DNA of 64,000 nucleotides from Antedon mediterranea. Its lineage: Eukaryota > Echinodermata > Crinoidea > Comatulida > Antedonidae. The stretch covers positions 33,623,304-33,687,303 of the forward strand of contig NC_092671.1 in the NCBI RefSeq assembly GCF_964355755.1, read 5' to 3'. The notes beneath the pieces were generated by a model that worked only from the letters and a program-made list of their open reading frames with translations, was not told the origin of the DNA and did not search any database. Both the position numbers and the translations under genes were made by a program. Below, in pieces: positions 1-64,000 of the stretch (the first letter of the stretch is position 1; each line of letters begins with the position of its first letter).

Positions 1-469
1 TAGGCATAATACGTTAGTTGTATATTATTTACGAAAAAACATGAAAATAACTTTTAGTATTGTTTCACTAATGTACATGCATTCTTCTTTATAAATTACC
101 ACTCAGGAGATAAATAAAGATATACAATTGAATTGCTGACTTTAAAGTAGACTTTATACTATGTCAACATACATAAATACAAAACAAGTAATATCATACA
201 TTTATGTTTCATAAAATATCATATTGCTTCACACCCTAATTAGTATATCGAAATAACGTGACTGCAAAATAACAATATATCAATATTTATACTACGAGAT
301 GCAAGTATTTAATTGTAAGCATCAGTGTATCTGTTTACCAATGAATAATCTTATTTTTTCTGAATATGGTTTGTTACATAGACACTCATTGCATCTCGTA
401 GTAGGCCTATTGATATTATTATCAATAATAAAAGCGCTAAATAGATAGACCCACTTAACAAATACTTAC

Positions 470-483
470 AGTTTACCCAACAT
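470..483 (-). CDS. Micro-exon peptide gene A, first coding exon (partial gene)
   Basis: On the minus strand ATG TTG GGT AAA CT is followed directly by a GTAAGT donor. This gives M-L-G-K plus two bases of a Leu codon. The same layout (ATG, two or three codons, AAA, CT, GTAAGT) occurs at 1149-1165, 48561-48574 and 51005-51018, each of the last three followed on its own strand by a signal-peptide exon starting with one base, so the split codon becomes CTA (Leu). No matching hydrophobic exon is visible in 1-469, so exon 2 is expected beyond the left edge. A 14-nt exon is weak evidence alone; the shared ATCATG context, AAACT end, donor and divergent position opposite gene B support it. Confidence 0.5.
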
Positions 484-1148
484 GATTAAAAGTACGATCA
501 GCTTTAGTAGATTGAATAACCTCGTTCAAATATACATACACATAATTGACACGTTCAACATGTGGAGTTTTTCACTTCATTAATTTTATCACCTTTTTCA
601 TTTAAAATTTCAATTAGCCATCTTATTGTTTTTACTACATTAAAATAATTATCACACTAAAACTAAATTAATTGCACTTTAATTTTTATTACAATAGTTG
701 AATTTATTCAGATAATTAAATGCTTTAATTAGGGTCAAACTGTACCATAAGTAAGTGAACTTTAGACTGACAAATACATTCAACTACCATCATTTTAACT
801 TAATGTTTAAGTATACGTCGTGCATATTTCATTCCCTTGATTTTTTTATGTAAATAATATATAAAGATGAAATTATGTGAATTAAAATCCATGATCTAAA
901 TTGAAAGAACATTAACTTACCGTTTTATTGATTGAATATGTATATAATAGTTTATTCAAATTAAACAGTCCATTATTAATTTTAATATATACCACCTTTG
1001 TTATTTGTATTTTTTATTTATTTAACTAAGGGAACATCTCCACATGTTTGAAATGACGTAAACCTATACATGTCAACATCGTAATGACTTTAATTGAAGG
1101 TTCATTATCGAAACTGATCGACCTCTACGTTAACATTGCTCTTGCATC
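484..1148. promoter_or_regulatory. Divergent intergenic region between genes A (-) and B (+)
   Basis: These 665 bases separate the ATG codons of two first exons that point away from each other. The stretch is AT-rich and has no plausible coding sequence. Both ATGs sit in an ATCATG context. I cannot place a TATA box or a start of transcription. By position it should hold the promoters of both genes, possibly shared, and it parallels the larger divergent region at 48.6-51.0 kb. Confidence 0.4.
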
Positions 1149-4078
1149 ATGATGCTAAGTAAACTGTAAGTATACATTACAAAATGATACAGTACCCGGT
1201 TTAATACCGTAGTCTATGTGCGTATGTACCATGTGTACTTTTACGTACGCGAAGGTATATTATCATTCTATTGCATGGTCTAATAGTATGATAAACCCTA
1301 CCATGGATAATAGGTCTAAACTACAATTGAGCTGCTCATGCGGTGTAATATCAGTGAAACATGTTGGGAAAACATCAACATTTTACCAACATCCAATCTA
1401 GAAAAATGGATCAAGTTTATGAAACGATCAGTATTTTTAAAAATTCAGTAACCTATATATATTCCCTACTTTGACGTAATTGTAATTTATACAAAGTACA
1501 TGTGAACAACAAATAAATAAATAATAAAGTGATCAATCAATATCTGGTAACAAACTAAAACTATCTAGCTATGTCTTTTACAGAAGCTTGTCATTGTTCG
1601 TGCTTGCATTTTTGTTTTATATTGACTCGGGCTTTGGTCAAAAAATTAAAAGTAGGTAATCTTTCGGATACTTCTTTAAGTTTTGTAGTTCATATATGCG
1701 TATTCAGCATGTTTCAGAATTTTTGCTTGTTTAAAATATGCTTTTTTTGTGTTCATCTCAGATTATCACATTTTCTATTATTTTTTTCCTTTTGTGTATA
1801 CTCTTATTTTATACCATGCATATTACTCTTAAATTAAATTTCCATTTAACTAACAAATCATCATATACATATTATTTTCTACGTATAGTCCTTTCTTTAT
1901 AACATACCGGTACCGTATTATCCATTAATACAATTTAATTAATAATCCATTACCATACTATTTATTTTATTTTATATATTTATCTATTATAATCGCACAG
2001 ACCTTCAGGTACTTAAATAATGATAATTTAGATTAGGCATTTTTCAGAACCTATTAAAAAAAATACAATATCATGTTTTGCTGCACGAGAAAAGAAGAAC
2101 AAGCACGAGTTCAAAGTAATTGAACAAATGCATTTGCGTATTTTGGCAAAGGGTGGCGCCCCCAATTTGACGTATTTTGACAAAGGTATTGCGTATTTTG
2201 GCATGATGATCACCAACCCTGATCTAATTGTATATTTTGGGTTATCAATAAAACGTATAGATACGTACTAAAACAAGACACCCGAAGTTTGTACAAGAAT
2301 AAGCATTATTTTAAAGTAATGAATATTATTACAAAGAGCAGATCACTGGTCACTGGACCACCACAAACAAAAGAAAAGAAACTCATGAAGAACAAGATAA
2401 CAAGGAACGTGTGTTTTCTTACAAAGACCTTACATACGCATATAGTTGCGGAACCAAACCAAAGCAACATACATATATAGAATTGTAAAACTCAGAAATA
2501 AATATTGCAAACCAGCTGAAATGCAAAATATTTTGTTTCAGAAACTCTTCCGCCTGGAATACACAATGGATGTAAGTAACAAATATGATTAATGAAATAT
2601 TATTTTCTATAGGCTAAACACTGAAAAACAATGTAAATACGAAAAAATAGGCGGCCTAATACATACTCAATTATCATACCCAATATCAATAGAAATAAAC
2701 AAAAACACATATAAAAGACAAATAAATAGTTGCACAAAGAGATTCGACTACACAAGTATGAAAAGTATGACTGAAAAAATGAAAGTAAAGAACATGATTC
2801 TCCACAAACTCCTGGCGAACTATTCTTATTGTTTGAAAACAAGTCACACATTAATACTTTTATTTACTGCGTTTCAGATCATGACAGAATTGGTCGGGAT
2901 GTCGGTGAGTAATTAACTAAAAGTTAATAAAACCTAATTAATTGAAATAAAAAAAATATTTGTCCTTAGGATTTCTTCTGACGAAGAAATGTCGAAAATT
3001 CAAATTAAGGTATGTTGAATTTTTACTGTGATGTAACCTTGTTGCTTGCTTGCTGGAACCCTTTATGTATTTACTCTCTTTTAGATAATGACAGAATTCG
3101 TCGGGATGAAGGTGAGTAACTCATTTATGCCTAAAGTTACCAGAACTTTAATAATCGAAATACAACGGTCGGGAATGTGTTTAACTCATCACGAGTGACG
3201 GCGGTCAACCGCCGAACTGTCGCTTATCACACATTATTGGCCTGATGTTAATCGGGTTTAATTTATAAAAAGTAAAAATATAATACATAAGTAAGCATCC
3301 CATCCTGTCCACAATCAATCTGACTGAGATGGGACACGTCATACACCAATTTATCCTTATTAATCGCTACATTTTTTTTTATTTCAGAAAAGAGCAGAAT
3401 TAGATGTTTGGATGAAGGTGAGTAGTTTTTATAAGATAATGAACTGTATTCATCCAGCTTGAAGCAAATACAAACAGGACGTAGGCCTACAACAAAACAA
3501 ACTGTACAAAAAATACGTAGAACATAATTATAACCTTTGAATGGTAAAAATAATTACCAACGTAAGGCACATAACCTACGGTACTTAAAAATAATATCAT
3601 ATTCAATGTTGTACTGTTGTACTTATTCTTAAGTGCAGCAATTTAGATAATTCCTACACAATGTGTTAACCTATACTTGTGAACGTGGGGAAAATACAGC
3701 TATGTTACCACACCTTGGTATTATTTAGGTTAAGAAAGTAAGCCTACTGCGGTACTGCTAGATCCGATTTATAATAAATAATAATTGTGCATGATTGCTA
3801 CTTTATAATAACTGCTACGCACCGACGACCAAAATCCGAGTGCTTAATTCACGTTTTTGTATGGCATGGAATTTAAAATTCAATTAAAGATGAAAGCGAT
3901 GGAACAATAATTGAAGTCTACATAATATCAAACCTTTTGTATTTTTTTTTCGAGAAAAATTATTTCCAATTGTTTTTATCTTTTAACTCATGAAGATATT
4001 ATTGTTTCCATTTAACTTTTCTTAATTTCTTTTTTTTTATTTACAGGAATAGGTAGACCTCCTAAAGAATGTAAATAA
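1149..4078 (+). CDS. Micro-exon peptide gene B: seven-exon secreted precursor, complete
   Basis: Exons: 1149-1165 (MMLSK plus split L), 1584-1651 (hydrophobic core SLSLFVLAFLFYIDSG), 2542-2571 (TLPPGIHNG), 2878-2904 (HDRIGRDV), 3085-3111 (NDRIRRDE), 3388-3417 (KSRIRCLDE), 4047-4078 (IGRPPKECK, stop TAA). All have AG acceptors and GT donors, mostly GTAAGT or GTGAGT; exon 2 uses GTAGGT. Lengths sum to 231 nt, an open frame of 76 residues. Introns 2 to 6 are all phase 1, so any middle exon can be skipped without a frameshift. The product should be secreted: signal peptide over about residues 1-24, a Pro/Gly linker, then repeats bearing R-I-R-R, the R-X-R-R pattern recognised by furin-type proteases. 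In the third repeat the last Arg is Cys, and a second Cys lies at the C-terminus, so a disulfide is possible. No known family is recognised; function is unknown. Exon 2 has no in-frame Met upstream, which is why the start is placed in exon 1. Confidence 0.68.
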
Positions 4079-5997
4079 CAATGTTAAATATAATCATGTT
4101 GTTTTCAAAACTTTTTCATTAATGTATTTAACTTTATTTTGGTTGATCAAGCGCATAGTTCATAGTTGATTTTCATTTCCGAAAAGAAAATTCGTTTTGA
4201 TATACAATACAAGAAAAGTACAAAAATATAACAGAGCTGCAAAATTAATTAAAAAGGTGCATTAACTAAGTTAATTAAAAAGCATGATAGTTACAACATA
4301 AGATATATTATTAGGAATACATTAATTCTCAATCATGACTAAAACTACTAATAGTTATGTCAAATATCAATAGGCCTGTAAATTAATATCAGAACAAAGT
4401 GAAATTACACTCTTCCCTGCTATTATTATTATTACAAATTAATTCAAATTGAATGTAAAATATACAATCAATGAACTTTGTTTCTGTGTCACATACAGCA
4501 GCAGTGTAAGTATAAAGGCATATTAATAGAAACATAAATAAATAAAACACTAAAGTTACCACAAGAGATCTACAAGACTGTTGTAATGTCACAGACATTG
4601 GCCCTCTAGAGGTCAATCTGTTTAATGACATTCTTATTAATTGTCATTTCTTCTGAAGAAGCTGTTCAAGCAGGACAGCGAAAATGTCAAGCAGCTAAGT
4701 TTTGCTAATTTGTGGGTATTTTTTTGAAAGTAATTAGAACATTTTTAATCAACTTTCTATAATTCTTTTAATTTGAACATTAAATGTTTGTTTAAATGTA
4801 CAGTATGTTTATAATTTTATTTTTGTTTACTTACTTGTAATCATCATCCGGACAAACATGCTCACTACGAAAACTGCATAAATATAACATGAACACTACC
4901 AACATGTTTTAATGAGAATAATACTATATGGACGTCGTCTATATGTGAGACATTAATACAAACAACATTTGCTCATTATTATATAGTCTTTGTCCCCGTC
5001 GCACCAAGTTTCAAAATGTTTTGCATTTAATATGTTTTCATTGTAATATAACTATAAAACGGTAACTGACGACATTAATGAAACAATAACAAAATCAAAC
5101 AAAATAACAGGTTGTGAATAAAAGTTCGACCCACCAACATTATAACATTAAATACGAAAGGGGAAACATTATTATATAAACTAATACAATATAAAAGATT
5201 ATAAAGCTAAACTTTACTTTAAATCAATGTATCCAATATTATCTGGTCGTATAAAATACTATTATAATATTTAACGTTTATCACTAGATAATAGTAAATT
5301 GTTCTTTTTCTGTTTTTGTTTTTGTTCTTAAATGTTAAAGTTGTAGATGTAATTTTTATATCTACGTGGATTGAATTCTATAACTATAGCTCCATGGTAT
5401 TTAATAGAGTTCTTGATCAAATTATTTGTATATTTAGGAAGAATATAGTCATATTTATCAAATAATATATTAGGCGTATTTATAGCCCTAAATAAATAGT
5501 AAGATGGTTCTCACATTTTTATTCAAACTTTAGCTATGCATTTTGATTTGTATGAAATAACTAATGCCTTTAATTAACTGTTTGAATAATAAAACAAATT
5601 ATTTTTAATAACTATTAATTTCGAAATTTTATCACGGATTAGTAATAATAATTAATAATAAATGATAATTGAATTATTCCATTATTCATAAAAATATAAT
5701 TACATGAGAAACGCCAGATGTTTTTTTAAATTTTTTTTTTCATTGACCTTGATGATTGGTACATGGATGGATTAACATATACTTATTTTTAAAATATTAA
5801 AAATTAGTAATTAGGCCTATTTGCTTTTGGTCATTCTTCAGCAAAATAAGATGATAAGGCTATGCGTAACTAAGGCAGGCTAGCCAGCGAGCGACCAATC
5901 AGATATGCTTACCCAGCCAGATCTACTGACATTTGGCTAAATAATGTAACAAATATCGTATCGGTAAATTATAACATTTCACATCCCTTTTAAAATT
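4079..5997. other. Non-coding AT-rich stretch
   Basis: This holds the 3' flank of gene B. No open frame, splice-flanked micro-exon, terminal repeat or RNA gene was recognised. A short minus-strand frame at 4389-4631 has no recognisable domain and is taken as chance. Confidence 0.5.
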
Positions 5998-6146
5998 TTT
6001 CATTTCATTTCATTTATTTCACTATCATCATCGCAGACTAAGCTGAATTACAAAGATATTTACATTTTCCCAATATTAAAATTTGTATAAAAATATAAAA
6101 CCAATGATAATTATATATAAAAAAAGATGCAATTTACACAAGAAAT
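5998..6146 (-). mobile_element. LINE 3' tail remnant, interrupted by the GAGTG element
   Basis: Read on the minus strand the stretch ends in a repeated TGAAA/TAAATGAAATG tail, very like the 3' end of the LINE at 36.0-39.2 kb. The remainder of the 3' region appears to continue at about 7698-7900, on the other side of the GAGTG-repeat element, which suggests that the element inserted into an older LINE copy. No protein domain remains. Confidence 0.35.
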
Positions 6147-7697
6147 ACTACTCTCTTAATGTAAACGAGTGATATTTCCACTCCAAATTTAGAGTGAACT
6201 GATGTTCACTATTGAATGAGTGGTAATCCACTCAAATTTGAGCGACTGCCATAATTATTAAGCATAAAACGTACCACTCTTTCAACGAGTGTGCATGTAT
6301 TCCCGCTCAAACTGTAAACACCCACCACTCGACTCCGGGAGTGAAAACATTTGATCGAGGCAGCCAATCAAATGCAAGCATTTCATAACTTTTCATCGTC
6401 TTCTCGCGCGCGCCCGCGGGCCGGCCGATTGACTGTTTCTCTCTCTTTTTCTCCTGCCGCCGCATTTCGAGATGGAGGAATTTTTACACCAGATATTTGG
6501 TGAACAAGATCAACATTTAATCAGGATATTTAATGGTAAATTTACATTTAAAATGTAGCTTTTGTTGCCGTGTATTGTAGAAATGATTATGATTGTTTTG
6601 TAATATGTTTTATTTGCGTGTGAATCCTGGTGTGCTAACGCCTAGCCTACTAGCTAGGGCCTAGCCTAGGCCTACTAGGGAGGGTGCTGGCAACGCGTAC
6701 CCAAACCAACTCGTCCCCACCATATGCTAACTCGTATCTAGCCTATAGGCGGACCCATACCCAAATTGTTTTGGCATGGGTACGGTACGACGGGTTGACC
6801 TGTCTTTATTGTTTTCACTTTATTCAACCACTCTTTATTATTATAGACCCGGCTAGGCTACAAAAATGGTAGTGTTTATTATGTGATATAGACTACAGTA
6901 CCTTTTGAGTATCGGAGGATTTGTGATAAATTCATATTTTTCAGCTTTTTATACTGTATTTTTATATTTTTCAGGCTGGGACAGATGTGGACAGCTTTTC
7001 AGCAGGTAAAGACCAGACATATGCACAGCCATTTATCCTTGCATTGGGTGATGTTAAAGAACCTACAGAGTTTTTTTTATTATTGTTGATGCAACATCTA
7101 TTCCTTGTGGTACCGTAACACAATTGTTCAGGCAATTGATCGACTTTTTAAAATTCATTATATGTAATGTCCATTTGCCAGTCCGCTTGTGACCTTTTTC
7201 AATTTCTTTGAAGGTCTCTTATACGAAATTACAACAAACATCAAACCAACTGTTAGGGAGTTATATTCCCATCTTATACAATTGTGTTTTAAATGCATGT
7301 TTTTATAGCTACTACCAAGTTTGGGATCTCAAAAGCAGCCTTGCAGACGGAAGACACAAGTAGAAAAAGAATACGCTAAAAATACCACTCCTAAAAAAGA
7401 GTGGTTTCTTTTCACTCATTTATGAGTTGATTATTTTCACTCTTTTTGAAAGAGTGGGTCACTTTCACTCTTTTATGAGTGTATTATTTCCACTCTTGTT
7501 AAAAGAGTGTTGAAAATGTTCACTCTTTTTAGAGTTGGTTTCACTCATTTTAGAGTGATTTGGTGACCACTCTTTTTTTCACTCCAAAACGAGTTGTCCC
7601 TCAGTTAACTCTTTGAAAGAGTGGAAGTTCACTCTAGTTTGAGTGGTTTCTCACTCTTTTACATTAAGCAGGGAGTAACAACTCCCTGCATTAAGAG
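6147..7697. mobile_element. DNA transposon with GAGTG-rich terminal inverted repeats
   Basis: The left end reads ACTCTCTTAATGTAAACGAG. The right end, reverse-complemented, repeats ACTCTCTTAATG and then, after a short duplicated segment, TTAATGTAAAAGAGTG. Both subterminal regions (about 6160-6330 and 7380-7670) are packed with spaced CACTC/GAGTG words in both orientations, like an array of binding sites. The centre has a very GC-rich island near 6400-6425 and a possible three-exon mini-gene. No transposase is encoded, so it is non-autonomous. The target duplication is unclear (about 3-4 bases containing TAC). Superfamily not assigned. Confidence 0.6.
6472..7363 (+). CDS. Possible three-exon mini-gene carried inside the GAGTG element
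   Basis: An ATG after a GC-rich, pyrimidine-rich leader opens exon 1 at 6472-6535 (MEEFLHQIFGEQDQHL...), donor GTAAAT. Exon 2 at 6975-7005 encodes WDRCGQLFS and lies between TTTTTCAG and GTAAAG. Exon 3 at 7309-7363 follows TTTTTATAG and encodes YYQVWDLKSSLADGRHK then TAG. Phases match (1, then 2) and the total is 150 nt, or 49 residues. It could be the start of a captured host gene with its CpG-rich promoter, or a transposon gene remnant. The product is not recognised, and the exon pattern could be chance. Confidence 0.3.
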
Positions 7698-8748
7698 AGT
7701 ATACAGGAACATTCAAAAGGTTTAGCTTAAAATATTAAAATAAAAAAAACACCTAACAGGGCCAAAAAGAATCACATAGCTGTACTGGGTGATATATAAT
7801 GATTATTCATTTAGAAGCGAGATAAGGTATGGTATTGCACTTTTTCTATATCTTTCAACTCTGCATTTGGGTTGTTGATACTTTACACGTCTTAGTTTCA
7901 TGTTACTTACGCCCGTATTCTTAAACCGGACTTTAGTCGTAGTTCGAGCTAAAACTAAAAAAATGCTTATATATTTCCCGAGAACTTAATATCATTCCCG
8001 AGGGGATGTCTAATCTTATATTTTACCGATATAAAATGCGATATCTGTTATATTACATAGCCAACAACAAGTAGAATATCTGCTGGGTCGAGTAGCTAGG
8101 CTAGGCCTCCTTTTTGTATTGTATGTAAACAAGCTGCCCAGACCTTTCGAAGAATAATAAACAGATAATTACTAATTAATGGAAATAAAATATTCACTAG
8201 CCTACGTCGTTTAAATAATAACAGAAGAAATTCTATCAATAAGCCTACATTTATAATAATATTATTATCAGGTAGGCCGAATAAATAATAATTTGTCTTC
8301 TTCGATCGAGCCGAATCACCGGATGTTCAGTGCGTCGCGCGCGTATCGGTTACTACTGTGAGTATTAACCAATCACAAACGGTCTTTCATCACATCTAGG
8401 CATCTAGGGAGGACTAATAACAAATGAGGGCGCTATGTATGCATAGTTTAAATAGTTTAGTTGACTAACTTCTTCAAGCAAGTTCCGTGGCGCAGCGCAT
8501 GAAGCGTTGTCTTGTGATGGAGTGACAATTGCATCGCAAGTTTGCATCGCAAGACCTTGTTTATTTATCGGCAAACGCGAGTGTTGCACACGAAAATTAC
8601 ACAGTCAATATCATCGTACTCGAGAATTTATATGATTAATGACAGGGGACTCGATAATTACGCGAAAATTACACAGTCAATATCATCGTTCTCGAGGATA
8701 TATACGATTTACGATCCTCGCAGCGGTATGTGATGCAGTTTCAACCAA
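7698..8748. other. LINE 3' remnant continuation and non-coding sequence
   Basis: About 7698-7900 looks like the other half of the LINE tail at 5998-6146. From 7900 to 8587 nothing coding was seen. Confidence 0.35.
8588..8715. repeat. Two-copy tandem repeat of about 75 bases
   Basis: The words CGAAAATTACACAGTCAATA and TCATCGT.CTCGAG recur about 73 bases apart, followed by related TATA.GATT.A text. This is a diverged two-copy direct repeat with no coding meaning. Confidence 0.6.
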
Positions 8749-9577
8749 TCACGTTCGCGTATTTACATAGGCTATGTAATATAAATCAATACTTGGTCTG
8801 CTTTGGGAAGTTATAGCAAAATGGTTGTTTACAAAAATACTTATACCAGGATAGTCATCCTGCGGAATATCCTCTACACTAATAAGTGGTTGGGGTTTAG
8901 TTTTATTAGGTAACATCTGCACGCCTTGGTGCCATTTATGGGGAATAGTGGCTTTTAAGTTTAATAAACGTTCATTGTAAAAGTTCATTTTGTCTTTCTT
9001 GATCACTCTTTGTACCATATTCCTATAGAAATTTCATTCCAGCGATTTACCATGATTAGTAAAAGCGTGTTGACGTTTCATTATAAGATCCTTTGCTTGT
9101 TGCGAAATCCATGGCTTATCAGTTGGATGTATCTTAATGGATTTAACCGGGAAGAAAGTGTTCATAGCAGAAGTCAATGACAAATAAAATGATTGCGTTT
9201 TCTGTTCAGTAGTACTCGCGTTAATAACCTCGTTCCAGTCATGGGTAGTTATCCAACGGCCAAATTCTTCAACACTTTTCGCTTTCATTGGTCTGATTAC
9301 ACGCTTTTGGATTGTGTTGCTATTCGTCCTTGTAGTTGCTGACAACAGAACACAAATATGATCGCTAGTAGCACCCATCGGCGACACAATTCGGGGATCG
9401 CAATAATAATGCTTTAGATTGGTGACTATAATATCTAGTATTGCATCCCCTCGCGTTGGTTCTTTCACAATTTGTTTTAGGTTATGTGCACGGCATAATG
9501 GGGCTAGGTCAGTTCTGTTCAGGTCCCCCATAATAATGAAGCCAGCGTCTGGGTGTTTAAGTTTAAGACTGTCACGA
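8749..9577 (-). mobile_element. LINE A, 3' part: endonuclease end and linker before the reverse transcriptase
   Basis: Minus-strand frames 9531-9034 and 9018-8749 encode the end of an apurinic-type endonuclease (GFIIMGDLNRTD, GDAILDIIVTN, GATSDHICVLL) and the linker that precedes the reverse transcriptase in CR1/L2/jockey-group LINEs (TDKPWISQQAKDLIM, QDDYPGISIFVNNHF). A frame break lies near 9020-9034. The copy stops near 8749 before the polymerase motifs. The first part of the same element is at about 12155-12394; LINE B sits between the two. Joining the halves in thought gives a continuous endonuclease. Dead copy. Confidence 0.75.
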
Positions 9578-10040
9578 GTTCAAGTTCAAGTTCAAAAAAC
9601 ATTAATTTATTCAACAATGGCATTATACAGTATAATATAATTATAGGTGTGTACATAAATGAAAACATAGTAATAAGCCATCATTTGGGGTCTTCTCTAG
9701 AAGAAAACAAGTTTCTTGTCTCGAGAAAGACCCCAGAAACAATACACATACATTTAAACTAATACAATTTACTACATAAAATAATAAATAAAAACAAAAA
9801 CGATGAAATAAAAATAGATACTTTCAGTGTACTACAATCATAATAATATTAAAATTAGTATAAAGAAATAAGATATTTTTTAAAATTTTTACGAAAAGTA
9901 TAAAGAGATTTAAAATGCTTTAGTTTATCATCAAGATCATTCCAGATTCGCGGTCCTGAAACAGAAACAAAATATTCGGAAATTTTCAGTCTAAAAGGAG
10001 GTACATAAAGATGCTGAAATTTATTGTCGATACGTAAATA

Positions 10041-11672
10041 TTACTTGTGTGATTTTGTATGATGACTTAATAGATTAGACATTGTCACAGGGAGTTTGGT
10101 ATTAAAGAATTGAAAAATAAAGGAAGCAATTTGTGTTGTAAATAGATCATGTAGACTAAGAATATTGAGTTTTTTAAGTAAAGGTTGGGAAGGGGCGAGA
10201 TAGTGAGAGAAAGTAATAATACGGGCAGCACGTTTAATTTGTTTATTAAGTTTTTCTAAATTTGATGGGTAGTCGGCTGCCCAAATAATGTTGCAATAAA
10301 GAAGATGAGGTTGTATAAGGGTGTTATATAACAAGAGTAAGATATGTTGTGGAAAAAAGTGTCTTAATTTAAAAAGGATGCCAATTACTTTAGATATCTT
10401 TTTAGATACATACGCTTGATGACTGGTCCATCTCAAGTATTCATGTAGATAAACTCCGAGGAATAGTACTTTGGGTTTACGTTCAATAATATTATTGTTA
10501 ATGTAAATATTAAGATTAGAGAAATCAATTTGTCTTTGTTGAGTACGAAATAAAATGTAATTAGTTTTCTGTACATTAACAATAAGCTTATTTGAGATGA
10601 ACCAATCAGTCATTTTATTTAGTTCAGTGTTGACGGTGTTATACAAGACATTGATATCAGATTGAGAAAACAAAATCGTAGTATCATCAGCAAAGGATAT
10701 GACTTTCAGAGTGTCACTTGATCTAGAAAGATCATTTACATTAATTAAAAATAGTAGTGGTCCTAAAACCGACCCTTGAGGCAATCCGCAATTTACAGCC
10801 TCCACTGATGATTTAAATGAGCCTAACGCAACATACTGTTTACGGTTTACTAAATAACTTTCAAACCAGTTTAATGCAATTCCTCTAATGCCATAATTAA
10901 ATAATTTACCAAGAAGAATTTTATGATTAATGACATCAAAAGCTTTTGACAAGTCTATAAAAACGGAGAGTAAAAATTGTTTATTGTCAAGAGATGAGGT
11001 GATGTTGTTAACAAGATCCAGAATTGCATGGGATGTGGAATGGTTATGACGGAAGCCATATTGGTGAGTATAAAGAATGTTGAATTTAGTAAGGTAATCA
11101 TAGAGTCGCTGGTGCATGAGTTTTTCTAAGATCTTGGAAAAAGCACTAAGAAGGGAGATAGGCCTGTAATTTTTAACTTGGCCCTTGTCACCTTTCTTAA
11201 AGATTGGGAAAACTTTAGCTATTTTTAATAAATTTGGAAATACACCAGATGAGAATGAACAATTTATAGAGAAGGTAAGGTGGTCAATTATGTACGGCAG
11301 TATTTGTTTGATCGTACGTGAAGTGATATTATCGTCACCAGATCCTTTATTAGGATTTAAATTGTTGACAATAATTATTATTTCTTCTTTTGTAACAGGA
11401 TTTATAAAAAAGGATTGAGAAATTGGATTTGGTAAATATGAGATTGGATCAATATGAGGGTCAGGCATAGAATTATTTAAATTTGAACCAACTGTTGAAA
11501 AGTAATTATTAAATGAATCGCATATTTCTTTAGTTGATGTAATTGTTTCAAAACCGTTATTTATGAGGGATGGGAAATTGTTTCGATTTTCTGGTCTTAA
11601 TACAGAATTTATTATAGCCCAGGTCTTTTTAAGGTTACATTTTACATTTTGAAATTTTGATATATAATGCAT
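10041..11672 (-). CDS. Reverse transcriptase of LINE B
   Basis: This is an open frame of 543 codons with the ordered motifs of a non-LTR reverse transcriptase: NYRPISLLSAFSKILEK, FGFRHNHSTSHAIL-type text, FIDLSKAFDVINH with the first catalytic Asp, GLPQGSVLGPLLF, then SFADDTTI carrying the FADD catalytic pair, and a C-terminal thumb region (FLGVYLHEYLRW). It would copy its own RNA at a nicked target. The frame is intact over the polymerase, but the endonuclease frame (12134-11685) is separated from it by a stop or shift, so the element is unlikely to be active as it stands. Family placement beyond the CR1/jockey group is not possible by eye. Confidence 0.85.
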   Translation of the reverse strand: MHYISKFQNVKCNLKKTWAIINSVLRPENRNNFPSLINNGFETITSTKEICDSFNNYFSTVGSNLNNSMPDPHIDPISYLPNPISQSFFINPVTKEEIIIIVNNLNPNKGSGDDNITSRTIKQILPYIIDHLTFSINCSFSSGVFPNLLKIAKVFPIFKKGDKGQVKNYRPISLLSAFSKILEKLMHQRLYDYLTKFNILYTHQYGFRHNHSTSHAILDLVNNITSSLDNKQFLLSVFIDLSKAFDVINHKILLGKLFNYGIRGIALNWFESYLVNRKQYVALGSFKSSVEAVNCGLPQGSVLGPLLFLINVNDLSRSSDTLKVISFADDTTILFSQSDINVLYNTVNTELNKMTDWFISNKLIVNVQKTNYILFRTQQRQIDFSNLNIYINNNIIERKPKVLFLGVYLHEYLRWTSHQAYVSKKISKVIGILFKLRHFFPQHILLLLYNTLIQPHLLYCNIIWAADYPSNLEKLNKQIKRAARIITFSHYLAPSQPLLKKLNILSLHDLFTTQIASFIFQFFNTKLPVTMSNLLSHHTKSHK

Positions 11673-11684
11673 TCTTTTTGCGGT

Positions 11685-12134
11685 TCAACAGAGTTTAGTG
11701 TACATATTTTTATAATTTTTGTATATACTTTTATGTTGAATATCATGAGAATAAATATATTTTTTATAAAGTTTTTGTTTCTTTTTGCTACTTTTAATTA
11801 AGCCAGGTGTCATCCAAGACTGTTTTGCTTTCATTTTATTTGATACATTATATTTATTTTTAATATGTTTATTATGAATTTTATAGAATGTGTTAAGAAA
11901 TTTATCAAAAGATACGGGTTGGTCACAATCGTAAACCTCAGACCAATTTTCCTCAACCAAATCACCACACAAAGCATCAATATCTATTATACGAGATGGT
12001 ACATTGTCGGTGTCAGTATGGTATAATTTTTCATCTACTATATGAAAGATAGGAAGGTGGTCGGATATATCAAAAATAAATACACAAGAATGTATTTTTG
12101 TATCAATAATATTGGTGTAAAAATGGTCAATCAA
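11685..12134 (-). pseudogene. LINE B endonuclease C-terminus and linker
   Basis: The minus-strand frame begins LIDHFYTNIID and includes SDHLPIF, the C-terminal His motif of APE-type LINE endonucleases, followed by a Lys-rich linker (QSWMTPGLIKSSKKKQKLY) that leads to the reverse transcriptase. It is separated from the polymerase frame by a short break at 11673-11684. Confidence 0.7.
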
Positions 12135-12154
12135 TCAATAAAGAGATTTAATAA

Positions 12155-12394
12155 TATGATCCAAAAGTAGTTGTTGGTCAGAAGAATTAAGTGGAATATA
12201 TATATTCCACAAACTATAATAGAGGATACAGCTCTAGGAAGCCTCTTCGGTCTTATAAAAACCCAAACACACTCTAGCTCTTCGGGTACTACTATTTCAG
12301 GTATTCTGCGCGACAGAAATTCAGAATTAACATATACGGCCACTCCACCACCCTTCCTATGCGTTCTATGACCTCCAGTGGCGCTGTGCAACAC
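12155..12394 (-). mobile_element. LINE A, 5' part: endonuclease segment
   Basis: The minus strand encodes HRKGGGVAVYVNSEF and LPRAVSSIIVCGIYI, the central part of an APE-type LINE endonuclease. A small TA-type duplication shifts the frame after CGIYI; the other frame continues PLNSSDQQLLLDHII. LINE B interrupts it there. The 5' side abuts the start of LINE C, which points the opposite way. Confidence 0.65.
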
Positions 12395-12520
12395 GGCGAC
12401 ACAGCTCGTCTCATTGTCTCACTGTTGTTACTCATTTTTTGACGTTATTTTCGTATATTTGGACTGTATTGTATTGTGGAAGAAGTCATTTGATTTATAC
12501 ATTATGTTGTATGTGAAAGT

Positions 12521-14339
12521 ATGGAACGCCGTTTACGCAACATTTCGATGATATTAATTTTATGACGCGGTATGAGAATGAAATGCATCGATATGAATTG
12601 AATGACGCGATATATGAATGAAATGTTTTGAATTGAATGCTTTGAATTGAATGTTTTGAATGAAATGTTTTGAATAAAATGTTTTGAATGAAATATTTTG
12701 AATGAAATGTTTTGAAAGAAATGTTTTGAATGAAATGTTTGAATTGAATTAAAAAGTCAAACTATTGGTGGCGTATGTCATTCCCGCTCGCGATTTTTTT
12801 CTCAACCTCTTATGCCTAAGCCTGGGTGCGATTTTTTTTTTCGTACATAAGTTGGGGACCCCCTCATGAAACGTCACAAAATATACATGAATAATTCATC
12901 AGTTAAATGTTCTTGTTCCGTGTGCACCCAAGCGTATAGCAACAAGAAGTGAAGTGAGGCCTATCTCCGCGCTGTTGTTGCGGCGTGCGATTTCATAGAA
13001 GAATAGCGGTGTTTTGTGTGGATTGTCGAAATAATCAGCCTTTAGTTTATGATAGTGTTTTTAATATAATTTATTACTAAAGAATTACGTGTTAAAATTA
13101 TAGTTTCTATTAATACTATTAGGCCTAGGCCTAATTATTAGTCTCTAAACATATGTCTATTCTAGTAGAGCTGTGTGTGTGTGTGTGTTATAGGTATGAC
13201 ACAATCCGAGTAATAAGTCAGCAAAATTAAACAATAAACATTACACAAAAATACATTTTTTATTCTCGTGGGTCTAATCTTCCCATCGCATGTGTTCATA
13301 TACGCGCATTTTTAAAGTTCCTTTGAGTACATGCGTTTGATAATAAATAGCAGAATTAAAAAAAATACAGTACACAAATTATACACATTCTTTATTCTTT
13401 TTGTGGGTCTAAGCTTTCTTTGGGCTATGTCCAATGAATTACTACTTAGTTTAATGTCTTGCCTAGCTGTCGATTAGCCTCGACTCGACACATTTTGTGT
13501 GAAGAAGAGTGCGCGAAGGAAATCGCGTGAATTGACTTAGAATCCTAGGCCTACTGTAGAAAGTATCGTATCGCAGTTGTGTAATCGCTTCTTGTTGCTA
13601 TACGCTTGGGTGCACACGGAACAACACATTTAACTGATGAATTATTCATGTTTATTTTGTGACGTTTCATGAGGGGGTCCCCAACTTATGTACGAAAAAA
13701 AAAATCGCAGCCTGGGTACCCTGATCTCCTTTCCACGCTGTCATCAATATGGATCCTTTACAGAGAATCCTAACAGACCTTAAACAGTTGAATGCATATT
13801 TCCATACCCAGATCTGTTAGGATTCTCTGTAAAGGCAGCGTGGAAAGGAGATGAGAGTACCCAGGCTTAAGAGGTTGAAAAAAAAATCGCGAGCGAGAAT
13901 GAAATACGCCGCCAATAGTTTGACTTTTCAATTCAATTCAAACATTTCATTCAAAACATTTCATTCAAAACATTTCATTCAAAACATTTCGTTCAAAACA
14001 TTTCATTCAAAACATTTCATTCAAAACCTTTCATTCAAAACATTTTATTCAAAACATTCAATCCAAAACATTTCATTCAAAACATTTTATTCAAAACATT
14101 TCATTCAAAACATTTCATTCAAAACATTTTATTCAAAACATTTCATTCAAAACATTTCATTCAAAACATTTTATTCAAAACATTTCATTCAAAACATTTC
14201 ATTCAAAATATTCAATTTAAAGCATTTAATTCAAAACATTTCATTCATATATCGCACCATTCAATTCATATCGATGCATTTCATTCACATAACGCGTCAT
14301 AATTCATATCATCGAAATGTTGCGTAAACGGCGTTCCAT
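12521..14339. mobile_element. Foldback element with minisatellite arms
   Basis: The two ends are long inverted copies: ATGGAACGCCGTTTACGCAA at the left and its complement at the right. Each arm holds a run of 12-13 base units (TTTGAATGAAATG on the left, CATTTCATTCAAAA on the right), then text ending in AAGCCTGGGTACCCTGATCTC and its mirror. The arms meet around a small centre near 13781-13812. Flanks GTGAAAGT and ATGAAAGT suggest an 8-base target duplication with one mismatch. No protein is encoded; the long open frame at 13851-14327 is only the minisatellite read as codons. The left arm is interrupted by the MULE-like element. Confidence 0.75.
12828..13708. mobile_element. Non-autonomous MULE-like element, copy 1
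   Basis: 881 bases with inverted ends of at least 120 bases beginning GCGATTTTTTTTTTCG, then ACATAAGTTGGGGACCCCCT. It is flanked by a perfect 9-base duplication AGCCTGGGT (12819-12827 and 13709-13717). Long TIRs with a 9-base duplication are typical of the Mutator/MULE superfamily; the assignment rests on this structure, as no transposase is encoded. The interior has a TAGGCCTA-rich, non-coding core and a short GT run. A closely similar copy lies at 62364-63273. Confidence 0.8.
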
Positions 14340-14588
14340 ATGAAAGTTTTGAAATTTCTGTATTTCTTGCTGATATTTTGGCTGTTCTTACTGTGTGGAT
14401 TGAGTAAGCCGGGCGGTGGAATTGCGTACACGTCATCTGATTTGCATTCCATGGGCGAGAGGTCGATCTCACCGCTATCGGCACACGTTGAATTACCATC
14501 CGAGATACAACGTCGCAGGCCTCGGAAACGGGGCAAGGCTGGTGGGGTCAGGAAGCGACTACAACGAAGGAAATGTAAGCCTTTTATA

Positions 14589-15670
14589 GGGGTGTCACGA
14601 AACCTAAGACCACGAAAGCTAAGACCCCCTAAGACCTAAGATCACGAAAGCTAAGACCCAAGACCTAAGATTACAAATTCTAAGATATACTACAGCTTAA
14701 AAACAATACTTTGTTTATCCATACATAATTTTAAACACAGTAGGTTTCATTTATTACCATAAATATAATTTAATAATACCGCAAAACATAGATAAACTCA
14801 CATTATTTTCGCACGTTGAGTAAATGTATATTTTTTCTTTACAACAAACAAACTTGACGGGTTGTTTGTTGGTATATATTTACTCCAATGTGTTGGTTCA
14901 GAGGATGTTTTTCTTACGCACCTGCCTTTCTTGTATTTTGACTCCAAATTTGTTGACTAACTTTATCCTGAATACCACACTTTAAAATTAGGACTTATAA
15001 GTACTTTCAGAAGGAGAAACACATAATAACAAATAAATAAATCCTTTCCCATCCTGATTTTACAGACGTGTTTCTTTGTATACTGTAATGTAACTCCTCG
15101 AGCTCCCCATGCTCAATGTTTTTGTTTATATGGAGCGCCAAAAGAGCAACAATAATAGTACAAGTATAAAAAAGAAAGAAAACGAAAAAAAAAAAACTTA
15201 TCATAGTTTTTAAGTTAAAATTTATTTGCCAGTATTTATTTCTTCGTACTTGCATGATTATACTATTATCATTACAATTTTAATTTTACATTGTTCCATC
15301 CACACTGTAGATGGACTCCACAGAGTTTTCAGCCCTCTATATAATTTTTGCTCTTTTGACGTTCCATAGAAACAAAAAAATTGAACATGGGGTAGGCCTA
15401 CTTCTAGTGTGCTGTAGGCTAGTCATTTTGTGTGCGAGAAAAACGTCTGTAAAATCATCAATTTAAAAATGTATTTGTTACTTTTTATGTGATTCTTTTT
15501 CATGAAAGTGCCAATTCTAAGGTGTGGTATTCGGAATAAATGTTGGGAGTTAAAATACAAGGCAGGTGCGAAAGATAAATATTTGTAATCTTAGGTCTTG
15601 GGTCTTAGCTTTCATGACCTTAGGTCTTAGGGGGTCTTAGCTTTCGTGGTCTTAGGTTTCGTGACACCCC
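14589..15670. mobile_element. hAT-like MITE with 8-base target duplication
   Basis: The ends GGGGTGTCACGAAACCTAAG and its complement form TIRs of about 90 bases made of repeated CGAAAGCTAAGAC / CCTAAGAC words. A perfect 8-base duplication CTTTTATA flanks it (14581-14588 and 15671-15678), as in the hAT superfamily. There is no transposase. Removing the element and one duplication copy restores the LINE C frame exactly (KPFI followed by PSLIFGN), which fixes both boundaries. Confidence 0.8.
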
Positions 15671-15773
15671 CTTTTATACCATCTTTAATATTTGGAAACG
15701 TTAGATCTTTGAATAACAAAGTCGATTTACTCAGAGCAAACGTCGAACACTTCAGGATTTTAGGAATGCCAGC

Positions 15774-16454
15774 TTACTTGCATTCACGGAAACCCACCTG
15801 AGCGATAAGCATAGTGATCAACATATTCAAGTAGTTCGCTTTAAATCTGGGAATCGTACAGCCGAAGCGAAAAAAGATGGCGGTGGTGGTCTTTGCCTCT
15901 ACATTAATGAGAAATACTGTCATCAAAATAATTCTACGCTTAAGCTTCATAAATGTACGCCACACTCGGAAGTGCTAGTTGTTGGTATTCGCCTCTACTA
16001 TCTTCCGAGAGAGTTCTCGCATGTTATCAATGTTATGGTATACATACCTAACAAACAGCTTGAAAAGCCTGCTATAAATGAGATCGCAGAAATAATCGAA
16101 GGTATTGAGTGTAGTCACCCTGAGGCGCTTGTAATTATCAATGGTGATTTCAACAGATGCAAGCTCAAGAAAACAACGGCCACTTATTATCAGCATGTTA
16201 CATGTAAAACGAGGGACAACGCGATTCTTGATTTATGCTACTCAAGTGTGAAGGATGCCTATATTTCGACCCCATTACCGAACTTGGGCAAATCTGATCA
16301 TAATTTGATTTTACTCAGTCCCAAATATCGCCCGTTAAATAAGACCTGCCAACCAACAATTATTAATGTACGTAAATGGTCTCCTGAAGCCGAGGAAGCC
16401 CCGAGGAATTTGAATCTACCGATTGGGATATTTTTACGGAGAATGAAGATTTGA
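15774..16454 (+). pseudogene. LINE C endonuclease domain
   Basis: Open text from 15774 gives LAFTETHLSD, then DGGGGLCLYINEKY, YLPREFSHVINVMVYIP, VIINGDFNRCKL, NAILDLCYSSV and GKSDHNLILL, the ordered motifs of an APE-type LINE endonuclease (E of TETHL, D/N of GDFN, D and H of SDH). It nicks target DNA before reverse transcription in this class. Frameshifts near 15770 and 16400 break it from its neighbours; 16451-16717 holds the linker (CVPVKKVKIYPNNKPW). Confidence 0.8.
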
Positions 16455-16713
16455 ATAGTATTACTTATGCAGTGAGCTCATACATAAACTTTTGTATTGA
16501 TAAATGCGTTCCAGTTAAAAAAGTGAAAATCTACCCTAATAACAAGCCATGGATCATGAAAGGCGTTAAATTACTGTTGTGTGAGAAACGTAGAGCTTTT
16601 AAGATGGGCGACTCTAATCGTATGAAAATATTGACTAGAGAGATTAAATCTGAAATAATGAAACAGAAGAACATTTATAGGAAAAAGTTGAACATAACTT
16701 CAGGTCTAATAAT

Positions 16714-18264
16714 ATGAAACAAGTTTGGCAGGGTATGAAACTTATGAGTGGTTACACAAACGGTGGTAATACACCCACCTCGATTCCGATTGTTACTGTG
16801 CAATATGTTAATGAGTTAAATGAATTTTATAACCGTTTTAATGTTCATGATTTAAAAAAAGAAAGAAAGGCTCTATTTAGCTCGTGTCGGGTGACTGAAG
16901 ATGATCCCAAATTTAGTATAAGCATTTCTGATGTACATAACGAATTCATGAAACTCAATTCATCGAAGGCTGCTGGGCTGGATAGAATCCCACCACGAGT
17001 ACTTAAGGTCTGCTCTCCTAACCTTGATGGTATATTTACATTTATTTTCAATATGTGTCTTTCTTATCATGCGTTCCCGGATATTTGGAAACTTTCATGC
17101 ATTATACCGGTACCTAAGAAACCTAAGATTAACAGCATGAATGATTTGAGACCCGTCGCACTCACGTCTGTCGCGATGAAAATATTGGAACGTATTATTT
17201 TAAAAATTATGAAACCTTATGCTGAAAAAGTGTTAGACCCGTTGCAATTTGCTTACCGATCACTCCGTAGTACCAGTGATGCGATATATTTTAAATTACA
17301 TAAATTGTATTCACATCTAGATAATGTAAAGAAAGGCCACTCGGCACGTGTTATGTATTTTGATTTTCAGTCTGCGTTTAATACCATACAACCCCATATC
17401 CTAGCAGACAAAATGTTGAATATGGAGTTTCCCCGTCCGATTGTTCGTTTAGTTTTAAATTTAATTTGTGATAGAAAACAATTTGTTAATATTAATGGTG
17501 TTAAGTCAGAAATCGTAACCTCTGACACCGGTGTTCCTCAGGGTACTGTCAACGCACCTAAATTATATTCCTTGTATACGGCCGATTACAGATCTTTAAA
17601 TGATGAGCTTTGCCCCGTTGTTAAATTCGCTGATGACACTTGTACTATTGGTCTCATAGTTTCAAACAATGATGAACATTATCGTAGCGAAATACAAATA
17701 TTTGTTAAATTTTGTGACGATAATTATCTCCAAATAAATGCATGGAAAACAAAGGAGATGATCATTGATTTTAGGACTAAACATAAATTAAATTTTCAAC
17801 CAATCACTATCAAAGGTAAAGAAATTGAAATTGTTGACCAGTACAAGTATCTAGGTATTGTTTTCAATGATAAACTGAGTTGGGGAGACCATATAGACTT
17901 CATCAGCAAAAAATGTAATCCCAGAATGTATTGTATGAGAACTTTATATAAATTTAACTCCTGTGATTTGATGTTACTTTCGTTCTATAGTTCCGTTATA
18001 TGTAGTGTTTGGACGTACTGCCTCTCCTGTTGGGCTGGTAATGTTACCGGAGGGAATAAAGGACGCCTTGAAACTTTCATCCGTCGGGCTGGTAAAATGA
18101 TTGGTCTGGAACTGCCTTCCATTACCGATGTGCACCTAGAACACCTCCAGAAAGATTTTGAACGCATTGAGTCGGATGTCTCTCATCCTCTGCACAAAGT
18201 GATCATAGACCAACTTAATCCAAGTGTTAGATTGAGGTTCCTCAGTGTGAAAACAAATCGATAA
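16714..18264 (+). CDS. Reverse transcriptase of LINE C
   Basis: 516 codons with LRPVALTSVAMKILERI, FAYRSLRSTSDAI, RVMYFDFQSAFNTI (first catalytic Asp), TGVPQGTVNAP, VVKFADDTCTIG (FADD pair) and a C-terminal segment QYKYLGIVFNDKLSWGDHI plus ASHPLH-like text. This is a non-LTR reverse transcriptase of the CR1/L2 kind that is common in fish and invertebrates. The polymerase frame itself is open, but upstream frameshifts make the element inactive. Confidence 0.85.
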   Translation: MKQVWQGMKLMSGYTNGGNTPTSIPIVTVQYVNELNEFYNRFNVHDLKKERKALFSSCRVTEDDPKFSISISDVHNEFMKLNSSKAAGLDRIPPRVLKVCSPNLDGIFTFIFNMCLSYHAFPDIWKLSCIIPVPKKPKINSMNDLRPVALTSVAMKILERIILKIMKPYAEKVLDPLQFAYRSLRSTSDAIYFKLHKLYSHLDNVKKGHSARVMYFDFQSAFNTIQPHILADKMLNMEFPRPIVRLVLNLICDRKQFVNINGVKSEIVTSDTGVPQGTVNAPKLYSLYTADYRSLNDELCPVVKFADDTCTIGLIVSNNDEHYRSEIQIFVKFCDDNYLQINAWKTKEMIIDFRTKHKLNFQPITIKGKEIEIVDQYKYLGIVFNDKLSWGDHIDFISKKCNPRMYCMRTLYKFNSCDLMLLSFYSSVICSVWTYCLSCWAGNVTGGNKGRLETFIRRAGKMIGLELPSITDVHLEHLQKDFERIESDVSHPLHKVIIDQLNPSVRLRFLSVKTNR

Positions 18265-18462
18265 TGCCAAATCCTTTATTCCCTCCGGTATCATCCAGTA
18301 CAATAGAAAGTCAAGAAGATAATTTAATCTTGTATTTTTGATGTTTTTATATGAATGGTTTTATGCTATATTTGTTTTTATTGTGTTTTCTTGTTATTAT
18401 GACGAGCAATGAATTTCCTTTTTGAGGATCAATAAAAGTTATCTTATCTTATCTTATCTTAT

Positions 18463-18918
18463 GATAGGTATAAATATTGAAGTTGTTAATCATCAGTGCA
18501 TCATCTGTTATTTGCGGTGTTTGCCAAGTCTCTGTGACAACTGCTAAATCAATACAATTTTGAAGTAGAAGAATTTTGAAGTAAAAACATTATATTTTTG
18601 TAAGTGACGTCACACCCGTCGTAAATTTAACATTAAATGATAGTAATCTTCCTTTCTTGAAATCTGATCTAGTTTCAGACAAGACAGACAAGACAATGTA
18701 TTTTTATGACTTCTTCGATACTCATGTGATGCTAATAATATACTTTTTGTAGGTAAGGATGCAGAAAACATGAATTATTCATTAGTTGTATATATATCCG
18801 TTACCTTATTGAACATGTATTAGGTGTGACATTGCACCGGGAGTAGCAGTTGTTGTTTATATAACAATGCTACTAATACAACACTTGCCGACAGTCGCAT
18901 CCGTACTAATCCAACGCT
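18463..18918. other. Gap between LINE C and the SLC22-like gene
   Basis: No gene or repeat boundary was recognised. By position it should include the 5' flank of the transporter gene. Confidence 0.4.
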
Positions 18919-21900
18919 ATGAAGGTTGATAACGTCTTTAAATACATTGGTGAATATGGTCAATATCACAAACTGGTGACATTGTCCATATGCTGTCTTG
19001 TATTTTCCAATTCGTTTGTTAACATATCAACCGTGTTTATCGGTGGAACTATGGATCACCATTGCAAGCATCCAGATACAGCGAATTGCAGCGAGCTCTA
19101 TTTCGGTGACTGCTGGAATAGAAACGATAGCATGATAAGACTGCCACCAGACGATGAGGGCACGCTATTCATTAACGAAACACAATGTAGAATGTATGCA
19201 AATGATAATACTGTACGACTAAACTGATTGATTGTGAAAATGGATGGGCCTACGATCGATCACGGTATGATTCCACTATTGTGTCTGAGGTAAGATTGTT
19301 TATTGTTTATTCATCAAGATGTGACCCCTGACACCAAACTTAAGGACTACCTTGGCGAGTTAGTTATCCACACGACACACGCCACGTGCACGTAGGTTAT
19401 AAAACATGCAGACAAAAAAACAATTATACCATTTGAAGCTAAAGAAAATGCCCTTAGTGTCATTAAGACATGAAGACAATATGTTTTTGCGTGTTGAATA
19501 TTTGAGATATATTTTATATAATACAGTTAACAGTATATACTGTATACTTACTACATAGAGTGTAGCATCTATATATAAATTATGGTTAATTCTGACATAG
19601 GCGAGCACAATGCAAAAACTTCGGTACAAATCTCCGCCTTGGATATCTACCTTATCTATCTGAGATGTACCGCAAAACGTAGATTTGATAACATTAGTGT
19701 TCACAGCGACGCTATTGTTCCATATTTCTATCTTAGGAAGATATTATAAAGAGTTTTTAACAGAATTTATGATTTCAACATTAGATTTTTATCTCAATTT
19801 CAATTCTTCCCGGTCAAAGTAATTTCTGGGTTTAAGATAAGTTCACCTTGCAACAACCTGGTTTCAAATATTTTCTCTCTTTTATACACAAGGGAGCAGT
19901 TAAAATAATAGATTTGACCCTAAAGGTGACTGGAAACAGGCACTTTCCATCAAGCAATACAGTGTCCCTTTGGAAGACGAAAAAAAATCAGATATAGTAG
20001 GACTGGAGCTTTAATCATAGCCATTTAAGTTTTTTGTTTATTTTAAAACATACCGCGCGTGTGTGAAGGTACCGTAGTTAATAATAATTAATAAAGATCA
20101 AATTAAATATACGCCATAAAGAATCAGAATATATTGTGGGGAATAGTATTATAAAATTACATAGGGAGATTTGATGATAAGACATTTTTCGAGTGAAATC
20201 CCGATAGCTGAGTTTTGTTGAGTAAGCTTGCAGGAATAACTGTAGGCTATCTTTCTGTGTCCCGTTAGGACCGAGATGTCTGCCCATGTTGCAAGCCGTA
20301 ATATCTTCTTTCTTGGGCCCACTCTGTCACGGCAGTTAGTTTCAAAAGATGATTAAATTAAATAATGTATTAATAATTATTAGGATGGTATTCATTTGAA
20401 TAAACGCCTCTCCAATAAAACATCACTTTGAATAATAACCCCCTCCTCACCCAACTATCTAATAAACGTCCATCCACATATTTATAATAACACAATTATA
20501 CTATTTGTAGTAGAATTCACCGCACTGTTATCTAAAATTTACCAAGCATTTGTTCTTCTTTTTTAGCACTTTTCATATCTATTAGAGGATTTCATTTGAT
20601 TATAAATGTTACCATATTATTCAAACTAAAAAAATTAACATATATCCCTCGAATAATCACCTCCCTCAAATGACCTCCGCCTCCCCAAAGGGCCCTATCA
20701 AACAATAAAAACTATACTTTAAAATGTTATTAATCATCTAAAACACTGTAAAACAAAGTAGTTTAGTTTTACGAATGTCAAGCATTTTCAATAATGGTAA
20801 CCGACAGAAAACGTATAAGGAGAACATTATCATTCCGAGAACCATCGTCTACACTTCCTAGAGGGGGAGCGAGCGAAGCGAGCTAACCCTCTAGTATGTG
20901 AAATTAAGGCAACCGCCTTTTATTCAAATGTTCAACATGAAGATTGCTATTTCTATAAAAAAAATTGTCTGAGCAACAACATTATAAACATGTTAAATAA
21001 ATTCGGATTACGTAGATATGCGCGCGATTTAACTGTGATGAACTATGATGCAAAATATGAAAATCCGACTTGTATAAATAACACTCACAATGAACGTGTT
21101 AAATAGCCTGTAGATAAATAATTGACCCAAATTAAAATGTCAACATTTCCTTTGAACAATAATTATAATATTATCACTAAATGCTGGTATAAATATGAAG
21201 CAAAACTTAAATACTTACTGGTTACTGCTTAATTTGTCCAATATCATTAATTATTAAAAAGTTTAATTTACATATCCTTAATTACAATAAAGCATTTTAT
21301 CGTCATATTATCATATTGTTCTGTTTGTCGTAGTTATGGAGCTTGTATAGGGAATGATCAGTAGTATCTTTATTATTTAATTAGCTGTCTTCTATGTATA
21401 TATCATATAATTACATCAATCGATATTTAACAATATATTATAATACTTATTAAACAATAACAGATTATTAACATAATAAAATAAGCCATTAGCATTTACC
21501 TTTAAAGTAGAAATTAAAAATATGTGCATAAAGAAAGTTACAATGACAGTCAATAATAATGTTTGGTGTGTAGATAGATTTTTTTTTGGAAAAGAAGAGA
21601 ACACAAAACTGTTTAATTTTAATTGAACATTTCTATCTTTTGTAATTTTTTTTATACTATATTTTATTGTATTTTGATATCGTACCTATCACAGTGACGT
21701 AACGTTGTTCTGTGACTTTGAATATGACGTGTAGGTGCCAATAGATTTACAACTTACACGTAGTGAATTCGTATCTCGCGAATGCTTCGGGCGTGAATTC
21801 ACTCCATGTTGCTTCATATACAAATTTGGCTAGTTTTGCGCTATTTGACGCTTGACGCGTGTCGCTTCGCACGTGTATGTTTGTGAGTGTGCACTGTCAA

Positions 21901-24900
21901 AAATAATATGCATTTTATTTTCACAGTTTGACCTGGTGTGTGAAGACAGTTATATGGTGTCATTGGCGTCATCATTGTACATAGCAAGATTTTTCTTTGG
22001 TTCGATTTTATTTGGACTTCTTTGTGATTGGTAAGTTAAAAAAAATGAAAGTAGGTACCTTAATTATATAGTGAAAACGATCCCATATTGTATTTAGTAT
22101 TGCTTTGTCATGGTTGGCGCTTCATATATTTTTTCAATAATTCCGATATTTGATGGATGTAATAATAATTCATTCATTTCATTGCATATTATCATATTTT
22201 ATAAATTACAATTTTTAGTCTTGGAAGAAAAAATGGAGTGTTTTTAGCATTTTCACTGGTTTTATCATTAACGGTGTTATGCAGTCTTTCGAAATCATAT
22301 GTTATGTATGTTATTTTCCGATTCCTGAACGGCATATCTGAGGTTGGCTTATATGTTTCAGTCTTCACATACGGTAGGAATAATACTATTATTTCATAAA
22401 CATCATTAATACTTTGAATCGTTGCAAGAACAAGAAAGTATTTATACATAGAACACAAATACAAAAATGCTGCATTTCAACATTATTGCTATATTTCGGA
22501 TCTGAAGAAATGGATAAATTATCTTAAAATGTTAAATATTGTTTTCTCTGTGATATTTTCAGTTACCGAATTAGTTGCATTAGTCTACCATTGCGTCGAG
22601 CTATTGGTGCTTGGGCATAATGATGTTAGCTCCGATTTCTTACTTCATTAGATCATGGGACAAGCTTCTCATGACTTTCGGCATTTCCCAGTCCCCTCTG
22701 TTGTTGCTTTACTTGTAAGAACCAATTATAATTGTATTTCATGAATTAAAAATGGAAAGTGAAAGAGTAAATAAATATTGTGAGTGTTAATATCATCCCA
22801 ACATTTATATATTCAATCTTATTAACCCACGTTCTGGAGATTTTGTAACACATTATGCTTATCGTGTCTTTGGTTTGAATAAGATATGTTTCATTCATAG
22901 AGGAATACACACAAGAACAATGATAGAAACGGAGTTGGTTATTAAATACAACTCTGAAAAAAACTGAAGACTTAAGCAATCTAACACCATGAAACCGAGC
23001 TCGCCTTGTCAAGATAGGAACTCGTAACAGTCCTTTGATCTTATGCCTGGCTGCGACAGTACTAGTACTAGTACATATTCTCCGTTGCGCGCGGTGTCTG
23101 TTAAAGGGCGTGGAACTGATCGTGTCGCAGATAAACCTTTCGATCTCCACCCTGTTAGATTGCCTAGGTTTAAGTACTGCGTCTTGTGATTATTTTTCTT
23201 AGTGGATTCGCTGTTGGTTATCGTTGCCAATTTTCTATAAATATATAAGAAAATAAATGGTCGAATAATAATTGATATTGTAATATTTATTTGGTGGCTG
23301 GTAGATAATCTAATACAGATAATTTTAGTTAGTTAGTTTTTTAATAATTAGTTTGATCGTTGTTACAGTTTTGTTCCAGAGTCACCACGGTGGCTTCTTG
23401 TTAAAGGCCGAAGTGAATAAGCAAAGCTTGTTGTAAAAAAAATTGGAAGGAAAAAAGCTGGGGTTTTACCAGATGACATATTGGACAATTTAGAAGTTGG
23501 AAATGTAAGCTGAAATATTTATATTTGTTCCACGGGAATGGTTTCCCGATTGTGGTTGATGCTCATGGTTATGTTTCAACAGCGAGTCACTAGGCATAAT
23601 TTATTTTCGTTTGAATAAAAAAAAAGTTATTAAAAAAGTGACGTAAAATTGATTTCTTTAATAAAGGATTCAAGTGAAAGTAGCAAGACAAGCCCAATGA
23701 TCATAATTCGATATCCACAGATGAGAAGGAAAGCGGTTTACATCACATATAGTTGGTACGACACATGCATGGTTTTATTTTTGTATTTCTCATTTGATTA
23801 TTAGTGAAGTGAATGACATTTGTATGTTACTAAGTGATATTACTAACTGATAATAATGTTCTCACAGATCACATAATACTAATTAATTGTGATTGGACCA
23901 ATGTTTAAATAGGTTTGCCGTTAACCTTGCTTACTATGGTTCAACATATGTGTTGAGGGTCTAAACGTCGACGTATACATTGGAACTTTCTTAAGTGGTT
24001 TTACCGAGTTGTTGGCCTACCTGTTCGCCTGGTTCATTATTCAGAAGCTCGGCAGACGATGTTCACTAGCAGGCACCCTTGTCACAGGTGGTTCTGCCTG
24101 TTTCATCAATATATGGATTCTTTGTACACCTGATTCACATGGTCAATTGAGTAACTTTGTGACGTACCAGGGTGCATTATGTAACTAAAGTAGAGTTAAA
24201 CTGTGAGATTGCCACTGTTTGAGAGGGTTGTAACTAAAGACTGTTCATTTATGGTTCACACGACTGGATTCGAAAATTATACTGAGAATAAATTAACAGT
24301 TGATTTTACAAGCTCTGTTTCGGAAATTATTGAGTGGTATATAATCGAGCATAATGGTAATATACTGAGAGTAATCATATATTCTGTTATATAATAATTA
24401 GTATTATTACAAAGGTAATTTTAACAATATAAATTGTATTTTTCTGGTCGACATCGAATATTCAATATGAATTATTTGGGCAACGTGTAATATAATAATA
24501 CATTTGACCTGTGCATATTCAGCAATACAACTCTTAGGATATCTTTGGCAATGATTGGAAATTTTTTTGTTACAGCTGCATTTTCAATTGTTTACATATA
24601 TACTGTAGAACTTTTCCCAACGAACATGAGGCAAGTTATATACATCGATTCTCACAATGTAGATAAGTTCGTAAAATAACGTTTTTCTTTACTACACACA
24701 TTTTGATAACACTAGTCCAAAATGACTGTTCAAAATTTAGTATTTTACTATTAAATCTATTAATATTGATACATTATTATATTTTTGTTATTGTCAGTCC
24801 AATTTGGGTTTCTTTATGTTATTTAAAACATAATTGATACACAGTAAACTCATCTGAAGTACAACATGACTTTATGTGTTTACACAGGAGCACCGGCTTA

Positions 24901-25279
24901 GGAATATGCTCCTTCTTTTCACCAGTGGCTGGGGTGCTTGCCGCTCCGATTCTTTTCCTCGAAAAATTATGGGCACCGCTGCCATTGGTGGCGTTCAGTT
25001 TTACGTCAGTGACTGCAGGACTGGTGGCGCTTCTTCTGCCTGAAACTTTAAATGTGCCACTCCCACAAACTATAGAAGAGGCTGAGATGATTACCAGGTA
25101 AGATCTTAAGCAACTAGTTTTTTTTAACCTGTAAGACAAAATATTTTGTCCGCCGTTGTTTTTGTCTATTGCCGATGACACCGTATAACTTCTATTTCTT
25201 TGTTTATTATTACAGAAAAAACAACGTAAAAAGAAATATATATTTTCAAAGTCTTCAAATGGATGGAGTCAAGTCCTAA
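18919..25279 (+). pseudogene. SLC22-type organic ion transporter, ten exons, with several breaks
   Basis: Exons: 18919-19289, 21927-22030, 22219-22373, 22563-22714, 23369-23504, 23667-23755, 23913-about 24178, 24523-24630, 24888-25097, 25216-25279. Family text is plain: an N-terminal VDNVFKYIGEYGQYHK start, a Cys-rich extracellular loop, DCENGWAYDRS, FDLVCED before TM2, LGRKNGV, FVPESPRWLLVKGR, KLGRRCSLAGTLV, VYIYTVELFPT and LLLPETLN. Exon lengths 104 and 155 for exons 2 and 3 match what I recall of vertebrate SLC22 genes. Such proteins are 12-helix plasma-membrane carriers of organic cations or anions. Breaks seen: a frameshift at about 19215-19230 in exon 1, one in exon 4 after GAWA, a TAA in exon 5 (GRSE stop), a frameshift in exon 7 near 23950, and a GC donor after exon 8. 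Independent lesions with conserved splice sites suggest a recent pseudogene; assembly error is the alternative. The large intron 1 holds nothing recognised. Confidence 0.85.
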
Positions 25280-26375
25280 GGATTGAAAAAATAGACATTA
25301 AAATAATTTTCATTGCTATAATTATGTTAATGTGTCATTGTTGATATGGAGAGTAAGTTCTCAGGCTAGGATAATTAACTCACATCACTATGACACTTGT
25401 GAATAAATAGTTAGCTTGTCTTGACAAGTTAGTGAAACAGTGTGGTGATGTGAGATTTCGTTTTCGGAATTTTTCGGTTGTCTTGTTCAACTTATTCGGT
25501 TTTTAGGCTATTTCGTGGTTTATTTTACATCAACATTTTATCCTTTTCACACTTGTGCTAAACAGCGCATAGAGACTATTTGTATTTTGCGCTATTTAAA
25601 TTTAAAACCATAAACCATAAACCATAAACTTTGTTTATAGGTTGTAAAATATGGGTATTCTGGCAAAGAATGTTCATCATGGTATTGTTCAAACTCGATT
25701 GGATAGCGACTCTTTAACACTCTCGGCGTGGTACGGCGGAACAGCACTAGTCCCTAGAGAGTGCACCATATATCAAATTGATACGCCATCATCTTTGAGT
25801 ATTGTATTCACGAAGCGGGTTCTCCGAAGAGATACTTTTATATATAAACACAGGCAACACCACAGGCACAGAACAAATTCTAAACCGGTCGGTGAACGAG
25901 TTTTAACAATTCATTAAAGTGGTCTAATGGTTAGGATATACATTATTCATTTATTGTCCAATATAAAGGGAAATTACAGTGGTCATAAATTATCTTGGCT
26001 TGCCTAAAATAAATATAAGGTTAAAAAAAAGAACTATCTAACAAATCTTTTGTTATAATGCCGTATCCCGGCTGGGTAGAACGTGTACCTGTAACGGTCC
26101 GTCTGCGCGTTTACCATCCCCATTCTACCACTTCTAACTATAACGGAGCCGATACTGTCGTTATGAAGAGGATGATTGGTGTCTTCCAATAATAGTATGG
26201 AAGATCGGAAAGATGTTCGCTGTAGAAAGAGTCAAGCGTTTGCACAGACGAACCAGTTACAGTAGGCCTACTTTACCCGCTCTACCCAGCACCTTTTTAA
26301 TTCGGTCTTTATCCCCTTTACTGATATTCCCTGCCCAGCCAAACATACAATAATATACTATTAGTTACACCCTGT
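25280..26375. other. Non-coding stretch after the transporter
   Basis: A short frame at 25651-25917 has no recognisable domain. Nothing else was identified. Confidence 0.4.
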
Positions 26376-27125
26376 TTTATTATTATTATTATTTATTATT
26401 TATTTCCTTTATTGCATCAAGTAAGCAGTGATGAAGTTGACATAAATATAATAGTAAATATGTAAACACATAGTATAACACAGTCCAAACAAGTAATACT
26501 AAAATATATCATAGTCCACAAATCAGTCTTTCAATGGCCATCATAGTACATCCAGTAACACAAACCAATAGAGGTTCACAATTTGCTTATCATAACTCAG
26601 TTACTGATCATTCACCAATCATTGAAAACTCCGTGGAAAGTAATGAAGTTTTTTGTGCGTTGTGTCCGGACTTTGGGGAGGGTGAACGATCTAACGCGTC
26701 GGAGCTGATGGTTGTGTGTTGGAGGTTTAGGTAAGAGAGAGTGTAATATATGATCTTCTTTTTTTCATTTTATCAAAGAATTTTCTTGACAACTTCTCGC
26801 GGCGTTCAGATAGAGTGATGATGTTAAGGTATCTGCGGGTATCAGCATACGAGGTACCATCGGGGCATATTATGTTACACGCTCTTCTTTGGACATGTTC
26901 GATTTGGTCAGATTGTGCTTTGGATAAACTCGGGGACCAAACAGCACAGGCATATTCGAGAACTGGTCGTATCACTGCTTGATAGTATCGGAGCAGTTCC
27001 AGTCTATCTAGGCCAGACCTCTTGAGTTGCTTAAGAAAAAACAACCTTGGTACAACGCGCTTGGTTAAACAGTCAACATGCGTCTGCCACGACAATTTAC
27101 GGTCAAGATTGACACCTGTTTGTTC
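26376..27125 (-). mobile_element. 5'-truncated LINE, end of reverse transcriptase and 3' tail
   Basis: Minus-strand frame 27095-26727 begins with LSWQTHVD-type text (here MSWQTHVDCLTKRV) and continues with LRYYQAVIRPVLEYACAVW and the QIEHVQRRACNII segment, the thumb and C-terminus of a jockey-group reverse transcriptase. The 3' tail on the minus strand is an (ATA/AAT)n run at about 26376-26400. Everything upstream of the thumb is absent, the normal result of incomplete target-primed reverse transcription. Confidence 0.8.
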
Positions 27126-27865
27126 ACGGAATACGTGAAATATCTACGTTCTGGTTCCATATTCCATGAGGCCGGGTTCATATTCGATGGTTGAAATCAA
27201 CGCATACGCGCGCTCAACGATAAAAATGCAATGCAATACATAAACAACGCCCGCGAAGAAACATCAAACAGGTAATACGGAATATATTACTCTTCTGATC
27301 CGCTTAACTGAGTAAATGGGCGTAATACGGAATTATATCTCATACATTGACCAATTTCGAATTACAGAATTCACGTACATTAAGAGATACAAATACATAT
27401 CTGCATACCAAGCTAAAGGTTCCAGGCTCGACTCTCGGTCAAGGCGACCTGTTCTCATTTTTAAAGATTTCCTCATCTTATCATCGTCTGTGTAAATTGG
27501 CCTTCAGACGGTTCTCACATTTACTCACATACATTTTGGTTTACATTGTAACCAATGAACTGGTGCGTTTTAATTAACTATTTAAATAATGAATACGACA
27601 ATATTTTAATACTTTTTATTTCAACAATGTCAACATGGCTTCAGTAAAAAAAGTTAGTAATGAAACTATTTTGTTATGGATAAAAATATAATTTTAATGA
27701 ATAGAAACGCCAGATGTTGAACTTTTAAAATGGTAATCAAACTAAATTATAAAAATAAAAACAATTTAATTTAATGTTTGTTTTTAGTGTAAGCCAAGAT
27801 TAAAATATCACCGAAAACATGTCGAAGCAATTTTTAAAATGTTCACGCGGCTATTATACATACAA
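27126..27865. other. Non-coding stretch
   Basis: No gene, micro-exon or repeat boundary was recognised. Confidence 0.4.
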
Positions 27866-28019
27866 CTTGGTTCTCACTAGGACGTAACGCAACGACGTAA
27901 GGGCAACGTAAGCAATCTAACCAATTACAAGCGATGGATTATCCGAACTGTCGCTTGTGATTAACTCGCTTTCGTTGTACTTACGTCTTGCGTTTTGACA
28001 AGTCCTAGTGGGAACCAAG
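27866..28019. mobile_element. Short palindromic MITE (154 bases)
   Basis: The ends CTTGGTTCTCACTAGGAC and GTCCTAGTGGGAACCAAG are inverted copies with one mismatch. The interior contains partly inverted ACGTAAG words. The target duplication is not clear, so the superfamily is not assigned. Confidence 0.65.
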
Positions 28020-28761
28020 CTTAAGCCTTGTCGAGAGAAGTGGTTAAAACAGCCAAATACCGGACATTAACGCCTATTAAACTACAGTAGTCTTATAATT
28101 GATCATTGTCTAGTTTTAATATTCAGTTTTCTCTTGTAATATTAATTAAGGTAAACATTCATTAATGAAATAAAATAAAAAGTAAATCAAACAAGAATTA
28201 AAACAAAAATGATAATGTAAACTTATACGTTTCTATTCGCTTCTCTGATCCTCAGTGGTTTATGAAGATAAATAGTAACCATCTAAAAATACAATCAACA
28301 TAGGGTGAATCAATTCATTACTCCATGGTTATCAAGGATGTAGTTTAGGTTCTAAACGGAGTTTATTAATATTGGTGGACTAACATAAAATAGTCAATAA
28401 CTACAGACTTGGGGCAAATCTACCGTTATGATGAATGTCTATATGACCTCACAGTATAAAGTAGAAATACAATAAACAAATGATAAATTTGTTGACATCA
28501 TATTATTTATTCTATGTATTCTTTATTTCAAGCCAACAGTGTAAACACCAATTACCAATTATGATACTTGCATAATGTAATATAGTATTGTTACGATGCT
28601 AAACTTGTTTCTAAATGTAATACGTATAACACTATTGCATATTTTATTTCTAAATCAGAGGCAGTGAATTGTTGCCTATCTTCAGTCTGAATTCACCGTT
28701 TAAGTGAGTGTAAGTTATGGATATTTGACTCACCACTTTCAACGTTTATTCACGTATACAC
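28020..28761. other. Non-coding stretch
   Basis: Nothing recognised apart from AT-rich text leading to the CTG/TTG array. Confidence 0.4.
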
Positions 28762-28997
28762 TGTTGCTGCTGTTGCTGCAGTTGCTGCTGTTGCTGCTGT
28801 TGCTGCTGTTGCTGCTGTTGCTGCTGCTGATGCTGCTGATGCTGTTGCTGCTGTTGCTGCTGTTGCTGATGTTGCTGCTGTTGCTGCTGTTGCTGCTGTT
28901 GCTGCTATTGCTGCTGTTGCTGCTGTAGCTGCTGTTGCTGCTGTTGCTGCTGTTGCTGCTGTTGCTGCTGTTGTTGCTGTTGCTGCTGTTGCTGCTG

Positions 28998-29036
<39 letters not shown>

Positions 29037-29045
29037 TTGCTGCTA

Positions 29046-29081
<36 letters not shown>

Positions 29082-29165
29082 TTGTTGTTGTTGTTATTAT
29101 CGCCATCGTCATCGTCATCGCCATCGTCATGTCATCGTCATCTTCATCGTCGTCGTTTTGATATA
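28762..29165. repeat. Compound trinucleotide array 1 (GTTGCTGCT type, then TCATCG type)
   Basis: About 330 bases of TTGCTGCTG units with interruptions pass into TTGTTG, TTATTATC and then CATCGTCATCGCCATC units. The long Leu-, Ala- and Gln-like frames over it are products of the repeat. The same order of sub-repeats recurs at 29444-29685, so the compound block was duplicated. Confidence 0.9.
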
Positions 29166-29350
29166 TTGACAAAATGTCGCTTATAAAAAGACAAAATACA
29201 CAGTGAATTTAAAAATAAGTCCAATGACTCCCAGTTGAATTTTATTCTTTGAATTGTTGTTTTAGGCCTGCAGGCCTATGTAATCAATAATGTATATAGT
29301 AATAAATTGTAAAGCAAATTAAAAGCTTAGTACATTTGATACTAACTTAC

Positions 29351-29408
29351 CATCACCATTACCAACACCACCAGCAAAACCGTCAAATTGGCATTGTCCA
29401 AAGTTAGC
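29351..29408 (-). CDS. Candidate Gly-rich exon between the two compound arrays
   Basis: On the minus strand TATTTCAG precedes and GTAAGT follows a 58-nt segment that in one frame reads ANFGQCQFDGFAGGVGNGD with one base left over. It has good splice signals and lies downstream of the gene C cassettes on the same strand, but its entry phase is 0, not 1, so it does not fit that gene directly. It may belong to another gene or be chance. Confidence 0.3.
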
Positions 29409-29443
29409 CTGAAATAAAAACACGACTAGAAACACAACGATCA

Positions 29444-29448
29444 ACGTT

Positions 29449-29480
<32 letters not shown>

Positions 29481-29577
29481 TTGCTGTTGCTGCTACTGCT
29501 GCTGTTGCTGATGTTGCTGCTGTTGCTGCCGTTGCTGCCGTTGCTGCTGTTGCTGCTGTTGATGCTGTTGCTGATGT

Positions 29578-29612
<35 letters not shown>

Positions 29613-29830
29613 TTGTTGTTGTTGTTGTTATTATCGTCATCGCCATCGGCATGTCATCGTCATCGTCATCGTCGTCATTGCTATTGCTAGTGTTGTTGTT
29701 GTTGCTGTTGCTGCTGCTGTTGCTGTTGCTGTCGCTGTTGCTGTTGCTGTTGCTGCTACTGCTGCTGCTGTTGCTGTGTCTGCTGCTGTTGTTGGTGTTG
29801 TTATTATTAGTATTATTAAACACCTGCAAG
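29444..29830. repeat. Compound trinucleotide array 2
   Basis: TTGCTGCTG-type units, then TTGTTG, TTATTATCG and CATCGTCATC units, followed by a second CTG/TTG run ending in TTATTATTAG. It mirrors the order of array 1. Not coding as far as can be seen. Confidence 0.9.
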
Positions 29831-32800
29831 GATGTTTGTTTCCAAATGTACATTAAATACACGTTTGCACAGATTGTATACTTCACTACCATGGTAATTC
29901 TTTCCATTACATTATGTTTTGATACGATAACAAATTAATTCTATCTTTCTTCAGGATTTGGCATTCCACTGCAGAACGTACCCCTTCTCCGAAACTCCCC
30001 ATTTACTTCTCTCAATTAGATGTTTTTATATTTCAATCATTTCTACATCATTGTTTAGCATTTAGTATTACAATATTATTATTGTTCGCATATAATTCTA
30101 CTTTTATTTCATATTACATAGGGTATGCCGTATGATACATGTATATAAACAGAAACAGCTTATAGTTATAGGCCTAACTGTTTGTATTTTTGTGTTGCCA
30201 CCTTAGAAATTTATTATTTACCAACGTTTTCGTCTGTCTGCCTGTCTGTTTCTCTACTTAACCACTTGTGGTCGTTTTAAAACGTCTGTATCTTAACGAA
30301 GTTGGTTCTTAAAAATATCTTTTTTAGTGGATTTATCTTTAGTCAAAATTGCTAGTTATCGCTAACAATGTTAACCTTCTTACTCATTAAAAGCCACGGA
30401 AAAGCGGTGCAGAGTCTATATAGAAAACGGCCTAACCTATCTATTTTGAGATTTCAATACAAAATGACAGTTATCTTTAACATATAAAACTCTTGTTTAT
30501 GTAAACACATCAAAAGTATGTATTTTGCAATTATTTAAGTCGTTTCCATTGAAACACTACTAGAAATTTGTATTTTTGTTCACTAAAAATAGACATTTGT
30601 TACGGCGCTTTTTATAGACAAACAGCTAACCCAAATCACGTCATGTTTGTTACCTACCTATCTGTTCAAAAATAATATTTCAGCTCCAGTAATTGTTAAC
30701 AATCTTTTTCTCTTTTTTTAAATAAATGTAGCCAGTGAATTGGTTTGGTGTTAGGTTGCTAGCATTTCCACCAAGAGTTTGTGCATCTTTGGCTGTGATT
30801 GGCTATACAGATTACGCTCTTTGATTGGAAACATCAAGGCTTCCACTGTAGTTTGAACTTCTCAACATTATGTGAATATTTTGGAATTTAATCGTTATTT
30901 TCTTTATTTATTTAAAGAAAAAAAATACAATATAATATTATGTACGGCATAGTAGTGACAATATGTGTACCGCCAAACCAAAACCAGGCGTTTGTCGGCA
31001 GCAAGGGATTTCTGTAAAATGCTTCTGAATGTGTAAAACCTATATCTTGACCATTTTTAGTTTTTTAAATAATCTTACAGAAAATTTACCGTAGATTCCA
31101 AAAATCTATGTATTTTAAAGAAATTATAAGTATAAATCAATGAAAATAACATTTTAATGAGACCCCCCTTTTTCGTCTTTGGTGAAAAAATCAAGTTCTA
31201 TTCTGTAATTTGTGTCTATTTCTAACCAACTTTTACCTCTTTGATTATGAGAAGACCCCTTAATGTGTGGTATTTTTAGAAAGCTCGTGAAAAAATCTTT
31301 CCAAAGATAAAGGTTGTAGGTCATGTAAAATAATAGTATAGCCAATCAAACACATTCTTTAATAACCTTTTGGGTATAAGCAAACCAGTCTTGTTGCTAC
31401 GGAATCCTGAAACAGGCAATTTGATTGGCTAACAGAGTGGCTCAAGTCATTGAAGCGTTAAATTTGCCTTTAACAGCTATTCAAAGTACACTGAGGAAGC
31501 GGTAAGGTTTTAACAAAACATTCTTACTGTAAAAAACATTCAATATTAATTTATACTTGCTATTTATGCATCCTAGATAATAATAAAACAACATAGAATA
31601 GTTTAATGATTTATATAATATGAAAAGTAGAAATATTGGCTTCGCTAGCGAATCATAAACAACAAGAGGTTAGAAAGTACGAAATGACTTTCTAGCGCGA
31701 CACACTCAGTTTGGTGAACACTGAAACACTTTTGATCAAAATATTAGGCCTAGCCTAGGCATAAGATAAGAGATGAACTGTATGCCAGCTTAGTACTTCA
31801 AGTTAGCCTAGTAAAACCACCTAGCATACCTTGGTCTAGGCCTAGCCCAAAAAAAAAAAGATTTTTAAATGTGTTTAAAAAAGTTTAATTTAATTTTTCA
31901 TTCTGTTTTCAGATCTTGATTGGTAATACTGTAATGTATACCAATAGTTTTGACAGTGGTGGTGATGCTGTTGCTACTTTCTCTTCTCAAACAACTCCAA
32001 TAATGGTGATACGGTGCTTAATATAACTTTACAAAAATGACTTTGATTCTGATGATACATGACACATGTATTCTATTATGCAACGTAACCCTGAATAAAA
32101 CCGTGAAATAATTGTATCGAAAAATATGTATGTATTTAAAAGACCCGGCACAAAAGATGATAATACTGTTGTAACACGCAGCCTGAAATGACCAAAATGT
32201 TATAATTTAAAGTGTACCAATTGTAAATAAATTTAAACACATCAAACACAATCAACTGTCTGTGTATCATTAATTTTGGTTCATTTCTATGTGTTGTATT
32301 TTTATTGTCACTTTATTAATAGTACTTATTTATAGTTATTACAAGCCTCACACATAACATAAGTTTAGTAAAAAAAAGTTTACTAACGTATGTTGTTATT
32401 TGAAGTCTCATTTGACAATGTTAATGTTACTGGATTTCTTTGAAAATTTCAATGATTATAGAAAAATGTATTAGTTACATTTGTGCTAAATTTCAAAGTC
32501 ATAGGTATACTAGAAGTTAGCGTTGTCAAGGTGAACATGAGTCGCTGTCTGCCAGCACATTTAAACTTCCTGTTTGAACTATTGTTGATCTTTGAATGCA
32601 TTTTTCACTGCTAAATAAAAATGAATTCTTACTTGTATTTCTTTACTTATTGTATCATAACTCTAAAAATACTTGACCAAATTGAATAATTTTTTCAGTA
32701 TTTTGAAGCAAATTATGTGCTCTGTACAAATATCTTTAAAACTCAAAATGTCACATTTACGACAAATGCCTGGTTTTGATTTGGCTGTACACATATTTTA

Positions 32801-33176
32801 AAATTATTGATGAGTAAATGGCGAGTTTGTCAGCAGACACGTTGATCTGGCAGGCTACGCTAGGCCCAGCTAATCGGCGTCGCTCTTTCATTGTTAATTT
32901 TTCTCAAAATAAAAAAAAAATCCACATTTATTTCTTAAGTTATTTTCTTATTTTTAGTGTCACATTATTAAAAAATGCAAATCATGTTATACATTAATCA
33001 AATTCAATTTTTAGTATGGACGGCGTTCTCTACCACAGATTGATTTTCGGAGTCGCAACGTGCTATTACGTTACTGGCCTTTGAAATGAACAACCGAACA
33101 ATAAACAGTTCATAATTTATGCCATATGATCTTTTACCAGGTGTTTTAAAACGAAGACTTATAAAACGGCAACATT
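29831..33176. other. Long non-coding stretch
   Basis: No convincing exon, terminal repeat or RNA gene. A small frame after a good acceptor near 29957 and a minus-strand frame at 31154-31345 were looked at and not accepted. Confidence 0.4.
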
Positions 33177-33275
33177 GCTACATTCACACCATTTTAGGGA
33201 ACGTTAAACAATGGAAAATCATAACAACAATTGAACGTCTTCCATTCCCTAAAACGGAACAAGTGTGAATGTAGC
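33177..33275. mobile_element. Short palindromic MITE (about 99 bases)
   Basis: The left end GCTACATTCACAC...TTTTAGGGAA and the right end TTCCCTAAAA...GTGTGAATGTAGC are inverted copies around a short centre. No target duplication was fixed. Confidence 0.65.
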
Positions 33276-34273
33276 TTTATAACCATGTATATGCCTATAA
33301 AATGTTCTTTGATGCAATAATGATCAGTATAAGAAAATCTTAACCAATGATGAAGGAATTGCGAGTACAGTATATGAAAATAAAGACAGATACATTGTAG
33401 CTACAGAAGCATTTTAATTGCCAAATAAAATAACACTCTTAATAAACAACACATGGACGATCAAATAGTTACACCGCTGTAAAACCGCTATATACCGAAA
33501 CCAAAATACATAGGCCTAAACCATTGATTTTTTTTTAGGATTTTAAATGACCAAATTTGAATAGGAATTTAAAAGAACTACTGTACTCTGCTACAACCAG
33601 AGGAGACCAACATTAATGTGGTTCAGCCAGGGGTGTGTATAACTACACAGAACAAGTACTGAGAGACAATTTGTAACAGAGATTTGGTTAAACAGCGGAT
33701 GATTCAGTGTAAGTCAACTCCTTAGTAACCATCTAAAAATACAAGTGAAACATTACTAATTTATTAGATTAAAATGTACATACAATAATGATATAATAGT
33801 TAAAATTATTCACACTGTACAGTTTATGGAAATTGTGAAAATTGTATTATTGATGACAACTTGTATGCATTCTTGTATATTCTCTTCATGTTAAGATATA
33901 GTAGACACAAAAAAGATATAACCTCTTTCGATTTGCTATGACTGACGACCAACCTACGTCATGTTTATTTATTGTGATACTGGGACGTGTTTCTTCGCTT
34001 CTGACTTCGACACTTAAAATTAAGTTGATAAACCGTGCCGTGATTGGTCAATAATTTACTCGTGGTGACCTAGCGTTTCGTCCAAGTGGGAATGAAGCTT
34101 TAGTAATTTAATGATTGAGTGACGAATAATTGTGTATGTAAAAGTATTCGATATTAATTATATTTTCTTTTATCTGTAACACCAAAATATTTACTTCGAT
34201 GCCAACTTTTAAGTTGTTTTGACTATATTATTATTAATATATTGTGTTTTTTTAATATTATTCAAAGACTTAC
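33276..34273. other. Non-coding stretch downstream of the gene C cassettes
   Basis: It should hold further introns or the 3' flank of the minus-strand cassette array. No terminal exon was recognised here. Confidence 0.3.
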
Positions 34274-34312
34274 CGCTTTCCAAGTTTGTCTTTATTGGGG
34301 GACCACGAGGGC
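34274..34312 (-). CDS. Micro-exon: Gly/Pro-rich cassette (39 nt)
   Basis: Minus strand: TATCAG acceptor, 39 nt, GTAAGT donor, phase 1 at both ends. Joined to the preceding cassette (34437-34463) by a 124-base intron, the split codon is GGC and the text is G then PRGPPIKTNLES. It resembles one and a half collagen triplets but is too short to call collagen. It fits the Pro-rich linker class of this gene family. Confidence 0.45.
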
Positions 34313-34436
34313 CTGATACAAGGAGTAGAAAAGAGAAAAGTTAAACACATTTTTACCAGCACAAAAATGATTGGTTATGTTAAGTTTATACTTATGTGTA
34401 ATAAATACTATCAACATAACTATTGGTTATAATCAC

Positions 34437-34463
34437 CTTCTTCCCTACGGATTCTGTCATGAT
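34437..34463 (-). CDS. RIRR micro-exon cassette (27 nt)
   Basis: Minus strand: TTTCAG, 27 nt, donor GTGATT (weaker than its relatives). Phase 1 reading HDRIRREE, with the R-I-R-R basic site followed by acidic residues. It is nearest in sequence to the gene B exons (HDRIGRDV, NDRIRRDE). Confidence 0.6.
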
Positions 34464-35498
34464 CTGAAATAAAAACAATTAGTGTATCAATAATGTATAC
34501 AGTAATGTGTGACATTTACAAAGATCAGATCTCGGTCCTCTAATCCGCCTAACCACCAATCATTCCAAAACATTTTTAAACTTTCGATTCAATTAATCAA
34601 TTCCAATTGACCCAGAAATATAATGAGGTAATATAAATCAGTAAATGCTGGTTACCGATTTCTTACTTTAGTTTAACATGGTTTAAAAACACAATTCTGC
34701 ATCTGTCAGTAAACTGACTCGTAGCTATATGACTTGCGATAGTCATTTGCACTCTTTCTACTTACAGCTGCACAATAGGACTGATTTATTATTTGTTTTA
34801 TTAACATCATACCAGAGTGACTCCTAAAGTGATATTGAAAGTTTTATTCTCTTGAATATGCCATTTTAATTTCACATACTGTAATTAATTTGTTCTCTTT
34901 CTTGACCAAAAATTGAAATAAAAAATATATTTACCTAAAACAACTGTAATTTAAAGCAAACCAAAGTCTGGAAGTCATTGATTTTTTGGTTGAATTTAAT
35001 GGTTTATTTTGTTGTTTATTTTGTATGTAAGTGGCGAAATTATTAAAACTGCGAAATGGTCTATATATAAAGTCATCTTTTTATTAATCTTAATGCTTCA
35101 TGTTTTTTGGGGAAAGGCCTAATATAGCTAACATTAGAACATGAAAATTTTCGTCGTTGTGACAAACATAACTCTGTCTTCAGCAAGTCCTATTTTATTT
35201 AGAAACATTCTGGTCGGTAAATATTTTAAATTGTCCAGTTCGTACATTACAAATACAATGTATTTAGGTATACATTTATATAAAAGTACTGAAGCGTGTT
35301 ATATAACAAGATGTGCTTAACATAGCAAATGTTGCGAACAAATAATTATTGTAAAAATATAGCCATTTCATCATTTTAAAATACTAATATGGATCGAGCA
35401 ATACCAAAATGAATTTAGGAAAATCACTTTTTCATTTTATGTTTCATTGTTTATACTCTTTCTTTCACCTACCTATAATTTCGAATTTTCATTGAAGC

Positions 35499-35512
35499 AT
35501 CTCTGTAAGGAT
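35499..35512 (-). pseudogene. Degenerate terminal exon of a gene C-type cassette
   Basis: CCTTACAG is followed by AGATGCTTCAATGA: the reading in the expected phase stops after three codons. The surrounding text (AGGTAGGTGAAAGAAAGAG, AAATGAAAAAGTGA) aligns with the terminal exon at 39764-39846, so this is a decayed or shortened copy of it. Confidence 0.4.
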
Positions 35513-35853
35513 AAAGGGAAAATCATTAATGTAATTGGAACATTTACGGTACGGATGCGTAGAACAAGTCCAACAAGAGAAGATTCGTAACTCTAATATA
35601 ATTTCCATATGGTAAAAACGACATTTAAATTAATTGTAAGTACACCGGTGCTGGTGCTGTACGCCTTCAATGCTGTACGAGTTTTGATTAACCAATCCAT
35701 CACGTCGTACTTGGTCAAGCATACGATCAGCTCCCGCTTGGACGCACAAAAGTATTCAAGTTGCTTGTGATTGGTAAACTTACTTAATAGGGTGATTTTA
35801 CCACATGGAAAGAATGCTCAACTGCTTAAAAAAGATTCTTTATGCCTACGTAC

Positions 35854-35883
35854 CATCATCCCGACGGATCCTGCGAGTGAGAG
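35854..35883 (-). CDS. RIRR micro-exon cassette, diverged (30 nt)
   Basis: Minus strand: CTAGATAG acceptor, 30 nt in phase 1 reading LTRRIRRDD, donor GTACGT. The R-I-R-R core and acidic tail are kept while the first half differs from other cassettes. The acceptor lacks a strong pyrimidine tract, so use is doubtful. Confidence 0.4.
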
Positions 35884-36044
35884 CTATCTAGAGGTTTTTT
35901 TTTTAGTTACATATAGGCATATTACCATTCTTAATCTTTAATCGATCACTTGTTGTTATATTTCATTCCAAGCTGTCCTTGTCTTTCTGTCATGATGCCA
36001 AATAATGGTCTATACTTTATTTATTTATTTTTTTTTATTTTATT

Positions 36045-39000
36045 AATTTCGGCAAACACATAATTTTCATTTCATTTATTTATTTCACTTTACAAATATG
36101 TAAATATAAAGTGGAGGAGCCTAAAAGAAAGCAAAGCTTGTGGTGAATAGGCTCCTCAAAAAAAAAAAATAAATAAAATATAAATAAAATAACACAATCA
36201 GTAGAAACTCTAAAAAAAAACAACAATTTAACTAATATCTTTTCTCTAACACATAAGTTTAACATGTTTAAAACTAAAAAAACAAGTAAAAAAAAGATTA
36301 TATAAATTATTTAAGAAATATCCAAATATATCAATAATAAAAGAATCAATAATAAAAGAATTTACAAAGAACCTTCAACCAATAATAGTTTAAATTGACG
36401 TTTAAATAAAGCACAGTTATGAGATTTTTAAAGAAATACAGGAAGAGAATTCCAGAGTTTAGGTCCAGTGTATACAAGGGTATTCATTTTAAGACTAGTA
36501 AATGGCAGGTGATACTGATCTTTTTGTCTTGTTTGGTGAGTGTGGTATTGTTTATTTTGAGTGAATTTACTGGATATTATAGGGGTAAGTGTCCGGCAGT
36601 TAATTGAAATCTATAGAGATCCTCAATTTTTAATATTTTATTTTTTTGAAAGAGATCTTGGGTGTGAGCACGAAAAGTTACCCTGGAGATAATTCTGACA
36701 GCTCGTTTCTGGATTAATACAATTTTAGTAATAGTTGATTTTGAAGCATTTTCCCAAGCAAGAACACCATAATTTAAGTACGATAAAATAAGAGTAGAAT
36801 ATAAAATATTTAATACTTTTTGAGGAAATATTGATTTCAATTTATGCATCATGCCAACATGTTTTGATAATAATTTGCAAAGGTAATTAACATGGGCTTT
36901 CCAGTCAAGTCTGTCATCATTAAATATACCACGAAATGTTGAGTTGGTTATTTGATTAATAGGAACATTGTTGAAAATAATATCTATAACATACTATATT
37001 TGTTACTAAACAACATAAAATAGGTTTTTAGCATATTTAGTAAAGCTTGTTTGCATGGTATCCAAGTAGTAACTTTTTTTAGTTCTTGATTAACGATGTC
37101 ACAAAGACTATCTGGATCATCGTGTGAATAAAACAGACTTGAATCATCCGCAAACAGTATTTACGACATGACATTAGATATATTATTGCAATCATTTGCA
37201 TAATTATGAAGAGAAGTGGGCCCAGAATCGAACCGTAGGGACACCACATGTAACAGGTCTGCAGCTTGATTCAAAATTATTTAATGATACAAATTGTTGC
37301 CTATCAGAAAGGTAATTTCTAAACCATTTTTGAGTCACACCTCTAATTCCATAGTTTGATAATTTATGCAGTAAGATTTATGATTAACTGTATCGAAAGC
37401 TTTAGAGTAATCAAGGAAAATACCAATTATGCATATGGTTATCTAAGGCTGATGTAATCATGTCAACGAAGTGTAAAATGGCTTGTGACGTAGTGTGCTT
37501 TTCTATAAATCCAAATTGAATGTTTGAAAAAAAATTACACTGGTTTAAAAAATGTAAAGTCCGCATATATACAAGCATTTCTAAAATTTTTGAAAATGAT
37601 GTCAATAGTGAAATTGGTCGGTAATTTGATGCTTCTTGAGGACTTCCTTTCTTTAATAAAGGAATTACTTTCGCAATTGTCATTCTTTTAGGGACACACC
37701 CGTTACATATTGAGAGATTATATATATGAGTTAAAGGCGTTGGGAATAATGCATTTAATTAAATCATTGCTTATTCCATCTAATCCAGGACTTTTTTTTC
37801 TTAAGGGTATTTACACTATCAATAACGTCCATTTCAGTTATTGGAACGAAAAAAATACTGTTTTTATTCGAATCATTCTTATAACTATGAAAAGCTTTGT
37901 TTGTAGTTGGAATCGATTGTGCTAAGGAAGTGCCAATATTTGAGAAATATTCATTGAGGTGTTCAACTATGATCTGTTTGTCATCGATAGTTTGACCATT
38001 TTTTATTTTCCGATCTTTTTACGACTTTGGTCGGGATTAAATACAGGATTTATCACTTTCCACGTTCCTCTTATATCATTGTATACGGATTGGAATCGAC
38101 CGAAAAAAATAGTCTTTTTTAGCAGAACGTATTAAGTATGTAAGAATATTTTTATATTTGTTATATTTCGTCTTACATTCGAGTGTTTTAGAAAATTTAA
38201 ATTTATAAAAAAGTTTGTTCTTCTTATTTATTGATTTTAATATAGACCTTGATATCCATGACATACGAGGGATTTTTTTACGACTTCTGACGCGATTTGC
38301 CCTTCTTTGACTAAAACATTAATTTTGAAGAAATTTAAGTCTTTCCATAAATACATCAAAAGACTTGTTAACGTCATTTTCATCTAGAAATAATTGCACA
38401 TCAGAGTTTGCCAAACGTTCTTTAAAGTGAGCCAACGATTGGGGATTCAAAGAGTAAATTGTCTTATTACAATGACAGTTACAATGTTGATTAACCGTTA
38501 GCGAGGTTTTTGCAAATAACGGATACAATAATTCCCGAGACCGGGAAAGGGTGGATATTGCTAAATATATTGTAACAGTTACACGTGTGGGTTTGGTAAT
38601 AAGTGGAATAAGTGAAAATGAAATTAATGTATCTAGAAATTCACTAATGCGTGCATTTTCATCGTGATGTAGTAAATTTAAATTAAAATCACCCATAATA
38701 ATCACATTTTTATTTGTTAATGCTTGATGTGAGAGAATGTTTTCAATGTCAGTGTTAAATAATGATATGTTACTTTGTGGTGGTCTGTACACGACTCCAA
38801 CGACAATATTTTTTTTATTAGGACATCTGATTTCTCCAAATATAGATTCCAATATGTCATTCATAAATTGTAATTCAGATAATTCTTGGCAATCGAATGT
38901 ACAAGGCAAGTATATTGCTACACCACCTCCACGTTGATCGCCATGTCTAGGGTTTGTTAACAAATTATAGCCGGGGAGTGAGTAAAGGTTATATAAAAAA

Positions 39001-39200
39001 TCAGATAGCCAAGTCTCTGTGAGACCAACAATTGTAGGAGCAGAATCAATATGTAATAAAAAAGAATTATAAAGGTGGTCAAAATTTGTATTCATGCTAC
39101 GGATATTAAAGTGTAGTAATGAAATTTGGTTTTTATCCGATGCAAAATATTCATGAAATTTGTGTTCAGTGAGGTATTCACAATTGCAATTGCAATTCAT
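36045..39200 (-). mobile_element. LINE D (CR1/jockey group) inside the gene C cassette array
   Basis: Minus strand, 5' to 3': endonuclease (LLHFNIRSMNTNFDHL, VGLTETWLSDF, HGDQRGGGVAIYL, VIIMGDFNLNLL) at 39200-38319; linker at 38264-38076; polymerase pieces at 37683-37411 (NYRPISLLTSFSKILE) and the C-terminus at 36852-36577 (LYSTLILSYLNYGVLAWENA); tail GAAATAAATAAATGAAATG at about 36045-36070. Frameshifts and losses separate the parts, and the catalytic FADD region is broken. It lies immediately 3' of the micro-exon at 39227-39256. Confidence 0.8.
38319..39200 (-). CDS. LINE D endonuclease
   Basis: A 293-codon frame holds the full order of an APE-type endonuclease: N of LLHFNIRS, E of TETWLS, GGGVAIYL, Y of VGVVYRPP, and the D/N of MGDFNLN. 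The C-terminal SDH motif is not seen in frame, where the text becomes unlike the family (ISTLSRSRELLYPLF), so a frameshift near 38570 is likely. The Met start may be accidental; the element is probably 5'-truncated close to here. Confidence 0.75.
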   Translation of the reverse strand: MNCNCNCEYLTEHKFHEYFASDKNQISLLHFNIRSMNTNFDHLYNSFLLHIDSAPTIVGLTETWLSDFLYNLYSLPGYNLLTNPRHGDQRGGGVAIYLPCTFDCQELSELQFMNDILESIFGEIRCPNKKNIVVGVVYRPPQSNISLFNTDIENILSHQALTNKNVIIMGDFNLNLLHHDENARISEFLDTLISFSLIPLITKPTRVTVTIYLAISTLSRSRELLYPLFAKTSLTVNQHCNCHCNKTIYSLNPQSLAHFKERLANSDVQLFLDENDVNKSFDVFMERLKFLQN

Positions 39201-39226
39201 TATTGCAATGTCTTATTCATACTCAC

Positions 39227-39256
39227 CTTCATCCCGACGAATTCTGCTACCATGCT
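39227..39256 (-). CDS. RIRR micro-exon cassette (30 nt)
   Basis: Minus strand: CATTTCAG, 30 nt, GTGAGT; phase 1 reading HGSRIRRDE. It belongs to tandem unit A of the gene C array. LINE D begins about 27 bases downstream, in what would be the following intron. Confidence 0.65.
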
Positions 39257-39500
39257 CTGAAATGTAATAAAATAAGAACACACACGATCATGCTTCACTG
39301 TCATTTTTTAAATATTCTGTTATTATGCTAAATAATGGCGTATAATTATTTTGTTCCTTTAATATGTCATCCACTTTTACATAGTTACTGAAGTGAGGTT
39401 TACTGAAATTCAGTACATTATGGAAGTTAAAGGCAGCCATGTTGTGCAACATGACGATGATTCTGGGGGAGGAGATTATGTGAGATTGGTTTTTAGTTAC

Positions 39501-39539
39501 CTAAAGCTAATGTCAGAAGGCTAGGCTTATGGCCAGGTA
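39501..39539 (-). CDS. Candidate Pro-rich linker micro-exon, unit A (39 nt)
   Basis: Minus strand: ATTATACAG, 39 nt open in phase 1 (PGHKPSLLTLAL), donor GTAACT. It holds the position of the gene C linker exon at 41043-41072. In unit B the equivalent text (near 40470-40490) has lost the GT donor. Confidence 0.4.
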
Positions 39540-39763
39540 CTGTATAATAAATCGTATATATACTGAAAATGGAGAAGGAGGAAGTTAATTATTGCATTTA
39601 ATTATTATTATAACGCATTGCAAAATGACTCACTTTTATACTTTAATCAATCTAACTTACCGTTAGCGTTATTTACAACAGGAATATGGACACATTACTT
39701 ATAGATTATTAGTTCCAAGTCATTAAAAAACATAATATGGATCGAACAAATACTGAAATGTAT

Positions 39764-42700
39764 TCACTTTTTCAGTTTGTATTTTTCTTTGTTCAACCTA
39801 CCAATTCGGTTAACTCCCTTTTGACCTCCTCTTCCTTGGAATATCTCTGTAAAGAATTGAAAAAGACGTTGCCTAAATTGAAACATTTGACAATATACAT
39901 TGACTTTATTGTGTTTTCCTATGTATTTGTCACATTTCTACATAGCTATGTCGATAATTATTTATATTATTTAGGAGTAGGTTTGCAAATTTATTACATT
40001 TTAACGCTGTTCTTTTTGACTGTTTTATTGCAATGTTTTATTCCTACTCACCCCTATCTCGACGAATTCTGCTACCATGTTCTTCTGAAATGCAATAAAA
40101 CAAGAATACACACGATCATGTATACTTCACTGTCATTTTTTAAACATTCTGTTATGGTGCCAAATAATGGCCTATAATTAGTTTGTTCCTTTATTATGTT
40201 ATCCACTTTTAAATAGTTACTGAAGTGAGGTTTTCTATTTTCTTTTATAATAATTATGCTATAATTAAATTGTTTGGTCTTTATGTAGTCTGTTGCTGAT
40301 GAAAAAATAACGTTGCATCAAGATGATCGTCATCACTGGTATGACCTGAAATGCAGTACATTATAGAAGTTAAAGGCAGCCATGTTGTGCAACATGGCGA
40401 TTGTTCTGGAAAAGGAGGTTATGTGAGATAGGTTTTTAGGGTTAGGGGTTTAGTTATTAAAGCTAAGGCCGTGAAGATAAGCTTATGGCCAATATATACT
40501 GTATAGTATAAGGTTTTGTACAGATTATTAAGGAGGAGGAAGTTAGTTGGTGCATTTAATTATTAATATAACGCATTGCAACATAACGCTAACTTTTATA
40601 CGTTATTTAATAATAACACATTATTTATAGATTATTAGTTCCAAGTCAATTTAAAATATGGATCGAGCAAATACTGAAATGAATTCACTTTTTTCAGTGT
40701 GTATTGCTCTTTCTCCCACCTACCAATTCCGCTACCTATTCGACCACCTCTTCCTCCAACGGGGAATATCTTTGTAAAGGTAAATTGAAAAACCGTTACT
40801 TAATTTGAAACATTTGACAATATACATAATCTTCATTCTGTATTTGTCATATTTCTACATAGCTATGTTGATAATTGTGTATACTATTTAGGAGTAGGTT
40901 TGCAAATTTATTACATTTTAACACTGTTCTTTTTTTACTGTTATTTTGCAATGTTTCATTCCTACTCACCTTCATCCCGACGAATTTTGCTACCATGCTC
41001 TGAAATGCAATAAAGAATAATAAATGGTCATATATAGTTCACCGTATTGCCCTGGCCCTGGTCTAGTAGGTTCTGTATAATAGAAGGTATATGATAATAA
41101 CTTAATTAGCGTTATTTAAAAAAAAAACAGAATATAAATTGCATTATAGATATATTTTTGAGACATGTGAGCCCGATAAACAAATACAAGGAAACAAGTA
41201 TTGGTTGTAAAGTTATTTAATATGAATGGCAAGTCATCGTTGCAGCATGCACATAAAAGGAAAACACAAAAAAGGAACATTGAGAGTCTCTGAAAGGGCC
41301 AAATTACATGTCTCAAAATCGTAATTGAAAACAAAATAGAGAGGGAGTGGAGGGAGGGAAGTGAAAATTATTTTACTTAGACAAAAACTGGCGTGGTAAT
41401 CTTTTGACAGCGTGAGGTGAAGAGGATGAGATGCTTACGCTGTCAAAAGATGATTGCGAGGGCGCCCCGCAATCACGTGATTTTGACACATGTGAGCCCG
41501 ATAAACAAATACAAGGAAACAAGTATTGGTTGTAAAGTTATTTAATATGAATGGCAAGTCATCGTTGCAGCATGCACATAAAAGGAAAACATAACAAAGG
41601 AGCATTGGGATGCTCTGAAAGGGCCAACACAGTTGGCAACGAAGGGGCCAACGAAGCAGCCCAAATTAAGTGCAGGTAGAACCGATGACAAGCCATTCCG
41701 ATGTTGGTGCAACATATGTTGACACCCAGAACGTATAGAAACTATATACATAGTCTACCTGGAGCAACATGTGTTGACTCCCGTACCCGGTTGACCATTA
41801 GAATCTGATAGGTGGAGCAACCAAATATTGACATCGAAAAACGTATAGAAACACCTACATTAGTCTACCTGGAGCAACATGTGTTGACTCCAGTACACAT
41901 TTAAACATTTTAATTAGGTAGGCAGTGTAACCAAATGTTGACACCGAAAAATGTAAAGAAACAATCTCCATTAGCCTGCCTTAGTACGCGTTTGAGAATT
42001 GAGTTTAATAAACGGTGCAACCATGTTGACACCGAAAACATATAAATAACTTATTAGTCTACCTGGAGCAACGTGTTGACTCCGATTGAACATATGATTA
42101 TAATTGGCGGTGCAACCTATGCTGTCACCGAAAGAAAACAAAAATGAAAAAAGTAAAACGATATACAGAAAAAATAAGTATCAAACTTTGTTTAAGCTTG
42201 ACGCTTAATGCCCAGTCATGCTTAGGAAATATGCCAACCAGCCAGCACCCATGTTTACAATGCTGTATTTGACAAAGTTATGTAGTTCGACCATCGTCCA
42301 AAAGTCATAATGTCTTGGTGAGAGTGTCCAAGTGATTTGATGAAGGTGTTAAACTGTGTATGTTTCAGACTAGCATGGCGAGCTAATTGTTTAAGCGACG
42401 AGGAAATCATTTTCCTATTTACTGGTGTTCCATTTTCAAGCAGGAAGAACGGGCCTGCCTTCGGTGGTCGCATCCTGACCTTGACGACACTGGACATATA
42501 TTGGGCTTCCGGATTTTTTGGTGCAAGACGAAAGGAGGTGAGGAACGCTTAGAGTGTTTGAAAGAGTTGAAGTTTATTTGCACTTTAGTGGCATGTACTG
42601 TGATATCAGTTAGCATTAGTGTGTGTTCTGCGGCCTTGGAGACTACTGCTTCACTGGCTCTGAGGCATGCGAAGTAACATATTATGAACAAGGCTCTGTA

Positions 42701-45700
42701 GAGGATGAATTCGTATTTGGATTTCATGCTACCTCGCATATGTCCAATTAGCGTTACAAGAATGTCGGAGGTGACCGGCGGTCTGATCGGTTTGGATGGA
42801 GAGTTCGTTTTTTGTTTCGCTACTCCTCTGCATAAAATGCTGACTGCTGGATTTGCGGTAGGGTCTTCCATAAATGATACCCTGTGCACGAATGACACTG
42901 CGCTAAGGTAGTTTCGAATCGTGGAAATCGCCAGTGCATTTTTAGTCAGCTTACTTACATAGAGAACAATTGTCTGTGGAGTTGCTGGTAGCGGAAGGCT
43001 TAGTGATTTCCTGAATTGGTTAAAATGGTGCCATTTGCTTTTATAGTTACTAGCGGTTCCTTTGCTTAATGAGTTCCACAGTATCTCTCGTGTGAGGATC
43101 TTCAGTTGTTTAGTGGTCCGAAGTAGATTGGTTGTAAGTGCTTTGGTATCTTTAGCGGTGTGCGGTTCATACTGTGCTCCTCTAGCATGGCTTCCGTTTC
43201 CTGAAAACGAGAAAGAGCGTCACATATCCTGTTTTGCTTACCAGGGATGTGCCTGGCTGTAAACTGAACCTTTTCGTTTGATGACGATTTTTTGTTAAGC
43301 ACATATACATCAGCTAGGTTATCACAGTGGAAAACTACATGGGTGTTGGCTAGCTGTTTTGCAAAAAACGAAAGCATGACATAGATGGGGTAAATTTTGA
43401 GAACCATGATGTCGAACATTTTTCAAGATTCCGGCCAGCGGCCTTGAATCCAGAACTTTTGGAAGGTCGCACAAAGTGCGGTATTTGAGGCATCAGAGGA
43501 GAAATGTAAACGCTGCGAGTCAAATTTTTGTGGGGGTGAAAAATGGTAACGCCATTGTGTTTGCTAAGAAAGTCAGCCCACATTTAGAGATCCTCCTTTG
43601 CTGAGTCAGAAAGGTGAATAGTTGAAAAGGGGTTAGTTAGACCGGCCGTTAGGGCATAAAGCCTTCTTATGAACGCCAGTCCAGAAGGTATGCAAGTGGC
43701 AAATTGTAGCTTTTCAAAGAGATTGAAGGGCTCTCAATGTAGTTGAGTGAAGTGTGTGAGGAAGTTTTGAACTTCAAAGGGAGTAACGTAATTGTATTAT
43801 CTCAGATGGAAGCCTGTCTTACATTTTCTGTAAATCAAGTTCAATACCCAGGAAAGAAATGGTGGTGGTTGGTGAAATTGGGCTGTTGTAACTTTTTTGT
43901 AAGGATATATTTCACTCCGTCAGAAAACTTATTGAATATTTGACACGAAGATCCGCCGCCTTGGGGAAGCGTTTTATCGTAGTAATACTAGCCTAACCAC
44001 GTGAAACCTGTGAGGTGATATTGAGTGGGATGTAAATGTATTAAGGGTCTTTCACACCTGTCCCGGCACGGTTCCGGTTCGGCGCCGGAAAATCCAATCG
44101 AACGTCAATGTTTCGTTTTCACGCGGCTACGCGCATATCGATTGGCGCATAGCCGCGTGAAAACAAAACATTGATGTTCGATTCGCCGGACCGGAACTGT
44201 GCCGGAACAGGTGTGAAAGACCCTTTAGTCTGTATGCGTTACTGGTGTCCGTCTTAGCCATGAATGCTGGGTGATTGTGTATGTCAATTATGTCTATTGC
44301 GTTGGCAATTGTTTCGTAATAAACTGTTATGCAAAACCCAGGGATGTTGTGATTGACAGCGTTTGAGTCATAGGGATAGGAGAGGTTGTGGAGGATACGA
44401 AATTTTTCAGGTACGGAATTTCCGGAAGGTTGTTGATGATAGCTTGGGAGTTATTTGCTGTAAAAGCAGCCCCATGTAAGGTAGAAGCCATGAGCGAAAC
44501 ATTGGGTTAAGTAAGCGTGGTGTTTTTAACCAGATAGGAGTGCGCTTATTCTAGTCGGAATTATTGGGATCCCGAGCACTGAAAAACGAGTGGCGGTACT
44601 GACAGTTTGTCTGGACACATCTATTGAATATGTTATGGTAGGAGATACAGAAGCCGAGTGGACGCTCCACGGTTGGATGTTTTAGAGGTTTATGGTTAGC
44701 TCGTTGCGTCTAGTTTATGGAGGAGGTCGGCTCAAACCAATGACCAAGAGCAAAGTGTGTACTCCCTAGCCATTCGAAATTATCAGTCGTAAAAGTACCA
44801 TTAATTTGGATGACTGCGCATGAGGTATTTAATATACTTAAAATAATTTAAGATGTCCTGCATGTATTTACTTAAATGAAATTGTGGCAAAGTCGTGAAA
44901 GGCCTAGTGCCAGTTGTATTCGTTTAAGATGCGGCATTTGGGCTTAGGCACAAGTTCAAAGGTACCAGTGAACGTTAGCGTCAAAGTTTCCGCTGCGCTG
45001 TTGAAGTCGAGCAGATTGTGCAGCTCGATGAATTTTTTGACACGGTAGGGGTTTGAGGAAGAGAGCTGCCGGTAGGTTTGGCTTACCGACATTAATCTCA
45101 ACCACAGAAGTTACCAGGGTTTCGACGATATGCCTCATGTCCTTTAATTCTTTATTTATGTCAAGTTCAGGTACTGGCATGGTTATTTTTTGGTGCCGTA
45201 TTTTTTACCTCTTGTTAGTTCTTTTCCGTCCTGACATGTTGTATCTGTAAGAAAATCTTTGTGCAATTAAGACGGAAAAAAAAATGTGTGTGGACAGATA
45301 TCATCAAGTTGCAGTGGAAAAGGGCCCTGCAACCATGTTAAAGGAGTGAATAAAAGATTGGAAACAAAGAGTCAGCATTGGGGTAGTGAATGAACCAGCA
45401 TGAGTCATTTAATGAAATACTGTACTTAGAGGAGGGTGATAAGACACCGCCGTATGGGGTGATAGTAGAGGGACCAGCATGAGTCATATAACCTGCGCAT
45501 GAGGTATTTAATATACTTAAAATAATTTAAGATGTCCTGCATGTATTTACTTAAATAAAATTGTGGCAAAGTCGTGAAAGGCCTAGTGCCAGTTGTATTC
45601 GTTTAAGATGCGGCATTTGGGCTTAGGCACAAGTTCAAAGGTACCAGTGAACGTTAGCGTCAAAGCTTCCGCTGCGCTGTTGAAGTCGAGCAGATTGTGC

Positions 45701-48574
45701 AGCTCGATGAATTTTTTGACAAGGTAGGGGTTTGAGGAAGAGAGCTGCCGGTAGGTTCGGCTTACCGACATTAATCTCAACCACAGAAGTTACCAGGGTT
45801 TTGACGATATGCCTCATGTCCTTTAATTCTTTATTTATGTCAAGTTCAGGTACTGGCACGGTTATTTTTTGGTGCCGTATTTTTTACCTCTTGTTAGTTC
45901 TTTTCCGTCCTGACATGGTGTATCTGTAAGAAAATCATATAATGAATGCTGTACTTAAGAGCATGAGAGATAAAACACCGCCGTATGTGGGGGTAGTTAA
46001 TGAACCAGCATAAGTAATTATGTGGTGGTAGTAGGGGAACCAGCATGAGTCATATAATGAATGCTGTACTTAAGAGCATGAGTGATAAAACACCGCCGTA
46101 TGTGGGGGTAGTTTATGAACCAGCATAAGTCATTATGTGGTGGTAGTAGGGGAACTAGCATGAGTCATATAATTAATGCTGTACTTAGGAGCATGAGTGA
46201 TAAAACACCGCCGTATGTGGGGGTAGTTAATGAACTAGCATAAGTAATTATGTGGTGGTAGTATGGGAACCAGCATGAGTCATATAATGAATGATGTACT
46301 TAAGAGCATGAGTGATAAAACACCGCCGCATGTGGGGGTAGTTTATGAACCAGCATAAGTAATTATGTGGTGGTAGTAGGGGAACCAGCATGAGTCATAT
46401 AATGAATGCTGTACTTAGGAGCATGAGTGATAAAACACCGCGGTATGTTGGGGTAGTTAATGAACTAGCATAAGTAATTATGTGGTGGTAGTATAGGAAC
46501 CAGCATGAGTCATAATAAATGCTGTACTTAAGAGGATGAGTGATAAAACACCGGCGTATGTCGGCGTATGAACCAGCATAAGTCAATTATGTGGTGGTAG
46601 TATGGGAACCAGCATGAGTCATAATGAATGCTGTACTTGGGAAACCAGCATGAGTCATAATGATGCTGTACTTGGGAAACCAGCATGAGTCTTAATAATT
46701 ATAATGAATGATGTACTTGGGGAACCAGCATGAGTCATAAGATGAATGCTATACTAACTATATAAACCATTCAGATGTGTGCAAAATATTTGCCAGTTTA
46801 GCGTAGCATCAAGAAAGAAAAACAACAAGTTATTATTTATTTCTTTTGGATGTAAAACAATGGGAAAATAATAAATGGTGTCAACAGTGTATTGCCTGGC
46901 ATTTTGTTTTGTTTATTCTGTTTAATTATGTATTTATTTTCCTCTAAAATCCGGTTCCGGATTGTCCACAGTGACTGCAGTAGTAGTAACAGATAATAAG
47001 ATTGTTGTTATTTAATGGCATAAGTTAGCATAAGAGGCTCCGTGCATTAAAGCAGACCTTACTTTTTAACTAGGTCATTCGATCCGAGGTCGATTATCAA
47101 AATATCTGGCTTGAATGTTTCCACTTGATTTACAAAATTAGTTAGGTCGTTTATCTTTAGGCCGGGCACCCCCCAAAGAACATATTATCATAGTGATGAC
47201 TGATTCGGAAGTCAGGCAAAGGTCGATGTGAACCAAGTATGGAGTCGGACGAATTACCCAAGCCATGATGGAAAGCGAGGCTTTCGCTCAAACCGGAAAC
47301 AAATGAGTTGAGCCTAGGCAACCAGACAACATAATTACAGTAAAGTATGAAAAATCGAACAAAATGGGGGTAAGATAAGGTGTTAGATAAATTCCAGTCA
47401 AAGTATATTGTGTGAGTACACACAGCCTATAAGTGTATGAGGATAAAATGAACTGGTAAATGTAAAAGTGAAAATTATTTTACATAGCCAAAAACTGGCG
47501 TGGTAATCTGTTGACAGCGTGAGGTGAAGAGGATGAGATGCTCACGCTGTCAAAAGATGATTGCGAGGGCGCCCCGCAATCACGTGATATTAGCTCAAAT
47601 GCTTCATTCATCTTCATTTTATAATACTACATTTTACGTATTTCAAAACATTGAGGAATACCACTTACTTTCTATATTATTACCTAAGGCAGGCTCAGCA
47701 TAGAAAAACAACAGTACCGGTAATAAAAATATAACAACCGACAATTGGAAGCTTCTGTAAAATAAAGAAAATAGACTACTTGGTAATTGGGTGGGATGGT
47801 CGCGGTTTGGAAGAGGTTCCGACATAGCCATTCTATACACAGGAAGGCAACTAAACAACACCAGATTTGGTTCCGATTACCTCACTTACTCCCGGAATGT
47901 GTAAAATTGCATTGATTATCTAAACATACAGTAGTAGTTATTTTGTTGTGGAGAAACCAGAATTAAATCTCTCTTGAGCTTATTTGTTTTCCCGGCTTTC
48001 TATTTATCTAATACTAAGAATAATAAGAATCTCTAATAACTTATCAAGTGTGAAATAAAACGAATGAATAAACAGTATGTCTAAATATGCATGCGATTGC
48101 CTACATAAGCAAATTGAACAAAATGTTAATTCAATTTTGCAAATAACACCAAACGAGCGATTGAATATACGATAATGTTTTATATAATAAATAATATAAT
48201 AATAAATTAAATGGCAAATTGATGATGTTGGTATTAGTGGCTGAAACTCAATGGAGATACAAACTAAAATAAGCGAAAAGCTAAATCAAAACGTAAAAAA
48301 AGTACAATTAGCAGATAAAGTAATATATTTTATGTATATAATATAATAAATATTTATATAATAAAGTAATATATTTATATAGTACCTGCTTTTATAACAG
48401 TAGTCCATTACAAATAGAAGATCTAGATTAGAAACCTCTACGCTGGCAATCCAATCAAGTCCTAAATCAAAATCAAGTGGTCATGACATCGAATAGTTTC
48501 TTGAACTGTTAATTTACCTAAAAATACTTGAAGCAGATTACGTAATCGAAAATTACTTACAGTTTACGTGTCAT
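39764..48574 (-). CDS. Micro-exon peptide gene C: signal peptide, linker, two KIRR/RIRR exons, basic tail
   Basis: Exons on the minus strand: 48574-48561 (MTRK plus split L); 47754-47684 (hydrophobic core QLSVVIFLLPVLLFFYA); 41072-41043 (PTRPGPGQY); 40999-40970 (HGSKIRRDE); 40084-40052 (EHGSRIRRDR); 39846-39764 (IFQGRGGQKGVNRIGRL... ending YKLKK, stop TGA). Lengths 14, 71, 30, 30, 33 and 83 nt sum to 261, an open frame of 86 residues. Introns 2 to 5 are phase 1. The predicted secreted precursor would be cut by furin-type proteases after KIRR/RIRR, leaving a Gly-rich, strongly basic C-terminal piece of about 29 residues. Oddities: intron 3 would be only 43 bases, so exons 3 and 4 may not be used together; intron 2 holds a 6.4 kb DIRS-order element; unit A exons downstream offer alternatives. 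The function is unknown; an immune or antimicrobial role is a guess from charge, secretion and variability. Confidence 0.6.
40732..40769 (-). CDS. Alternative terminal micro-exon of unit C (acceptor changed)
   Basis: The unit B terminal exon uses a CAG acceptor. Here the same position reads CAA, so the next AG, two bases later, is the only close choice. That shifts the frame and gives D then IPRWRKRWSNR and stop, instead of the Gly-rich tail text (IFPVGGRGGRIG in the old frame). The result is a short Arg/Trp-rich end. Whether it is spliced is unknown; it may simply be a dead exon. Confidence 0.35.
41700..42135. repeat. Degenerate tandem repeat in the DIRS element 3' region
   Basis: About four units of 100-120 bases share GGTGCAACCA..TGTTGACACC, GAAAAACGTATAGAAAC and TAGTCTACCTGGAGCAACAT followed by TGTTGACTCC. 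Confidence 0.7.
42255..43065 (-). pseudogene. Tyrosine recombinase of the DIRS-order element
   Basis: The minus strand from about 43065 encodes an N-terminal core-binding part (KWHHFNQFRKSLSLP, LYVSKLTKNALAISTIRNYL), then SFVHRVSFMEDPTANPAV, FACLRASEAV with the first catalytic Arg, and after a frameshift near 42497 KVRMRPPKAGPFFLLENG and LGHSHQDIMTFGRW. The region where family members carry the H-x-x-R box (after QFNT) is shortened to FIKS, so the second catalytic pair is missing. The enzyme would integrate the circular DNA copy of the element. Inactive as it stands. Confidence 0.8.
43102..44000 (-). pseudogene. Reverse transcriptase/RNase H remnant of the DIRS-order element
   Basis: The minus strand shows FPQGGGSSCQIFNKFSDGV (polymerase, near 43940), TTISFLGIELDLQKM and RLPSEIIQLR (connection region), then in 43419-43102 FHCDNLADVYVLNKKSS and FTARHIPGKQNRICDALSRF, the RNase H end typical of DIRS and LTR elements. 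Stops and frameshifts break every part. Confidence 0.75.
44044..44224. mobile_element. PIF/Harbinger-type MITE inside the DIRS element
   Basis: 181 bases that fold along almost their whole length. The ends AGGGTCTTTCACACCTG and CAGGTGTGAAAGACCCT are inverted copies, and a TTA target duplication flanks them (44041-44043, 44225-44227). TTA duplication with such ends fits PIF/Harbinger. It is younger than the DIRS element it interrupts. Confidence 0.8.
44820..45930 (-). repeat. Large direct duplication with gag-like frames
   Basis: About 430 bases starting GCGCATGAGGTATTTAATAT occur twice (about 44815-45250 and 45494-45930), 679 bases apart, about 98% alike by eye. Each minus-strand copy encodes MPVPELDINKELKDMRHIVE and, after a shift, FIELHNLLDFNSAAE. 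By position these are remnants of the first ORF (gag-like) of the DIRS-order element. No zinc knuckle is visible. Confidence 0.75.
45941..46740. repeat. 115-base tandem repeat (about six units plus fragments)
   Basis: Units containing AATGAATGCTGTACTTAAGA, TGATAAAACACCGCCGTATG, GTTAATGAACCAGCATAAGT and GTGGTGGTAGTAGGGGAACC start at 45941, 46056, 46171, 46286 and 46401, spaced exactly 115 bases, then break up into shorter fragments. It lies inside the DIRS-order element. Confidence 0.9.
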
Positions 48575-49489
48575 GATTGTACAAGAATACTGCTTACATG
48601 TAGTGAATCAGATTCAAATAAATTAAACAATATTCACATCGATGATGAAATTGATATTTTAAGAAAAAGTGAAATTTGCCATTTCAAAAAGTGCTTTTCA
48701 TTTCAGAAAATGTTTTAATTTAAAACAGTTTATAAAAGATGAAATAAATTACGTCTGTGAGCCTGTTGCCATTTATTTCATAATCGATTTTTAATCCTTA
48801 TTGTTAAGCTATTCATATAATAAAACACACCTGTTAGTAACGTTATTTTTATGGAGAATATATAATAGAATTTATACAGTAATATATTGAAGCTAGTCTT
48901 TCTCTAAGCATAGTAATTTTAAACCAAAAATAATGTAGAATTGTAACTATTTTTTTAAAAAGAAAATTATGATTCATAATTATTTAAAAAATTAATGATA
49001 ATCTCATTTATATGTTGCATTAACTGAAATATTTATAGTATTTTAAATAGTTATGGAAGAGATATACTTTAACATCGGCGTTGAAGCTTCACATCCTATA
49101 GCCTAAAATTTTAGGCTACAGGATGGGCCTTATTTTACTAAAAACACATCTGAGTTGCAAATTATTTGCTTAATTCAATTGTTTTTTTTGCACTATATTT
49201 TAATTAGTAATTAATCAAAATTACACATATTTTGCTTGGATAATAATATAAGAGAAAATAATATGTGTGTTAGAAATAAAAAAATATACTAATAATAATA
49301 TAATTTTATTTTAGTGCATGCATAGCCTACTTATAGCGTTTAGCTTTTTATGTTGATCCAGTAATTATGTGAAATAAAATGTGTTTGTATTTAGTGTTAC
49401 CGTTTATCCCGAGGGGCATACTAATTAGATATATGAATTACACAAATTTGTATTGCATTTTTTCGGATTACCTTTTTTAGTCGCGTGGA

Positions 49490-49570
49490 AGCGACTCTAT
49501 AGTTCACTATGTCGGTCGGTTGGTCGGTCTGTCTGTCTGTCTGTCTGTCGGTCCGGTATCACTATGCGTT
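49490..49570. repeat. GTCG/GTCT array with conserved flanks, copy 1
   Basis: TATAGTTCACTATGTCGG, then GTCGGT and GTCT units, then GTCCGGTATCACTATGC. The same flanks occur at 50118-50228, so this is a dispersed repeat that carries the array. Confidence 0.8.
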
Positions 49571-50117
49571 TTATCGCTTTCTGACCTTATCTTCATATCA
49601 GTTTAATCTAGCTAGGTCAATTTTTCACAGTATATTCCTTATGGCCAGGAATCAATGTGGTTATGTTTTCACGATGCGCAATAAAAAATTACGCGGTCTA
49701 CGCACGATTTAACGAAATCACGTTTGTAATCATATCTTCACAACCATGAATCACAATTAAATATAATTTGGTACTCATAAATTTCAGGGCATAAATCATC
49801 ATATGGCAATACAATTACGTGCGTAGCGCATGTAACGCATGCGTACGCGCGCTTAAAATTTTCAAAATTTATTTTCGATGAAATAAGAGTACATTTCAGG
49901 CAATTTTAAGCGTTTACAAAATTGCCATGAGTGCGCATATTTTTGCGCGCGCACTGCGCGTTAAATGTTCTTGCCCACTCTTTTTGCCCGATTTCTGTTT
50001 TCTTGACTTACTTTTCAACTCGAAATTACGTTATACGAGCACGTCGAAAGTGACAGGCTACGCACGTGTAAATTAAAAAAATATAAATGTTTTTAAACAT
50101 TTCAGTAATTCCGGTGA

Positions 50118-50228
50118 GTATAGTTCACTATGTCGGTCGGTCGGTCTGTCTGTCTGTCTGTCGGTCTGTCGGTCTGTCGGTCTGTCTGTCGGTCTGTCGG
50201 TCTGTCTGTCGGTCCGGTATCACTATGC
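50118..50228. repeat. GTCG/GTCT array with conserved flanks, copy 2
   Basis: Same flanks as copy 1 with a longer array in which GTCTGTCG units alternate. A GTGAGT donor-like word lies just before it (50113), after a TTTCAG, and may be the stump of another micro-exon. Confidence 0.8.
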
Positions 50229-50404
50229 ATTGTAGCACGCAACTTAATGGCTGTTGGCCTTGTTTAGTTAAACTTCATAAAAATGCATAAAAACAATAAT
50301 CAAGTGCAACTAAGCGAAATAAAAGCAAAACCTACACGTTCATAAACAAACGATTCATATAATATTACTGTATTGCGAGTAGGCCTATGTATAATTATAT
50401 TCAG

Positions 50405-50431
50405 ATCATGGCAGAATCGGGATGAAGGCGA
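50405..50431 (+). CDS. Orphan micro-exon, altered RIRR cassette (27 nt)
   Basis: ATTCAG, 27 nt, GTAAGT. Relative to other cassettes a deletion removed bases of the RIRR codons and the ancestral donor became GGCGAG, but a GTAAGT a few bases on restores a 27-nt, phase-1 exon (HGRIGMKA). No first exon lies upstream on this strand before gene C, so it has no obvious gene. Confidence 0.4.
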
Positions 50432-50644
50432 GTAAGTAATTTAAATTTAATAACACTAATTTAAATATATATATTTTAAGTGTTCATATGTTTTTAGAAA
50501 ATATCCCAGTTTATTTTAAAGATGTCAAGTAACATAACATAAACCATGACTATTAAAACTGTAAAAATCAAGTACAATAGGCATAATATTGAACTATTCG
50601 TATTGTTTGAAAAGTTTTTAGTACTTTGATTTACTGCGTTTCAG

Positions 50645-50671
50645 ACCGTGAGAGAATCCGTCGGCAAACAT
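50645..50671 (+). CDS. Orphan RIRR micro-exon (27 nt)
   Basis: GTTTCAG, 27 nt, GTGAGT; phase 1 reading RERIRRQT. It is most like the gene D exon at 63900-63926 (YDRIRRQA). It lies upstream of the gene D first exon, so it is either a relic of a lost copy or part of a gene with an unseen start. Confidence 0.5.
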
Positions 50672-51004
50672 GTGAGTAATTTAACTAAACGTTTTATTTA
50701 GATAAAACCAGATGAAATATAACGTTTCAAAATATTCATGAATTCTTTTCGGCTCTTTGTAGATTAGATTAATTGATGACAATAAAATCACTTTATTATT
50801 GGTATAAAAAAGCGAAAATGCCATGTTTTTACCTTTAAAAATGGTAACCATAATTTTTTTAACAGTTTTATTGCGTCGATTTAATGGTTGTTAAAGGTAG
50901 ATAACAGATGGATTAAAATAGAAGACGTTTAAACAAAACCAATCACCAATTTAGTTTATTAAAAGCTGATGTTAAACACTTCGTACTGCAGTGTTCCTAT
51001 TATC

Positions 51005-54000
51005 ATGTCAACTAAACTGTAAGTATATACCATATAATGTTGTGTTACCTCCTAGTGACATAACATTCAATATCACTATTATTAGTACAATAATATACTT
51101 TCCATATTGATTTCTGTGAGATTTACTGATATTGTTATTGCACCATATTTCGGTGGCATAGTATACAAATAATAAATGTTTATGAGAGTAATGGTACAAA
51201 TGATGGCATGAGGTGAATGATGAAAGATTATATTTCACCAAGGCAAAGCCAAGTTGATATATAATCTTTCATCATTCACCAAACACCATTATTTGTACCA
51301 TTACACGAATATAAACATTCACTGTTTTTGTTTTATTGTTTTTCAAATAAAAGGTTATACAAGGCCAACATTTGATTCACATTGATTAAAGCAGTAACAT
51401 TTAATTTGTGGTCATATTGTATTTATATGGATTTTATAAACACACCTACTGTATTGTTAATTATGTATCGTATTAACAAACGACCAAATAATCCTAGGCC
51501 TAGCAAGGCTAAAACGCATAGGCATAGCCTAATACTAACTAGGCTGAAAGGTAGCAATACCAAATACAAAACTTTGGCAACTGGAACTCATCGTCTTATA
51601 GAGATGTTCACATTAATTAATGAAAATCCTACAAACGATCTAAAGCTAATTTAAATGCCTTTTTGATCTAAATTAGTACACATATATCTCTCCGAAAAAT
51701 GTACTTTCATCGCGAAACCAGTCATAACAGTCAATCTTCGCGGCGAAAGTACAGAACAGGTGGCGCTGTTGTATTTCAAAAGCAATAGTATGATAAAAAT
51801 ATTTTCAAAAGCGAAAAGGTATTTTTTTTAGTACACAATAAAAAGGACTATTAAACGATAGTTCAATAATGCGTACCATTGCACGTCATGTGACCACAAT
51901 CATCCAATCAAATGACAGGAATTTATATAGGTGTTATATAATATATTCTAGTTCTGGTTTTGAAAACCAAAAGTAACACAACTCCGTTGTAGATACGGAG
52001 CAATCAGTTAAATATCTGCAATGTTGTCAGTAAGCAGTTATATATTGAATTAGAAACTACTATTGCCACGAGGTATTGATCTATGAAATGAGGTTGAAGA
52101 TAGAAATTTACTTTCAGGGATAAGACCACTTAACACAACAATAAAGAACAATGTACACCTGGTGGTACCAATCGAAATTCATACATCAATGCCTTTTTAC
52201 ACAAATATTTTCTCAGATAAATAAATCACGCTAAACTTTTATTAATTTACACTTAAGTATTGCCAATTTTCGCGCGAAGTGAAAGCATCAGCTTTTACGT
52301 TTGCGTAAAAAATCATTATCTACACATAACAAACAAAATTAATGCTATAGAAAATATGGCTTTAAAAAAGAGAATAGCTACTTCCACCTGATGTCTGCAA
52401 CTGAGCTGTTTTCAATCGCAAAATGGGATTTGCAAGATGGAAATGCGTTGGCCTATCCCGACGCTTTTGACTTTCCAACAAATTCTTCTTGTGGGAAAAC
52501 AGGCTTTTATAGAAATCCTCAAAGAGTGATCTACACAATATTTCATTTTTATTACAGAGGCTCGTTGGTTTTGGCATTTTTAGTAGTGTTTGTGCAATGT
52601 GCAAGTAAGTAATTTATTTTTTTTAAATCGTTTTATTTTACCTTGTTTCTGTATTAGAGTAATCAAAATATTTCTTAAATTCAAGTATTTTATTTAACTT
52701 CTAATTTCCCAATACCCATAATATCTAGAGGTATAACTATATACTGCTATGACTGTGTCTTTTATTAAGAATAGATTTATTATTATACAATTATACATAA
52801 TTATAATATAAACAATAAATAAATTAATACACGTTATGCCAGGATTTACAACATCATCTATATATACTAGTATATACATTTACGTAAGGGCAAAATTCGG
52901 TAAATCGCACGTTACTTCTTGAATTTTTACTCGATGGTATATAAAGTTGGTTCGACTTTTGGTACTGCTTTTAACCACCTAATGTAATACTATTTAATAA
53001 TTAAATTGAGTTAGATAATTAATTATTGACAATTAAAACGAATTTAGGTTCAACAATTTGCCCCAAATAGGGGTGTTTTCCAATCGTGATATACACTGTC
53101 TAATGATGTCCTTCTTGAAAAATACCCTTACACAATCATACGAGAATGCTTCGTATTTACCTATATTCTTCTACGATAATTGTTTGTAACTAGATAGTAC
53201 GCTCGCTTCGCTCGCGTACCATCTAGGTCGTGCCCACAGATGGTTCTCGAATACATAATTATTTCAGCTTTAAAAAACTGACGATTTCAAATGTACGTAC
53301 AATAATACATGTCGTTTACAGGAACGAATAAATAGACACTGATTTATGTACTCAACTAAAATTAGCACACTGGGAATTACTTCCGAAAGAGAAACTTGTC
53401 ACAAAATGAGACCAATTGTTTAAGTCAAATGTAAACAAACTTAATTTGTGTTATGTATGTAACATTAGGGTTGAGGGATGGGGAAGAGGATAGGTGCAAA
53501 GAGGAACAATTTTTAAATATATTCTTTATCCATTTAGTAACGAAATATTAGGCCTAATTGTTTTCATGTTTTACAAATAATATACCAAAACACAGTAAAA
53601 CATTGCGATGTAATACTTTGTTGAAACTATCACCGTCCTAGTCAATTGAAGTAGTACAGTACATGTAACGATACATCACTACGACGTGTATTTTATATAA
53701 TGTAAAACAATTTGTGAAAACCACATCTATTCGGGGAAAATCATGAATTCGATTTAATCGTCAATAAATATTAAATTATCTAACTCAACTTAATTAGTAG
53801 GCCTAATGGTTTTCAATTGTTTCTTTGAGCCAATTCATACTTAAGTTGGTTCCTACCCTACCCACCAAAGTTGTTCTGCGTTTAAGGCATGTGATGCACA
53901 GTAGGCCTATCCTCTACTGGCTTTACAACGCTACTCATGCCAGTGAGGGAAGGGTGATGACGTGGGTGGTTTAACTGCAATAATAAAGATTTGTACATAA

Positions 54001-57000
54001 TATACGGCGACTGAAAACGCTAGCTCATTATCCGTTAAAATAAAATTTATATCCAACCTCTGCAGCACAGATTGAAAAAAAAAATGGATCGAATTTCTGT
54101 TATGAGTATACAGTACTTACCTTTACGACGCCTGAGGAATAGACACCTGTGGAACAGAGATTGGAATATTCCATTCTTCGCAAATCAATACATTTGTATA
54201 AACGTATATTAAATCTATCAAAATAGTATTTTTGTAAGAAAATTGGCCTGTCTTCAACATTATGATGCTGTACTCGAGCTGTTCAACCAGTTTTCAGCCA
54301 TTAAAAACAATTATCGTAGGAGGAGATAGGAAAATGCGAAGCATCCTCGTATATTGTCTGCGGGTATTTTTCAAGACGGACATCCATTAGACAGTGTATA
54401 CCACGATCGAAAAACACCCCTATTTGTGGCAAATCGTTGAACCTAAATTCGTTTTAATCGTCAATAACTAATTATCGAACTCAATTTAATTAGTAAATAG
54501 GGTTACATCAGGTGGTTAAAATCAGTACCGAAAGTACGAACCAACTTTATATACCATCGAGTAAACATTCTAGAAATAACGCGCGATTTACCGAATTTTG
54601 CCCTTACGTAAATTTATATATAGATAACTGAATATCGGTTGAACAACTCGAGTACAACATCATAATCTTACATGTTTTTCCTCTTTCCCATCCCTCAACA
54701 ATAATGTTATATATAAAACACAATTTCCAGGGTGCTAATTTTAGTTGACTACATAAATCATCGTGTCTATATTATTTATTCGTTTCTGTAAACGAAAATG
54801 TATTATAGCCCTGCGGTACGTACAAAAAAAAAAACACATTCTTTTACGCTGGAATTACCATCTGTGGGCACGACCAAAGTAAGCGTACCATCTAGTTAAG
54901 TTAAAGTATGACAGTATAAAATGAGGATATTATAATTGCAAAAGCCTCCTTCACAAAAAGGCTATTCTAAATGATCCATACATAATATTTTAATTTACTA
55001 CATTTCAGAAAATACAAATAATTATTTTCAAAGTATTCATATTTTGCTGTGCTGTTTTTTTTTCAGAAGCTCCTTCTCCACCTCATCCACCTGCTGTATG
55101 GAATTATGGAACGACTGAAAGTAAGTCAGATGGTAGTAATAATTAGCATAATCTATTTATAAATGTACGTAAGGGCAAAATTTGGTAAATTGCGCGTTAC
55201 TCCTAAAATGTTTACTCGATGGTATATAAAGTTGGTTCGTACTTTCGGTACTGATTTTAACCACCTGATGTAACACTGTTTACTAATTAAATTGAGTTAA
55301 ATAATTAGTTATTGACATTTTAAACGAATTTAGGTTCAACGGTTTGCCACAAATAGGGGTGTTTTCCGATCGTGGTATACACGGTCTAATGGATGTTCAT
55401 CTTGAAAAATACCCGCACACAATAATAAGAGGATGTTTCGCATTTTCCTATCTCCTTCTACGATAATTGCTTTTAATAGCTGAAAACCAGTTGAACAGCT
55501 CGAGTATAGATTCATAATGTTGCCGATTTTCTTTAAAAAATACTATTTTGATATATTTAATATACGTTTATACAAATGTATTAATTTACGATGAATGGAA
55601 CATTCCAATCTCTGTTACACAAGTGTCTATTCCATCAGGCCTCGTAAAGGAAAGTACACCCATAACAGAAATTCGATCCATTTTTTTTCAATCTGTTTTA
55701 CATCTATATATAAATTTACGTAAGGGCAAAATTCGGTAAATCGCGCCTTACTTCTAGAATTTTTACTCGATGGTATATAAAGTTGGTTCGTACTTTCGGT
55801 ACTGATTTTAACCACCTGATGTAACCCTGTTTACTAATTAAATTAAGTTAGATAATTAGTTATTGACGATTAAAACGAATTTAGGTTCAACGATTTGCCC
55901 CAAATAGGGGTGTTTTCCGATCGTGGTATACACTGTCTAATGGATGTCCATCTTGAAAAATACCCGCCACAAAAATGCGAGGAGGCTTCGCATTTTCCTA
56001 TCTCCTCCTACGATAATTGTTTTTAATAGCTGAAAACCGGTTGAACAGTTCGAGTACAGCATCATAATGTTGAAGACAGGCCGATTTTCTTTAAAAAATA
56101 CTATTTTGATACATTTAATATACGTTTTTACAAATGTATTGATTTGTGATGAATGGAACATTCCAAATTATTTGGTTTAACCATACAGGTATAAATTTAG
56201 ATTTATGGGCCCCCTTGGAGAATAAACATAAATAGTATTGCAATGCTGTACAATACTGTTAAGGTATTAACCACTTTTGATCGCAATTTGAATCGCAAAT
56301 TTCTTACTGTGAGTGTTGGTACTGTTAGATGTAATATAAAAATATATACAAATAAACTTTATTACTGTGAGTGTGGGTAGGCCCTACTGTTAGATTATAA
56401 ACATATAATATACAAATAAATAAACGTTATTACTGACAGTTGCTTCTCAACGTTTGTATTAATTAATAATTTAAAAATATATAAACGTCGTAGTGGTGTA
56501 TCGTTACATGTACTTTACTATTTCAATCGACTATGACAGTGAGAGTTTTAACAAAGTACTGTATTAAATCGTAAATGTTTTACTGTATTTAGTGGTATAT
56601 TATTTATAGGCCTATAAAACATGAAAAACAATATTTCGTTACTGAGTGAATAAGAATATATTTTAAAATGTTTCCTCTTTGTACCTATCTTCTTCCCCCA
56701 TCCCTCAACCCTTAATGTTACATACAAAACACAAATTGGGTTTGTTTAAATGAGTCCAAATAAAAAAATTTGACTCATTTTGTTTCTCTCTCGGAAGTAA
56801 TTCTCAGGGTGCTAATTTTGGTTGACTACATAAATCATTGTGTATATTTATTCGTTTCTGTAAACGACAATGTATTATAGTCCTGCGGTACGTACATTTG
56901 AAATCTCCATTTTCTTCTCGCTGGAAATACTGTGTATTCGAGAACCATCTGTGGGCACGACCTAGATGGTACGCGAGAGAAGCGAGCGTGCCATCTAGTT

Positions 57001-60000
57001 ATATAAACATATACAAATAAACATTATTACTTACAGTTACTTCTTAACATTTTTATTAATTAATACTGTAATTTAAAAATATAAACGTCGTACTGCTGTA
57101 TCGTTACATGTACTGTACTATTTCAATCGACTATGACGGTGACAGTTTAAAAAAAGTATTACATCGCAATGTTTTACTGTGTTTAGTGGTATATTATTTG
57201 TAAAACATGAAAACAATTAATATTTCGTTACTAAATGGATGAAGAATATATTTAAAAATTGCACCCATCCTCTTCCCCATCCCTCAACCCTAATGTTACA
57301 TACAAAACACAAATTAAGTTTGTTTAAATTTGACTCAAACAATAATTGGTCTCATTTTGTGATAATTATCGTTTCGGAAGTAATTCCCAGTGTGCTAATT
57401 TTAGTTGTGTACATAAATCACCGTGTCTATTTATTCGTTCCTGTAAACGACATGTATTATTGTCCTGCGGTACGTGTATTGTATTCGAGAACCATTTGTG
57501 GGCACGAAACAACACGATTTATATATACACTAAGGCCCTGTTTCTGCTGCCAAGTAAATACCGTATATTATACGGTATTTTTTGAATACCGTATATATAC
57601 GGTATTTTTTTGGCAGCAGAAACTGCGCTCATAAAATAAATACCGTATTTTGTATACCGTATTTTCCCCACAAAATTTGTGGATAAAATACGGTATTTAC
57701 AAATTTATACCGTATTTTCTGTACCCTTTTCTGTTGCCAATAAAAAATACCGTATTTTTTTTTACCTGTGACATGAGGTCAACATCGTGTTGTGTTTTGA
57801 TTTTTTGTCGCTGCGACAGTTGTTTAACACACGTGCGATAATGTGGACCGAAGAAGTTACCGTTTTTACTATTAATTTGTGGGGGGAAGCGAAACTTTCA
57901 GGAAAACTAATGGGTAATAAAAGAGACAGCACTATTTATAAAGAAATTTCGAACAAAATAAAACAGGAATACAATGTAGATTTGTCTCCGAAGCAAGTGA
58001 ACACGAAACTTAAAACCCTCCGAAAGCAATACAACATTGCAAAGGACAACAACTCGAAGTCTGGGAGGGACAGAATTACTTGTCCTCATTACGAGGTTTT
58101 GGACCGAATTTTGGGAGATCGGGCCATAGCTGCCCCTCACTATCTAATGGATAGGAACCAGGCAGTAGGAGTTGCCGATGGTATGTACATTTTAATTTAT
58201 AATTAAATAACTAGGCCTATAGCTATATAGCCTACTAATAGACTATTCTATAGTAGTAGGCATTTATAGCCTACCTATTATAGGCCTAGCCTTGGCATGG
58301 ATAAATTAAAAAAGAGGAATCATGCTAAATGTACAGTAACAATATTATTTTCCATGGATTGTGTTAATAAATATAGGAGCTGAGGAAGAACAGCAGCATG
58401 AGGACGGCCCACATGTCGAAGATGTTGATGAAGAGAATGATAGTGTTGGTAAGAATTTACTTATTTTTTCAAGGTTTAATTTAAAAATAATTTTTAGTGA
58501 AGTACGGTATAAATAAATATGCAACCTGATTAACACAGTAGTACTAGATTTGTGTTCAGCAATGGTCATCATGGTTTTTAAAAAGAGCAATATATTGTAG
58601 TTCATTTGACAACAAAATTAATAATAATATTCTACTGAAGTTTAAAATTTTGAAATTAACATTTTTTATAAAATTGTACCAGTGACTGCAGATGATAGCC
58701 AAAATGACGAGGAATCTGACATTGATGATATACCACTACCTGATCAGGATGTTGAAGACGATACTATTCCTGGACAGGCCAATCCTCACCAAGAACAACA
58801 AAGGCTTGCTAGAGAGAATGAAGGTTAGTAAAATAACTAATCTAAACCTAACTTAAGTAAAACAAAACGAAATAGTGGTTAAATTAATCCACTTCCTTAT
58901 ATTAGTTTTCCTAAAGTTGTCTTTTTGTTATAAAGTTAATCTACCCCAATATAAGGAAGAATTAATAATTTCCAACACAAATTGGAACATTGATATATAG
59001 CTTCCAACTCATTTTGGAATTTATTCTGTTTTTTACAATTATTTTCTATAATTTGTTAGGAAATGAGCAGCCCTGTCGAAAGCGAAAAAAAACAAAATTG
59101 CAGGAATCTTTTGAAATGCTTTCAAAAGAGATGGCGAAGCAAGACAGGGAGGAAGAAGAAAGATATATGCGGCACTCTGAAAGATCAGCACAACACCACC
59201 GGGATTGGATGCAACTCATGGCGCGAGAGGCTGAAAGAAACCGACAAAAAGACAGACAGAGAGACCATCAGAGGATGATGCAGATCATGCAGTTATTTGC
59301 ACCACAACAACAACAACCACCGCCACAACCACAACAATACCACCACCACACAATGCATAGACCTACACATCAAAACTACTACCCAACAAACCAACAACAG
59401 TCAGAAAGTCAAGCTCATCATTGTAGAATACCAGCTCGCACTAGTACACCAGCTCGCACTAGTACACCACATTACACTAGTACACCAGCTCGCACTAGTA
59501 CACCAGCTCGCACTAGTACACCACATTACACTAGTACACCAGCTCACACTAGTACACCAGCTCGCACTAGTACACCAGCTCGCACTAGTACACCACATTA
59601 CACTAGTACACCAGCTCCCACTAGCACACCACATTACACTAGTACACCGGCTCCCACTAGTACACCACATTACACCATTACACCAGCTCGCACTAGTACA
59701 CCAGCTCGCACTAGTATACCAGCTCCCACTAGTACACCAGCTCGCACTAGTACACCACATTACACTAGTACACCAGCTCGCACTAGTACACCACATTACA
59801 CTAGTATACCAGCTCCCACTAGTACACCAGCTCGCACTAGTACACCACATTACACTAGTATACCAGCTCCCACTAGTACACCAGCTCGCACTAGTACACC
59901 ACATTACACTAGTATACCAGCTCCCACTAGTACACCAGCTCGCACTAGTACACCACATTACACTAGTACACCGGCTCCCACTCGTACACCAGCTCCCACT

Positions 60001-63000
60001 AGTACACCACATCACACTATCAGCAAAGCACCTGAATACTTTATTCTGTAGATTTCATGTTTTTGTTTCCAAACAACTTGTCTTTCCTTCTCAGCAACAT
60101 GTAAATAATGTAAAAAACCACATTTATAATTATATTAGATATTTGTATTTTATTCTGTAGATTTAGATATTGCTTTATTTTAGAAAAAAAACATAGCATG
60201 TTTTATTAGTTATAGCATTAGTAAACCAAAATGCCTTTCACTCTCAACATTGTAAATAAAAACAGTGGTACAGTATTTCATATTACTTAACTCCACTTTA
60301 TATAGTAATATACCTTTACAACTCAAAAAATGCAATAACATCATTATGTGCAATAACACATTCTTGCTTTAACTTATTTCATTCAGGGTTACTTGCTTCC
60401 GTCCAACTCTAAACTTATTTATATAATAATTAGTGTTTTTCAATAAAAAGTAAACATTTTAATGCAATTGGGATTGTCCTGTTTCTTTTTTTTTCTCTTC
60501 ATTTTTGTGTCTTTTAGGACAAGGAATGACCTGGTTTAATATTTTTAAATATATGCATTATTTTTTACAAAACATCAAAAATTGCAGGAAAAGTGTCTTT
60601 AATAATAATGTTTGTATAGAACGGAAAGTAATAATAATTTAATAACAAATAAAATATTTTATTAAATAATGGAAAGTCTATGTCAGGTGGTTAAGTAAAG
60701 CATTCCTAATATCTACAGCACCTGGTTGTGGGTCGTTGTCACCTGCTACATCATTTTCTTGTAATTCTTGTAATTCTGGTAGTATGTCATCATACAAGTC
60801 ATTCTGTTCTATGCAAAAGTTATGCAATATACAACAAGCATTGACCATCAATGGCACCTTGGACACGTGCGAGTCATTCCTACGCATCAGAATGCGCCAT
60901 CTTCCTTTTAGAAGACCAAACGCACGCTTCACAACCATTCTGGCCTTGCTGAGTTTGTAGTTAAATAGCCTGTGCCGTTGGTGTTCATTTCCTCGTTGCG
61001 GAAAACCCTTCATCAACCATAGAAGTAGCGGATATGATGGATCACCGATAATAAAAATCGGCACTTCCACATTCTCCATGTTAACAGTAGTCTGTTAAAT
61101 ATGTAAAAATAAGAAATAAGGTTTTTATTCTGTAAATTTATTCATGAATAATAATTTAATTTGCATACAACCTCCTCATCAGTCAGTATGCAGACATTTT
61201 CACTGATTTTCTTTTTAAAATGTGATGCTGTTAATAATGTCAGTTTTTAATTATGTTAACTGCTCGGGGATTTATTGTACATAAAACATAATCTGTTTCG
61301 ACCACTAACCCTAGGAAATAGCTGACCGTTTTGACCCTTTTCAAATAATGAAGAGTTCCTAAAAACTCTGGCATCATGTACCTTCCCAGGCCATCCAACA
61401 TATGTGTCTGTGAATCTGAAACCAAAAGGGTTATTACCAAAATAATTACACAATTAACAAATAGACTATGTTTAAAACAAAATACAATACTTGATTTGAT
61501 TAATAAGTTCAATTTTAATTTGAAACATCATAGTTACAAAAAAATGTATTGTTAGCCATGCAATAACACACACAGTACTGTAGTGCCAAGTTACCTTAAT
61601 TTATGATCTACTACTGCTTGTAGTATAACAGAGTAGTGGCCCTTGCGATTGAAGTAGTCAGCTTTTGACTCTTTAGGTGCAAGAATAGGGATGTGTGATC
61701 CGTCAATGGCACCTGCACATTGAGGAAAGCCATGCAGTTCATTGAAGCCTGCTACAGTAGTAGTCAAGCGATCTCCTACTGGCCAAACAATGTAGTCATC
61801 GTACATGAGGTCTACCACTGCCTGACACACTTGCTTTATGGATCTGGAGACAGTAGACCTGTGCACACCAAAGCGATTTCCAATTGTGCGAAGGTCGCAA
61901 CACGTTGAAAGTCTCCAAAGCGTCATGCCAACTACATGCTCTACGGTCATCCCATTACCAAAGTTTGTTGCTTCTCTTTGTAAACTTGGCCGCAGTATTC
62001 CACATAGAACAGTAAAAGTGTCTAAACAAAATTTTAAATAAGTTAATATTGTTTTTTATTTCATAAATCACCATTGTTGTAAGTACTGTAGTTCTCTAGC
62101 CCTTTCACTGATCCCACTAATCAACCAACTGATCATCCTAAACTAATAATAAAGCAACCCATCGTTTACGTAGCACTAGTAGCCACTGTGCAGTGCAGCA
62201 GTAGTAGTACTACTACTGTACCAAAGTAATTTTAGTAAGTAGTAGAAGACTCGGCATAGCCTAGAAAACATTTTTACAGGCTAGGCCTGCCTAAAAGCTA
62301 GTTTATTTATTAATATTTAGTTATGGGGTTAGAGGTTAATCCTCTAGAGCATGAGGCCCGGCCGCGATTTTTTTTTTCGTACATAAGTTGGGGACCCCCT
62401 CATGAAACGTCACAAAATAAACATGAATAATTCATAGTTAAATGTTCTTGTTCCGTGTGCACCCAAGCGTATAGCAACAAGAAGTGATTACACAAGTGCG
62501 GTACAATTCTAGGCCTATCTCCGCGCTGTTGTTGCGGCGTGCGATTTCATAGAAGAATAGCGGCGTTTTGTGTTGATTGTCGAAATAATCAGCCTTTAGT
62601 TTATGATAGTGTTTTTAATATAATTCATTACTAAAGAATTACGTGTTAAAATTATAGTTTCTATTAATACTATTAGGCCTATGCCTAATTATTAGTCTCT
62701 AAACATATGTCTATTCTAGTAGAGCTGTGTGTGTGTGTTATAGGTATGACACAATCCGAGTAATAAGTCAGCAAAATTAAACAATAAACATTACACAAAA
62801 ATACATTTTTTATTCTCGTGGGTCTAATCTAATCTAAACCCATCTCATGTGTTCATATACGCGCATTTTTAAAGTTCCTTTGAGTAGACCTACATGCATT
62901 GTTTGATAATAAAATAGCAGAATTAAAAACAAATACAGTACACAAATTATAAACATTCTTTATTCTTGTGGGTCTAAGCTTTCTTTGGGCTATGTCCAAT

Positions 63001-63926
63001 GAATTACTACTTAGTTTAATGTCTTTCCTAGCTGTCGATTAGCCTCGACTCGACACATTTTGTGTGAAGAAGAGTGCGCGAAGGCAATCGCGTAAATTGA
63101 CTTAGAATCCTAGGCCTACTGTAGAAAGTATCGTATCGCAGTTGTGTAATCGCTTCTTGTTGCTATACGCTTGGGTGCACACGGAACAACAAATTTAACT
63201 GATGAATTATTCATGTTTATTTTGTCACGTTTCATGAGGGGGTCCCCAACTTATGTACGAAAAAAAAAATCGCGGCCCGGCCGCCTACTATACTAGCTAG
63301 TACTACGAGTACGTACCCTACTTTACTTGACTTTCAGCCAAATTATTTAAGGCCTCTAATTGTTATAATCAACAATAATAATAAATATAAATAATAATAA
63401 TAATTACCTTTTGACATACGGACATTTTCTTTCCACAAATGGGCGGTGTAACGGTTGCAAACTGTTTCGTTCCACCAGTCTAAAGACACAATTGGGTTAC
63501 GAGGTCGCCTAGCCGCAATCAAAACTACGAAGTTTTTTGTTACGTCTACCATGTTTATCGTCGGGACATGTAACACATGTGAGACATCGAGAGTGGAAAT
63601 TCCTGAGTTACAGTGCGCACGCTCAGTATACTTAGGTCAAACACAGACTTCCTGTTCAAGAATGGCCGCTTGGGTAATAAAGATGAAATTTAACACGACC
63701 ACCCAAGAAGTATTTTTAGCAGAAACGGGGTACTAAAAAATACGGTATAAAAAATACCGTATTTTATACCGTATTTTTATACCGTATTTTGAGCAGTTGC
63801 AGCAGAAACAGGCCCTTACACATACAAAATAAAATTAATTCTTACACCACATAAGATATAACAAGATAATAATCATATTTAAAAACAAATCTCTTTCAGA
63901 TTATGACAGAATTCGTCGACAAGCAC
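51005..63926 (+). CDS. Micro-exon peptide gene D, 5' part (runs off the window)
   Basis: Exons: 51005-51018 (MSTK plus split L), 52558-52604 (GSLVLAFLVVFVQCA), 55067-55120 (APSPPHPPAVWNYGTTE), 63900-63926 (YDRIRRQA), with GTAAGT donors throughout. Joined, they stay open: a 20-residue signal peptide ending near VQCA, a Pro-rich linker with one Trp, then an R-I-R-R site. Further cassettes and the terminal exon should lie beyond 64000. The hydrophobic exon also has an in-frame ATG at 52391, but the TATTACAG acceptor at its start, matching those at 1577-1583 and 47755-47761, and the missing ATG in gene B favour the separate first exon. Intron 2 holds two nested Helitrons; intron 3 holds two more and the Harbinger element. 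Function unknown. Confidence 0.6.
51174..51319. mobile_element. Palindromic MITE in intron 1 of gene D
   Basis: AAATGTTTATGAGAGTAATG...GGTGAATGATGAAAGATTATAT on the left is mirrored on the right by ATAATCTTTCATCATTCACC...CATTACACGAATATAAACATT. About 146 bases; short centre; no coding. Confidence 0.7.
52857..54895 (+). mobile_element. Non-autonomous Helitron, outer copy 1 (holds an inverted Helitron)
   Basis: Starts TCTATATATAC after an A and ends ..GCGTACCATCTAG before a T. Host text on each side of the nested element joins as GTTTGTAA|TAACTGAATA, matching AATTGTTTTTAATAGCTGAA in other copies. No Rep/Hel protein. Confidence 0.75.
53190..54624 (-). mobile_element. Non-autonomous Helitron nested in outer copy 1, opposite strand
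   Basis: Read on the minus strand it starts TCTATATATAAATTTACG and ends with a hairpin (stem GTACGC-type, loop GAGCGAAGCGAG-type) a few bases before CTAG. It sits between A and T with no target duplication. 1435 bases. The ends match the other three copies. Confidence 0.8.
55152..57508 (+). mobile_element. Non-autonomous Helitron, outer copy 2 (3' end lost)
   Basis: Starts TCTATTTATAAATGTACGTA after an A. Its body is interrupted by another Helitron at 55703-56998 and continues to about 57508 (GAGAACCATTTGTGGGCACG), where the terminal hairpin and CTAG are missing. The Harbinger element begins 23 bases later. Confidence 0.7.
55703..56998 (+). mobile_element. Non-autonomous Helitron nested in outer copy 2
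   Basis: Starts TCTATATATAAATTTACG after an A and ends GGTACGC-loop-GCGTGCCATCTAG before a T: 5' TC, 3' hairpin and CTAG, insertion at A|T without duplication, the hallmarks of Helitrons. 1296 bases, non-coding. Confidence 0.8.
57545..57760. repeat. Subterminal AATACCGTATT palindromes, left end
   Basis: At least eight copies of AAATACCGTAT/ATACGGTATTT lie within about 215 bases of the left end; a matching cluster is at 63735-63790. They are likely the binding sites of the transposase or its Myb-like partner. Confidence 0.7.
57841..60051 (+). CDS. Harbinger Myb/SANT-like DNA-binding protein with STP repeats
   Basis: Exons 57841-58180, 58377-58448, 58683-58823 and 59060-60051, all joined in phase 1, total 1545 nt (514 residues). 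The N-terminal 100 residues form a trihelix/SANT-like unit (MWTEEVTVFTINLWGE, LSPKQVNTKLKTLRKQY, PHYEVLDRILG). The middle is acidic (EEEQQHEDGPHVEDVDEEND). The last exon starts with a basic QPCRKRKKTK segment, a charged coiled-coil-like part (MAKQDREEEERYMRH), a Gln/His-rich part, and then about 30 hexapeptides of ARTSTP/HYTSTP/APTSTP. In this superfamily the Myb-like partner binds transposon ends and brings the transposase into the nucleus. The hexapeptide tail is unusual and probably arose by expansion of an 18-base unit. Confidence 0.8.
59425..60015 (+). repeat. 18-base tandem repeat encoding x-x-T-S-T-P
   Basis: Units CCAGCTCGCACTAGTACA, CCACATTACACTAGTACA and CCAGCTCCCACTAGTACA alternate about 32 times, in frame with the Myb-like protein. 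A higher-order period of several units is visible. Long frames in the other phases and on the minus strand are shadows of this array. Confidence 0.95.
60678..63576 (-). CDS. Harbinger (HARBI1-like) DDE transposase, catalytic Glu replaced
   Basis: Minus-strand exons 63576-63408, 62021-61595, 61415-61310 and 61091-60678; phases fit and total 1116 nt (371 residues), a normal length. Exon 2 carries a helix-turn-helix (IGNRFGVHRSTVSRSIKQ) and the first catalytic Asp (QCAGAIDGSHIPI, D163). Exon 3 carries the second (VGWPGKVHDARVF, D213). Exon 4 has the family block NYKLSKARMVVKRAFGLLKG, where family members have Glu in VERAFG; here it is Lys (K289, codon AAG, one transition from GAG). The enzyme should therefore be unable to cut DNA, although the frame is open. 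Intron 1 contains the second MULE-like element. Start at MLHVPTINMVDV is a choice; a later Met is also possible. Confidence 0.85.
62364..63273. mobile_element. Non-autonomous MULE-like element, copy 2
   Basis: 910 bases with the same long inverted ends as 12828-13708 and a perfect 9-base duplication GGCCCGGCC on both sides (62355-62363, 63274-63282). The interior is about 95% like copy 1 by eye, with small indels. It lies in intron 1 of the Harbinger transposase. Confidence 0.85.
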
Positions 63927-64000
63927 GTAAGTAAACTAAACGTTGATTTAACTGTGATAAAACGGCTTAAATATAAATTCGTGTTCATATTTTGTTATTT

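Follow-up and report, generated by a model that had tools for sequence, protein, structure and literature searches.

A predicted family of micro-exon genes for secreted proteins with exon-wise R-I-R-R repeats

A series of very short, splice-flanked pieces near the start of a 64,000-nucleotide stretch of Antedon mediterranea DNA (the whole stretch is called the window below) raised the question whether these pieces form one gene and, if so, what kind of product this gene would encode. A first-pass annotation had proposed that seven exons, once joined, give a single open 76-residue frame. The coordinates of the seven exons and their junctions were found exactly as claimed, and all six introns are of the GT-AG type. 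The exon lengths are 17, 68, 30, 27, 27, 30 and 32 nt, in this order; the join of 231 nt is open, and its other two frames are closed. The joined product is MMLSKLSLSLFVLAFLFYIDSGFGQKIKKTLPPGIHNGYHDRIGRDVDNDRIRRDEEKSRIRCLDEGIGRPPKECK (76 residues, followed by the stop). The conceptual translation bore out the predicted layout, in which a signal peptide is followed by a Pro/Gly linker, by three repeats of the R-I-R-R type and by a stop. The exons of this gene, designated gene A, are the following:

1149..1165 (+): exon 1, coding start MMLSK(L), ends in phase 2, carries the signature common to genes B, C and D
1584..1651 (+): exon 2, signal peptide, phase 2 to 1
2542..2571 (+): exon 3, Pro/Gly linker (K)TLPPGIHNG, phase 1-1
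2878..2904 (+): exon 4, repeat HDRIGRDV, phase 1-1
3085..3111 (+): exon 5, repeat NDRIRRDE, phase 1-1
3388..3417 (+): exon 6, repeat KSRIRCLDE, phase 1-1
4047..4078 (+): exon 7, (G)IGRPPKECK and stop

Exon 1 thus ends in phase 2 and exon 2 in phase 1, and they are followed by four internal exons of phase 1-1. Translation may instead start at the second ATG (1152), with which the starts of the other genes align. The splice sites were scored with a generic matrix. The acceptor of exon 3 had a poor score (-0.4), the donors of exons 1 and 2 both scored 2.2, and among the exons of gene A only exons 5 and 6 were above the cut-off. A splice-site scan of the gene A interval revealed no further phase-1 exon above this cut-off.

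The same exon series, with the same phases, had been claimed to recur in two further genes, C and D, given without coordinates and taken here to be the two genes so named below; it was indeed found in gene C (a model of 117 residues) and in the first four exons of gene D. A screen for short ATG exons with a hydrophobic exon downstream had retrieved the starts of A, C and D along with a few other pairs, and the exon pairs of these three genes have identical phases. The sequence ATGN5TAAACT/GTAAGTA (the stroke marks the exon end) opens all four genes, with four exact copies in the window versus 0.0002 expected. This pattern was derived from A, C and D, and the copy at 463-483 on the minus strand played no part in defining it; this fourth exact copy was taken as the start of a further gene, gene B:

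470..483 (-): gene B exon 1, MLGK(L), with the exon-1 signature

The remainder of gene B presumably lies beyond the start of the window. An exon 2 was not found in the remaining 469 nt, where nine acceptors were tried and none gave an open exon with a donor. The window contains parts of at least four related predicted micro-exon genes, which are arranged in two head-to-head pairs, i.e., B(-)/A(+) with 665 bp between the ATGs and C(-)/D(+) with 2430 bp between the ATGs. With high probability the gene family itself is real.

The common plan comprises a first exon of 14 nt (17 nt in A, counted from the first ATG), a signal-peptide exon, a Pro-rich linker exon and a variable number of phase 1-1 exons, mostly of 27-33 nt, with one R-I-R-R-type repeat each. 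A short basic tail that contains Pro was observed in A and C only. The N-terminal starts of A, C and D are hydrophobic and signal-peptide-like, as judged by composition. The internal exons after the signal exon were of phase 1-1 throughout, in gene A 4 of 4 with 27-30 nt and in gene C 7 of 7 with 27-45 nt, the latter being less independent because phase 1 had been demanded in the gene C search. An explanation of the repeats as a transposon was rejected, since they occur in the same order after signal exons and on both strands. As a separate observation, the pentamer CTGAT starts 18-39 nt upstream of the aligned ATG in all four genes (ATGs at 483 (-), 1152 (+), 48574 (-) and 51005 (+)); it is a possible common promoter or 5′-UTR element and is given as a lead only.

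Gene C was modelled with ten exons, which join into an open chain of 117 residues:

48561..48574 (-): exon 1, MTRK(L)
47669..47754 (-): exon 2, signal peptide
41043..41072 (-): Pro/Gly linker exon, PTRPGPGQY, weak donor GTGAAC
40970..40999 (-): repeat exon C1, HGSKIRRDE
40052..40084 (-): repeat exon C2, EHGSRIRRDR
39802..39846 (-): Gly-rich exon, IFQGRGGQKGVNRI
39227..39256 (-): repeat exon C3, HGSRIRRDE
34437..34463 (-): repeat exon C4, HDRIRREE, weak donor GTGATT
34274..34312 (-): exon (G)PRGPPIKTNLES, resembles gene A exon 7 by eye
34154..34173 (-): proposed terminal exon, DKRKYN and stop, chosen by eye and least certain

The tail of gene C contains GPRGPP, which by eye is like GIGRPP of gene A. 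Two further pieces of gene C were discarded. A duplicate of the Gly-rich exon (40724-40771, minus strand, 48 nt) could not be accepted as a used exon, because it has AA in place of the acceptor AG and use of the following AG would shift the frame, and a 30-nt candidate in intron 1 (47890-47919, minus strand) is closed in the required phase. The introns of gene C also contain open reading frames of another kind. At about 36600-39200 (-) endonuclease-like and reverse-transcriptase-like frames were judged by eye to be remains of a non-LTR retrotransposon. In intron 2, at 42419-43219 (-), there is a frame resembling an integrase N-terminus, with weak Pfam matches below the cut-off, which could belong to a DIRS-type element.

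Gene D and the stray repeat exons of the window are less complete:

51005..51018 (+): gene D exon 1, MSTK(L)
52558..52604 (+): gene D exon 2, signal peptide
55067..55120 (+): gene D Pro-rich linker exon, APSPPHPPAVWNYGTTE
63900..63926 (+): repeat exon YDRIRRQA, given to gene D across a gap of 8.8 kb
50645..50671 (+): orphan repeat exon RERIRRQT, placed between exon 1 of C and exon 1 of D, a relic or unassigned
50405..50427 (+): decayed repeat exon of 23 nt, frame broken, donor GC, profile match 50389-50444 with E 2e-8
35847..35874 (-): decayed repeat exon in gene C, limits given by the profile match, E 0.009

The YDRIRRQA exon is 74 bases from the end of the window, and gene D runs past this end; a single repeat is in view. 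The orphan exon at 50645-50671 is part of a stretch of 110 bp that is 77% identical to the surroundings of gene A exon 4. The presumed intron of gene D contains two DDE_Tnp_4 transposase pieces on the minus strand, at 60678-61094 (above the Pfam cut-off) and at 61591-62055 (just below it), as well as a Myb/SANT-like open reading frame at 57772-58206 (+), a combination typical of Harbinger elements.

It had been argued that a chance origin of gene A is unlikely, and the shuffling experiments, the frame test, the recurrence in C and D and the exon-1 signature all agreed with this. Four phase-1 micro-exon candidates within 1 kb are present on the real plus strand, and they were obtained in none of 100 dinucleotide shuffles of the window; the best shuffle had three candidates in 1 kb on one strand (1 of 100). 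The shuffles gave about 4.6 phase-1 candidates per strand, and short pieces between AG and GT are common. After base-shuffling of the gene A exons, the frame stayed open in 0.17% of 20000 trials. When the window was scanned for short AG..GT pieces with free length modulo three, 25 rows were obtained, nine of which are family exons, all with lengths that are multiples of three, while the other 16 rows (including gene D exon 2 and rows with a common donor) were distributed 6/5/5 by length modulo three; there is some circularity in this result, as the scan that first revealed most of the family exons had itself demanded multiples of three. The signal-exon pairs taken alone are moderately unusual, as three were observed and at least three occurred in 3 of 100 shuffles. 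When three mismatches were allowed, the exon-1 pattern had five matches in the window, and this number was also reached in 9 of 100 shuffles, so that the exon-1 argument rests on the exact copies.

The repeat exons allowed to compare the coding parts with their surroundings. A DNA profile detected eleven repeat exons in the window, nine with both splice sites and the two decayed ones (E < 0.01); as the profile had been built from these nine, including their splice sites, their recovery follows by construction. In comparisons between genes, the mean identity is 69% for the repeat exons, as against 43% for the upstream and 32% for the downstream flanking introns (21 pairs drawn from 8 of the 9 exons, an ungapped comparison that lowers the intron values). 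For the identity and codon tests exon A6, which has an inserted codon, and the two decayed exons were left out, and pairs within a gene were excluded. The four R-I-R-R codons had a pN/pS of 0.19, with 22 synonymous and 10 nonsynonymous differences over non-independent pairs. For all eight repeat codons the value was 1.26 between genes and 0.57 within gene C alone. The RIRR codons change mostly silently, and the adjacent codons diverge. Counted by eye as separate events, the changes in the core are five silent and two replacing ones (binomial P 0.028), and the silent events may be as few as three if shared changes were inherited. Because the core was selected for being conserved, its low pN is partly produced by construction and is suggestive only. 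In all eight repeat exons tested (A4-A6, C1-C4, D4) an in-frame stop follows 5-14 nt past the exon end.

On the evidence of the DNA, exon duplication (A4/A5; C1/C2/C3) and exon decay are visible in the window. The repeat exons C1 and C3 differ at one of 30 bases. In the duplication of C1 and C2, identity is 80% for the repeat exons and 60% for the Gly-rich exons, with gaps counted as mismatches; for this reason the intron value is given twice, as 74% over all columns and as 84% over ungapped columns. As the 80% of the repeat exon lies between the two intron values, and as the Gly-rich exons reach only 60%, the recent duplicates C1 and C2 offer no clear evidence of additional exon constraint.

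What could such genes be good for? Furin cleaves at the consensus R-X-[K/R]-R. Since RIRR fits this consensus, a secreted precursor with exon-wise repeats that is cut after RIRR by furin-type convertases is the favoured reading, and as a whole it is given an even chance; the furin cleavage step taken separately is proposed somewhat more tentatively. According to this proposal, the product would enter the secretory pathway as a small, basic and probably unfolded precursor, and furin-type convertases would cut after RIRR and thereby generate short peptides. The released peptides would start with Asp or Glu in A and C, and with Gln in D and in the orphan exon. The last product of gene A would be DEEKSRIRCLDEGIGRPPKECK, and its two Cys residues could close a ring. 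Diversity would be generated by tandem duplication and decay of exons, possibly also by skipping. Because the internal exons are symmetric, any subset of them keeps the frame and the exon number is free to vary; 16 in-frame exon subsets are possible in A and 128 in C (two to the power of four and seven, respectively). A has one RXRR site, C has three, and the part of D that is in view has one.

Alternatively, the genes could be real and the protein could stay uncut, with the RIRR repeats forming a multivalent cationic surface for binding or with antimicrobial activity; gain, loss and skipping of micro-exons would then tune the number of repeats, somewhat as has been proposed for the products of schistosome micro-exon genes (MEGs) at surfaces that face the host. 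This alternative is possible, but it is regarded as less probable than the cut precursor. It gains from the fact that R-X-[K/R]-R is absent from two of the three repeats of A (RIGR, RIRC), which are nevertheless in frame, and from one of the four repeats of C (the first, KIRR), and also from the composition of the products, since A and C without their signal peptides are very hydrophilic and basic, with pI values of 9.4 and 10.2 at a guessed signal-peptide cut site. In addition, small symmetric exons occur together with signal peptides and a transposon-rich neighbourhood in schistosome MEGs, and the introns of C and D likewise contain transposon-like open reading frames. However, the feature that was kept across most repeats is R-X-R-R and not a general basic composition, and the repeats are also rich in Asp and Glu, unlike typical membrane-active peptides.

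A further reading, which overlaps with the others and is rather unlikely, accepts the genes as real and lets the chain differ from the models, by extra or alternative exons, by another C terminus or by transcripts that mix neighbouring genes. The end of C and the middle of D are uncertain, and the symmetric internal exons keep many chains open, but the chain of gene A is compact and complete, and no other phase-1 exon in its interval exceeded the cut-off, which among the exons of A itself was exceeded by exons 5 and 6 only. Still less probable is a decaying cluster of remnants, in which A would perhaps be the sole intact gene or none would be expressed. The broken repeat exons at 35847-35874 and 50405-50427, the orphan exon at 50645, the acceptor lost in C, and the C1/C2 exons, which are conserved no better than their introns, would be expected of such a cluster. 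It is at odds with gene A, which is intact in its six introns and its frame, with the open frame of C across ten exons, with exons that have outlasted introns between the genes, and with the near-identity of C1 and C3. An assembly of splice-like signals in AT-rich DNA by chance is extremely improbable, because the frequency of short AG..GT pieces and the few shuffles with three signal-exon pairs are outweighed by the lack of any shuffle with four candidates in 1 kb, the four exact exon-1 signatures and the homology across the genes.

The remainder of the window contains various other elements. The piece at 18916-19227 (+) is a first coding piece of a transporter of the SLC22 type (organic cation/carnitine), with PDB matches to OCTN2, OCT1 and OCT2 (best E 1.5e-7). 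Its assignment as a defensin, for which a Pfam match to Defensin_3 above the cut-off (E 2e-4) and a PDB match to a defensin-like peptide (E 0.0011), both over a Cys-rich stretch, could be quoted, was taken as a chance result. Remains of non-LTR retrotransposons lie at 10041-11684 (-) and 16681-18264 (+), both with a reverse transcriptase according to Pfam. A repeat of about 0.9 kb is present in two copies (12820-13715 and 62356-63280), which are 93% identical and about 49 kb apart, and the ends of this repeat also form inverted matches with one another. A tandem array with a period of 18/54 bp at 59424-60019 is open in several frames, one of which is rich in Thr, Ser and Pro. The palindrome AGGCCT, which is common in echinoderm DNA, is 6.5 times more frequent than predicted from the base composition.

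Database comparisons of the family were largely negative. Pfam yielded no family for gene A at E values up to 1 and none for gene C at E values up to 0.01, and Rfam at gathering scores and a tRNA scan of the whole window gave no match on the family. Five weak PDB matches of the gene C product, to Cas9 fragments (best E 0.31), were treated as chance matches. The repeat-exon pattern was absent from viral contigs, a collection that is unsuited to an animal family. In a narrow search of the open-licence literature, no echinoderm or deuterostome micro-exon family of this plan was found, and sea cucumber, sea urchin and five repeat peptide strings gave no match. It is a speculative and rather doubtful generalization that the genes represent an undescribed animal family, perhaps of deuterostomes, in which symmetric micro-exon cassettes carry, in most cases, one convertase site each and splicing would set the number of cuts and the short peptides obtained. 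Gene finders readily overlook such genes, as almost no exon looks coding on its own. Together, the exon-1 signature and the repeat-exon profile can serve directly as queries against the whole source genome and the genomes of related species.

Several known systems share parts of this gene plan. Schistosome MEGs are described as genes with very small, symmetric exons, mostly multiples of three, with signal peptides, fast change and an enrichment for transposon insertions (PMC10526429; PMC4350168). The present family is like them in encoding predicted secreted proteins by tiny symmetric exons, in its signal peptides and in its transposon-rich surroundings. In contrast, the motifs FL-hydrophobic2-FX6W and FxxLFL(I/R)(V/D/E)Fxx(D/E), which follow the signal peptide in MEGs (PMC10526429), have no match in A, in C or in the part of D that is in view. 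The repeats here are Arg-Ile-Arg-Arg, and the likeness seen is one of plan.

The bicycle genes of aphids are fast-evolving, have many small internal exons, almost all of phase 2, and about 17 exons on average, and can be recognized by their gene structure (PMC9168663). The common feature is the large number of small internal exons that are nearly all in one phase, and the difference is that the internal phase after the signal exon is 1 in A, C and D and that A has 7 and C has 10 exons. In the apidaecin precursor each repeat is encoded by a duplicated exon. Nasonin consists of defensin-like repeats, each from a duplicated exon, that are devoid of protease sites (PMC2853521). One repeat per duplicated exon is thus shared with nasonin and apidaecin; unlike here, the nasonin repeats are defensin-like and have no protease sites, and the likeness seen is again one of plan.

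A further comparable layout is that of the skin peptide precursors of pipid frogs. According to sections of one paper, the magainin and caerulein genes of X. laevis have tandem-repeated peptide-coding exons, Silurana precursors have RXXR, KR or RR sites around the peptide, and the pipid genes are clustered in both orientations, some of them decayed (PMC3731216); a signal-coding export exon appears, in these sections, only in a title cited there (PMC3731216). Tandem repeat exons, basic cut sites, clustered genes in two orientations and some decay are therefore features that the present family would have in common with the magainin and caerulein precursors. The duplicated pipid exons are nearly identical and encode the active peptide, whereas in the present family it is the basic site that is retained, with divergent residues around it, and the two were compared by plan only. 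Taken together, the family would work like known micro-exon and tandem-exon systems in its plan, and homology to them is not claimed. If it is expressed, it would represent a further case of secreted proteins encoded in same-phase micro-exons, alongside those of flukes, aphids and frogs, and it would suggest why this plan recurs, namely that symmetric exons let the number of repeats change with the frame unbroken.
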